A DNA stretch of 38,919 nucleotides, from contig CAMYVT010000015.1 in the NCBI GenBank assembly GCA_947302515.1, forward strand, positions 1 to 38,919. The letters run 5' to 3'. The position numbers and the translations under genes are program-made. Each line of letters opens with the position of its first letter. Position 1 is the stretch's first letter. The DNA is from an uncultured Caryophanales bacterium. Lineage in GTDB: Bacteria > Bacillota_I > Bacilli_A > RF39 > UBA660. Under the pieces are notes generated by a model. It was not told the DNA's origin. It was given only the letters and a program-made list of their open reading frames with translations, and did no database searches. Below, in pieces: positions 1 to 38,919 of the stretch.

Positions 1-282
1 TCTAAAGTTGTACCTGGATTTGTTTATCAAGATAGAGTAATACTTAGAGATAAAAGTAAATCAGAAAAGTTTGCAACAATTAAAAAGTATTATGAAAATG
101 GATATTATCTTGCAATTGAAGTAGCGGGAGCCACTGAAACAGAACAACACTGGGTAGCATTAGATTACGTAACAGATAATAAAATAATCATGTTAGATCC
201 AGGAAGTGAAGCTACTGATATGTGGAAGCAATATGATTGGAATAAAACTACACAATTTGTATATTTCAAAGCAACAAAATAA
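1..282 (+). CDS. C39-like cysteine peptidase, C-terminal fragment
   Basis: Open frame from the left edge to TAA at 280-282, 93 residues visible, the start lying outside the window. The fragment has the C-terminal pattern of bacteriocin-processing-like C39 (Peptidase_C39_2) proteins: a strand with YYLAIEV, then a histidine in HWVALDYV and an aspartate in IIMLDPG, which would be the His and Asp of the Cys-His-Asp triad; the catalytic Cys would be upstream and is not visible. Such proteins are often secreted or membrane-anchored. An intrinsic terminator follows at once. The assignment rests on the H..D spacing and the short LDPG motif, so the family is probable and the substrate unknown. Confidence 0.6.
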   Translation, partial: SKVVPGFVYQDRVILRDKSKSEKFATIKKYYENGYYLAIEVAGATETEQHWVALDYVTDNKIIMLDPGSEATDMWKQYDWNKTTQFVYFKATK

Positions 283-316
283 GGTTAATCTCATTTGAGA
301 TTAACCTCTTTTTTTA
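283..316 (+). terminator. intrinsic terminator of the C39-like gene
   Basis: Perfect 11-bp stem GGTTAATCTCA / TGAGATTAACC with a 2-nt loop followed by a T run; it starts right after the stop codon. Confidence 0.9.
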
Positions 317-357
317 TTGACATAAAATTCTTGGACTTTAGTAATATTACGTTCATT

Positions 358-384
358 AAGCAGATTAAAAAAATCTGCTTTTTT
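358..384 (+). terminator. hairpin with T run just before the cca promoter
   Basis: AAGCAGATT (358-366), 5-nt A loop, AATCTGCTT (372-380), then T's. It ends 2 nt before the extended -10 of cca, so terminator and promoter form one unit. Confidence 0.7.
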
Positions 385-386
385 CG

Positions 387-395
387 TGATATAAT
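387..395 (+). promoter_or_regulatory. extended -10 promoter of cca
   Basis: TGATATAAT, a perfect TGN-TATAAT extended -10. No good -35 is present because the preceding terminator occupies that space. It lies 25 nt before the cca start. Confidence 0.7.
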
Positions 396-419
396 AGTAT
401 ATGAAAAGTGGTGATTAAA

Positions 420-1703
420 ATGCAAAGCAAAATAATAGAAATTTCTAATAATTTAAAAGATTATATGCAACTTATTATAAATAATGGTTATGAATGCTAT
501 CTAGTTGGTGGTGCTGTTAGAGATTATTTAATTGATGTAGAAAATAAGGATTTTGATTTGTGTACTAATATTCCATTTGATAAACTAAAAGAATTAATCC
601 CACATATAACTATTATGAAAGAAAATGAACATAGAAATACTGCAATAATTAGAAGCAATGGATTAGATATTGAATTTTCTACATATAGAGGTGAAAGTTT
701 AAAAGAAGATTTATTTAATAGAGACTTTACCATAAATGCAATAGCAGTTGATGTCAATGGAAATATAGTTGATTATTATGATGGAGTTAATAATATTAAT
801 GACAAAATAATTACTCTTGTCGATCCATTAGGAACAGGTTTTATAAAAGACCCATTAAGAATATTAAGGGCAATTAGATTAGCATTAAAATATAATTTTA
901 ATATTGATAAAAATACAAAGAAAGAAATGTTTAACAAAAAGAAACTATTAAATAATGTAGCACCTGAAAGAATATTTGATGAACTAAAAAAGATTATTGT
1001 TTCAGATGATGTTGATAAGTACATGGATGAATATAGAGAAATTTTTTTTGAAATAATACCTGAGCTTAGAGATTGCAGTGATTTTAGCCAACATAATGAT
1101 TATCATATTTATGATGTTTATACACATACAATTAATGTTGTTAAAAATGCACCTAAAAATATTAATTTACGATTAGCATCAATTTTTCATGATATAGGAA
1201 AACCAAGAACTTTTGAATTAGATGAAAAACAAATTGGTCACTTTTTAGGTCATGCTAATATAAGTAATGATATTTTTAAAAAATTTGCTGATAAATACAA
1301 ATTGGATAACAATACTAAAAAGATAGTATCTGATTTAGTCCTATATCATGAAGATGAATTAAGTAGTAAAAATAATAAGATATATAATTTTTATAAAAAA
1401 TTTAATATGAATAGAATTGAAATGTTATTTGATTTAAAAAGAGCAGATATAGCGAGCCAAAATCCTAAATATATTGGTAGAATTGAAGATATTAATAAAT
1501 TAGAAGAAAAGTATGTTTCGATAAGAGATAAATATAATTTAATTACATATAGTGGAGATGATTTAATATCTCTAGGATATAAAGGAAAAGTAATAGGATT
1601 GATTTTAGATGATATTAAAAGACAAATTATTAATAATAGACTTGAAAATGATGCAGAGTCAATTAACAAATATGTATTAAAGAATTTTAAGGTGGTAGAA
1701 TGA
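420..1703 (+). CDS. cca: CCA-adding tRNA nucleotidyltransferase
   Basis: Class II CCA-adding enzyme, which builds or repairs the 3'-CCA end of tRNA in the cytoplasm from CTP and ATP. Visible motifs (427-aa product): flexible loop and helix VGGAVRDYL at 29-37, catalytic DFD at 44-46, then NRDFTINAIA and DPLRILRAIR (motifs B/C), ERIFDEL, and a C-terminal HD domain with HDIGKP. ATG 420 is preferred over GTG at 408 or 411 because AAGTGGTGAT sits at the right distance upstream. The stop overlaps the next start (ATGA at 1700-1703), so the following nucleotidyltransferase is translationally coupled. The HD domain could add phosphatase or phosphodiesterase activity, as in some Cca proteins; that is family knowledge, not seen here. 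Confidence 0.93.
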   Translation: MQSKIIEISNNLKDYMQLIINNGYECYLVGGAVRDYLIDVENKDFDLCTNIPFDKLKELIPHITIMKENEHRNTAIIRSNGLDIEFSTYRGESLKEDLFNRDFTINAIAVDVNGNIVDYYDGVNNINDKIITLVDPLGTGFIKDPLRILRAIRLALKYNFNIDKNTKKEMFNKKKLLNNVAPERIFDELKKIIVSDDVDKYMDEYREIFFEIIPELRDCSDFSQHNDYHIYDVYTHTINVVKNAPKNINLRLASIFHDIGKPRTFELDEKQIGHFLGHANISNDIFKKFADKYKLDNNTKKIVSDLVLYHEDELSSKNNKIYNFYKKFNMNRIEMLFDLKRADIASQNPKYIGRIEDINKLEEKYVSIRDKYNLITYSGDDLISLGYKGKVIGLILDDIKRQIINNRLENDAESINKYVLKNFKVVE

Positions 1704-2464
1704 GAGAAAAAATAATAGAAGAGTTAAATAGAATAGAAAAAGAAGAACATATTAAAATACTATTAGCCGTTGAATCGGGATCAAGAGCATGGGGATTTGC
1801 TGGATCTGATTCTGATTATGATGTTAGATTTATTTATGTAAGAGATGAAGATTTTTATTTAAGATTAGATGAAACAAGAGATGTATTAGAATATCCAATT
1901 AATGATTTGTTAGATATAAATGGTTGGGATATTTCAAAGACTTTAAAATTAATATATTCTTCTAACCCAACATTATTCGAATGGTTTGAATCACCAATTG
2001 TGTATATAACTACACCAGAAATTGAAAAATTAAGAAAAATAGCTAAAAACTACTTTTCAAAGGTTAAAACGATTAACCATTACTATCGTATCGCATTAGA
2101 ACATTATGATAACTACATAAGAAATAAAGATGAAATAAGAATAAAAAAATATTTTTATGTTTTAAGAGCATTATCAGCAGCTAAATATGTATTAGAGAAT
2201 AATACAAATCCACCAATTGAATTTGATAATTTAAGAAATATTGGTATACCTAGTGAATATAATCATATAGTAGATGAATTGCTTGATATGAAGATTAATA
2301 ATTCAGAAAAAAAGATTATTTCAAGAAATAAGGAACTTGATGCTTACATAGAAAATGAATTTAATAAATTAGATAAAATAGTTCATGAGTTAGTTAAAGA
2401 AGATGACAAAGATTGGAATTTATTAAATGATTATTTTAAAAAAGTAATTAAATCGGAAGATTAA
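1700..2464 (+). CDS. YcgL-type (COG3541) predicted nucleotidyltransferase
   Basis: 254-aa protein of the DNA-polymerase-beta-like nucleotidyltransferase fold, close to the COG3541/YcgL group. Residues 24-45 hold the signature ESGSRAWGF followed by DSDYDVRFIYV: a GS motif and the paired aspartates (DSDYD) that bind metal and NTP. The rest is helical. The family's substrate is not established; some members sit in RNA-repair or phage-like contexts. Translation is coupled to cca by a 4-nt overlap, which suggests, but does not show, a role in RNA end handling. A terminator/promoter unit follows. Confidence 0.82.
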   Translation: MREKIIEELNRIEKEEHIKILLAVESGSRAWGFAGSDSDYDVRFIYVRDEDFYLRLDETRDVLEYPINDLLDINGWDISKTLKLIYSSNPTLFEWFESPIVYITTPEIEKLRKIAKNYFSKVKTINHYYRIALEHYDNYIRNKDEIRIKKYFYVLRALSAAKYVLENNTNPPIEFDNLRNIGIPSEYNHIVDELLDMKINNSEKKIISRNKELDAYIENEFNKLDKIVHELVKEDDKDWNLLNDYFKKVIKSED

Positions 2465-2480
2465 GATATTAAGATTATTA

Positions 2481-2505
2481 AAAGTAGGAGAAATCCTGCT
2501 TTTTT
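2481..2505 (+). terminator. hairpin with T run
   Basis: AAAGTAGGA / TCCTGCTTT (one T.G wobble) with a GAAA loop, followed by T's that run directly into the next promoter. Confidence 0.75.
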
Positions 2506-2513
2506 GATATAAT
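2505..2513 (+). promoter_or_regulatory. extended -10 promoter of the zinc-ribbon/macrodomain operon
   Basis: TGATATAAT immediately after the T run, 22 nt before the start codon of the zinc-ribbon gene. Confidence 0.7.
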
Positions 2514-2535
2514 AAAATTGTAAAGAAGTGATGAT

Positions 2536-2823
2536 ATGAAAGATGATTTGTTAGATTATTTAATAGCAACTGACTCTATGGATGAATTTCTTGGATATGA
2601 ACCTAAATGTCCGAAATGTGGAAATAAAATGATTCCAATCGAATATGGAATGCCAGCTCCTGAGACATTTGGCAAAGCCGAAAAAGGAGAGGTGTTTCTT
2701 GGTGGATGTATGATTGAAGATATACAACCAGAATATCATTGCAATGTTTGTAGAAGAAGTTATTTTAAAAACTTGAAAGATTATATTGATGAAGAAAACA
2801 ATTGGGAGGAAGAAAATGAGTAA
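2536..2823 (+). CDS. small zinc-ribbon protein
   Basis: 95-aa protein with one four-cysteine zinc ribbon: CPKC at 25-28 and CNVC near residues 69-72. Between them lies a conserved-looking segment (YGMPAPE, then GEVFLGGC) that I recognise as recurring in small bacterial zinc-ribbon proteins of unknown function. It ends with a charged tail. AAGAAGTGATGAT precedes ATG 2536. The 3' end overlaps the macrodomain gene by 8 nt, so both are made from one mRNA; an accessory or substrate-binding role for the macrodomain protein is inference. Confidence 0.75.
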   Translation: MKDDLLDYLIATDSMDEFLGYEPKCPKCGNKMIPIEYGMPAPETFGKAEKGEVFLGGCMIEDIQPEYHCNVCRRSYFKNLKDYIDEENNWEEENE

Positions 2824-3343
2824 AATTGAGCTTATAAATGGTTCTTGTGCAGATCAAGAAGTTGATGCAGTAGTAAATGCTGCTAATAGAAATCTATGGT
2901 CTGGTGGAGGAATTTGCGGTGTTATATTTAAAAAAGCTGGATATGCAGAATTAAATGAAGAATGCAAGAAACATAATACTCCATTAAAAGATGGTGAAGC
3001 AGTTATTACATCATCATGCAATATGAATAATTGTAAATATATTATTCATGCAGTAGGGCCTGATTTCGGACATACTCCTAATGCTTTTAAAGAATTATAT
3101 AATGCTTATTACAACTCTTTAATAGTTTTAAAAGAAAACAATTTGCATTCAATTTCATTTCCTTTAATAAGTTCAGGAATATTTGGATATGGGCTTGATA
3201 ATCCTACTAGAGAATCAACTAAACAATGTATGAGAGCATACAATAAATTTATAAATGACTTTCCTGATTATGAAATAAATGTATTATTATGTGCTTTTTC
3301 ACAAAAAGAATATATTGAATCACAAAAGGAATTTAATCAATAA
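2816..3343 (+). CDS. macrodomain protein (ADP-ribose / O-acetyl-ADP-ribose hydrolase type)
   Basis: 175-aa single macrodomain. The ADP-ribose-binding loops are clear: VDAVVNAANRNL, then SGGGICGVIFKKAG (loop 1, diphosphate binding) and FPLISSGIFGYGLD (loop 2). Family members bind ADP-ribose or hydrolyse O-acetyl-ADP-ribose and ADP-ribosylated proteins or nucleic acids. The start is taken at ATG 2816 because GGGAGGA lies 7-13 nt upstream; the longer frame from 2786 lacks a ribosome site and would overlap the previous gene by 38 nt. It is coupled to the zinc-ribbon gene. No ART toxin is adjacent, so a link to ADP-ribosylation signalling is only suggested. Confidence 0.88.
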   Translation: MSKIELINGSCADQEVDAVVNAANRNLWSGGGICGVIFKKAGYAELNEECKKHNTPLKDGEAVITSSCNMNNCKYIIHAVGPDFGHTPNAFKELYNAYYNSLIVLKENNLHSISFPLISSGIFGYGLDNPTRESTKQCMRAYNKFINDFPDYEINVLLCAFSQKEYIESQKEFNQ

Positions 3344-3344
3344 A

Positions 3345-3375
3345 ATAAGCCATCTCGAAAAAGATAGCTATTTTT
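3345..3375 (+). terminator. imperfect hairpin with T run
   Basis: ATAAGCCATCT / AGATAGCTAT with a C/A mismatch, then five T's, directly before the next extended -10. Weaker than the others. Confidence 0.5.
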
Positions 3376-3376
3376 A

Positions 3377-3385
3377 TGTTATAAT
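3377..3385 (+). promoter_or_regulatory. extended -10 promoter
   Basis: TGTTATAAT located 24 nt before the 77-aa gene. Confidence 0.65.
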
Positions 3386-3409
3386 CATAGATGAAAAGTG
3401 GTGAATTAT

Positions 3410-3643
3410 ATGAACTATGAATCAATAAAAAATGAATTTGAGACAAATAATCAATTAAAATTTAAATTATATAGTCTTGAATACTTAATTGAAAAAGTTG
3501 ATAATTACGTACAAATATATGCGATCGATTACCCAACAAGAAAGAATAAATATAATTCATTTGAAGAATTAATAAATAACTATACTGTATATAATGAACC
3601 ACTAATTACATTGCTAAATAACGTAAAAAAAATAAATGAATGA
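3410..3643 (+). CDS. hypothetical protein, 77 aa
   Basis: I do not recognise this protein. It is soluble-looking, rich in Asn, Tyr, Lys and Glu, with two predicted helices separated by YPTRKNKYNSFEEL; there is no signal peptide or membrane segment. ATG 3410 is chosen because AAAGTGGTGAA precedes it, the same ribosome-site style as cca. It has its own promoter and is closed by a terminator, so it is a monocistronic gene placed between the macrodomain operon and mcrB. Confidence 0.6.
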   Translation: MNYESIKNEFETNNQLKFKLYSLEYLIEKVDNYVQIYAIDYPTRKNKYNSFEELINNYTVYNEPLITLLNNVKKINE

Positions 3644-3682
3644 GATATTATGCTTACCGTTGGGCATAAATATCTTTTTTTA
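3644..3682 (+). terminator. intrinsic terminator upstream of mcrB
   Basis: AGATATTATGC / GCATAAATATCT (one bulge) with a 10-nt loop and seven T's; its T run abuts the mcrB promoter. Confidence 0.85.
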
Positions 3683-3683
3683 T

Positions 3684-3692
3684 GTTATAATG
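3684..3692 (+). promoter_or_regulatory. extended -10 promoter of mcrBC
   Basis: TGTTATAAT 1 nt after the terminator T run and 22 nt before the mcrB start; AAAGGAGGAT is the ribosome site. Confidence 0.7.
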
Positions 3693-3714
3693 TACATAGT
3701 AAAGGAGGATTTGT

Positions 3715-6700
3715 ATGAATCAAGACTTTAATACAAACAATTTAGATAAGGTTTTAAAAACATATAAAAAATCATTTAATATATGGTTTCCAGAAGAAGT
3801 ATATAAATGGAAAGCAGTAAAAACTTATAAAGAGAACTGGGATATAAACAACGAAAGCATTCTTGATATGATCACAAGAGCATTTTCTGATACAGGGAAT
3901 TTATTAATGTCAAATATGTATTTTCCTTTTGGAATGATAAAAGGGTTTGCAGAAAAAGAGCCAGAGACTACAAGAACAATGTTTAATAATCTATTTGATG
4001 AAAGCATAGAATTAACAATGAGAATTAAATCGTTTATAAATTCTTCAAATGAATTATTAAATAAGTACTGGGACTCAGGAAAGAATCACTATCAAGACTT
4101 ACATGCAATTAGTGTATATTTAGCTTTTGAGTTTCCAGATAAATACTATATTTATAAGCCATCTGTAAGCAAGAAAATAAGTAAATACCTTGGTGCAGAT
4201 ATAAATGATGAAGATAGAATTCAAGTATATGCTAATTACGTAAAATTATGTAATAAGGTCAGAGAATATATAAAACAAGATCAACAACTAATAAGTAAAG
4301 TAAATAATGAATTAAATGACTTAAATTTTAGAATAAATGACAACTATGCAATGTTAACAATGGATATAATGCATTTTGGTGGTAATAGCTATTTAGATTG
4401 GGAGTTTAAAGAAGGAGAACAACACAAATGGATTTATGCTCCTGGAGATAATGCATCACAATGGAATTATTGTATTGAAAATAATGTAATGGTTTTGGGA
4501 TGGGATGAGTTAGGAGACTTTGAACAATACCCATATAAAAAAGACATTTCTAATAGATTAACTGAATTAACAAATAAAGAAAATCCTATAAATGATTCTT
4601 TAGCAGTTTACGAATTTAGAAGAGGTATAAGAAAAGGTGATATTATAATAGCCAAAAAAGGAATTAACACTTTATTAGGTTATGGAGTAGTTTTAGATGA
4701 TGATTATATCTATGATGAAACAAGAATCACATATAAGAATATTAGAAATGTTGAATGGAAGAAAGTAGGAGAATGGGATACTTCTAAAATTGGACAGTTA
4801 GTCCAAAAAACTTTAACAAATCTTAATTCATATCCAGGATATGCAGATAAATTAATATCTATTATTGATGGAACTTATGTAGAAGAACAAGTAAGTGGAA
4901 CAATATTTGATTGGGTTCCTGTATATCATAATATTGGTCAAGGATTATTAAAATATAAAAATAATAGTGATGAATTAAAACATATTTTTGTTAATACATT
5001 AAAAGATACATTAGATAAAGATTTTGAAATAGAATACTGTGATCCAATAGCGATTTTTAATAAAATCGATAATTTCGGTGATAACAAAAAAATATTAATT
5101 CCAGAACTAGAAAAAAGGTTAGGAGTTGATATATTAATTCCAACAGATTTTTCAGGAATTCCATCTACTTTCTGGTCACAAATATTATTTTCAAATTCAA
5201 AAGATGATGAAAAAAATGTATGGGATTTATTCGAAATTTCTATGAAATATTCAGAGAATAAAAGTGAAGAATTTAAAACTAGATTTATTAATTGCTATAA
5301 CCAAGTTTTTAATGAACATGGAAAAGTAATGTATGTTCCAAATACCTTATATAAAATCAATCCGACAGAATATTTAAGCATGGATAATAATGTTAGAACA
5401 TTATTAAATGAAGAATTAAATATTAATACTGATAATTTCAATGATGGTAAGACATACCTTGATATTTGTGAAAAAGCAAAAACTGCTATAGAAAATGGTA
5501 ATTATCAATATAAAACATTCTACGAATTATCACACTATGCATGGCAAAGATATACAAACAAGGAGGTAAATAAAATGTTTGATGACAATAAAAAATATTA
5601 TTGGCTAAACGCAAGCCCAAAAATATGGAGTTTTTCTGATATAACTGTAGGTGAAGAACAAACATATACCTCTTTAAATGATCAAGGCAATAAAAGAAGA
5701 ATATACCAAAATTTCGTTGATATAAAAGTTGGAGATATATTAATTGCATATGAATCAACTCCAATCAAAGCAATAACAGGTATTTGTGAAGTAACAAATA
5801 AAGAAGAAGATAATTCATTCTCATTTAAAAAGATAGAGCATTTACTAAATCCTATTCCTTATAGTGATATAGTATCTCTAGATGAATTAAAAGATATGGA
5901 GTATATTAAGAATGCTCAAGGATCTTTATTTAAACTTACTTCTGAAGAATTTAATATAATATACGATATGATCAGAGAAAATAATCCAATAGTTAAAGAT
6001 GAATATCCAACATATACTAAAGAAGATTTCTTAAGAGAAGTATATATAACAGAAGAAAAATACAATGACATCTCAGATCTTTTAACAAGGAAGATGAATA
6101 TAATACTACAAGGAGCTCCTGGAGTAGGAAAAACATTTATGGCTAAAAGATTAGCATATTCATTAATTGGTGAAAAAAATCCTAACAGAATTGAATCAAT
6201 ACAATTCCATCAAAGCTATTCATATGAAGATTTTATAGAGGGATATAAGCCTAAAGGTGATGGATTTGAATTAGAAAAAGGAATCTTCTACACATTCTGT
6301 AAAAAAGCTGAAAATGATCCTGATAATAACTATTATTTAATAATTGATGAAATAAATAGAGGAAATTTAAGTAAAATATTTGGTGAATTATTAATGCTAA
6401 TAGAAGAAGACAAAAGAGGAGAACAATTAACATTAGCTTATTCTAAAAATAAGTTCTCTGTTCCAAATAATTTATTTATCATAGGAATGATGAATACAGC
6501 AGATAGATCACTTGCATTAATGGATTATGCATTAAGAAGAAGATTTTCATTTGTTGAAGTCCTTCCAGCATTTAATAATGATACATTTGTTGAATATCAA
6601 AAAAATATAAATAATGAATACTTTAATAAGGTAATCAATAAAATCAATGATTTAAATAAAGAAATAAGTAATGATGTATCTCTTGGCAATGGATTTATGA

Positions 6701-6867
6701 TTGGACATAGCTATTTCTGTAATTTAATTAATAATTATGAAGATAATCTAAAGTCAATTTTAAAATTTGATATCTTGCCAATGGTACGTGAGTATTGGTT
6801 TGATAATAGAGAACTAAGAGAAAAGTGGGAAAACGAAATAAGTAAACTAATTAAGAATGAGGATTAA
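3715..6867 (+). CDS. mcrB: McrB-type GTPase with two EVE/PUA-like domains
   Basis: 1050-aa motor and recognition subunit of a type IV (modified-DNA-specific) restriction system. Order: helical N-terminus (1-220, not recognised); first PUA/EVE-like module from about 238 (KWIYAPGDNA) to 345; a linker region typical of long McrB proteins; second EVE module from about 626 (YYWLNASPKIWSF) to 730; AAA+ domain with Walker A GAPGVGKT at 800-807, Walker B LIIDE at 875-879, the McrB signature MNTADR at 926-931, and an ALRRRF arginine-finger segment. EVE domains read modified bases, so this protein probably senses modified phage DNA and drives McrC by GTP hydrolysis. An internal AAGGAGGT at 5560-5567 precedes an in-frame ATG (residue 621), which could yield a short isoform. 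E. coli McrB is much shorter (about 460 aa). Confidence 0.92.
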   Translation: MNQDFNTNNLDKVLKTYKKSFNIWFPEEVYKWKAVKTYKENWDINNESILDMITRAFSDTGNLLMSNMYFPFGMIKGFAEKEPETTRTMFNNLFDESIELTMRIKSFINSSNELLNKYWDSGKNHYQDLHAISVYLAFEFPDKYYIYKPSVSKKISKYLGADINDEDRIQVYANYVKLCNKVREYIKQDQQLISKVNNELNDLNFRINDNYAMLTMDIMHFGGNSYLDWEFKEGEQHKWIYAPGDNASQWNYCIENNVMVLGWDELGDFEQYPYKKDISNRLTELTNKENPINDSLAVYEFRRGIRKGDIIIAKKGINTLLGYGVVLDDDYIYDETRITYKNIRNVEWKKVGEWDTSKIGQLVQKTLTNLNSYPGYADKLISIIDGTYVEEQVSGTIFDWVPVYHNIGQGLLKYKNNSDELKHIFVNTLKDTLDKDFEIEYCDPIAIFNKIDNFGDNKKILIPELEKRLGVDILIPTDFSGIPSTFWSQILFSNSKDDEKNVWDLFEISMKYSENKSEEFKTRFINCYNQVFNEHGKVMYVPNTLYKINPTEYLSMDNNVRTLLNEELNINTDNFNDGKTYLDICEKAKTAIENGNYQYKTFYELSHYAWQRYTNKEVNKMFDDNKKYYWLNASPKIWSFSDITVGEEQTYTSLNDQGNKRRIYQNFVDIKVGDILIAYESTPIKAITGICEVTNKEEDNSFSFKKIEHLLNPIPYSDIVSLDELKDMEYIKNAQGSLFKLTSEEFNIIYDMIRENNPIVKDEYPTYTKEDFLREVYITEEKYNDISDLLTRKMNIILQGAPGVGKTFMAKRLAYSLIGEKNPNRIESIQFHQSYSYEDFIEGYKPKGDGFELEKGIFYTFCKKAENDPDNNYYLIIDEINRGNLSKIFGELLMLIEEDKRGEQLTLAYSKNKFSVPNNLFIIGMMNTADRSLALMDYALRRRFSFVEVLPAFNNDTFVEYQKNINNEYFNKVINKINDLNKEISNDVSLGNGFMIGHSYFCNLINNYEDNLKSILKFDILPMVREYWFDNRELREKWENEISKLIKNED
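5560..5577 (+). promoter_or_regulatory. internal ribosome binding site and in-frame ATG within mcrB
   Basis: AAGGAGGT followed after 7 nt by ATG 5575-5577, in frame with mcrB (Met621). It would produce a 430-aa protein that starts exactly before the second EVE domain and keeps the whole AAA+ motor. Confidence 0.55.
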
Positions 6868-6869
6868 AC

Positions 6870-7982
6870 ATGAATAGTGATTATAGAATATATAACATTT
6901 ATTACATGTTAGCTTATGCTTTCGATGATTCTAAAATGAACAACATTGAAGAATCAAAAGTGAATGCAGAAAAGTTTAAATATATTTATGATTTGTTTGC
7001 TTTTATGTTAACTAATATAACTGGTAAATTAATTAAAAGAGGACTTTTTAAAAATTATATAAACGAATCTGACGAATTAAATACAGTTAAAGGTAGAATT
7101 AATTTAACAGAATCTATTAAAAAGAACACTTTTACAAACAAAAAATTAGTATGTGAGTATGATGACTATTCAGAAAACAATTATTTGAATCAAATAATTA
7201 AAACAACAATCTATTATTTGCTTAGTAGTAATAAATTAACTAAGAAATACTCTGATGACTTGAAGAAAGTATATTCATTATTGAACACTATTGATACGCT
7301 AAATAACATCTCTTTAATAAGATGGGATGCAATTATATACAATAGAAACAATAGAAATTATAAATTTATAATTAATCTATGTTATATGATTATAAATGGT
7401 TTAATAGTTAATAAATCTGGCGGTAATGTTGAACTAATGGATTTTATTAACGAGAAAACATTGTCATCATTATTTGAGTCATTTGTAAGAAAATATTATC
7501 AAGTCGAATATAAAGGAAAATTAACTGCAGGCGGAGAGACTATTAACTGGCAGATAAATGAAGAATATGAGAATAATAAGATGATTGAGTTATTACCACA
7601 AATGCATACAGATATAACATTAAGGCATGGAAATAAAGAATTGATAATTGATACAAAGTTTTATGATAAAACAATAGCAAAAAGCGGATTTAATGGTTCT
7701 GAAAAGGAAACAATTAAAAGTAACAACTGGTATCAAATTAATTCTTATGTAACTAATAAAGTATACGAATATAATAAACAAAATAAAGAAATGGAAGTTG
7801 CGGGAATGCTTTTGTATGCAAAGACTGATGAAGAAATATCACCCGACATTGAAACTAAAGTAATGGGTTCAAAAATGTATGTAAAAACAATAGATTTGAA
7901 TGTACAATTTAGTAAAATAGAAAAACAGTTGTATGAAATAGCTCTATTAGTAAATAAAAACGTAGAAGAGAATTATAATTAA
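6870..7982 (+). CDS. mcrC: McrC nuclease subunit of the type IV system
   Basis: 370-aa McrBC-family endonuclease partner. It starts with the family's recurring YNIYYMLAYAF segment, and the C-terminal half has a PD-(D/E)xK core: MHTDITL (Asp) followed by LIIDTKFY (Asp-Thr-Lys), the metal site that cuts DNA when McrB-GTP translocates. The gene starts 2 nt after the mcrB stop, so the two are one operon. The stop codon lies inside the terminator hairpin. Length is close to E. coli McrC (348 aa). The system is expected to restrict DNA carrying foreign base modifications; specificity cannot be read from the sequence. Confidence 0.9.
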   Translation: MNSDYRIYNIYYMLAYAFDDSKMNNIEESKVNAEKFKYIYDLFAFMLTNITGKLIKRGLFKNYINESDELNTVKGRINLTESIKKNTFTNKKLVCEYDDYSENNYLNQIIKTTIYYLLSSNKLTKKYSDDLKKVYSLLNTIDTLNNISLIRWDAIIYNRNNRNYKFIINLCYMIINGLIVNKSGGNVELMDFINEKTLSSLFESFVRKYYQVEYKGKLTAGGETINWQINEEYENNKMIELLPQMHTDITLRHGNKELIIDTKFYDKTIAKSGFNGSEKETIKSNNWYQINSYVTNKVYEYNKQNKEMEVAGMLLYAKTDEEISPDIETKVMGSKMYVKTIDLNVQFSKIEKQLYEIALLVNKNVEENYN

Positions 7983-7996
7983 TTCTCTTTTTTTTG
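7967..7996 (+). terminator. terminator of mcrBC
   Basis: AGAGAATTA / TAATTCTCT with a 4-nt loop and T run; overlaps the mcrC stop codon. Confidence 0.88.
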
Positions 7997-8006
7997 CCTA
8001 GATATA

Positions 8007-8020
8007 GTGTAAATTGACAA
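8007..8020. promoter_or_regulatory. palindromic operator candidate upstream of hsdR
   Basis: GTGTAAATTGACAA, near-palindromic around AATT, 8 nt upstream of the hsdR -10. Thirteen bases (8006-8018) recur as an exact reverse complement at 29886-29898 in the promoter of an HTH gene. Confidence 0.35.
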
Positions 8021-8025
8021 ATATA

Positions 8026-8034
8026 TGATATAAT
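8026..8034 (+). promoter_or_regulatory. extended -10 promoter of hsdRMS
   Basis: TGATATAAT, 36 nt before the hsdR start. Confidence 0.65.
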
Positions 8035-8049
8035 TAAAGAAGTGAAATT

Positions 8050-8061
8050 ATGGGTTGCTGA
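8050..8061 (+). other. three-codon mini-ORF preceding hsdR
   Basis: ATG GGT TGC TGA with an AAGAAGTGAAATT sequence in front; its stop overlaps the hsdR ribosome site (GAGGTGAT, 8060-8067). It could influence hsdR initiation by reinitiation, or be chance. Confidence 0.3.
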
Positions 8062-8070
8062 GGTGATTTT

Positions 8071-10395
8071 ATGAATGATAAAAAAAGTCTAAGTGAAACA
8101 GAAATTAGAACAAGATATATAACACCGTCTTTAGTTAATTCTGGATGGACTTATGACAATATTCATGAGGAAAAATCTTTTACAGATGGTCGAGTAATAG
8201 ATAAAGGTCATGGAGAATACTCTAGAGGAGAAAGAAAACGAACAGATTATCTTCTAACTTACAACTCAAGTTATATAGCTGTGGTTGAGGCAAAAGATAA
8301 TAATCATCCTATCGGATTTGGTATGCAACAGGCAATTGATTATGCAGAAATGCTTGATGTTCCTTTTGCATTCTCTTCAAATGGAGATGGATATATTAAA
8401 AAGAACATGATTACTAAAGAAGAAATTGAAATTGGTCTTGATGAATTCCCATCTCCAGAAGAAATGTGGAAAGAATATATAGCTTGCTCAGGTATTTCAG
8501 AGGAACAAGAAAGAATTATTAAAGAACCTTTATACCCATCAAAATATGCCCCTAGATACTATCAACAAATAGCAATTGAGAGAACATTAAAAGCTGTTGC
8601 GAAAGGGCAAGACAGAGTTTTACTTGTAATGGCAACTGGTACTGGAAAAACATATACTGCATTCCAAATTATTTATAGATTATGGAAATCAAGAACTAAG
8701 AAAAGAATTTTATTTCTTGCAGATAGAAATATTTTAATTGACCAAACGATGGTTAATGATTTTGCACCATTCAAAGGAGTTATGACAAAGATTAAGGGTA
8801 AATATGATCCTGCTTATGAAATATATTTGGGTTTATATCAACAATTAAAAGGTTCGGATGGAAGACCAGATTTATATAAGACATTCCCATCAGACTTCTT
8901 TGACTTGATAGTTGTTGATGAGTGTCACAGAGGAAGTGCTGCCGAAGATTCTTCGTGGAGAGAAGTTTTATCTTACTTTGGTAGTGCAACTCAAGTTGGC
9001 TTGACTGCAACACCTAAGAATGAAAAGACCATCCAAAACTACGAATATTTTGGCGAGCCAGTTTATACTTATTCTCTTAAACAAGGTATTGAAGATGGAT
9101 TTCTTGCACCATATAGAGTATTAAGAGTTGGCCTTGATAAAGATATTGAAGATATTATTGTTAAAAAAGGTACACTTAACACAGATGGTGATGAAGTTGA
9201 CGAGGGTGTTTATGGTGGTACAGATATAAATAAAAAATTGGTACTTCCAGAAAGGGACAAACTTGTTGCAAAAATAATCACAGATTATATGAAGGAAACA
9301 AATCGTAGAATGGATAAGACTATCATATTCTGTGTTGATGAAGAACATGCAGATAGAATGCGAAGAGAACTGATCAATCAAAACTTGGATATGGTTGAAA
9401 AGGATGATAGATACATCATGAGAATTACTGGTTCAGATGGAATTGGTAAAATGCAACTTGACAACTTTATCAATCCAAGAAAAAAGTATCCAACTATTGT
9501 TACTACTTCAAAACTTTTAACAACTGGTGTAGATGCCAAAACATGTAAGTTTATTGTTATAGATACTAACATAAAAAGTATGGTTGAATTTAAACAAATC
9601 ATAGGACGTGGTACTCGTATATCAGAGGAATTCGATAAGTATTCATTTACTATCATAGACTTTACTGGTGCGACAGAATTATTCAAAGACCCTAAATTTG
9701 ATGGCGAAGTTGAAATAACACCGGTTATATTAGTTGATTCTCCAGTTATTAAACCAGGAGAAAAGCCAGAACCTAAGATTCCAGTTGAACCAGGTCAAGT
9801 AATTCCGGCTACAAAACATAAAAGAAAACCTAAAATAGTTCTACCTAACGAAAGAGTGGCAGAACTATACAGACAACAGAAACTTATAGATGAACATGGA
9901 AATTTAATAACAGAAAACTTTACTCAATTTGTTAAAAATAAGATTACTGATGAATTCAGTACATATTCACTATTCAAACAATATTGGGATTCTGAAGAAA
10001 TGAAAGAAAATATTATTAAAGCATTGGAAGAAAAAGACATTTATTTAAATATATTAGAAGAAGAAGTTGGTGAAGAATATGATCCGTTCGACTTGTTAGT
10101 ACACGTAGCTTACGGAAAGAAACCTCTTACAAGAAGTCAAAGGGCAAGAAAAGTTAAACAAAGTGAATACTTTGATAAGTATAGTGAGCAAGCTAAAGAA
10201 GTTTTATCTATTATACTTGATAAATATGTTGATGGGGGTATAGAAGAACTTGAAAATCCTAACATTCTTAATATTCCAGAGTTATCCGCCTTTGGAACAA
10301 TTATGGAAATTATTATGACAATATTCATGGGGTTGCAGAACTTCCAAAAAGCTTTAGAAGATATGAAGTCAAATTTATATAGTTTGGAGGCATAA
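8071..10395 (+). CDS. hsdR: type I restriction endonuclease subunit R
   Basis: 774-aa motor and nuclease subunit of a type I restriction-modification complex (R2M2S). The N-terminal nuclease domain has the PD-(D/E)xK residues D59, E73 and K75 (TDYLL, VVEAK). The helicase part follows with Walker A GTGKT at 190-194, DECH box at 283-286, LTATPKN (motif III) and the motif VI region QIIGRGTRI. A Pro/Lys-rich linker (PGEKPEPKIPVEPG) leads to the C-terminal helical region that contacts the methylase. The size fits the shorter EcoEI-like R subunits. The start at ATG 8071 follows GAGGTGAT. First gene of an intact hsdRMS operon, 2 nt ahead of hsdM. Confidence 0.95.
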   Translation: MNDKKSLSETEIRTRYITPSLVNSGWTYDNIHEEKSFTDGRVIDKGHGEYSRGERKRTDYLLTYNSSYIAVVEAKDNNHPIGFGMQQAIDYAEMLDVPFAFSSNGDGYIKKNMITKEEIEIGLDEFPSPEEMWKEYIACSGISEEQERIIKEPLYPSKYAPRYYQQIAIERTLKAVAKGQDRVLLVMATGTGKTYTAFQIIYRLWKSRTKKRILFLADRNILIDQTMVNDFAPFKGVMTKIKGKYDPAYEIYLGLYQQLKGSDGRPDLYKTFPSDFFDLIVVDECHRGSAAEDSSWREVLSYFGSATQVGLTATPKNEKTIQNYEYFGEPVYTYSLKQGIEDGFLAPYRVLRVGLDKDIEDIIVKKGTLNTDGDEVDEGVYGGTDINKKLVLPERDKLVAKIITDYMKETNRRMDKTIIFCVDEEHADRMRRELINQNLDMVEKDDRYIMRITGSDGIGKMQLDNFINPRKKYPTIVTTSKLLTTGVDAKTCKFIVIDTNIKSMVEFKQIIGRGTRISEEFDKYSFTIIDFTGATELFKDPKFDGEVEITPVILVDSPVIKPGEKPEPKIPVEPGQVIPATKHKRKPKIVLPNERVAELYRQQKLIDEHGNLITENFTQFVKNKITDEFSTYSLFKQYWDSEEMKENIIKALEEKDIYLNILEEEVGEEYDPFDLLVHVAYGKKPLTRSQRARKVKQSEYFDKYSEQAKEVLSIILDKYVDGGIEELENPNILNIPELSAFGTIMEIIMTIFMGLQNFQKALEDMKSNLYSLEA

Positions 10396-10397
10396 TA

Positions 10398-11819
10398 ATG
10401 GCAATAAATATGAAAAATCTTAGACAAACAATGAGAACCGATGATGGTGTAAATGGAGACGCTCAAAGACTTGAACAGACAGTTTGGATGTTATTCATGA
10501 AATTGTTTGATTCTAAGGAAGATGAATGGGAAATCAAAGCACAATTAAAAGGTCAAACTTATGAAAGTGCTATTCCTGAAAAATATAGATGGAAAAACTG
10601 GGCTTTAGATGAAAGAGGAATGACTGGAGACGAGTTAATTGATTTCGTTGAAACAATGTTCAAAGAGTTAAAACAACTTCCAGTTAAAAATGTTAGAGAT
10701 AGGATAGTTCACGAAGTGTTCGCAGATACTCACAATTACATGAAAAGTGGCACTATTTTAAGACAGGTTATAAATGAAATAAACAAAACAGATTTTAATG
10801 TCAACAAAGAAAGACACGACTTTAATGATATATATGAAAGCATGTTACTTGAAATGCAAAGTGCAGGAGATTCAGGAGAGTTCTATACACCAAGGCCGGT
10901 TACAGAATTCGTAGTAGAAATGGTTGATCCTAAAATCAATGAAAGAATTCTAGACTTTGCTTGTGGTACGGGCGGATTTTTAACATGTGCTATTGAGCAT
11001 TTTGAAAACACTAATCAAATCAATGGTGCAGATGATATAGAAAAAATTCAAAATAATATACAAGGTATAGAAAAGAAACAACTTCCATATGCCTTATGCA
11101 TGACAAATCTATTATTACATGGTGTTGATATTCCTAACATTGAACATAGAAATTCTCTTACTGGAGAAGTTTCTGGATTTAGTGATAGTAAGCAAGTTGA
11201 TGTTATTATTACAAATCCTCCTTATGGTGGTATAGAAGAAGATGGAGTTTCATCCAATTTTGCAAAAGAATTTCAAACAAAAGAAACAGCAGATTTATTT
11301 ATGGCTTTACTTATGGAAAAGTTATCAGATAATGGTCGTGCTGGTATAGTTCTTCCAGATAGTATTTTATTTGGAGATGGTGTTAAAAACAATATTAAAG
11401 CAAAATTATTAAAGGAATTTAACTTACATACAATTGTAAGACTTCCTGAGGGTGTTTTTGCCCCTTATACTCCAATTACAACTAATCTATTATTCTTTAA
11501 TAGAGATTCTAAAGGAACAAAAGAAATTTGGTTCTACGAATTGGAACTTCCAGACGGACTCGCAAGATTTACTAAGACTAATCCGATTAAAAAGCAACAT
11601 TTTGATCAAGTAAAAGCATGGTGGAATAATCGTGTTGAAAATGAACAAGCATGGCTTGTAAAAGTAGAAGACATTAAAAATTACAATTTAGACTTAAAGA
11701 ACCCAAATAAAATTGATGAAACCGAGTCTTATACGATTGATGAAATACTGGAAAAAATGAAAGAAATAACTAAGGATAACTCTGATATACTTTCTAAGTT
11801 AGAGGGTATGTTGAAATGA
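10398..11819 (+). CDS. hsdM: type I restriction-modification adenine methylase
   Basis: 473-aa N6-adenine methyltransferase that methylates the host copies of the recognition site. It has an HsdM N-terminal helical domain (LRQTMRTDDGV onward), GEFYTPRPV, SAM-binding DFACGTGGF at 186-194 and the catalytic NPPY at 273-276. It is separated by 2 nt from hsdR and overlaps hsdS by 4 nt (ATGA at 11816-11819), so R, M and S are co-translated. No frameshift or missing motif is seen; the methylase should be active. Confidence 0.96.
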   Translation: MAINMKNLRQTMRTDDGVNGDAQRLEQTVWMLFMKLFDSKEDEWEIKAQLKGQTYESAIPEKYRWKNWALDERGMTGDELIDFVETMFKELKQLPVKNVRDRIVHEVFADTHNYMKSGTILRQVINEINKTDFNVNKERHDFNDIYESMLLEMQSAGDSGEFYTPRPVTEFVVEMVDPKINERILDFACGTGGFLTCAIEHFENTNQINGADDIEKIQNNIQGIEKKQLPYALCMTNLLLHGVDIPNIEHRNSLTGEVSGFSDSKQVDVIITNPPYGGIEEDGVSSNFAKEFQTKETADLFMALLMEKLSDNGRAGIVLPDSILFGDGVKNNIKAKLLKEFNLHTIVRLPEGVFAPYTPITTNLLFFNRDSKGTKEIWFYELELPDGLARFTKTNPIKKQHFDQVKAWWNNRVENEQAWLVKVEDIKNYNLDLKNPNKIDETESYTIDEILEKMKEITKDNSDILSKLEGMLK

Positions 11820-13120
11820 TTAGTAATGAATTATTGAGAAGAAAAATAATAGATAGTGCAATTCATGGTACATTAATTGAAAATGATTTAGAATTAAAAC
11901 CAGTAAATTTAGACTCTATAAAAGAAAATATTCCATTTGAAATTCCACTTAATTGGAAATGGTGTCTTATAAAAAATGTCGCAACTTGTAAAACTGGTAA
12001 TAGTATTAACGAAAATGAGAAAAGAGAAAAATATTCAAATACAGATTGCGATGGATTATTATATATTGCTACAAAAGATGTTGAACAAAGCAATAACATA
12101 AACTATATGAATGGAATTAAGATTCCTAATAGTTTGTTAGAAAAATTCAAAATAGCTAAAAAGAATTCAACTCTAATATGTATTGAGGGTGGAAGTGCCG
12201 GGAAAAAAGTTGGTTTTATAGACCAAGATGTTTGTTACGTTAATAAGTTGTGCAATATAATTAGTGAAACAATAAACAATAAATACATATATTACTTCGT
12301 ACAATCGTCATTATTTCTTAGCGAATTTGAATTGAAGAAAACAGGTATTATCGGCGGTGTCAGCGTAAAAAATCTTGAACATCTTTTAATTCCAGTTCCA
12401 CCAATTGAAGAACAAGAAAAAATTGTTGAGAAGATAGACGAACTATTTAGATTATTAGATACAAAAGAAAAAAATGATAAAGAAAAAGAAAACTTACGAA
12501 TTCTATTAAAGCAAAAAATAATGGATAGTGCGATTAGAGGAGATTTAGTTAAGAATGAATATAATTTAGAACCAGTTAAAGTTCCGAAAATAAAATGTGA
12601 TATTCCTTTTGAAATACCATCAAATTGGGTATGGACTAATTTGAAAGATATCTCAGACTATGGAAATAACAAGAAAAAGAATGGAAAAGACATAGAAAAT
12701 AATGAATGGATTTTAGAATTAGAAGATATAGAAAAAGATACCGGAAGAATAATCAAAAAAGTATTTCAAAAAGAACGAAAGGCAGTTAGCGATAAGAATA
12801 TTTTTAAAGAAAATGATGTTTTATATGGTAAACTTCGTCCATATTTAAATAAGTGTATTATCGTACATGAGAGTGGTTATTGTAGTACAGAGATTGAACC
12901 AATTACTTTAATCGATTGTGTTTTACCTGAGTATTTACATATTGTATTGACTTCAAAGTATTTTCTGAACTATGTCAATTCTTGTTCATATGGTGCAAAA
13001 ATGCCAAGATTAGGAACAAAAGATGGTCAAAATGCAAAAATTCCTTTACCACCTTTAGAAGAGCAAAAAAGAATAGTTGAAAAAAAAGAAAAACTTTTTG
13101 CTTTAATTGAACAATTATAA
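11816..13120 (+). CDS. hsdS: type I restriction-modification specificity subunit
   Basis: 434-aa DNA-recognition subunit with two target recognition domains. The protein is an internal repeat: IDSAIHGTLI and IPFEIPLNWKW in the first half match MDSAIRGDLV and IPFEIPSNWVW in the second, and each TRD ends in a conserved coiled coil (PPIEEQEKIVEKIDELFRLL; PPLEEQKRIVEKKEKLFALI). Two TRDs read the two halves of a bipartite site. The second coil ends soon after LFALIEQL, slightly short but normal for this type. No second or inverted hsdS copy is nearby, so phase variation by inversion is not indicated. Confidence 0.93.
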   Translation: MISNELLRRKIIDSAIHGTLIENDLELKPVNLDSIKENIPFEIPLNWKWCLIKNVATCKTGNSINENEKREKYSNTDCDGLLYIATKDVEQSNNINYMNGIKIPNSLLEKFKIAKKNSTLICIEGGSAGKKVGFIDQDVCYVNKLCNIISETINNKYIYYFVQSSLFLSEFELKKTGIIGGVSVKNLEHLLIPVPPIEEQEKIVEKIDELFRLLDTKEKNDKEKENLRILLKQKIMDSAIRGDLVKNEYNLEPVKVPKIKCDIPFEIPSNWVWTNLKDISDYGNNKKKNGKDIENNEWILELEDIEKDTGRIIKKVFQKERKAVSDKNIFKENDVLYGKLRPYLNKCIIVHESGYCSTEIEPITLIDCVLPEYLHIVLTSKYFLNYVNSCSYGAKMPRLGTKDGQNAKIPLPPLEEQKRIVEKKEKLFALIEQL

Positions 13121-13121
13121 A

Positions 13122-13150
13122 AAAAGAAGTAGACATGTTCTACTTCTTTT
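13122..13150. terminator. bidirectional terminator between hsdS and the XRE gene
   Basis: 12-bp perfect stem AAAAGAAGTAGA / TCTACTTCTTTT with a 5-nt loop, A/T-flanked on both sides; it includes the stop codon of the convergent XRE gene. Confidence 0.88.
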
Positions 13151-13409
13151 CATCTATTCTTGAATAATTAGTTATTCTTGATTTATCGTTATTTAGAAAA
13201 TCAATTGGCTCAATCTTAACATTAACAAATTTACTTAAATTGTTTGCATATTTTGTTATAGTAGATAATTTAACATCCACCTTTTGTTGTTCCATCTTGT
13301 TTAAATGAGAAAGAGAAGTGCCAATTACTTCTGCAAACTTTTCCTGAGATAAGTTATACTTTTTTCTATAATATCTCAAGTTGACCGAAAGAATTTCTTT
13401 TAAATTCAT
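13140..13409 (-). CDS. XRE-family HTH regulator
   Basis: 89-aa DNA-binding protein, essentially one helix-turn-helix domain: LRYYRKKYNLSQEKFAEVIGTS at the N-terminus, then LSHLNKMEQQKVDVKLSTITKYAN. Size and position, convergent with hsdS and next to a restriction system, resemble controller (C) proteins, but it is not divergent with hsdR, so this role is inference. AAGGAGG precedes the start on the minus strand. The upstream region carries two copies of GGTAAGGAA that could be its operators. Confidence 0.85.
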   Translation of the reverse strand: MNLKEILSVNLRYYRKKYNLSQEKFAEVIGTSLSHLNKMEQQKVDVKLSTITKYANNLSKFVNVKIEPIDFLNNDKSRITNYSRIDEKK

Positions 13410-13451
13410 TATTAACTTACCTCCTTATGCATAAATAATCTTATCTTAAAG

Positions 13452-13486
13452 GGTAAGGAATGTCTTTATACCTACAAGGTAAGGAA
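13452..13486. promoter_or_regulatory. pair of direct repeats, possible XRE operators
   Basis: GGTAAGGAA at 13452-13460 and 13478-13486, 26 bp apart (2.5 helical turns), in the spacer between the XRE gene and the divergent 103-aa gene. The flanks also agree (AAGGTAAGGAAATTCT versus AGGGTAAGGAATGTCT). Confidence 0.4.
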
Positions 13487-13574
13487 ATTCTATATTTATT
13501 ATTTACTTTATATGCAAAATAAAGTATGATATCTTTGAAATTGAAATTAGATGTTGGTTAAAGCGGTGGAAGCT

Positions 13575-13886
13575 ATGAATATAGAAGAATTAGAAAAATT
13601 ATTAGAAACAAATTCAGTAAAAGACACAAATGATGATAGAACAATAATAGATTTTAAGAATAATATTGAAGATGGTAATGAAATAGGAGTAGTCTTATCA
13701 ACTATAAACTATAAAATATATGAAGTGTATATACATATAACTATAGATCAAAAAGTTTATTCCAAACTCTTATATACAACATTCAATAATATAGAAGAAG
13801 CTCGAATACTATATGATAAATTTAAAGAATATATAATTAATTATGATGTTAAATCAATTGTTTCTCTAATAAAAAATGAGAAATAA
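13575..13886 (+). CDS. hypothetical protein, 103 aa
   Basis: Not recognised. Acidic small protein, alpha/beta by eye: an N-terminal helix (IEELEKLLETN), a strand-rich middle (YKIYEVYIHITIDQKVYSKLLY) and a C-terminal helix. ATG 13575 follows GGTGGAAG; an upstream ATG at 13551 lacks a ribosome site. The last codons and the TAA lie in the first unit of a 12-bp tandem repeat (13876-13923); without the T in that unit the frame would continue as Asn-Glu-Lys-Lys repeats. The short frame upstream of an accessory-gene run fits mobile-element cargo or regulatory genes. Confidence 0.6.
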   Translation: MNIEELEKLLETNSVKDTNDDRTIIDFKNNIEDGNEIGVVLSTINYKIYEVYIHITIDQKVYSKLLYTTFNNIEEARILYDKFKEYIINYDVKSIVSLIKNEK

Positions 13887-13923
13887 AATGAGAAAAAAAA
13901 TGAGAAAAAAAATGAGAAAAAAA
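13876..13923 (+). repeat. 12-bp tandem repeat, four units
   Basis: ATGAGAAA(T/A)AAA repeated at 13876, 13888, 13900 and 13912. The first unit has T where the others have A, and this T makes the stop codon of the 103-aa gene. Confidence 0.85.
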
Positions 13924-13961
13924 ATAGGTCTTGAAATGAACCTGAAAAATGATAGAATGTA

Positions 13962-14010
13962 GTAAAGTAGAAGAATTCCCGAAAGGGATCTATGTCTTTT
14001 ACTTTTTTTA
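13962..14010 (+). terminator. composite hairpin with T run
   Basis: Nested pairings GTAAA/TTTAC, TAGA/TCTA and ATTCCC/GGGAT with a GAAA loop, then seven T's. Together with the tandem repeat it fills most of the 215-nt gap before the leader ORF; I see no further gene there. Confidence 0.65.
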
Positions 14011-14101
14011 TTGACTTTTTAATAAAAAATATTTAGAATAGAAATCAATTTAATGCAAGTGTTGAAAACATAATATATGCTTCATAAAAAGAGGTGAGAT
14101 T

Positions 14102-14233
14102 ATGATAGATGAACTTAGTTGCTTAGATTACTACTCATCAGGTTTTAAACTTGTTAGTCTTTCATACTCTAAAAAATCCAGCATTAAATCAAAATCTAAA
14201 TATATAAATAAAGAAGAAGTAATTACCGCCTAA
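14102..14233 (+). CDS. 43-aa leader-peptide-like ORF
   Basis: Short frame with a good ribosome site (AGAGGTGAGATT before ATG 14102). The peptide starts MIDELSCLDYY and is Ser/Lys-rich; it resembles nothing I know. Its last four sense codons and stop lie in the 5' arm and loop of a strong terminator (14211-14264), and the next gene's ribosome site begins 4 nt after the T run. Ribosomes reaching the stop would melt the hairpin, which is the geometry of a transcription-attenuation leader. It could alternatively be just a small gene with its own terminator. Confidence 0.5.
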   Translation: MIDELSCLDYYSSGFKLVSLSYSKKSSIKSKSKYINKEEVITA

Positions 14234-14264
14234 AAGGGCATTAACAATTACTTCTTCTTTTTTT
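14211..14264 (+). terminator. terminator/attenuator before the sigma-like gene
   Basis: Perfect 14-bp stem AAGAAGAAGTAATT / AATTACTTCTTCTT, 21-nt loop containing a small GCC/GGC pairing, then seven T's. It overlaps the end of the 43-aa ORF. Confidence 0.85.
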
Positions 14265-14283
14265 AGCAAGGGAGGTAGTGTCA

Positions 14284-14718
14284 ATGAAAGAATTATCAGA
14301 TAAAGAGATAAAAAGGTATAATTACACAAAAGTAAAAGAATATGTTGAAGATGAATTGTCATACTTAACTCATCTAGGCACGAAGCTATTTTGCTTACTA
14401 CCTCCTGGAGCAGGAAGACAAATGAGTTTTCTTGAAAAAGTTGATGGTACAGTTCAAATTGGATCAAAGCAAGAAAAATACGTAGAGAAAAAAGATTATT
14501 TAGAAAGAGCAATAAAAAATGAATTAAAAAGATTTGAAGATTATTTCAAAATAATGACAAAAGGTGAATTAAAAGTATTTGAAGAATTATATATATTTCA
14601 AAATACTGTTGAAGGATTAGAAGAAAAAACAGGATGGTCTAAAAATAAAATAGTTCATATTAAAAAAAGTTTTATGATAAAGTTGACTTTATCCATGGGT
14701 ATGGACTTTGAAAAATAA
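14284..14718 (+). CDS. sigma-like / phage-type HTH regulator
   Basis: 144-aa protein. The C-terminal half has the layout of ArpU/RinA-like or sigma-region-4-like regulators: GELKVFEELYIFQNTVEGLEEKTGWSK contains a helix-turn-helix, followed by IKKSFMIKL. The N-terminus is charged and helical with an odd LLPPGAG turn. Such proteins control late or transfer genes of phages and conjugative elements. AAGGGAGGT precedes ATG 14284; GTG 14278 would sit too near that site. No promoter is obvious between the terminator and the gene, so expression should depend on readthrough of the upstream attenuator. Family assignment is tentative. Confidence 0.55.
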   Translation: MKELSDKEIKRYNYTKVKEYVEDELSYLTHLGTKLFCLLPPGAGRQMSFLEKVDGTVQIGSKQEKYVEKKDYLERAIKNELKRFEDYFKIMTKGELKVFEELYIFQNTVEGLEEKTGWSKNKIVHIKKSFMIKLTLSMGMDFEK

Positions 14719-14730
14719 TTAATTGAAATT

Positions 14731-14757
14731 ACACATCTTAATTGATGTGTTTTTTTA
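14731..14757 (+). terminator. intrinsic terminator
   Basis: ACACATC / GATGTGT with a 6-nt loop and seven T's after the sigma-like gene. Confidence 0.85.
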
Positions 14758-14783
14758 TGCCCAAATGAATAGGAGGAGATAGA

Positions 14784-15257
14784 ATGGAAGAGTTTGGTAG
14801 CATTATTAAAAAAGAAAGAATAAAGAAAGGATTATCAATTACTGAATTATCAAAATTTACAGGAGTTGATATTAAAACAATTTCATTAATAGAGAGAGGA
14901 TTTAGAAAAAAACCAACATTAGATACATTATTTAAATTAGCAAATGTTTTAGAATGTATAACGTTTGATATGATGAAATCTATTGGATACACTGAAAATG
15001 AGATAATCATATATTTATGTGATGATGAGGATGACGAAGATTATGAAGATGAAGCTTTATCAGAATTTAAATTTAATTTTCATATTGCCCTACACGGTAA
15101 TGGAAAAGTCATTGCCAGTGATTTAGATGAAGCATACGATAATGCAGAAGAAATAATTAGAGATCATCTAAAACTTGATAACTATAAAAGTAAATATGAA
15201 AATATGGAATTTAATAAAGAGTACTCAATATTATATGATTTTGAGAAAAAAAGATAA
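14784..15257 (+). CDS. XRE-family regulator with acidic C-terminal domain
   Basis: 157-aa protein. Residues 1-65 form an XRE helix-turn-helix (IIKKERIKKGLSITELSKFTG, then IKTISLIERGFRKKPTLDTLFKLANVLE). An acidic DDEDDEDYEDE linker follows at about 75-86, then an alpha/beta domain (FNFHIALHGNGKVIASDLDEAYDNAEEIIRDHL) that looks like a small sensor or dimerisation module; a similar short alpha/beta pattern occurs in the 74-aa protein encoded next. AGGAGGAGAT precedes ATG 14784. It leads a run of closely packed small genes up to the serine recombinase, so a role as element repressor is plausible. Confidence 0.8.
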   Translation: MEEFGSIIKKERIKKGLSITELSKFTGVDIKTISLIERGFRKKPTLDTLFKLANVLECITFDMMKSIGYTENEIIIYLCDDEDDEDYEDEALSEFKFNFHIALHGNGKVIASDLDEAYDNAEEIIRDHLKLDNYKSKYENMEFNKEYSILYDFEKKR

Positions 15258-15268
15258 TAGGTGTAATT

Positions 15269-15493
15269 ATGAAAGAATATATAATATATATAGATACAAC
15301 AAGAACATCGGTTGTTCATGTACCTGCTAAAAATAAAAAACTAGCAAAAGAAATTGCTGAAAATTTTATAGATGGTATATTAGATGAAAAATTAGATATA
15401 GGAAATATAATAAACTATAATCCTGAATTTAAAATAAAAGTAAGAGAATGTAGAAACAGTAATTCTCTATTAGATAGGATAAAAAGAAAATGA
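15269..15493 (+). CDS. hypothetical protein, 74 aa
   Basis: Not recognised. It begins with a beta-strand (EYIIYIDTTRTSVVHVPA) and an alpha-helix (KKLAKEIAENFIDGIL), ending in a basic tail; the pattern recalls the C-terminal domain of the preceding XRE protein. The start is 11 nt after the previous stop. Its TGA overlaps the ATG of the following 41-aa membrane ORF (ATGA). Confidence 0.55.
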   Translation: MKEYIIYIDTTRTSVVHVPAKNKKLAKEIAENFIDGILDEKLDIGNIINYNPEFKIKVRECRNSNSLLDRIKRK

Positions 15494-15615
15494 TAATAAA
15501 AATTTTGATAGGCATAGTAATATGTCTTTTTTTATTGGTTATTTATTGTTGTTGTAGGGTAGCTAGTGAAGCAGATAAGTATATGGAGGATATTAAATAT
15601 GAAAAAAATGTATAA
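15490..15615 (+). CDS. small single-pass membrane protein, 41 aa
   Basis: One hydrophobic helix at residues 4-19 (KILIGIVICLFLLVIY) followed by three cysteines and a charged, probably cytoplasmic tail. It is translationally coupled: ATG 15490 overlaps the previous stop, and its 3' end overlaps the next gene by 17 nt. The GGAGGA of the next gene lies inside it. No family recognised. Confidence 0.5.
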   Translation: MIIKILIGIVICLFLLVIYCCCRVASEADKYMEDIKYEKNV

Positions 15616-15790
15616 GGCTTTTATTTACCTAAATGATAATGATCCAATTACAATGATAATTGGAGGTTCATCTAGACAATTAATAATAGAAAAATTAACA
15701 GATTTTTATAGAAAAATATCTGGTGCAGCCGAGATAGAAATAAAACTTAAAGAAGTTGAATACATAGATGGGGACTATAGATATAAATAA
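15599..15790 (+). CDS. hypothetical protein, 63 aa
   Basis: Basic small alpha/beta protein (KAFIYLNDNDPITMIIGG, then a helix RQLIIEKLTDFYRKI and a strand AEIEIKLKEVEYI). GGAGGA ends 8 nt before ATG 15599; the GTG further upstream at 15566 has no ribosome site. Not recognised. It belongs to the compact run of small genes ahead of the recombinase. Confidence 0.5.
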   Translation: MKKMYKAFIYLNDNDPITMIIGGSSRQLIIEKLTDFYRKISGAAEIEIKLKEVEYIDGDYRYK

Positions 15791-15809
15791 AAGAAAGGAA
15801 ATAGTTTTT

Positions 15810-15968
15810 ATGGCAATAATATTGACTAATAATTCGGAAAAGATAGATAAAAAATTTAAAAAAGGTCTTAACTATTTAAAGGTTTTAGGATATTTAAAAA
15901 GCAAGAAAGTAATTAATGAAGATACTTATAAAAAGTCAAGTGTGCAAATAAAAAATTCACACAATTAA
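15810..15968 (+). CDS. hypothetical protein, 52 aa
   Basis: Lys/Asn-rich, basic (pI clearly high), two short helices; MAIILTNNSEKIDKKFKKG then LKVLGYLKSKKVI. The start ATG 15810 follows GAAAGGAAA. In size, charge and position just upstream of a recombinase it could be a recombination directionality factor or excisionase-like protein, but no HTH is evident, so this is conjecture. Confidence 0.45.
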   Translation: MAIILTNNSEKIDKKFKKGLNYLKVLGYLKSKKVINEDTYKKSSVQIKNSHN

Positions 15969-16014
15969 ATAATAATAACTTTTACTATATATTTTTTGTT
16001 GAAAGGGTGATTTG

Positions 16015-17811
16015 ATGGAAATTACTTTAATAAAGAAAAAAGATGGTTTGATTGATAGAAAAAATGGAGAACTAATCAGTAGATTAAAAGTTGTTGCTTA
16101 TGCAAGAGTAAGTACAGATTCTGAAGAACAATTAAATAGTTATGAGTCTCAAAAAAAATATTATAAGGAAAAGATAGTATCTAATCCTGAATGGTCTTTT
16201 ATTGATATCTACGCAGATGAAGCAATTTCTGGTACACAAGATTTTAAACGAACAAATTTTATGAGGATGATCGATGATGGTTTAAAAGGTAAATATAACA
16301 TGATAATTACAAAATCAATATCTAGATTTGCCAGAAACACTCTTGATACTTTAAAATATGTAAGAATTTTAAAAGAAAAAAATATAGCAATTCTATTTGA
16401 AGAAGAAAACATTAATACTTTAGAAATGTCTGGTGAATTATTATTAACAATTCTAAGTTCTGTAGCTCAACAAGAAAGCGAAACAATTTCAAATCATGTT
16501 AAATTAGGACTTAAAATGAAATCAGAGCGAGGAGAACTAGTCGGTTTTAATAATTGTTATGGATTTAAATATGATAATAAAACAAACACATTATCCATTG
16601 TTGAAGAAGAAGCAGATATTGTAAAAATGATATTTAAAGATTATATTGAAGGAAAAGGATGTACATCTATTGCTAAAAGATTAACACAAATGAAAATAAA
16701 ATCACCACGAGGTAGTGATGTATGGTGTGATACAACTGTTAGAGGTATTTTAAGGAATGAAAAATACAAAGGTGATGTAATTCAAGGAAAGACTTTTACA
16801 ATAGATCCAATATCGCACAAAAGAGTGAAAAATTATGGCGAAAGTGACAAATACTATATGAAAGATCACCATGAAGGATTTATTGATTCAGTAACATATG
16901 AAAAAGCACAAGAAATTCTTAAAGAAAGATGTGGAGCGAGAGCCACAGGCAGAAGACTTGGCAATATTGGAGTAAAGTATCCATTAAGCGGGATGATGAA
17001 ATGTGGTTATTGTGGTAACACTTATACAAGAAGAGCAATGTATAATAAGTCAGATAATATAGCAATATGGAATTGTTGGTTAAGTACAAAAGGTTCACGA
17101 GAACAATGCCCAAATAGTAGAATGTTTAGAGAAACAACTATTCTAAATGCATTTGTAGATGGATACCATATATTATGCAATACTAATGAAGAAAACATTG
17201 AATCATTATTTAATAATGTTACAAAATATGTAAATGCAAATAATTATCAGGGAAAAATAAATCAATTAAAAACGCAAATATATAATATTGAGCAAAGAAA
17301 AAAGAGACTAGTTGACGTAATGCTTGATGGAACAATTGATAAACCAACATATACAGAAAAAGTAGAACAATTCAATAAAAAAATAGAAAGATTATATAAA
17401 GAAATAAATCAATATGAACTATTATGTGAAGATGATAATAAGATTGAAAATGGTATAAGCAAAATAAAAGAAATGATAAAAAATAATAATATACTTGAGG
17501 GATTTGATGAAGAAGTATTTAAGTCACTCGTAGATTATATAATTATTGGTGGATATGATAATGGTAAAATTACTGAATATATGATAAGATTTATTTGTAA
17601 AACTAAGTTCAATTTTACTGTTAGAAATAATTTAACTACTGAACTAATACTTAAAAATAATGATATAAGTATTCAAGAAAATGATTTTATAACAATTTTA
17701 GATTTTTATAGTATGCAAAAATACAATGTATTTGAAAAAGATGAAAATAATAAAATAACTAAAGTTGAGAAAGATAGGGTTAGAGTTAGATTCGAAATTG
17801 AAAAGCAATAA
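16015..17811 (+). CDS. large serine recombinase
   Basis: 598-aa site-specific recombinase of the phage/transposon integrase type. Resolvase domain at about 25-170 with YARVSTDSEEQ (nucleophile S33) and the ISRFARNTLDTL helix; Recombinase domain (YGFKYDNKTN ... GCTSIAKRLTQMKIKSPRG); zinc ribbon starting CGYCGNTYTRR with the second cysteine pair in WNCW and EQCPN; long C-terminal coiled coil. ATG 16015 follows AAAGGGTGA. Such enzymes integrate and excise elements without host factors. It is the last gene of the small-gene run and is followed within 10 nt by structured repeat A, then by an array of repeat-separated genes, so those repeats are candidate recombination sites. Confidence 0.93.
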   Translation: MEITLIKKKDGLIDRKNGELISRLKVVAYARVSTDSEEQLNSYESQKKYYKEKIVSNPEWSFIDIYADEAISGTQDFKRTNFMRMIDDGLKGKYNMIITKSISRFARNTLDTLKYVRILKEKNIAILFEEENINTLEMSGELLLTILSSVAQQESETISNHVKLGLKMKSERGELVGFNNCYGFKYDNKTNTLSIVEEEADIVKMIFKDYIEGKGCTSIAKRLTQMKIKSPRGSDVWCDTTVRGILRNEKYKGDVIQGKTFTIDPISHKRVKNYGESDKYYMKDHHEGFIDSVTYEKAQEILKERCGARATGRRLGNIGVKYPLSGMMKCGYCGNTYTRRAMYNKSDNIAIWNCWLSTKGSREQCPNSRMFRETTILNAFVDGYHILCNTNEENIESLFNNVTKYVNANNYQGKINQLKTQIYNIEQRKKRLVDVMLDGTIDKPTYTEKVEQFNKKIERLYKEINQYELLCEDDNKIENGISKIKEMIKNNNILEGFDEEVFKSLVDYIIIGGYDNGKITEYMIRFICKTKFNFTVRNNLTTELILKNNDISIQENDFITILDFYSMQKYNVFEKDENNKITKVEKDRVRVRFEIEKQ

Positions 17812-17821
17812 TCGAGAAAAA

Positions 17822-17942
17822 ATGACCTATTCCTGACACGCAAACAACCCTGGCAGTTTTATGTATAGGAACATGTTTTTAAATATGAAACATGGTTAGA
17901 TGACCTATTCCTGAAAAGGTGACCACCCATTGCGAGAGTGTC
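17822..17942 (+). repeat. structured repeat, copy A
   Basis: Begins 11 nt after the recombinase stop. Blocks: ATGACCTATTCCTGA (17822-17836, repeated exactly at 17900-17914), CAAACAAC (17841), GGTTAGA (17894), ACCCAT (17925). Closing stem GACA+CGCAA (17835-17843) with TTGCG+TGTC (17930-17934, 17939-17942); inner hairpin CATGTTT/AAACATG (17872-17894). The 97-nt core 17839-17935 matches copy B at 90 positions without a gap. It ends 25 nt before the next start codon. Confidence 0.85.
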
Positions 17943-17966
17943 TGTGTATTAGAGAGGAGATAATAT

Positions 17967-20114
17967 ATGAATTTATGTGAATCAAAATATGTGCAAGGAA
18001 TATCTTGTGTTAAAAAATTATGGTTGTCTTGTTTTAAGAAAAGAGAAGGTATTTATAATAATTTTTTGGATGAAGCTAAAACTAAAATAATAGATTTAGC
18101 AAGAACATATTTTGGAGATAATTATGTTCTAATTAATCAAGATGCTATTTATAAAAATATGCTAGATGAAACCAATAAATATGTTGAAAACAAATCTAGT
18201 GTTATATGTAATGCTCAATTTATATTTGATGATAATTCTTGTTCAATTGATATTTTGAAAAATAATGATGATGGTGTTGAAATATATAATGTTAAAGCCT
18301 CTACGTCTATTTATGAAGAATATATAGATGAAATATCATATCAAATATGGATTTTAAAGAAATGTGGATTAAAAATTAAAAAAGCTTCAATATTGTATGT
18401 CAACAGTCAATATATCAAAAACGGAGATCTAAATGTTAAAGAATTCTTTAATATTGAAGAAATTACAAGTTACAATCTTAATAATGTAGAAGAGAATATT
18501 GATTCATTCAAAAAGATAATAAATCAAGATAAAGAACCTAATATAGATTTATCAATGGCATGCAGTAATTGTCCATTTTTTAAATACTGTACTAAAGAAT
18601 TACCATCTCCAAATGTATTTGATTTAGGAAGTACAACTTTTAGTAAAAAAATTGATTTTTATAAAAAAGGTCATATTTCTTACGTTGATTTATTGAAATA
18701 TGAAAAGTCATTAAATGCTAAAGCAACAAATCAAATAAAAGCTTATTTTAAAGACAAAAGTCAATCAAAACCAATAATAAATAAAGAAATTATTGCAACG
18801 TTCTTTAGAAAAATAAAATATCCGCTGTATTTTTTAGATTTTGAAGCATATCAAGATTTAGTACCTAAAATAGATGGGACTAAGCCATATCAGCAAATAT
18901 GTTTTCAATATAGTTTACATTACTTTTTAGAAGAAAATGGAGAACTATTTCATAAAGGTTTTCTAAGTGATAATTATGATAATCCTATGTATGACTTGTG
19001 CAAACATCTATGTGAAGATATACCTATGAATTCTTGTATACTTGTCTATAATAGTATTTTTGAAAAAATGAGATTAAAAGAAATGTCAGAATTATATTCA
19101 AAATACAAAGACCATTTGTTAAATATTAGTAATAATATAATAGATTTAGCAGATATATTTAAATCTCAAAGCTATTATACAAAAGAAATGAAAGGAAGTT
19201 ACACCCTTAAAAATGTTCTTTTATCATTGTTTCCAATTGATCATAATTTAGATTATAGTAATCTAGAAAAAGTTCATAATGGTGTTGAAGTAAGCAATGC
19301 TTTCTTATCTTTAAAAGAATTGCCTAAAGAAGAGCAAAATAAATTGAGACAAAATATGATCAAGTATTGTGAATTAGATTCTTATGCAATGTTTAAGGTA
19401 TATGAAACGCTAAGAATAACAAATAAAAAAAATGAAATATTTGCAGATACTACGGAAGAAATATTAGAATATGAAAAATTTGAAGAAAAAACAAATGAAT
19501 TAAATAATAGTATAAATTTAAAGCAAACCAATAAATATTTTGAATCATCAACAAAGCCAAAAGTAAAATCAATTGAGGATATAAAAGCAAAATATAGTAA
19601 TATTAATTTCAATAATTTAAATGAAAATACACCAAAATTATTATTAGGTGGTGACTTTATATATGATCAATATCTAGAAGTTTTTGGTTCTAATTGGGAT
19701 TATAGTGCTCCAATAGCACAATGGTGTCGAGCAGTCGAGGGAGAATTAAGAAGTAAAATTTATTCACTTTTAGATTCACAAAAAATAAAAATAGAAATTA
19801 GTGAAGAAAGTGTTAAACTTACTAACAAAGTATTAAAAGTGAAACCAGACTTAGGATTCTATAGCACAATGAAAGATTTTGGCCTAACAGAATCTATATT
19901 TAATAATTATATTAAAAATAATTATATAAATTTAACTTTATATGATTTCAAATTATTGGTAGACTATATTTATAAAATCGTGCCATACAGAAATAATTCT
20001 TCACATAATGATAATAAGATACATTATTTAAAAATAGATGCAGATGAATGCAAAGACTATATTGTACCAGTTAAGAAAATACTTGAAATATTATCACATT
20101 TAGAAAAGCGATGA
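17967..20114 (+). CDS. Cas4-like/DUF2779 nuclease fused to a HEPN RNase domain
   Basis: 715 aa. N-terminus (1-220): DUF2779-type Cas4-like start (KYVQGISCVKKLWL; C4, C14) and a cysteine cluster near 200 (CSNCPFFKYC), suggesting a PD-(D/E)xK-like fold with an Fe-S cluster. Middle (285-490): DUF2779 DEDD-type 3'-5' exonuclease with D291 and E293 in FLDFEAYQD and D471 in CELDSYAM. C-terminus (about 560-715): helical domain with WCRAVEGELRSKI (586-598) and R675-N676-x3-H680, the RNxxxH active site of HEPN ribonucleases. HEPN domains are common toxin effectors in anti-phage systems, so this is probably a defense protein that processes nucleic acid ends and cuts RNA. GAGAGGAGAT precedes the ATG. 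First gene after the serine recombinase, between repeats A and D. The fusion is unusual to my knowledge. Confidence 0.8.
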   Translation: MNLCESKYVQGISCVKKLWLSCFKKREGIYNNFLDEAKTKIIDLARTYFGDNYVLINQDAIYKNMLDETNKYVENKSSVICNAQFIFDDNSCSIDILKNNDDGVEIYNVKASTSIYEEYIDEISYQIWILKKCGLKIKKASILYVNSQYIKNGDLNVKEFFNIEEITSYNLNNVEENIDSFKKIINQDKEPNIDLSMACSNCPFFKYCTKELPSPNVFDLGSTTFSKKIDFYKKGHISYVDLLKYEKSLNAKATNQIKAYFKDKSQSKPIINKEIIATFFRKIKYPLYFLDFEAYQDLVPKIDGTKPYQQICFQYSLHYFLEENGELFHKGFLSDNYDNPMYDLCKHLCEDIPMNSCILVYNSIFEKMRLKEMSELYSKYKDHLLNISNNIIDLADIFKSQSYYTKEMKGSYTLKNVLLSLFPIDHNLDYSNLEKVHNGVEVSNAFLSLKELPKEEQNKLRQNMIKYCELDSYAMFKVYETLRITNKKNEIFADTTEEILEYEKFEEKTNELNNSINLKQTNKYFESSTKPKVKSIEDIKAKYSNINFNNLNENTPKLLLGGDFIYDQYLEVFGSNWDYSAPIAQWCRAVEGELRSKIYSLLDSQKIKIEISEESVKLTNKVLKVKPDLGFYSTMKDFGLTESIFNNYIKNNYINLTLYDFKLLVDYIYKIVPYRNNSSHNDNKIHYLKIDADECKDYIVPVKKILEILSHLEKR

Positions 20115-20240
20115 CTTAGTACTAGTACTCAAACAACTAGGGTAGTATCATATCTAGGAAATATTCCTGATACTGAAACAAGGTTAGAGCACTTAGCACT
20201 GACACTGATACAACCCATGTTGAAACCGTATCAATACTAT
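20112..20240 (+). repeat. structured repeat, copy D
   Basis: Starts at the stop codon of the nuclease-HEPN gene. Blocks CAAACAAC (20130), GGTTAGA (20182), ACCCAT (20213) keep the A/B spacing (52 versus 53 nt, then 31 nt in all three). Hairpin AGTATC/GATACT (20144-20174) with inner AGGAA/TTCCT replaces the A hairpin. Closing pair TCAA/TTGA replaces GCAA/TTGC, a compensated change. Confidence 0.65.
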
Positions 20241-20293
20241 GTCGTAAAACCATTGAAAAATAAGGAAAAGTAATATTTTTAAAAGCCAATAAT

Positions 20294-20337
20294 AATCCCT
20301 TTTTTGATATAAATAACTAGAAAGAGGGATTTTTTTA
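20294..20337 (+). terminator. intrinsic terminator after repeat D
   Basis: AATCCCT / AGGGATT with a 24-nt loop and a T run. It lies in the 374-nt gap between the nuclease-HEPN and XRE genes; the rest of the gap is repeat D, the inverted fragment at 20341 and AT-rich leader. Confidence 0.7.
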
Positions 20338-20340
20338 TTT

Positions 20341-20387
20341 AACCATGTTATAGGGAATAGGTCATAATTAATTTGAAAAACATGTTC
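20341..20387 (-). repeat. decayed inverted fragment of the structured repeat
   Basis: Three blocks match copy A in reverse complement: AACCATGTT (20341-20349), GGAATAGGTCAT (20354-20365) and AAAAACATGTTC (20376-20387). The first two are in swapped order, so it is a rearranged remnant. Confidence 0.5.
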
Positions 20388-20488
20388 ATATAATAGAGTA
20401 TAGTATAATTATTTAAAACTCTACTAACACTGTGGGTACAATTAGTAATTCTTATATTATAATAAATTTGAATAGAGGAGGTATAATT

Positions 20489-21121
20489 ATGAATCAAGAA
20501 AAAATAGGAAAATTTATTGCTAGGGTAAGAAAAGAAAAAAATATGACTCAACAAGAATTAGCTAATAAACTAAATATTACTGATAGAGCAATTTCACATT
20601 GGGAAAACGGAAGATCTATGCCTGATGCTGGAATTATGTTAGAGTTATGTAAGTTGCTTGATATTAATGTCAATGAACTATTATCAGCAAAGAAAATTAT
20701 AAAAGAATCTTACAATGAACAAGCAGAGGAAAATCTTTTAGAGATGAGGCGTGAAATAGAAAGCAAAAATAAGAAAATTCTTATTTTAAATAGAATCATA
20801 ACATTTCTAGGAGTTGTTATATATTTATTAATAGTTCTTTCAACAATACTTATTGAAATGCCTATGGTAATAAGAAACACAATTATGGCACTTGCTTTAG
20901 TAATATTACTTTTATTCGGAGTATACAATCTCAATATCATCCGAAAAACAGGATATTATGAATGCCAAGAATGTAAGCACCAATATATCCCAACATTTTA
21001 TCAAATGTTTTTTGGTATGAGTGGAATAACTAAAGATGGAATATGGCGAATGAAATGTCCAAATTGTAACAAAAAATGTTGGCATAAGAAAGTCTTAACA
21101 AAAAATAAGCAATCGCAATAA
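20489..21121 (+). CDS. membrane-anchored XRE regulator with C-terminal zinc ribbon
   Basis: 210 aa. HTH at 1-65 (KIGKFIARVRKEKNMTQQELANKLNITDRAISHWENGRSMPD), a helical linker, two hydrophobic segments (about 99-118 ILNRIITFLGVVIYLLIVLS and 126-146), then a four-Cys zinc ribbon (CQECKHQY and CPNCNKKCW). This architecture is common in Firmicutes; the soluble HTH faces DNA while the membrane part may sense envelope or small-molecule signals. AGAGGAGGT before ATG 20489 sets the start. Gene lies between the decayed inverted repeat fragment and repeat B, so it fits the cassette pattern. Function unknown. Confidence 0.82.
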   Translation: MNQEKIGKFIARVRKEKNMTQQELANKLNITDRAISHWENGRSMPDAGIMLELCKLLDINVNELLSAKKIIKESYNEQAEENLLEMRREIESKNKKILILNRIITFLGVVIYLLIVLSTILIEMPMVIRNTIMALALVILLLFGVYNLNIIRKTGYYECQECKHQYIPTFYQMFFGMSGITKDGIWRMKCPNCNKKCWHKKVLTKNKQSQ

Positions 21122-21141
21122 TTTCGTTTTTAATAACACGC

Positions 21142-21166
21142 AAGCAGATGAAAAAATTTGCTTTTT
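21142..21166 (+). terminator. hairpin with T run
   Basis: AAGCAGAT / ATTTGCTT (one G.T) with a 6-nt loop and T's; ends 3 nt before the next promoter. Confidence 0.65.
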
Positions 21167-21169
21167 GTA

Positions 21170-21178
21170 TGTTATAAT
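21170..21178 (+). promoter_or_regulatory. extended -10 promoter reading into repeat B
   Basis: TGTTATAAT. Transcripts would start near 21185 and carry all of repeat B as a 5' leader of about 165 nt for the 71-aa gene. Confidence 0.65.
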
Positions 21179-21200
21179 ATAATTAGTAATGAAAAAAAGC

Positions 21201-21314
21201 ATATGTTCCTGATTCGCAATCAACCCTGGCAGTTTTATGTATAAGAACATATTTTTAAATATGAAGCATGGTTAAATGACCTATTCCTGAATAGGTGTCC
21301 ACCCATTGCGAATC
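21201..21314 (+). repeat. structured repeat, copy B
   Basis: Perfect 10-bp closing stem GATTCGCAAT (21211-21220) / ATTGCGAATC (21305-21314); hairpin ACCTAT/ATAGGT (21279-21296); and ATATGTTC (21201-21208) / GAACATAT (21245-21252), which is interleaved with the closing stem and would make a pseudoknot. Core 21215-21311 aligns with copy A. Confidence 0.88.
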
Positions 21315-21349
21315 CATCGTGGTTTTAGAAAGAAAGTAAAGGATATTTT

Positions 21350-21565
21350 ATGAAAAAAGAAAATAAAAAAATAAAAGAAGAAAATAATAAAAAAGAAGAT
21401 AACAATAGTTACTGGATAGCTATTGGAATGTGTATAGGTATAAGTGTTGGTACATCAATTGGTGCTTCTACAAATAATATGGGTTTATGGTTACCTATTG
21501 GACTTAGTATTGGTCTATGTATCGGACTAGCATTATCAAGTAAAAACAAAAATGAAAAAAAATAG
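21350..21565 (+). CDS. small glycine-zipper membrane protein, 71 aa
   Basis: Lysine-rich N-terminal 20 residues followed by a hydrophobic stretch with regular glycines (IGMCIGISVGTSIGAS, then LPIGLSIGLCIGLALS): two glycine-zipper helices that should insert in the membrane as a hairpin, and a short Lys/Asn tail. The family is unknown. The gene is flanked by repeats B and C. Two tight glycine-zipper helices can form oligomers or pores, so a toxin- or immunity-type role is possible but not shown. Weak ribosome site (AAAGTAAAGGAT). Confidence 0.65.
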   Translation: MKKENKKIKEENNKKEDNNSYWIAIGMCIGISVGTSIGASTNNMGLWLPIGLSIGLCIGLALSSKNKNEKK

Positions 21566-21567
21566 GA

Positions 21568-21650
21568 ACTAGGAAACATGTTCTGTTGACCTAGTACAGG
21601 CCTAGAGCATATGTTCTTCACCCCAGGACAGGGCACGTTGAATGCGTCTG
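21568..21650 (+). repeat. structured repeat, short variant C
   Basis: Starts 2 nt after the stop of the 71-aa gene: hairpin ACTAGG-AACA / TGTT-CCTAGT (21568-21595), then GCATATGTTC shared with copy B and CACCCC. Its 3' tail TCTGTATATTAGAAAGGA-TGTAAT parallels the tail of copy A up to the next start codon. Confidence 0.5.
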
Positions 21651-21671
21651 TATATTAGAAAGGATGTAATT

Positions 21672-22148
21672 ATGGAACTAGAAGATTTATATGATGGAAA
21701 TTTTAATAAATTAAATAAAACAATCAGAAGAAAAATAGATAAAATACCAGAAGGTTGCTATGTAATGATGTCTTATGCATTGATAAAGAATAATGATAAA
21801 TATTTACTTGAACAAGCAACTGCTAGAAGTAATAACACACTAGCTATTCCAGGAGGACATGTACTTGCTGGAGAAGATGGATTAACTGGTTTGAAAAGAG
21901 AATTAAAAGAAGAATTAAATATAAAAGATTTAAACATTAAACATTTAGATACAATAATTTATCCATATAAGAATTATATTTTTAATATTTATTTAATTGA
22001 AGATAAAATAGATATTGATAGTATAAAATATGATACAGAAGAAGTAGTAGATATTAATTGGCTTACTAAAGATGAAATTTTTAATAAAATTAAAGATGGA
22101 AAAGTAAATAAGGGGTATGCTTATATATTAGAAAACTATTTGAATTAG
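21672..22148 (+). CDS. NUDIX hydrolase
   Basis: 158-aa NUDIX-fold pyrophosphatase. The NUDIX box is complete: GHVLAGE (Gx5E), seven residues, then RELKEEL-NI. An N-terminal extension of about 25 residues precedes the first strand (YVMMSYALIKNNDKYLLEQA). Substrates in this family range from dNTPs to NDP-sugars and capped RNA; nothing here decides. ATG 21672 follows GAAAGGATG; the frame could open at 21642 but lacks a ribosome site. Last gene of the repeat-separated array; a degenerate repeat-like hairpin begins at its stop codon. Confidence 0.87.
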   Translation: MELEDLYDGNFNKLNKTIRRKIDKIPEGCYVMMSYALIKNNDKYLLEQATARSNNTLAIPGGHVLAGEDGLTGLKRELKEELNIKDLNIKHLDTIIYPYKNYIFNIYLIEDKIDIDSIKYDTEEVVDINWLTKDEIFNKIKDGKVNKGYAYILENYLN

Positions 22149-22149
22149 G

Positions 22150-22185
22150 AGTTAGTACTAATACAACTATGTGATGTCTCTAACT
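22150..22185 (+). repeat. degenerate structured-repeat relative E
   Basis: AGTTAG / CTAACT hairpin. The sequence TTAGTACTAATACAACTATG resembles copy D (TTAGTACTAG... and ATACAACCCATG). Weak similarity; could be a truncated end of the array. Confidence 0.35.
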
Positions 22186-22249
22186 TTACTTGAAAGAAAA
22201 AATGATTTAGATGTCGATAGCGCAGAACTTTATTATTTAATATTACATT

Positions 22250-22278
22250 AAAAAAGAAGATTTAATCTTCTTTTTTTT
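22250..22278. terminator. bidirectional terminator
   Basis: AAAAAAGAAGAT / ATCTTCTTTTTT with a TTA loop, between the NUDIX gene and the convergent 163-aa gene. Confidence 0.85.
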
Positions 22279-22279
22279 A

Positions 22280-22771
22280 TTATAATGTTTTATTTTTAAT
22301 TTTTTGTCTATTATATATTGTTGATGAAGAAAGCTCATTGGTTTTTTCACAATCATCTTTATTAAACAATCCTAAATAACCACCTAAAGAATCAATTACT
22401 CTTTTTAGTGCTTCTTCATCCGATGTATATACTGTATAGTACCATTTGTTCTGTATACCATTATTATTTGTTCCGATATGTTCTTGAGCTACATAAGTAG
22501 CATTACTTACACAAAAATCCAAACCATTTTCTTCGCTATCAAATATATCATATGGTTTTCCATCTGTATAGATATTGGTATGCCAATATCCAGATGAATA
22601 AATAGAGTCTCCTGCACTATATGGTACTTCTTCCATAGTATCTAATAATACTACTTTAAAAGAGTCTGGATTAGCATTATTTTCTTTCCATTCTGTTGTT
22701 ACTGATGGAAAATCTCCCATAGATCCCAATTCATTTAAATCAAATTCAGTAATTATTTTTTGTTTTTTCAT
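22280..22771 (-). CDS. hypothetical protein, 163 aa
   Basis: Not recognised. Soluble, rich in Asn, Ser and Tyr, no signal peptide; middle part SAGDSIYSSGYWHTNIYTDGKPYDIFDSEENG looks like beta-hairpins, and a segment YTSDEEALKRVIDSLGGYLG is helical. AAGGATGTGA precedes the start on the minus strand. Codon choice is A-ending like the left half of the window. It is divergent from the AlkD-like gene and may mark the right edge of the accessory region. Confidence 0.6.
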   Translation of the reverse strand: MKKQKIITEFDLNELGSMGDFPSVTTEWKENNANPDSFKVVLLDTMEEVPYSAGDSIYSSGYWHTNIYTDGKPYDIFDSEENGLDFCVSNATYVAQEHIGTNNNGIQNKWYYTVYTSDEEALKRVIDSLGGYLGLFNKDDCEKTNELSSSTIYNRQKIKNKTL

Positions 22772-22829
22772 TTATATTCACATCCTTATATATAGAATAT
22801 CATATATATCATTTTATAACAAATAAATA

Positions 22830-22838
22830 TGTTATAAT
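22830..22838 (+). promoter_or_regulatory. extended -10 promoter of the AlkD-like gene
   Basis: TGTTATAAT 18 nt before the start codon; the mRNA leader would be about 10 nt. Confidence 0.65.
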
Positions 22839-22856
22839 AATATTGGAGATGTAATT

Positions 22857-23537
22857 ATGGATTATATACAAAAAGAATTATTTAAATTACAAGATAAGGA
22901 ATATGGTATTTTTCAAACTAAATTGATTCTAACAGCTAGTCCTGATGTTTTTATAGGTGTTCGTACACCTGAACTTAGAAAATTTGCTAAAGAATTAGTT
23001 AAAAATAATAATTATTCTACTTTTTTAAATGATTTACCACATAAGTATTTTGATGAGAATCAATTACAAGCTTTTATTATTTCAGAAATAAAAAATTATG
23101 ATGAATGTATTACTTATTTAAATATTTTTCTACCTTATGTAGATAATTGGGCTACTTGTGATCAGATGTCTCCTAAGATATTTAAAAAAAATAAAGATAA
23201 ATTATTAAGTGAAATAAAAAAATGGATTAAATCTAAAGATACATATACTATACGATTTGGTATAGGTATGCTTATGCAGTATTATTTAGATGAAGATTTT
23301 AAAATTGAATATTTAAATTGGGTTTCTAAAATTAAATCAAAAGAGTATTATGTTAATATGATGATTGCCTGGTTTTTTGCCACAGCACTAGCTAAACAAT
23401 ATGATTCAACTATTCCATATATAGAAAATAATAAACTTGATGTTTGGACACATAATAAAGCTATTCAAAAATCATTAGAAAGCTATCGTATTACTCCTGA
23501 TAGAAAGGAATACTTACGAAATTTAAAAACTAAATAG
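22857..23537 (+). CDS. DNA alkylation repair protein (AlkD-like HEAT-repeat glycosylase)
   Basis: 226-aa all-helical protein of the AlkC/AlkD family, which excises bulky or positively charged alkylated bases by a non-flipping mechanism. Family landmarks: GVRTPELRKFAKEL near residue 35-48, DLPHKYFDENQLQAF, VDNWATCDQMSP, TIRFGIGMLM and NKAIQKSLESYRI. Catalytic Asp/Trp/Tyr residues are plausible in WATCD but I did not align them formally. GGAGATG precedes the ATG. Codon use shifts here to T-ending codons shared by the genes to its right. Confidence 0.88.
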   Translation: MDYIQKELFKLQDKEYGIFQTKLILTASPDVFIGVRTPELRKFAKELVKNNNYSTFLNDLPHKYFDENQLQAFIISEIKNYDECITYLNIFLPYVDNWATCDQMSPKIFKKNKDKLLSEIKKWIKSKDTYTIRFGIGMLMQYYLDEDFKIEYLNWVSKIKSKEYYVNMMIAWFFATALAKQYDSTIPYIENNKLDVWTHNKAIQKSLESYRITPDRKEYLRNLKTK

Positions 23538-23565
23538 AGTATAATTAGATGATAATAATTAATAA

Positions 23566-23591
23566 AAAAGAACTAGCTATAAGTTCTTTTT
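23566..23591 (+). terminator. intrinsic terminator
   Basis: AAAAGAACT / AGTTCTTTT with a 7-nt loop, after the AlkD-like gene. Confidence 0.75.
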
Positions 23592-23659
23592 ATTATGTCT
23601 TAATTCTATTGATTTTTATTTTTTATTATATATAATATATGCTTGAAAGGAGTGATTTC

Positions 23660-23995
23660 TTGATATACTTTAATTCAAATCCTAATATTAAATTTTTTGA
23701 AAGAAATACTTGTAAAATTAATAGATCTAGTAAAGCATATTCATTTTTTCTTAATGAATATAGAGGAATAAAAACTAATGATTATGATTATTTATTATCA
23801 AGTCATCAAAAGAAAAGAGGAATTATTTCTTCTTTTATAGGTGATATGTTGGAAGATGATTCTTCTATTATAGTAAAGCCTGGTACTGTTGGTCATATGT
23901 ACTTTACTAGTGAATTTGGTCATGATTTTCCTGAAGATAAAGATCATAATTTAATAATATCTGATGATTTAGATAATGTTAGGATTGCTAAATAA
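23660..23995 (+). CDS. hypothetical protein, 111 aa
   Basis: Unrecognised soluble protein: IYFNSNPNIKFFERNTCKIN, a helical middle and a C-terminal part GTVGHMYFTSEFGHDFPEDKDHNLIISDDL with three His and many acidic residues. The start is placed at TTG 23660 because AAAGGAGTGAT lies at the proper distance; ATG 23639 has no ribosome site in front. Flanked by terminators on both sides, so it is a single-gene unit. Confidence 0.55.
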   Translation: MIYFNSNPNIKFFERNTCKINRSSKAYSFFLNEYRGIKTNDYDYLLSSHQKKRGIISSFIGDMLEDDSSIIVKPGTVGHMYFTSEFGHDFPEDKDHNLIISDDLDNVRIAK

Positions 23996-24022
23996 AAACA
24001 AGTAGTTATCTACTTGTTTTTT
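23995..24022. terminator. bidirectional terminator
   Basis: AAAACAAGTAG / CTACTTGTTTT with a 4-nt loop and T run, between convergent genes. Confidence 0.85.
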
Positions 24023-24027
24023 AATTA

Positions 24028-24948
24028 TTATTTTTCTAGTCTCATAGATTGTTCTTGCGACTTTTTTGCTTTTTGTGCTAGCTGAGCTACAAGTTTATTA
24101 TTTCTTTCCATTAATTCCATTATTTGTCTATTATTTTCATCTATTTGTCTTTGAATCTCTTCTTGAGAAAGAGTAGGGGATACATCTTCTTCAATCATTT
24201 GACTTATTTCTTGATTTGTTTCTTGTGTTTGTTGATGATCTAATTCTTCTTTATTCTCATTTGGATCTACTATACGTCCGTCTTTAATATATTTACTAAA
24301 TTTTTCTTTTACAATGTTATATACATCTTTAACAGTTTTTCCTGGAGCCATTTGTACTTTATCTATATCAATTCCTCTTTCAATAAAGATTTCTACCATT
24401 TTAAAAAATGGTGGGATATAGACATTTAAATCTTCTACTAAACTCTTAGTATTTCCTTTATATGCTGCTTCTATTTCTTCAAGTGGTTGAACATATATCC
24501 ATTGAAATAAAGCGTTATGGGCAAATGCACCTAATTGTTCTGGACAAAAATCATGAATTAATCCAACTCTTCTTATTAATTCTTCTTCATCAACTGTTTC
24601 TCTAAATGTTTCTCCTCGTAATCCTCTATCGCGGACTGCTAGTGCTTCTTCATTCATTGCTGCTCTAGCAAGAGTACTAATTGATTCTCCTGGACCACCA
24701 TTTACACCTAATTCTCTACGTGTTGCTAAATCTAATATTTGTGGATTTTTATAATCTATTCCTCTATCAATATCTCTTAATCTATCAGCATAGTCTTGTT
24801 CTCTCATACCTTGAGCTAATGCTTTTGGAAAATGCAAATAATCTGGGTGTCTATCACCTAAATATTTTTTACACCATTCTATTATTTCTTGATCAGTTTT
24901 TCCCTCAAATATTCTAGGACTAACTATAACTTCTTCTTTATCATACAT
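24028..24948 (-). CDS. hypothetical protein with C-terminal coiled coil, 306 aa
   Basis: Not recognised. Residues 1-220 are a soluble, Arg/Glu-rich helical domain (DQEIIEWCKKYLGDRHPDYL; HNALFQWIYVQPLEEIEAAY); 221-255 is a low-complexity Gln/Glu linker; 256-306 is a clear coiled coil (EEIQRQIDENNRQIMELMER). No enzymatic motif, no signal peptide or membrane segment. TTAGGAGATGAT precedes the start. It is single in its orientation between the 111-aa gene and the EEP gene, whose promoter is divergent. Confidence 0.6.
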   Translation of the reverse strand: MYDKEEVIVSPRIFEGKTDQEIIEWCKKYLGDRHPDYLHFPKALAQGMREQDYADRLRDIDRGIDYKNPQILDLATRRELGVNGGPGESISTLARAAMNEEALAVRDRGLRGETFRETVDEEELIRRVGLIHDFCPEQLGAFAHNALFQWIYVQPLEEIEAAYKGNTKSLVEDLNVYIPPFFKMVEIFIERGIDIDKVQMAPGKTVKDVYNIVKEKFSKYIKDGRIVDPNENKEELDHQQTQETNQEISQMIEEDVSPTLSQEEIQRQIDENNRQIMELMERNNKLVAQLAQKAKKSQEQSMRLEK

Positions 24949-25069
24949 ATAATCATCTCCTAATTATTACTAATTAAATTATATCATATTATATTTTAAT
25001 ATTATTATTTTGTGTTTTTAAATATGTTTATAAATGTAAAGTTTATAGTATTAATAAATATATATTTTA

Positions 25070-25078
25070 TGATATAAT
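25070..25078 (+). promoter_or_regulatory. extended -10 promoter
   Basis: TGATATAAT 28 nt before the EEP-phosphatase gene, in AT-rich spacer. Confidence 0.65.
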
Positions 25079-25106
25079 AAATTTGTTATGAAATGGAGTT
25101 TGTAGT

Positions 25107-26363
25107 ATGAGAAAAAACGATGTATTAAAAGCAGTTAATAAGAAAAATACAAATAATAAGACTACAACTAGTAAAAAGAAAAAAACTGTTTCTAAAAAGA
25201 GAAAAGAAGTAAAAAAAGTAGTTCCTAAAACTACTCCTGAAGTTATTGTTAAAGAAGAGATAATTAATAAAGAAATAGTAGAAGAAAATATTCCTTTTAA
25301 AATTAAATTAAAAAGATTTGGTATTAAATTACTAATTGCTTTAGTTATATTTATTGCTTTATTATTAGCATTCTTTACTTTAACAGAATATAAACCTAAA
25401 GATGTAGAGAAACTTACTATATCTGGTGAAGGATTCTTTACTTTAAATCCTAATGATACATTTAGTATTATGACTTGGAATGTTGGATATGGTGCTTTAG
25501 GTGATAATGCTGATTTCTTTATGGATAATGGTACGATGGTTAAAACTGCTGATAGAAATAGAATTAATAAGAATTTAGCTTCTATTAGAAATGTTATATC
25601 TAATGATAAACCTCAGATTATATTTCTACAAGAAGTAGATGTTTCTTCTACTAGAGCTAGTCATGTTAATGAATTATCATTATTTAGAAATCATTTGTAC
25701 AATTATTCATCAGCTTTTGGTACTAATTTTAAAGTTACATATTTGCCATATCCTATAGGAGAACCTATTGGTAGGGTTCACTCTGGTATAGCAACTTTTT
25801 CTAAATATACAATGAGTGATGCTAAAAGAATACAGCTTCCTAGTAGTTTTATTTGGCCTGTTAGTACTGTTAATTTAAAAAGATGTTTAGTAGTTACTAG
25901 AATACCTATTAAAGATAATGAAAAAGAACTTGTTCTTATTAATTTACATCTAGAAGCATATGATTCTGGTAAAGGAAAAGAATTACAAACTAAAAAGTTA
26001 TTAGAAGTTATGAATAAAGAAAAGAAAAAAGGTAATTATGTTATAGTAGGTGGAGATTTTAATCAGACTTTTGATTGTATTGATTCTTCTCAATATCCAT
26101 TACAAGATAAAGTATGGAAACCTGGAGAGATTAATATTAAAGATTTTGGTAAAGGATGGAATTTCTTAATGGATAATACTAATCCTACTTGTAGAAGTCT
26201 TGATAAACCTTATGTTGATGCTGATAAAGATAAATTCCAATACTATTTAATTGATGGATTTATTGTTACTGATAATATTAAAGTAAATTCTGTTAAAACA
26301 GAAAATCTTGATTTTGTTGCTAGTGATCATAATCCTGTTATAATGAATGTTACATTAAGTTAA
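25107..26363 (+). CDS. membrane-anchored endonuclease/exonuclease/phosphatase (EEP) family protein
   Basis: 418 aa. Lys/Thr-rich cytoplasmic N-terminus (1-58), one membrane helix at about 69-91 (GIKLLIALVIFIALLLAFFT), then an extracellular EEP domain: MTWNVGYG, IIFLQEVD (metal-binding Glu), NLHLEAYD, VGGDFNQTFDC and the catalytic ASDHNPV at the end. EEP enzymes are Mg-dependent phosphodiesterases (nucleases, sphingomyelinases, inositol phosphatases); the surface location fits a lipid or nucleic-acid hydrolase. A strong terminator follows. Confidence 0.88.
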   Translation: MRKNDVLKAVNKKNTNNKTTTSKKKKTVSKKRKEVKKVVPKTTPEVIVKEEIINKEIVEENIPFKIKLKRFGIKLLIALVIFIALLLAFFTLTEYKPKDVEKLTISGEGFFTLNPNDTFSIMTWNVGYGALGDNADFFMDNGTMVKTADRNRINKNLASIRNVISNDKPQIIFLQEVDVSSTRASHVNELSLFRNHLYNYSSAFGTNFKVTYLPYPIGEPIGRVHSGIATFSKYTMSDAKRIQLPSSFIWPVSTVNLKRCLVVTRIPIKDNEKELVLINLHLEAYDSGKGKELQTKKLLEVMNKEKKKGNYVIVGGDFNQTFDCIDSSQYPLQDKVWKPGEINIKDFGKGWNFLMDNTNPTCRSLDKPYVDADKDKFQYYLIDGFIVTDNIKVNSVKTENLDFVASDHNPVIMNVTLS

Positions 26364-26397
26364 TAAAAGTAAAGATGTCTTTACTTTTATTTTTTTA
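26362..26397 (+). terminator. intrinsic terminator
   Basis: 13-bp stem AATAAAAGTAAAG / CTTTACTTTTATT with an ATGT loop and T run; overlaps the EEP stop. Confidence 0.9.
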
Positions 26398-26437
26398 TAT
26401 TTTTTTGTATAATTTATATAGAATAGGAGTTGTTTAT

Positions 26438-27742
26438 ATGTCTATAATTGCATCTTTTATAGTACCTCATCCTCCACTTGCTATACCTGAAGTGGGTAGA
26501 GGAAGTGAAAAGCAAATTACTTTAACAATAGATTCTTATAATAGAATTAGTAAAGAAATAGCTGAATTAAAACCTGATACAATTATTATTTCTAGCCCTC
26601 ATGCTCCATATTTATATAATTCATTCTTTATATCTAATACTGATAAGATGATAGGAGATATGGGTAATTTTGGGGCTAATGATATAACATTTAATGAAAA
26701 TATTGATATTGATTTAGTTAGTTTAATTAAAAAATATGCAAATGAAGATAATTTATTAATTGAAGATAGAAAATATGATATTTTAGATCATGGTACTATG
26801 GTACCTTTATATTTTATTCGTAAATATTTAAAAAAATATAATATTGTTGTTATGGGATTATGTGATATATCATTAGAAGAAAATTATAAGATGGGTAAAG
26901 CTATTCAAAAAGCTGTTGATGAATCTAATAAAAATGTTGTATTTGTTGCTAGTGGTGATTTATCTCATAAATTGCAAGAATATGGTCCTTATGGATTTAC
27001 TCCTGAAGGACCTGTTTATGACAGAAGAATAATGGATGATTGTAGTAAAGCTAATTTTAATAATTTACTTGATTATAATCTTATTTTTTTAGAAACTGTT
27101 GCTCAATGTGGACATAGATCTTTTTGTATGATGGCTGGAGCATTAGACAATATTAAAGTTAAATCAATGTTTTATTCTCATGAAGATGTTACTGGTGTTG
27201 GTTATGGAATAATTAGTTATTATCCTGATAGTAGTGATCCTTATGTAGCTCTTGCTAGAGAAACAATTATTAAATATATTTCTACTGGTAAAATTATTAA
27301 TACTAGTAGTGTTACTGATCAATATATGCTTAATAATAAAGCTGGGGTTTTTGTATCTATTCATAAATTTGGTATGCTTAGAGGTTGTATTGGTACATTT
27401 TTACCTACTAGAAGTAATATTGCAGAAGAAATAATTAATAATGCTATTAGTGCTTCTACTGAAGATCCGAGATTTATTCCAATTAAAAAAGAGGAATTAG
27501 AAGACTTAGATATTAATGTAGATGTATTAACTGCTCCAGAAGATATATCTTCTAAAGATGAACTTGATCCTAAGAGATATGGAGTTATTGTTTCTAGTGG
27601 TTTAAAAAGAGGGTTATTATTACCTGATTTAGAGGGTGTTGATACAATTGATGAGCAAATTGATATAGCTAAAAGAAAAGCCCGTATTACTGATAATGAA
27701 GTAATAACATTAAAACGATTTGAAGTTGTTCGCCATAAATAG
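26438..27742 (+). CDS. AmmeMemoRadiSam system fusion (MEMO-like + AMMECR1)
   Basis: 434-aa fusion of the A and B proteins of the AmmeMemoRadiSam system. N-terminal 260 residues are the MEMO/LigB-like domain (SFIVPHPPLAIPEVGRGSE, SSPHAPY, HGTMVPLYF, FVASGDLSH); C-terminal 170 residues are AMMECR1 (GVFVSIHKFGMLRGCIGTF, STEDPRFIPI, RGLLLPDLEGVDT). The system is usually completed by a radical-SAM enzyme, which is not adjacent here. Biochemical role is not established. ATG 26438 follows AATAGGAGTTG; the longer upstream frame runs through the preceding terminator and is not used. Confidence 0.9.
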   Translation: MSIIASFIVPHPPLAIPEVGRGSEKQITLTIDSYNRISKEIAELKPDTIIISSPHAPYLYNSFFISNTDKMIGDMGNFGANDITFNENIDIDLVSLIKKYANEDNLLIEDRKYDILDHGTMVPLYFIRKYLKKYNIVVMGLCDISLEENYKMGKAIQKAVDESNKNVVFVASGDLSHKLQEYGPYGFTPEGPVYDRRIMDDCSKANFNNLLDYNLIFLETVAQCGHRSFCMMAGALDNIKVKSMFYSHEDVTGVGYGIISYYPDSSDPYVALARETIIKYISTGKIINTSSVTDQYMLNNKAGVFVSIHKFGMLRGCIGTFLPTRSNIAEEIINNAISASTEDPRFIPIKKEELEDLDINVDVLTAPEDISSKDELDPKRYGVIVSSGLKRGLLLPDLEGVDTIDEQIDIAKRKARITDNEVITLKRFEVVRHK

Positions 27743-27807
27743 ATTTTACTATTGAAAAATAATATAAAATATTATAAAATTACTATAGAGTAGGCTAGGT
27801 GATTAGA

Positions 27808-28770
27808 GTGAATAATGGGGTTGATAATAATGTTGTTGTAGAACCTGTACTTACACCAATTGATAATACTGTTACTACAGCACCTCCTGTTGTTGTTACT
27901 GCTGATGCATTACAAGCAACAGTTACAAATACTGTGCCAGCTGGGGCAATGGATGTACAATCTACTGCTCCTATTAGTGTTGTTCCAGAAACAGTTCCTG
28001 CCACTGTACCAGAAATTATTCCAGCACCTAAAAAGAAAAAATCTATTCTACCATTACTTGTGTTTTTAATAATTGTTGGTTTGGGAGTTTTTGCTTACTA
28101 TACTAAATCTACAAGTGATAGAACTATTAGAGAATTAAGATATCAATGTAGTCCTTTGACAGAAACAAAAGAAGAAAAATCATTAGATGTTAATTCTACA
28201 TTAGTTCAAGATTTATATCATAAAGTATATACATCTATTAGAGAGGATTATTCTCAACCAGAATGGAATGATACAATGAAGATTTATCTTGCATATAGAC
28301 AAATTTCTGAACATGAGATGTATGATTCTAATTGTAATTTATTTAGTAGAGGAAATATGGAACCTTATACTTGTGTAGTATCTACAAACTTTGTTCCTAA
28401 AGCATTTAAATCTTCTACTTTACGATTAGAATGGAAAAAGTTATTTGGAGAAAATACTTCAATGCCTCTAATTAATATTAAATTACAAAATGGATGTATT
28501 GGTGGTTTTGAATATATTGCTGAAAGAGATGAATATGTTCAAGGATACTGTAAAGAACCTGTTGCAACTTCTTTTAAAGTTGATAAGAAACTTACAGAAG
28601 CTGTATCTTCTAATAATACTATTATTCTTAAGGAAGAAGTTGAATATCATGCTAATGAAAAGATGCCTCTTCCTAGTTATTTAGTTAGTGGTACTTATTA
28701 TTATACTTTTAAGTTAGATATGAATTATAATTATATATTAATTAGTAAAAAATATGATCAGAAATATTAG
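27808..28770 (+). CDS. single-pass membrane protein with Pro/Val/Thr-rich N-terminus
   Basis: 320-aa unrecognised protein. A 65-residue low-complexity Val/Thr/Pro/Ala-rich segment is followed by KKKK, a membrane helix at about 72-91 (ILPLLVFLIIVGLGVFAYYT) and an extracellular domain of 225 residues with five cysteines in pairs (RYQCS, NCNLF, YTCVV, NGCIGG, GYCKEP), which might form disulfides. The start is GTG 27808 with AGGTGATT upstream; GTG 27799 is weaker. It lies just upstream of an MBL-fold gene (14-nt gap), probably one operon. Confidence 0.65.
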   Translation: MNNGVDNNVVVEPVLTPIDNTVTTAPPVVVTADALQATVTNTVPAGAMDVQSTAPISVVPETVPATVPEIIPAPKKKKSILPLLVFLIIVGLGVFAYYTKSTSDRTIRELRYQCSPLTETKEEKSLDVNSTLVQDLYHKVYTSIREDYSQPEWNDTMKIYLAYRQISEHEMYDSNCNLFSRGNMEPYTCVVSTNFVPKAFKSSTLRLEWKKLFGENTSMPLINIKLQNGCIGGFEYIAERDEYVQGYCKEPVATSFKVDKKLTEAVSSNNTIILKEEVEYHANEKMPLPSYLVSGTYYYTFKLDMNYNYILISKKYDQKY

Positions 28771-28784
28771 AAAGAAGGATGAAC

Positions 28785-29312
28785 ATGGAAATTAAATGTG
28801 TTGTTACTGGATATTTAGATGAAAATTGTTATGTTCTAATTAATAAAGGAAAATGTTTAGTTGTTGATCCTGGAGATGATTATCCTAAAATTAAAGAGGC
28901 TATTGGAGATAATACTGTATTAGGTGTTTTAATAACTCATTCTCATGCTGATCATATTGGTGCTTTAAGGAATTTTCTTACTAAAAGAAGTATAAAAATA
29001 TTTAAAAGTAGTAATATAGATGATGGAATGTATTTTGATATTGGTGATTTTCATTTTCAAGGATTTCATACTCCTGGACATTCTAAAGATTCTGTTACAT
29101 TCTATTTTCCAGAAGAAAAAGCAATGTTTGTAGGAGACTTTATATTTAAAGAAAGTGTTGGACGTACTGATTTACCTACAGGTAATGCAGATGAGTTAAA
29201 AGAAAGTATAAATTGGTTGTTAGAGTATGAAGATGATACAGAATTATATCCTGGACATTTTGATACTACTACATTAGGTTATGAAAGAAAAAACAATCCT
29301 TATTTAAAGTGA
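28785..29312 (+). CDS. metallo-beta-lactamase-fold hydrolase (glyoxalase II-like)
   Basis: 176-aa MBL-fold hydrolase. Metal ligands are all visible: THSHADHIG (HxHxDH), TPGHS, GDFIF and YPGHF. It matches the short glyoxalase II-like/YcbL-type proteins found in many bacteria, whose substrate may be S-lactoylglutathione-like thioesters or unknown. ATG 28785 has AAAGAAGGATG in front. Follows the membrane protein gene by 14 nt. The stop codon lies in the terminator hairpin. Confidence 0.9.
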   Translation: MEIKCVVTGYLDENCYVLINKGKCLVVDPGDDYPKIKEAIGDNTVLGVLITHSHADHIGALRNFLTKRSIKIFKSSNIDDGMYFDIGDFHFQGFHTPGHSKDSVTFYFPEEKAMFVGDFIFKESVGRTDLPTGNADELKESINWLLEYEDDTELYPGHFDTTTLGYERKNNPYLK

Positions 29313-29322
29313 TTGTTTTTTA
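29288..29322 (+). terminator. intrinsic terminator
   Basis: AAAAAACAATC / GATTGTTTTTT with a 12-nt loop; includes the MBL gene stop. Confidence 0.82.
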
Positions 29323-29332
29323 TATGTTTTTA

Positions 29333-29341
29333 TGTTATTAT
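29333..29341 (+). promoter_or_regulatory. extended -10 promoter
   Basis: TGTTATTAT, 25 nt before the GTG start of the 100-aa gene. Confidence 0.5.
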
Positions 29342-29366
29342 AGAGAACCATAAGAGGTGGTTACCT

Positions 29367-29669
29367 GTGAAAGTCTGGACTAAAGTTGGTATTAGAAAAC
29401 AAAATCAACAAGTAGAACGCATTTCTAAATCCTTTTTAAATTATTTATATGGTTATGGACCTATTAGAGATATATGCCGTAAATATAATATTTCTCCAGA
29501 GGATAGGGGAATGCTAGAACAATATACAGCTAATAGAATATCTGGTTTATTACTTTTATTTCTATCAAAGGATTATCAAAGAATAAATGATATTGCTAAT
29601 AAATATGATTTAAATTCAGCTTCTAATTTAGATATTTTTCCTGAAATTGAAGGTTATATAGAAAAATAA
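29367..29669 (+). CDS. hypothetical protein, 100 aa
   Basis: Small all-helical protein, not recognised (KVWTKVGIRKQNQQVERIS, YLYGYGPIRDICRKYN, GMLEQYTANRISGLLLLFLS). Segments 45-56 and 80-92 look like degenerate HTH-like helices, but no clear DNA-binding signature. Start at GTG 29367 with AGAGGTGGTT upstream. A terminator follows within a base of the stop. Confidence 0.5.
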   Translation: MKVWTKVGIRKQNQQVERISKSFLNYLYGYGPIRDICRKYNISPEDRGMLEQYTANRISGLLLLFLSKDYQRINDIANKYDLNSASNLDIFPEIEGYIEK

Positions 29670-29698
29670 AAATATAATGGTTTCCATTATATTTTTTT
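29670..29698. terminator. bidirectional terminator
   Basis: AAATATAATGG / CCATTATATTT with a TTT loop; shared by the 100-aa gene and the convergent 28-aa gene. Confidence 0.82.
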
Positions 29699-29783
29699 AA
29701 ATGAACATTATTACACTAACTATACTTAGTAGTGTTGCAATAAGCATTACAATAGCTACTATCTTTATTAATTTATCACTCAT
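29697..29783 (-). CDS. 28-aa single-helix membrane protein
   Basis: A tiny gene on the minus strand: GAGGTGATT lies 3 nt before ATG (29783), the best ribosome site in this gap. The product is almost entirely one hydrophobic helix (IKIVAIVMLIATLLSIV) after a charged SDK start. Its stop is next to a bidirectional terminator. This size and layout are typical of small membrane regulators or assembly factors; the family is unknown. Confidence 0.5.
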   Translation of the reverse strand: MSDKLIKIVAIVMLIATLLSIVSVIMFI

Positions 29784-29885
29784 TACAATCACCTCACTAA
29801 TATTATTATATATAATTATTTATTATTTGTAAATTTATATCTACATAATATTTTTATTTATAAACAATAAAAAAATAAAAAATGT

Positions 29886-29926
29886 GTCAATTTACACTTG
29901 CAAATTTACATGTAATTATCTATAAT
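29886..29926 (+). promoter_or_regulatory. promoter of the HTH gene with palindromic operator candidate
   Basis: TTGCAA (29898-29903), 17-nt spacer, TATAAT (29921-29926). The palindrome GTGTCAATTTACAC (29884-29897) abuts the -35, and a second CAAATTTACAT follows at 29901. GTCAATTTACACT is also present, inverted, before hsdR. Confidence 0.55.
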
Positions 29927-29947
29927 TATGTTAGGAGGGTAATTAAT

Positions 29948-30715
29948 ATGAAAGAATTAAATACTATTTTAACGGAGTTGGGTATAAGTAAAGTACGTTT
30001 AGCTAAATATTTAGGTGTATCTCGTCAAATGCTTTATAATTATTTAGGTATTGATGATATTAATAATTGGCCTAAAGAGAAAGCTGCTAAACTACTTAGT
30101 TTATTAAATATAGAAGATATAAGTAGTCTAAATGATTTAAAGATTACTGGAGAATATATAATTGAAGTAGAGAATAGATTAAATGAAGGAGTAAAAGATT
30201 CTTCTAATAAAGAAGTTATTGCTGATTTAAAAGGATTTAATAAGAAAGAACAAGAATTGCTTTCTGATATTATATCTTTATTAAAAGAAAAATTATCTAA
30301 TGATAAATCTAAAGATTCATATAATGCATTTGTATATTTATATCATTTTATGCAATCAATGGAAACTAATGATGAATTAAAATATAATTTAGCTTATTTT
30401 TCTAAATCATTAGGATTTACTGATCCTATGGAATTTAATTTTAATAAAGATAAACAATTTGTATTTGAGAGTATTATGTTTAGTGCTATGACATTATATA
30501 ATAATGGTGGAAGTTCTAAAAATAAATTAGGAGATGCGCATAAGAGATTTGTTCAAAGCATAGAACAAAAGAAAGAAGAGAAGTTATCTCGTACGCAAGA
30601 ATTAAATACTGTTAAGATTCAAGCATTAAAAGAATTAGGATATATGGAAATTAATGAAGATAATGCTAAAGAAGTATTTGAGAAGATAGCAGAGATTCAG
30701 TCAAGAAAAGTTTAA
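29948..30715 (+). CDS. HTH-domain regulator, 255 aa
   Basis: N-terminal helix-turn-helix (ILTELGISKVRLAKYLGVSRQMLYNYLG, residues 7-34) typical of XRE/phage-CI-like DNA-binding domains, followed by a long helical region (KEQELLSDIISLLKEKL; FVYLYHFMQSMET) and a C-terminal helix-rich tail. No enzymatic motif. I do not recognise the family beyond the HTH. AGGAGGG precedes ATG 29948. The promoter holds two direct repeats of CAA(A)TTTACA that may be autoregulatory operators. Ends in a terminator and an AT-rich island of about 0.9 kb. Confidence 0.75.
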   Translation: MKELNTILTELGISKVRLAKYLGVSRQMLYNYLGIDDINNWPKEKAAKLLSLLNIEDISSLNDLKITGEYIIEVENRLNEGVKDSSNKEVIADLKGFNKKEQELLSDIISLLKEKLSNDKSKDSYNAFVYLYHFMQSMETNDELKYNLAYFSKSLGFTDPMEFNFNKDKQFVFESIMFSAMTLYNNGGSSKNKLGDAHKRFVQSIEQKKEEKLSRTQELNTVKIQALKELGYMEINEDNAKEVFEKIAEIQSRKV

Positions 30716-30731
30716 TTTCTTGACTTTTTTA
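30699..30731 (+). terminator. terminator of the HTH gene
   Basis: AGTCAAGAAA / TTTCTTGACT with a 7-nt loop and T run, overlapping the stop. Confidence 0.85.
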
Positions 30732-30753
30732 TTTTTAAAAATAGTAGGGGAGT

Positions 30754-30794
30754 AACAATAAGAGAGAAGTTCTATTCTCTCTTATTGTTTTATT
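30754..30794. terminator. strong inverted repeat, second terminator
   Basis: 15-bp perfect stem AACAATAAGAGAGAA / TTCTCTCTTATTGTT with a 6-nt loop, followed by TTATT. Confidence 0.7.
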
Positions 30795-31575
30795 ATATTA
30801 ATTATTATTAATATAGTAATTTATTTTAAATTATAAATGTTTTTTTATATTAATTAATATAATAAATAGAGAAATATTTATAATAATATATAATTATTAT
30901 TAATTAATTTAGTTTTAAAGAAATAGATATATCTATCTAAATAGTGTGGTCTATTTACCCTATATTACCCTCTATATGGTACTTCCTATAATTGATATTA
31001 TGTTAACTTCTATATAATTATATAAATAATAATACCTCCCCTCTTTATATACATAGTATTTTTTATTAATATTATTATTATATTATTATTATTTTATTAT
31101 TCATTATTATATATAATAATTAAATAATTTTATTTTATTAAATATTCTATTATTAATTTAACTATATTATTATCCATCTTTATAGATCTAATTCTCTTAT
31201 ATTACACCCCTATTACTACCCCTCTTATTCTCCTGAAAAAGGGGGATGCATTTTAAGCGATTTAGAATATGATAGATGTAGATGTATTGTTATCCATCTA
31301 AAATCATTATATTTAAAGTGTGTTTTGAGTGATTTATTATTAATAAGATATATGATTATTAAGTAATTTTTTTAGATTAAATTTAACGAATTTATAATTA
31401 TTTAGATATATAATTATCCATCTAAATTTATTATATTTAATTTATACCTATATATATAAATACAATTATATATTATATTAGATTTAATTTAGTACATTGA
31501 ACTCATAATAGGGGAAGTCTCCCCTACTTTTATATTTGATAGGGGTAGTATGATATTTTTCTAGACTTATTTAGT
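30795..31575. other. AT-rich non-coding island with direct repeats
   Basis: About 780 nt with no plausible gene on either strand: long A/T runs, ATT repeats, and isolated CCCC/GGGG islets. TTATCCATCT occurs three times (31170, 31290, 31414; spacing 120 and 124 nt); the last two extend to a 27-nt near-identical direct repeat. TTTAGA...TCTAAA inverted repeats surround the last copies. A hairpin TAGGGGA/TCCCCTA lies at 31509-31526. It could be a structural or replication-related region, or simply a decayed spacer. Confidence 0.5.
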
Positions 31576-31581
31576 ATTTTA

Positions 31582-31590
31582 TGTTATAAT
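31582..31590 (+). promoter_or_regulatory. extended -10 promoter
   Basis: TGTTATAAT, 25 nt before the GTG start of the surface protein. Confidence 0.65.
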
Positions 31591-31615
31591 ATAGAACTAA
31601 GTGAGGTGAGATTGG

Positions 31616-31993
31616 GTGAAAAAAGGAATAATGGTATTATTTACTATAGTTGCTATGATTATGTCTATTACTTTCGTATCTGCTAAAACATATAAGTGTG
31701 AAACAGTTAATGGTGCTTATTATGGAAAAGATGGTAAAGAAGTAGATAAAGTACAATATGAAAAAGAATGTGTAACTCACAGTTGTGAAATAGTTGGGGA
31801 TACATATTATGGAAAAGATGGCAAAGAAGTAAGTAAAGATACATTTGAAAGTGTTTGTGATGCTAACGTTGTTTCTGAACTACCTGACACTGCAAGTACT
31901 AATAATATGTTATATATCATTATTGGTAGTACTATTATTTTAGGTACTGTAATCTTCTCTATCTCTTATCGTCGTGTAAGTGACAGAGGATAA
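31616..31993 (+). CDS. small exported protein with duplicated motif and sortase-type C-terminus
   Basis: 125 aa. Signal peptide at 1-23 (basic start, hydrophobic core, cut near VSA-K). Two copies of a 28-residue unit, YKCETVNGAYYGKDGKEVDK and SCEIVGDTYYGKDGKEVSK, each ending in a Cys (KECV, SVCD), so two disulfides are likely. At the C-terminus LPDTA is followed by a membrane helix (LYIIIGSTIILGTVIFSI) and RR, the layout of a sortase substrate though with A instead of G. GTG start with GAGGTGAG upstream. Cell-wall or membrane anchored; function unknown. Confidence 0.75.
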   Translation: MKKGIMVLFTIVAMIMSITFVSAKTYKCETVNGAYYGKDGKEVDKVQYEKECVTHSCEIVGDTYYGKDGKEVSKDTFESVCDANVVSELPDTASTNNMLYIIIGSTIILGTVIFSISYRRVSDRG

Positions 31994-31994
31994 T

Positions 31995-32023
31995 AAAAAA
32001 GAACTATTTAAGTTCTTTTTTTT
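31995..32023. terminator. bidirectional terminator
   Basis: AAAAAAGAACT / AGTTCTTTTTT with a 5-nt loop, between the surface protein gene and deoB. Confidence 0.85.
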
Positions 32024-33185
32024 ATTCTAAATCTTCTAATATACTTTTACCTATTTCAGGTGGTTCTACATCAAAGTTATCTGCTATAGTTGCTCCTATA
32101 TCAGCCATAGATTCAAATGTTGGTAATCTATGTGGTGTTTTAAAGTTTCTACTATAGATTATTACTGGTACATTTTCTCTTGTATGACCATTACCTTGAA
32201 AAGTAGGATCATTTCCATGATCAGCAGTTATTATTAATAAATCATCTAATTCTAATTTATTTAGAATTATTTTTAAATCTACATCTAATTCTTCAATAGA
32301 TTCTGCATACCCTTCTATATCTCTTTTATGACCATAAATATCAAAATCATTTAAATTTACTAAGCATAATCCAGTAAAATCTTTATCAATGATATCTGAT
32401 AGTTTATTAATAGCTTCATTATTATCATTAGCTTTAATCATTTTATTAATACCTTCACCATCAAAGATATCATTTATTTTACCTATACCTATAACATTAT
32501 ATTCTTTATTTACTAGTGAATTTAATATTGTCTTTTTAGGTGGTTTTACGGCATAATCACGTCTTGCACTATTCAATAATTTATATTTACCTGGAGTACC
32601 ATTAAATGGTCTAGCAATTATACGAGCGATTTTATTACCTTTTTTTAGGGTTGATTCTCTTACTTTTTCACAATAATTATATAATGTTGCTATCGGAATA
32701 CAATCTTCATGCGCAGCTACTTGTAGATCTGAATCTGCAGAAGTATATACTATTAATGAACCATAGTTTACTTGTCTTTCTCCTAATTCATTAATTATAC
32801 TTGAATCTTGACTACAAATATTACCTATTACTTTTCTTCCTGTAATTCTTTCTATATCTGTAATTAATTCTTGTGAAAATCCATTATTGAATGACTCAAA
32901 AGCAATATCATTCTTTAAACCTACTATTTCATAATGTCCATTTAATGAATCTTTGCCTATATTTGTAGGTTTAGCAATTGTATAATATGCTTCTACATCT
33001 TTATCTTCTGTCATTGATAAAGTGTCTAAAAAACCTATTTTCTTTAAATTGGGAATGAATAAATCATTATTTTCTACTATGTGACCTAAAGTATTGGCAC
33101 CATTATCCTTATAGTTTATTGCATCTATTGCTTCCCCTACTCCTAAGGAATCTAATATTATTAAAAATATTCTTTTAAATTTCAT
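32022..33185 (-). CDS. deoB: phosphopentomutase
   Basis: 387-aa alkaline-phosphatase-superfamily mutase that interconverts (deoxy)ribose-1-phosphate and (deoxy)ribose-5-phosphate in nucleoside salvage. Motifs: IILDSLGVGEA with the metal Asp at the N-terminus, GANTLGHI (phosphorylated Thr), a central cap domain, ITADHGNDP and GHTRENVPVI with metal ligands. The gene begins 1 nt after the xerD stop, so the two share an operon; the same pairing (ripX-drm) is known in Bacillus subtilis. Length is normal. Confidence 0.95.
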   Translation of the reverse strand: MKFKRIFLIILDSLGVGEAIDAINYKDNGANTLGHIVENNDLFIPNLKKIGFLDTLSMTEDKDVEAYYTIAKPTNIGKDSLNGHYEIVGLKNDIAFESFNNGFSQELITDIERITGRKVIGNICSQDSSIINELGERQVNYGSLIVYTSADSDLQVAAHEDCIPIATLYNYCEKVRESTLKKGNKIARIIARPFNGTPGKYKLLNSARRDYAVKPPKKTILNSLVNKEYNVIGIGKINDIFDGEGINKMIKANDNNEAINKLSDIIDKDFTGLCLVNLNDFDIYGHKRDIEGYAESIEELDVDLKIILNKLELDDLLIITADHGNDPTFQGNGHTRENVPVIIYSRNFKTPHRLPTFESMADIGATIADNFDVEPPEIGKSILEDLE

Positions 33186-33186
33186 A

Positions 33187-34080
33187 TTAATCCTCCTTGT
33201 TACTTCTTAAATGATATTTATTATAATCTTCAATTACTTTTTCATCACTTACTCTAGTATATATCTTTGTAGTAGATATATCTGAATGACCTAACATTTC
33301 TTGGATACTTCTTAGGTCTGCTCCCCTATTTATTAAGTGTGTAGCAAAAGAATGTCTTAAGGTATGAGGTGATACTTCTGGATTTAATCCTTTTTCTTTT
33401 AAAAGAGTTTTTAAATTCTTAAAGAATCCTTGTCTTGTCATACCTAATCCGTGATTATTAATAAATAATTTATTACAAGATTTTTCTTTTAATAATTTAT
33501 CTCTTACTTTTAAATATTCTTCTAAGTAATATAGAGCATACTCCCCTACTGGGATATCTCTCTCTTTTGAACCTTTACCTAAAATTCTAATAAGACAATT
33601 AGTTCTATCAATATCATTTATTTCTAAATTTACTAATTCACTTACTCTTAAGCCACACCCATACATCAATTCTAGCATAGCTTTATTTCTATAGTCAAAT
33701 GGTGTATTTAATGGTATATCAAGTAATTTATCTATATCTTCCATACTTAATGTTTTTGGTAGTGCTTTTCTTAATTTAGGTCTTTCTATAAATTCTGAGA
33801 TATTTTCTTTTACTATTTTTTCTTTTAATAAATAACTATGAAAATTCTTTATTACTGTGAGATTATGAGCTATAGTAGTTGTTTCTTCATTACTTCTTTC
33901 TTTTAAAAAATCTTTTATGTCTTCACTAGATATATTTTCTACATTTGATATATTTCTATCATTTAAAAATAATTTATATACTTCTAAATCATTTCTATAT
34001 GATTCTTTTGTTTTATCTGATAGACCTTTTTCAAAGATACAGTAATTTAAAAAATCTTTAATAGCATCTTCTATATTCAT
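33187..34080 (-). CDS. xerD: tyrosine recombinase XerD
   Basis: 297-aa chromosome-dimer-resolution recombinase. SAM-like N-terminal core-binding domain (1-100), catalytic domain with R145 (GCGLRVSEL), K169 (GKGSKERD), H239 and R242 (HTLRHSFATHLI), H265 (LGHSDIST) and the nucleophile Y274 (TKIYTRVSD). All catalytic residues are present. The deoB neighbour favours XerD over XerC or an element integrase. AAAGGTAGTGATT precedes the start; divergent from rarA with a shared 86-nt control region. Confidence 0.92.
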   Translation of the reverse strand: MNIEDAIKDFLNYCIFEKGLSDKTKESYRNDLEVYKLFLNDRNISNVENISSEDIKDFLKERSNEETTTIAHNLTVIKNFHSYLLKEKIVKENISEFIERPKLRKALPKTLSMEDIDKLLDIPLNTPFDYRNKAMLELMYGCGLRVSELVNLEINDIDRTNCLIRILGKGSKERDIPVGEYALYYLEEYLKVRDKLLKEKSCNKLFINNHGLGMTRQGFFKNLKTLLKEKGLNPEVSPHTLRHSFATHLINRGADLRSIQEMLGHSDISTTKIYTRVSDEKVIEDYNKYHLRSNKED

Positions 34081-34104
34081 AAAATCACTACCTTTATTTA
34101 TTAT

Positions 34105-34113
34105 ATTATATCA
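34105..34113 (-). promoter_or_regulatory. extended -10 promoter of xerD-deoB
   Basis: TGATATAAT on the minus strand, 25 nt before the xerD start. Confidence 0.6.
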
Positions 34114-34141
34114 AAGATATCATTATTATTAAAGTTATATA

Positions 34142-34150
34142 TGATATAAT
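34142..34150 (+). promoter_or_regulatory. extended -10 promoter of rarA
   Basis: TGATATAAT, 17 nt before ATG 34167; very short leader. Confidence 0.65.
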
Positions 34151-34166
34151 ATTATTGGTGATTTAT

Positions 34167-35384
34167 ATGGAACAACCATTAGCTATAAAGATGGCTCCTA
34201 AGAAATTAGATGATGTACTGGGACAAGATCATTTAATTGGTAAGGGTAAAGTTCTTACTAATTTAGTTAAAAATAAGAAGTTATTTTCTATGATATTTTA
34301 TGGTAAGCCTGGTATTGGTAAAACTTCTATAGCAAATGCTATTGTATCTGAATTAGGGCTTAGATATAGATTTTTAAATGCTACTGTTAATAATAAGAAA
34401 GATATAGATATTGTTATAGAAGAAGCTAAGATGTATGATGGATTAATTCTTATTATGGATGAAATACATCGACTTAATAAAGATAAACAAGATATATTGC
34501 TTCCTCAATTAGAGTCTGGATTAATTACTTTGATTGGTATGACTACCGCTAATCCATATCATTCTATTAATCCTGCTATTAGAAGTAGATGTCAATTATT
34601 TGAATTACATGAATTAGAAGAGAAAGATATTATTAAAGGCCTTAAAAAGGCAATTAAAAGCCCTTTCCTTGAGAATATTAAAATAGATAATAAAAGTATC
34701 GAATTAATTGCTAAACTCTCTGGAAATGACCTTAGATATGCTTATAACTTATTAGAGATAGCATACTACTCTACTGATGATAAAATAGTTAATGAAGAAA
34801 AGATTAGATTTATTAATAGTAAGCCCGTATTCTTTTCTGATAAGAATGGTGATGGTCATTATGATGTACTTAGTGGCTTACAAAAATCTATTAGAGGTAG
34901 TGATGTTGATGCTGCTCTTCATTATGCAGCAAGACTTGTTGCTGAAGAAGATTTAGATTCTTTATTTAGAAGACTTAGTGTTATTGCATATGAAGATATT
35001 GGTCTTGCTAATCCTGCTATTGGTCCCAGACTTGATGCTGCTATTAATGCTGCACTTAGAGTAGGACTTCCTGAAGCTAGAATTCCTATTGGAGAAATAG
35101 TTACAGAGATGGCTTTATCTCCAAAAAGTAATTCTTCTCATATAGCATTTGATGCTGCTTTACAAGATATTTATGATGGAAATGTAGGTAGTATTCCTAA
35201 TCATATAAAAACTGATTCTCCTGAGTATAAGTATCCTCATAATTATCCTGGAGCATATGTAGTACAACAATATTTACCTGATAAATTAAAAAATAAGAAG
35301 TATTATACTCCTAAAGATATTGGCTATGAAAAAAATATTAAAGATATATATGAAAAACTAGATAAAATAAAAAAGAATAGTTAA
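34167..35384 (+). CDS. rarA: replication-associated recombination protein A (MgsA/RarA)
   Basis: 405-aa AAA+ ATPase of the RarA/MgsA/WRNIP1 family acting at stalled replication forks. Starts with the family's MAPKKLDDVLGQDHLIG; Walker A GKPGIGKT at 46-53; Walker B LIMDEIHR; sensor IGMTTANP; SRCQLFEL; C-terminal MgsA domain (DVLSGLQKSIRGSDVDAALHY, AYEDIGLANP, NNYPGAYV-like end). ATG 34167 is preferred over TTG 34155, with GGTGAT upstream. A perfect hairpin terminator overlaps the stop. Confidence 0.95.
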   Translation: MEQPLAIKMAPKKLDDVLGQDHLIGKGKVLTNLVKNKKLFSMIFYGKPGIGKTSIANAIVSELGLRYRFLNATVNNKKDIDIVIEEAKMYDGLILIMDEIHRLNKDKQDILLPQLESGLITLIGMTTANPYHSINPAIRSRCQLFELHELEEKDIIKGLKKAIKSPFLENIKIDNKSIELIAKLSGNDLRYAYNLLEIAYYSTDDKIVNEEKIRFINSKPVFFSDKNGDGHYDVLSGLQKSIRGSDVDAALHYAARLVAEEDLDSLFRRLSVIAYEDIGLANPAIGPRLDAAINAALRVGLPEARIPIGEIVTEMALSPKSNSSHIAFDAALQDIYDGNVGSIPNHIKTDSPEYKYPHNYPGAYVVQQYLPDKLKNKKYYTPKDIGYEKNIKDIYEKLDKIKKNS

Positions 35385-35398
35385 CTATTCTTTTTTTT
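35371..35398. terminator. bidirectional terminator between rarA and holA
   Basis: AAAAGAATAG / CTATTCTTTT with a TTAA loop and T run, including the rarA stop. Confidence 0.88.
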
Positions 35399-36332
35399 AT
35401 ATATTTAATATAAAGCTTTCTAATTCTAGATTGGGATCTGTATCAGTAGTTTTTAATTTATAATCTATATCACTTAGTTTTTGCATTATATCTAATAATT
35501 CTTTTTCTTCATATAAAGCAATTAATTCTCTAGTTTTTTTAATTCTATAATCTGATTTTTCTTCTAACATATTTGCTATTTCTTTATCAGTCATATCTCT
35601 TTTAGATAATAACTTTACTTGATATATTATTCTAATTTGACTACCTAATAATCCTATAATACTTAGAGGTTCTATATTATAATTTAATAATTCTTTATAT
35701 TTTCTTAAAGCATCTTCTTTATCTCTTAAGGCTAAAGAACGAGAGAAAGCAAAAGTTAAGTCTTTTGAATCTCCTAGTTTTTTAATAACTAATTCTTTAA
35801 TATCATCCGTTGTTATTTTCTTTTCTTCATACTTATAATTCTTTAATTTAGATATTTCATTATCTATCTTTGTAATATCTCCTAAACAATAATCATCTAA
35901 TAGATTAATAGCATCTTGATTAATAGTATAACCTTTTAATGCTTCTTTAATATGACTTTTAGTATTTAATTCTATTTCGATATATTTACATCTTTTCTTT
36001 AATTCTTTAGCAAGCTTTGTTGTATTATTTAATTTCTTACATTCTATAATTAGTAAATGGTCTGGATTAGGATTTTCTATATATTTATATAGATGCTCTA
36101 ATCTGGATTTTTCTTCTTCAGAAGAAATTATTTCTATATTTCTAATTATTATTATTTTCTTATTTGCTAAAAAACCATAAGTATCTAAATCTTCTATAGC
36201 ATTTTCTAGAGTGTTTTCTTCTAAATCATAAATAGATGTTGTTGCATCAATAAACTTTTCTTTCTTAATAATCTTTTCTACTTCTTGTTCTCTAGCTGCA
36301 AAATCTTCTGTTTCTAGTAAATAACTAGTCAT
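35397..36332 (-). CDS. holA: DNA polymerase III delta subunit
   Basis: 311-aa clamp-loader subunit that opens the beta clamp. The AAA+-like fold lacks a Walker A, as is normal for delta; landmarks are YGFLANKKIIIIRNIE (N-terminal domain), HLLIIECKKLNNTTKL, LGDSKDLTFAFSRSLALRDK and the C-terminal helical collar (LSIIGLLGSQIRIIYQVKLL). It overlaps the end of alaS by 8 nt, so it is translated from the same mRNA. Confidence 0.9.
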   Translation of the reverse strand: MTSYLLETEDFAAREQEVEKIIKKEKFIDATTSIYDLEENTLENAIEDLDTYGFLANKKIIIIRNIEIISSEEEKSRLEHLYKYIENPNPDHLLIIECKKLNNTTKLAKELKKRCKYIEIELNTKSHIKEALKGYTINQDAINLLDDYCLGDITKIDNEISKLKNYKYEEKKITTDDIKELVIKKLGDSKDLTFAFSRSLALRDKEDALRKYKELLNYNIEPLSIIGLLGSQIRIIYQVKLLSKRDMTDKEIANMLEEKSDYRIKKTRELIALYEEKELLDIMQKLSDIDYKLKTTDTDPNLELESFILNI

Positions 36333-38919
36333 TTGTTTTTATTTCCTTTTCTACTTCTTTAATAATATCTTCTGCTTTTTCAAGTGATGAAGTTCCTCCT
36401 TGAGCAAAAGTAGGACTTCCTCCACCATTACCTGAGGCATAAGTAGCAATTTTTTTCATAATATATCCAGCATTAATCTTAGAATTACTTTTAGAAATAT
36501 AGTTCATACTTCCATCATCTTTTTGATTTATAAAGAATATATATCCATCATTCATCTCATTTATTAAAGAATCGGCGATAGATTTTAATATATTATTATC
36601 TTTATTATTAACTGTCATAATAATTGTTTCTATATCATTTATTACTTTAATATGTTCTCTATAAATATCTAAGTTTTGAAGTGTTGCTTTTTCTTTTAAT
36701 TCAAAATATTTTTTTTCTAATTCTTTTTCTTCTTGATGAACATATTGTAATTCGTTTCTACTAAAGATTATATCTTTATATGATGTTGGTTGATCATTAT
36801 TTATATCCACATCAAATTCTAGTTTAATACCACTGTTTCTTGCTTCTTCTAGTATTTCTTTGGCTTTCATTAGTATTCTTATTTTTTCATCATTATATGG
36901 TTGAATAATATTATATAAAGTTTCTTCAATCTTATCATTTGTTGTTGCTTCTATACGATAAATATTACTTCCTTTAGATTCACAATTAAATATTGCTATT
37001 CTCTTAATGTCTTTTGTATTAGAAGCATGTGTTCCTCCACATAGTTCTATTGATTTACCTATTTTTACTACTCTAACAGTATCTCCATATTTTTCATTGA
37101 ATAAGGCCATTGCTCCTAATTTTTTAGCTTTATCTAAAGGCATTATTTCTGTAGATACTATTAGTTCTTGAGAGACCATATCATTAGCAAATTTTTCTAC
37201 TTCTAGTATCTTTTCATCTGTCATTTTACCTGCATAAGTAAAATCAAATCTTAATCTTTCATCATCTACATAGCTTCCTGCTTGTTTAATTGTATTGGAT
37301 ACTACTTGTTGTAGGGAATATTGAATTATATGTACACTTGAGTGATTACATTCGATATGTTTTCTTCTATCTTTATCAATTACTAGTTCTACTTCGTCTC
37401 CTACAGTAATTACTCCATCTAGTAATCTTACTTTATGAATATGTTGACCATTTGGTCCTTTAAAGACATCTACTACTCTAGCTTTAAAGTTCTTACCTAA
37501 AATCATACCAGTATCTGATACTTGACCTCCACTTTCTGCATAGAAACATGTTCTATCACATGAAAGATATGTATCATGATCAATACTATCTACTTGTTCA
37601 TCTTTAGTAAAGATTGCTTGTACTTTACTTTTTAATCTATATATACCATAAACAAATTCTGATTTATCAGTAAAATCTAATAATACTTTCTTTTGAGAAG
37701 CCATTGCTGTTTTAGTTTTAGCATTCTTTTTAGCCATCTCTTTCTGAATATCCATATATTTATCAAATTCTTCACGTGATATTGTAAGTCCTTTTTCAGT
37801 CAAGTATTCTTCTGTTAATTCAAATGGGAAACCATATGTATCATATAATTTGAATGCTTCCTCTCCTGATATTCTTCCATCGTTTGAATTGGCAACTAAT
37901 TCTTTTAATCTTCTTTCTCCTGCTTCTAATGTTTTTAAGAATAATTTTTCTTCTTCTAATACTGTTGCTTCAACTTGAGCTCTTTTTTCTTTCAAATATG
38001 GATAAGCATCTGACATAACATCTACAACATCAGATACTATCTTATACATAAATGGACATTCCATACCTATATTTTTACCAAAACGTACACTACGTCTTAA
38101 TAATCTTCTAAGTACATATCCTCTACCTACATTTTCAAATGATGCTCCATCTGCTAAAGCAAAAGTAATTGCTCTTATATGATCTGCAATTATTTTAAAT
38201 TCTTTTTGCCCTACATAATCAAATTTAGATAGTTCTGTAATATGATTAATTATTGGTTTAAATAAATCAGTTTCAAAATTGGAATCAACATCTTGAAAGA
38301 TACAACACCATCTTTCTAATCCTGCTCCTGTATCAATATTCTTACTTGGAAGTTCTTTATAATCTTTTCTATCTACTCCCTCTTTAGAATTAAATTGAGA
38401 AAAGACATTATTCCATATTTCTACATATCTTTCTTGATCTTCATCATTTTTAAATTTTTCTAAAGCATCTCCATCAAGATCATAACCATCTCCCCTATCA
38501 TAGAATATTTCTGAATCTGGTCCACATGGTCCTTCTCCTATTTCCCAGAAATTTTCTTTTAGAGGAATGATATGGTCTGGATCAAGGCCTACTTCTATCC
38601 ATCTATTCTTAGCATCTACATCATCAGTATATACTGTTACATATATTTTTTTCTTAGGTATTGCAAAATAATCTGGTGATGTTAATAATTCAAAGGCATA
38701 TTCAATTGCTTCATTTTTAAAGTAGTCTCCTACTGAGAAATTACCCATCATTTCAAAGAATGTTTGATGTCTTTTTGTAATACCTACATTTTCTATATCA
38801 TTTGTTCTAATACATTTTTGAATATTAACAATTCTTCTACTATCAGGAACTTCACTTCCATCAAAATATTTCTTTAATGGTGTAACACCTGCATTAATCC
38901 ATAATAAACTATCATCATT
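36325..38919 (-). CDS. alaS: alanine-tRNA ligase (5' end beyond the window)
   Basis: Class II alanyl-tRNA synthetase, 864 residues visible; the N-terminal 35-40 residues lie beyond the right edge. The frame stays open to 38919, with LLWINAGVTPLKKYF, SRRIVNIQKCIRTND and HQTFFEMMGNFSVGDYF upstream of the internal methionine at 38751. Editing-domain metal ligands are HSSVH and CGGTH; the C-terminal DHHA1 domain has GNGGGSPTFAQGG. The WINAG form of motif 2 resembles Mollicutes-type AlaRS. Followed by holA in an 8-nt overlap. Confidence 0.96.
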   Translation of the reverse strand, partial: NDDSLLWINAGVTPLKKYFDGSEVPDSRRIVNIQKCIRTNDIENVGITKRHQTFFEMMGNFSVGDYFKNEAIEYAFELLTSPDYFAIPKKKIYVTVYTDDVDAKNRWIEVGLDPDHIIPLKENFWEIGEGPCGPDSEIFYDRGDGYDLDGDALEKFKNDEDQERYVEIWNNVFSQFNSKEGVDRKDYKELPSKNIDTGAGLERWCCIFQDVDSNFETDLFKPIINHITELSKFDYVGQKEFKIIADHIRAITFALADGASFENVGRGYVLRRLLRRSVRFGKNIGMECPFMYKIVSDVVDVMSDAYPYLKEKRAQVEATVLEEEKLFLKTLEAGERRLKELVANSNDGRISGEEAFKLYDTYGFPFELTEEYLTEKGLTISREEFDKYMDIQKEMAKKNAKTKTAMASQKKVLLDFTDKSEFVYGIYRLKSKVQAIFTKDEQVDSIDHDTYLSCDRTCFYAESGGQVSDTGMILGKNFKARVVDVFKGPNGQHIHKVRLLDGVITVGDEVELVIDKDRRKHIECNHSSVHIIQYSLQQVVSNTIKQAGSYVDDERLRFDFTYAGKMTDEKILEVEKFANDMVSQELIVSTEIMPLDKAKKLGAMALFNEKYGDTVRVVKIGKSIELCGGTHASNTKDIKRIAIFNCESKGSNIYRIEATTNDKIEETLYNIIQPYNDEKIRILMKAKEILEEARNSGIKLEFDVDINNDQPTSYKDIIFSRNELQYVHQEEKELEKKYFELKEKATLQNLDIYREHIKVINDIETIIMTVNNKDNNILKSIADSLINEMNDGYIFFINQKDDGSMNYISKSNSKINAGYIMKKIATYASGNGGGSPTFAQGGTSSLEKAEDIIKEVEKEIKTND

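Follow-up and report, generated by a model that had tools for sequence, protein, structure and literature searches.

Integrons are the best-known system that gathers single genes into expressed arrays; their sites carry an RYYYAAC/GTTRRRY core, and integrase reactions on attC sites require little sequence identity. SCC/SCCmec elements and the Enterococcus cassette chromosome (ECC), served by CcrAB/CcrC, integrate into the rRNA methyltransferase gene rlmH, whose 3' end holds attB. Their core is given as TATCATAA in the excerpted text of PMC6222049. ICEs of Streptococcus and CTn5 of C. difficile occupy rumA and use a single serine integrase (PMC4701971, in excerpt). The locus described here lies in a 38,919-nucleotide stretch of DNA from an uncultured Caryophanales bacterium (contig CAMYVT010000015.1; the window). 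Its intergenic repeats are likely to be the sites at which mobile gene cassettes join one another, giving integron-like arrays of mostly promoterless genes at rlmD, most probably through the action of a large serine recombinase.

The first-pass annotation had described three repeat copies, A, B and D, between genes, and this placement holds; the genes on either side are on the same strand. Copies A and B, the longest direct repeat within positions 12000-27000, are identical at 90 of 97 positions (17839-17935 and 21215-21311), as claimed. CAAACAAC is present at 17841 (A) and 20130 (D), with CAATCAAC at 21217 (B); GGTTAGA lies at 17894 (A) and 20182 (D), its counterpart in B being GGTTAAA at 21270; and ACCCAT lies at 17925 (A), 20213 (D) and 21301 (B). 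The motif spacings given in that annotation are therefore correct. A fourth site, C (CA at 21634), is unlike the others in appearance and was absent from it. The 3' part of all four window sites encodes an RlmD-type C-terminus (Table 1). In site D this is a native-type end, HVETVSILCRKTIEK*, which is 84% identical over 169 nt to the intact rlmD end of another genome, G001 (HVETVSVLCRKTIEK*), bases beyond the end included; on this sequence evidence we interpret site D as the right-hand boundary of an rlmD array. A promoter scan of the window called no promoter at the conserved block 5' of site B.

Table 1. Features of the array region in the window
Feature	Position	Strand	Description
Gene for a large serine recombinase (listed at 599 aa)	16012..17811	+	PF00239, PF07508, PF13408; candidate recombinase
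Site A	17824..17963	+	Left arm (type 2) 17824-17927; CA 17928-17929; right arm ends at 17963, HCESVCVLERR*
Cassette gene, DUF2779 protein with Cas4-like stretch	17967..20114	+	Start 39 nt after site A CA
Site D	20112..20263	+	Left arm (type 1) 20112-20215; CA 20216-20217; right arm ends at 20263
Gene for an XRE-type regulator, lying between D and B	20489..21121	+	ORF listed from 20432; start at 20489 is our reading
Conserved block 5' of site B	21138..21197	+	Possible extended -10 (TGnTATAAT); common to G001, G646 and G021
Site B	21198..21339	+	Left arm (type 2) 21198-21303; CA 21304-21305; right arm ends at 21339, HCESIVVLERK*
Small cassette gene, 71 aa	21350..21565	+	Start 46 nt after site B CA
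Site C	21567..21669	+	Left arm (type 4) ends at 21633, its left boundary uncertain; CA 21634-21635; right arm ends at 21669, HVECVCILERM*
NUDIX gene	21672..22148	+	Start 38 nt after site C CA; listed ORF begins at 21642, and 21672 is our reading of the start

Homologous sites exist in related genomes, and 57 were kept from 13 Bacilli genomes and the window, after regular-expression matches at L058:5989, L060:19212 and L067:4629 had been left out as chance before arm types were counted. Each site has three parts: a left arm of about 105 bp, of which four types recur; the dinucleotide CA; and a right arm coding for the C-terminal residues of the 23S rRNA methyltransferase RlmD, either as HCES..LERR* or as a native-like HVE..* ending. 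Arm types and right classes combine freely around CA (HCE/HVE counts: type 1, 8/8; type 2, 6/2; type 3, 9/2; type 4, 6/2; rlmD, 8/4; other, 2/0). No stretch other than CA is shared by every left arm and both right classes. The regular expression fixes CA (in 54 of the 57 kept sites) and GA, and the bases adjoining the joint served to assign classes and types, so the site profile is at its sharpest by construction. In three further sites CA is replaced by TA (L062:6756, L064:1401) or AA (L268). A search of genome contigs returned 18 stretches, of which 11 were real, in 10 genomes; L012, L017, L018, L020, L022, L024 and L028 were judged chance matches from their sequence. Distant blastn searches of phages and plasmids gave only matches of about 40 nt (2 and 1 records, respectively). 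Viral contigs yielded three matches to the motif pattern, all judged chance upon inspection, and none to patterns for each of the four left-arm types; no site was found in four viral stretches with DUF2779 relatives.

The target gene is rlmD. Of 13 array genomes, 12 have an rlmD scoring over the TIGR00479 cut-off; in the four cases tested this model identified the target as rlmD/rumA, not the 3' end of rlmH that holds the SCC attB. In 8 of the 12 the rlmD 3' end has been taken by a cassette, giving an HCES-type ending that runs into the cassette ORF; the remaining four end in HVE. The sequence TATCA is found at 9 of the 12 rlmD sites.

Cassettes were delimited from CA to CA. The closed segments measure 330-4451 bp, and most hold one or two genes. 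Single genes are each followed by a recombination site in one orientation, as in integrons. In 41 closed segments all 55 ORFs of at least 70 aa lie on one strand, a count in which ORFs were chosen longest first with little overlap allowed, so that short overlapping reverse ORFs are uncounted. Of the 32 segments with the cassette-type HCE arm, 29 have an ORF start 38-46 nt downstream of CA, as do none of the nine with an HVE arm; site C of the window is an exception, with an HVE arm and an ORF 38 nt downstream. Nearly identical units recur in different genomes: 4451 and 4450 bp at 99.73% identity in G001 and G002, 351 bp in both G006 and G002 at 98.3%, and 1517 and 1518 bp in G001 and G007 at 90.6% (BLAST rows above 150 nt only; sites L062:6756, L064:1401, L069:1186, L069:4333, L061:5503 and L063:7919 were added by position for this comparison). 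The rlmD genes of G001 and G002 are 66.6% identical over the 437 nt that can be aligned. Held-out loci were also counted in support of the cassette reading.

The joint is a two-bp identical overlap, CA, as in serine recombination, and a large serine recombinase gene ends about 11 bp before site A; together these suggest, from sequence, that such a recombinase is the enzyme. The TATCA of the rlmD sites, being like the SCC core, counts on the same side. The closest homologue of the window enzyme among the 120 matches listed starts one residue later, and 7939 of 7991 candidates scored are homologues at E<=1e-30. CcrC is its best NCBIfam model, but the score of 122.6 bits falls far short of the cut-off, 900. 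PF00239 is found in 9 of 13 array genomes and PF07508 recombinases in only 6 of 10. No site was matched by the regular expression at 26 recombinase loci of array genomes, nor was one found at nine loci with relatives of the window enzyme; no ccr-type recombinase was recognised among the ORFs scanned in the other arrays examined, and in the array genomes examined no recombinase is tied to arrays outside the window. Usual serine attP arms are shorter than the left arms seen here, which counts against a serine enzyme.

A true integron-type mechanism, in which attC-like sites folded as single strands are joined by a tyrosine recombinase with rlmD as attI, is a rather unlikely alternative. The low identity required by integrases is compatible with it, and PF00589 proteins occur in all 13 array genomes. 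The tyrosine recombinase of the window, however, is XerD-like, its 148.5 bits falling short of the 265 that TIGR02249, the model of integron integrases, has as cut-off, and its cluster, present in 12 of 13 array genomes, looks housekeeping. Folding gives a mixed picture. Compared with 200 shuffles as single strands, D (z -4.34, no shuffle as good) and B (z -2.62, three as good) fold well, and A (z -0.33, 72 as good) and C (z 0.05, 94 as good) fold no better than expected. Like attC sites, these show complementarity between a motif close to the 5' end of the left arm, M1, and the common right arm, and the pairing of the 5' motif AATACGCAA with that arm (TTGCG..GTATC) beats slid registers. The inner hairpin (alignment columns 38-73) is 92-97% paired across copies, with nearly all changes one-sided. 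The better folding of D and B and the retained hairpin keep a folded-DNA site of integron type as a rival.

Against this stands the behaviour of the closing stem, which lacks covariation and forms poorly with many HVE arms. The compensatory changes proposed for it in the first-pass annotation were not borne out: opposite GACAC (columns 17-21), A has GTGTC at columns 120-124, whereas B has GAATC at columns 116-120 opposite GATTC, so the pairs are not homologous. Among 15 copies, 73.3% of cells are paired in the A register and 72.7% in shuffles (213 of 500 as high), and 57.8% and 57.5% in the B register (253 of 500). Registers slid by 1-3 columns pair at most 44.2% (A) and 38.5% (B); the true registers beat all of these, and the stem halves are thus complementary, though fixed, without covariation. 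RNAalifold gave -3 kcal/mol for the 15 copies. The covariation score of the whole structure was reached by 397 of 500 shuffles, in a test whose totals are lowered by a third helix in the wrong register. Direct internal matching is more prominent: the last 34 nt of the left arm match upstream parts of the same arm (median p <=0.005 for types 1, 3 and 4; 0.20 for type 2), compared with inverted-match medians of 0.245, 0.323 and 0.545 for types 1-3 and 0.042 for type 4 (34 sites, out of 43 with a type, in which the full left arm could be recognised).

It is very unlikely that the arrays are ordinary tandem SCC-like islands, with attachment sites piled up beside rlmD and a single-gene layout produced by decay. 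In the window, the region upstream of A does contain a large element that carries McrBC genes, type I restriction genes and the serine recombinase, and SCC-type islands bearing several attR sites are known (PMC6222049, excerpted text). However, the closed segments are small and mostly hold one or two genes, small units are intact in different genomes, and the distance to the ORF start is fixed in 29 of 32. The view of the first-pass annotation, a structured RNA element between genes, was right about a real repeat family between accessory genes and is highly improbable as to its nature: the folding of D and B and the paired inner hairpin would suit an RNA, but there is no covariation, Rfam gives no match at gathering score in the window, the right arms lie in the RlmD reading frame at all four window sites, and arms recombine at CA. 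A MITE-like repeat inserted between genes can scarcely be entertained, since identical units span CA to CA with the gene inside, not repeat end to repeat end, although one genome (G676, L275) has a site-like half with a long inverted repeat near an occupied rlmD.

The cassette reading draws on what the sequences display: the sites, the CA joint, the combinations of arms, occupied rlmD ends, displaced native-type ends and CA-to-CA cassettes. A circular cassette would carry one site, composed of left arm, CA and a right arm imitating the final twelve or so codons of rlmD. Strand exchange, catalysed by a site-specific recombinase, would take place between this CA and the CA of the His codon in the rlmD H-x-E motif, which would serve as attB. 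Insertion would sever the native RlmD end, for which the cassette arm (HCES..LERR*) would substitute with the H-x-E residues kept, presumably leaving RlmD active. The last right-arm codons, GAA AGG AGA TAA, resemble a ribosome-binding site and may act as one for the next cassette gene. The native end would come to lie at the distal limit of the array, where copy D has it. Successive insertions would build integron-like arrays of mostly promoterless genes, probably read from the rlmD transcript. As to the enzyme, a large serine recombinase that acts in trans by serine chemistry is the likeliest choice, the gene at 16012-17811 being the best candidate in the window.

We hold the chances to be about even that these arrays represent a second, independently evolved integron in uncultured Bacilli. 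It would operate by serine recombination at the rlmD H-x-E codons; the four left-arm types would reflect several recombinase specificities sharing one entry gene; the 36-nt right arm would be protein C-terminus, half-site and ribosome-binding site at once; and cassettes (NUDIX, GNAT, HAD, kinases, nucleases, a hydrogenase operon) would move between species. If so, the same logic with another joint would mean that cassette capture evolved more than once, and would account for the gathering of accessory genes in some uncultured Bacilli. The use of one short segment as protein end, recombination arm and ribosome-binding site would be unusual. The system provides an attB open to direct testing, together with partner sites of four kinds and an enzyme to try on them. 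Among the open-licence literature matches listed, no title or abstract opening describes such arrays.

These arrays do not appear to use a known integron. They resemble integrons in having same-strand genes, a site after each gene, a short distance from gene to site, a native target half moved to the array end, and varied cassette contents. They differ in that no IntI was found in the window, whose tyrosine recombinase falls below the TIGR02249 cut-off (the other 13 genomes were searched for PF00589); the RYYYAAC/GTTRRRY core was not seen in the sites; and the joint lies at CA within a protein-coding target, with a right arm of about 36 nt encoding the protein end. With SCC elements they share the 3' end of a gene for an rRNA methyltransferase as the place of insertion, several sites in a row, a distantly Ccr-like window recombinase, and a target sequence, TATCA, similar to the SCC/ECC core (PMC6222049, in part). 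In contrast to SCC, the target is rlmD rather than rlmH, no recombinase was recognised among the ORFs scanned in the closed segments (330-4451 bp) where ECCs span 21-78 kb with ccrAB, the arrays have several left-arm types, and the right arm would supply a ribosome-binding site. The rumA ICEs share the target gene and, probably, the recombinase class. As far as the excerpt of PMC4701971 goes, they are large and conjugative with their own integrase, their attR lies within the integrase gene, and their insertion alters the rumA reading frame, whereas here the units are small and arrayed, the site lies next to the recombinase gene, and the frame and H-x-E codons are kept.

The repeats are real and worth attention and, judged from their sequence, appear to be the joints of a mobile cassette system. 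Each site combines a left arm, usually of one of four recurrent types (1-4), a CA dinucleotide and a right arm. After the shared ACCCA, the sequence continues in one frame, reading HCES[IV]..LER[RK] or HVE.. up to a stop codon, and in several genomes a gene ends, at its 3′ side, in this same right-arm sequence. This gene is rlmD (rumA), with four of four tested scoring above the TIGR00479 cut-off; all four window sites carry such an RlmD-type right arm. An rlmD over the same cut-off is present in 12 of the 13 genomes carrying sites (array genomes). RlmD ends HCES-type with a cassette ORF directly behind in eight of these (G003, G004, G005, G006, G007, G009, G010, G020), and in HVE in the other four (G001, G002, G008, G013). 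Among 38 distinct rlmD ends from array and related genomes, comprising only loci returned by searches and fitting a C-terminal regex, 28 are HVE or HIE and 10 are HCE; the HCE set consists of the eight occupied ends and two others. Those two (L203 in G471, L219 in G011) read HCESITVLERR with no gene start close behind, and are possibly scars of lost cassettes.

A site regex gave 60 matches, of which 57 were kept. To the left lies rlmD or one of the four recurrent arm types or, in two cases, a rarer sequence; to the right, a cassette-type (HCE) or native-type (HVE) arm, and both right classes occur with rlmD and with all four left types. Pairs sharing a left type have high identity left of the CA and low identity right of it, while pairs sharing a right class show the reverse. 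Because the regex fixes CA and GA, and the bases closest to the joint served to assign types and classes, the sharp edge at CA is partly by construction; the identity difference reaches approximately 40 nt on the left and 35 nt on the right, past the bases used for assignment. Exceptions to CA are TA or AA. Eight held-out loci came from genomes unused before. The right arm has H-x-E in frame in L269, L270, L272 and L273, and in L271 when read by eye; L268 has N in place of the H, L274 has a decayed right arm, and L275 lacks one, but adjoins an rlmD ending HCESVCILERR.

Coordinates of sites and associated features
Feature	Sequence	Positions	Strand	Observation
Site A (CA)	window	17928-17929		
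Site D (CA)	window	20216-20217		
Site B (CA)	window	21304-21305		
Site C (CA)	window	21634-21635		
Large serine recombinase gene	window	16012..17811	+	Ends just before site A
Island-like cargo	window	408-13120		CCA-adding-enzyme-like protein, RlaP, macro domain, McrBC, type I restriction system (HsdR, HsdM, HsdS)
Site-like sequence	window	22140-22240		Behind NUDIX gene; TTAGTACTAATACAACTATG..TTTACTTGAAAGAAA resembles decayed site (by eye)
[FeFe]-hydrogenase/NADH-type operon	L062	1901-5993		4.45-kb travelling cassette
[FeFe]-hydrogenase/NADH-type operon	L173	2902-6994		4.45-kb travelling cassette
Site-like half	L275 (G676)	~1501-1637	-	Followed by long inverted repeat GGCAGTTTTATGTATAG..CTATACATAAAACTGCC; rlmD nearby

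Cutting at the sites yielded 41 closed segments of 330-4451 bp, each running from one CA to the next. Not all need be cassettes: three (the stretch from rlmD to the following site in G001 and in G002, and window D to B) may be chromosomal. Pairs of genomes share segments that match from CA to CA: G001 and G002 (4451 and 4450 bp, 99.73%, hydrogenase genes), G006 and G002 (351 bp, 98.3%), and G001 and G007 (1517 and 1518 bp, 90.6%); rlmD of G001 and G002 is alignable over 437 nt only, at 66.6%. The hydrogenase segment starts with HVECVCLLMKKKS, then bases identical to those following the rlmD end of G013 (HVECVCLLMKKKN), as would be expected if a native rlmD end had once been picked up and carried along.

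All 55 ORFs of at least 70 aa in closed segments, selected longest first, point in the same direction. In 29 of 32 HCE-class segments, 38-46 nt separate the CA from the start of the first ORF (92, 322 and 414 nt in the remaining three); in all nine of HVE class the distance is 147-512 nt. Window site C has an HVE arm yet an ORF start 38 nt on; its segment is open and outside the 41. The codons for LERR and stop (GAA AGG AGA TAA) include a ribosome-binding sequence, and cassette genes would be read from the rlmD transcript. Ahead of site B, as of the matching sites of G001, G646 and G021, lies a block containing a possible extended -10; a promoter scan made no call on the block before site B. 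Upstream of the type 2 site in L270 (G646), this block is preceded by bases matching the window XRE gene at its 3′ end, and the XRE regulator may therefore belong to the block. A domain scan of 20 array proteins identified NUDIX in four, and HD, HIT, HAD, GNAT, APH-type phosphotransferase, zeta/CPT-like kinase, DUF218, DUF2441, GH10 and Bro-N in one each; one AAA match was weak and below cut-off, and five proteins had no domain found. PADLOC models matched four of 10 proteins: the DUF2779 protein (Cas4 models), the NUDIX protein (PDC-S07), an ABC protein (mad3/mad8) and, weakly, one other (REase_II). These are model matches and no proof of defence.

The right arm of D and the bases following it are 84% identical over 169 nt to the intact rlmD end of G001, and D thus most probably marks where an array in rlmD ends on the right, the left part of that array being upstream of the window. 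No sites were found in the window upstream of A, a region that holds McrBC and type I restriction genes together with the serine recombinase. A second group of sites, B and C, follows approximately 1 kb beyond D; likewise, in G001 and G002 the first array site follows a native-ended rlmD at a distance of 2-3 kb.

A pattern of three shared motifs, run over species genomes, hit 18 places, 11 of them real, in 10 genomes. All are MAGs, titled Erysipelotrichaceae, Tenericutes, Bacillales, Bacilli or Firmicutes; six contigs with real copies bear RUG isolate names and one is from goat omasum. A covariance model built from 15 copies matched all 10 genomes and, under strict filters that lose weak copies, five of 146 relatives of G001, 12 of 386 genomes from the family of G007, and one of 395 from its class (G007 itself). 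Homologues outside this locus, one check on the first-pass annotation, exist in related genomes; the family is sporadic and narrow in those sampled.

The positions, identities and spacings first described for copies A, B and D hold on the window sequence, while the argument from folding is weaker than claimed. Compensatory change in the closing stem was not borne out: the pairing register differs between A and B, and across 15 copies each register beats slid registers and neither exceeds shuffles; the two halves are thus complementary, but fixed. An inner hairpin persists in most copies, with mostly one-sided changes. The RNAalifold consensus of the 15 copies is -3 kcal/mol; folding is better than that of shuffled sequence for D and B, but not for A and C. 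No Rfam match was found in the window. Within left arms of types 1, 3 and 4 a motif recurs in direct orientation (non-significant in type 2), and type 4 has a weak inverted match in addition. At columns 31-33 of the 15-copy alignment, types 1 and 2 have a near-palindrome, TTCCTAATACGCAAACAAC-NNN-GGTAGTTTCATATCTAGGAA, with 2-3 variable bases at its centre and conserved flanks, as a second or accessory site might have.

A large serine recombinase is the probable enzyme, given the 2-bp joint, the SCC-like TATCA and the serine recombinase gene that ends shortly before A. TATCA occurs in nine of 12 rlmD sites and resembles the SCC core given in PMC6222049. Against a serine enzyme, PF07508 is found in only six of 10 array genomes and PF00239 in only nine of 13. 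The regex found no site at 26 recombinase loci of array genomes, nor at nine loci encoding relatives of the window's serine recombinase. In array genomes the relatives of this enzyme reach 47-48% identity at best, and it is CcrC-like only distantly. The nearest of these relatives is the third gene of large serine recombinase triplets in L176 (G013:C105) and L177 (G007:C1), which have no adjoining cassette site by regex. The window tyrosine recombinase is XerD-like and, for the window protein only, below the integron integrase cut-off; its cluster includes 12 of the 13 array genomes.

No counterpart of such cassette arrays was found in the literature searched (open-licence text, titles and abstract starts). 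The system works like an integron, with mixed results in integron tests, and like SCC, but without one defining SCC feature, the rlmH target.
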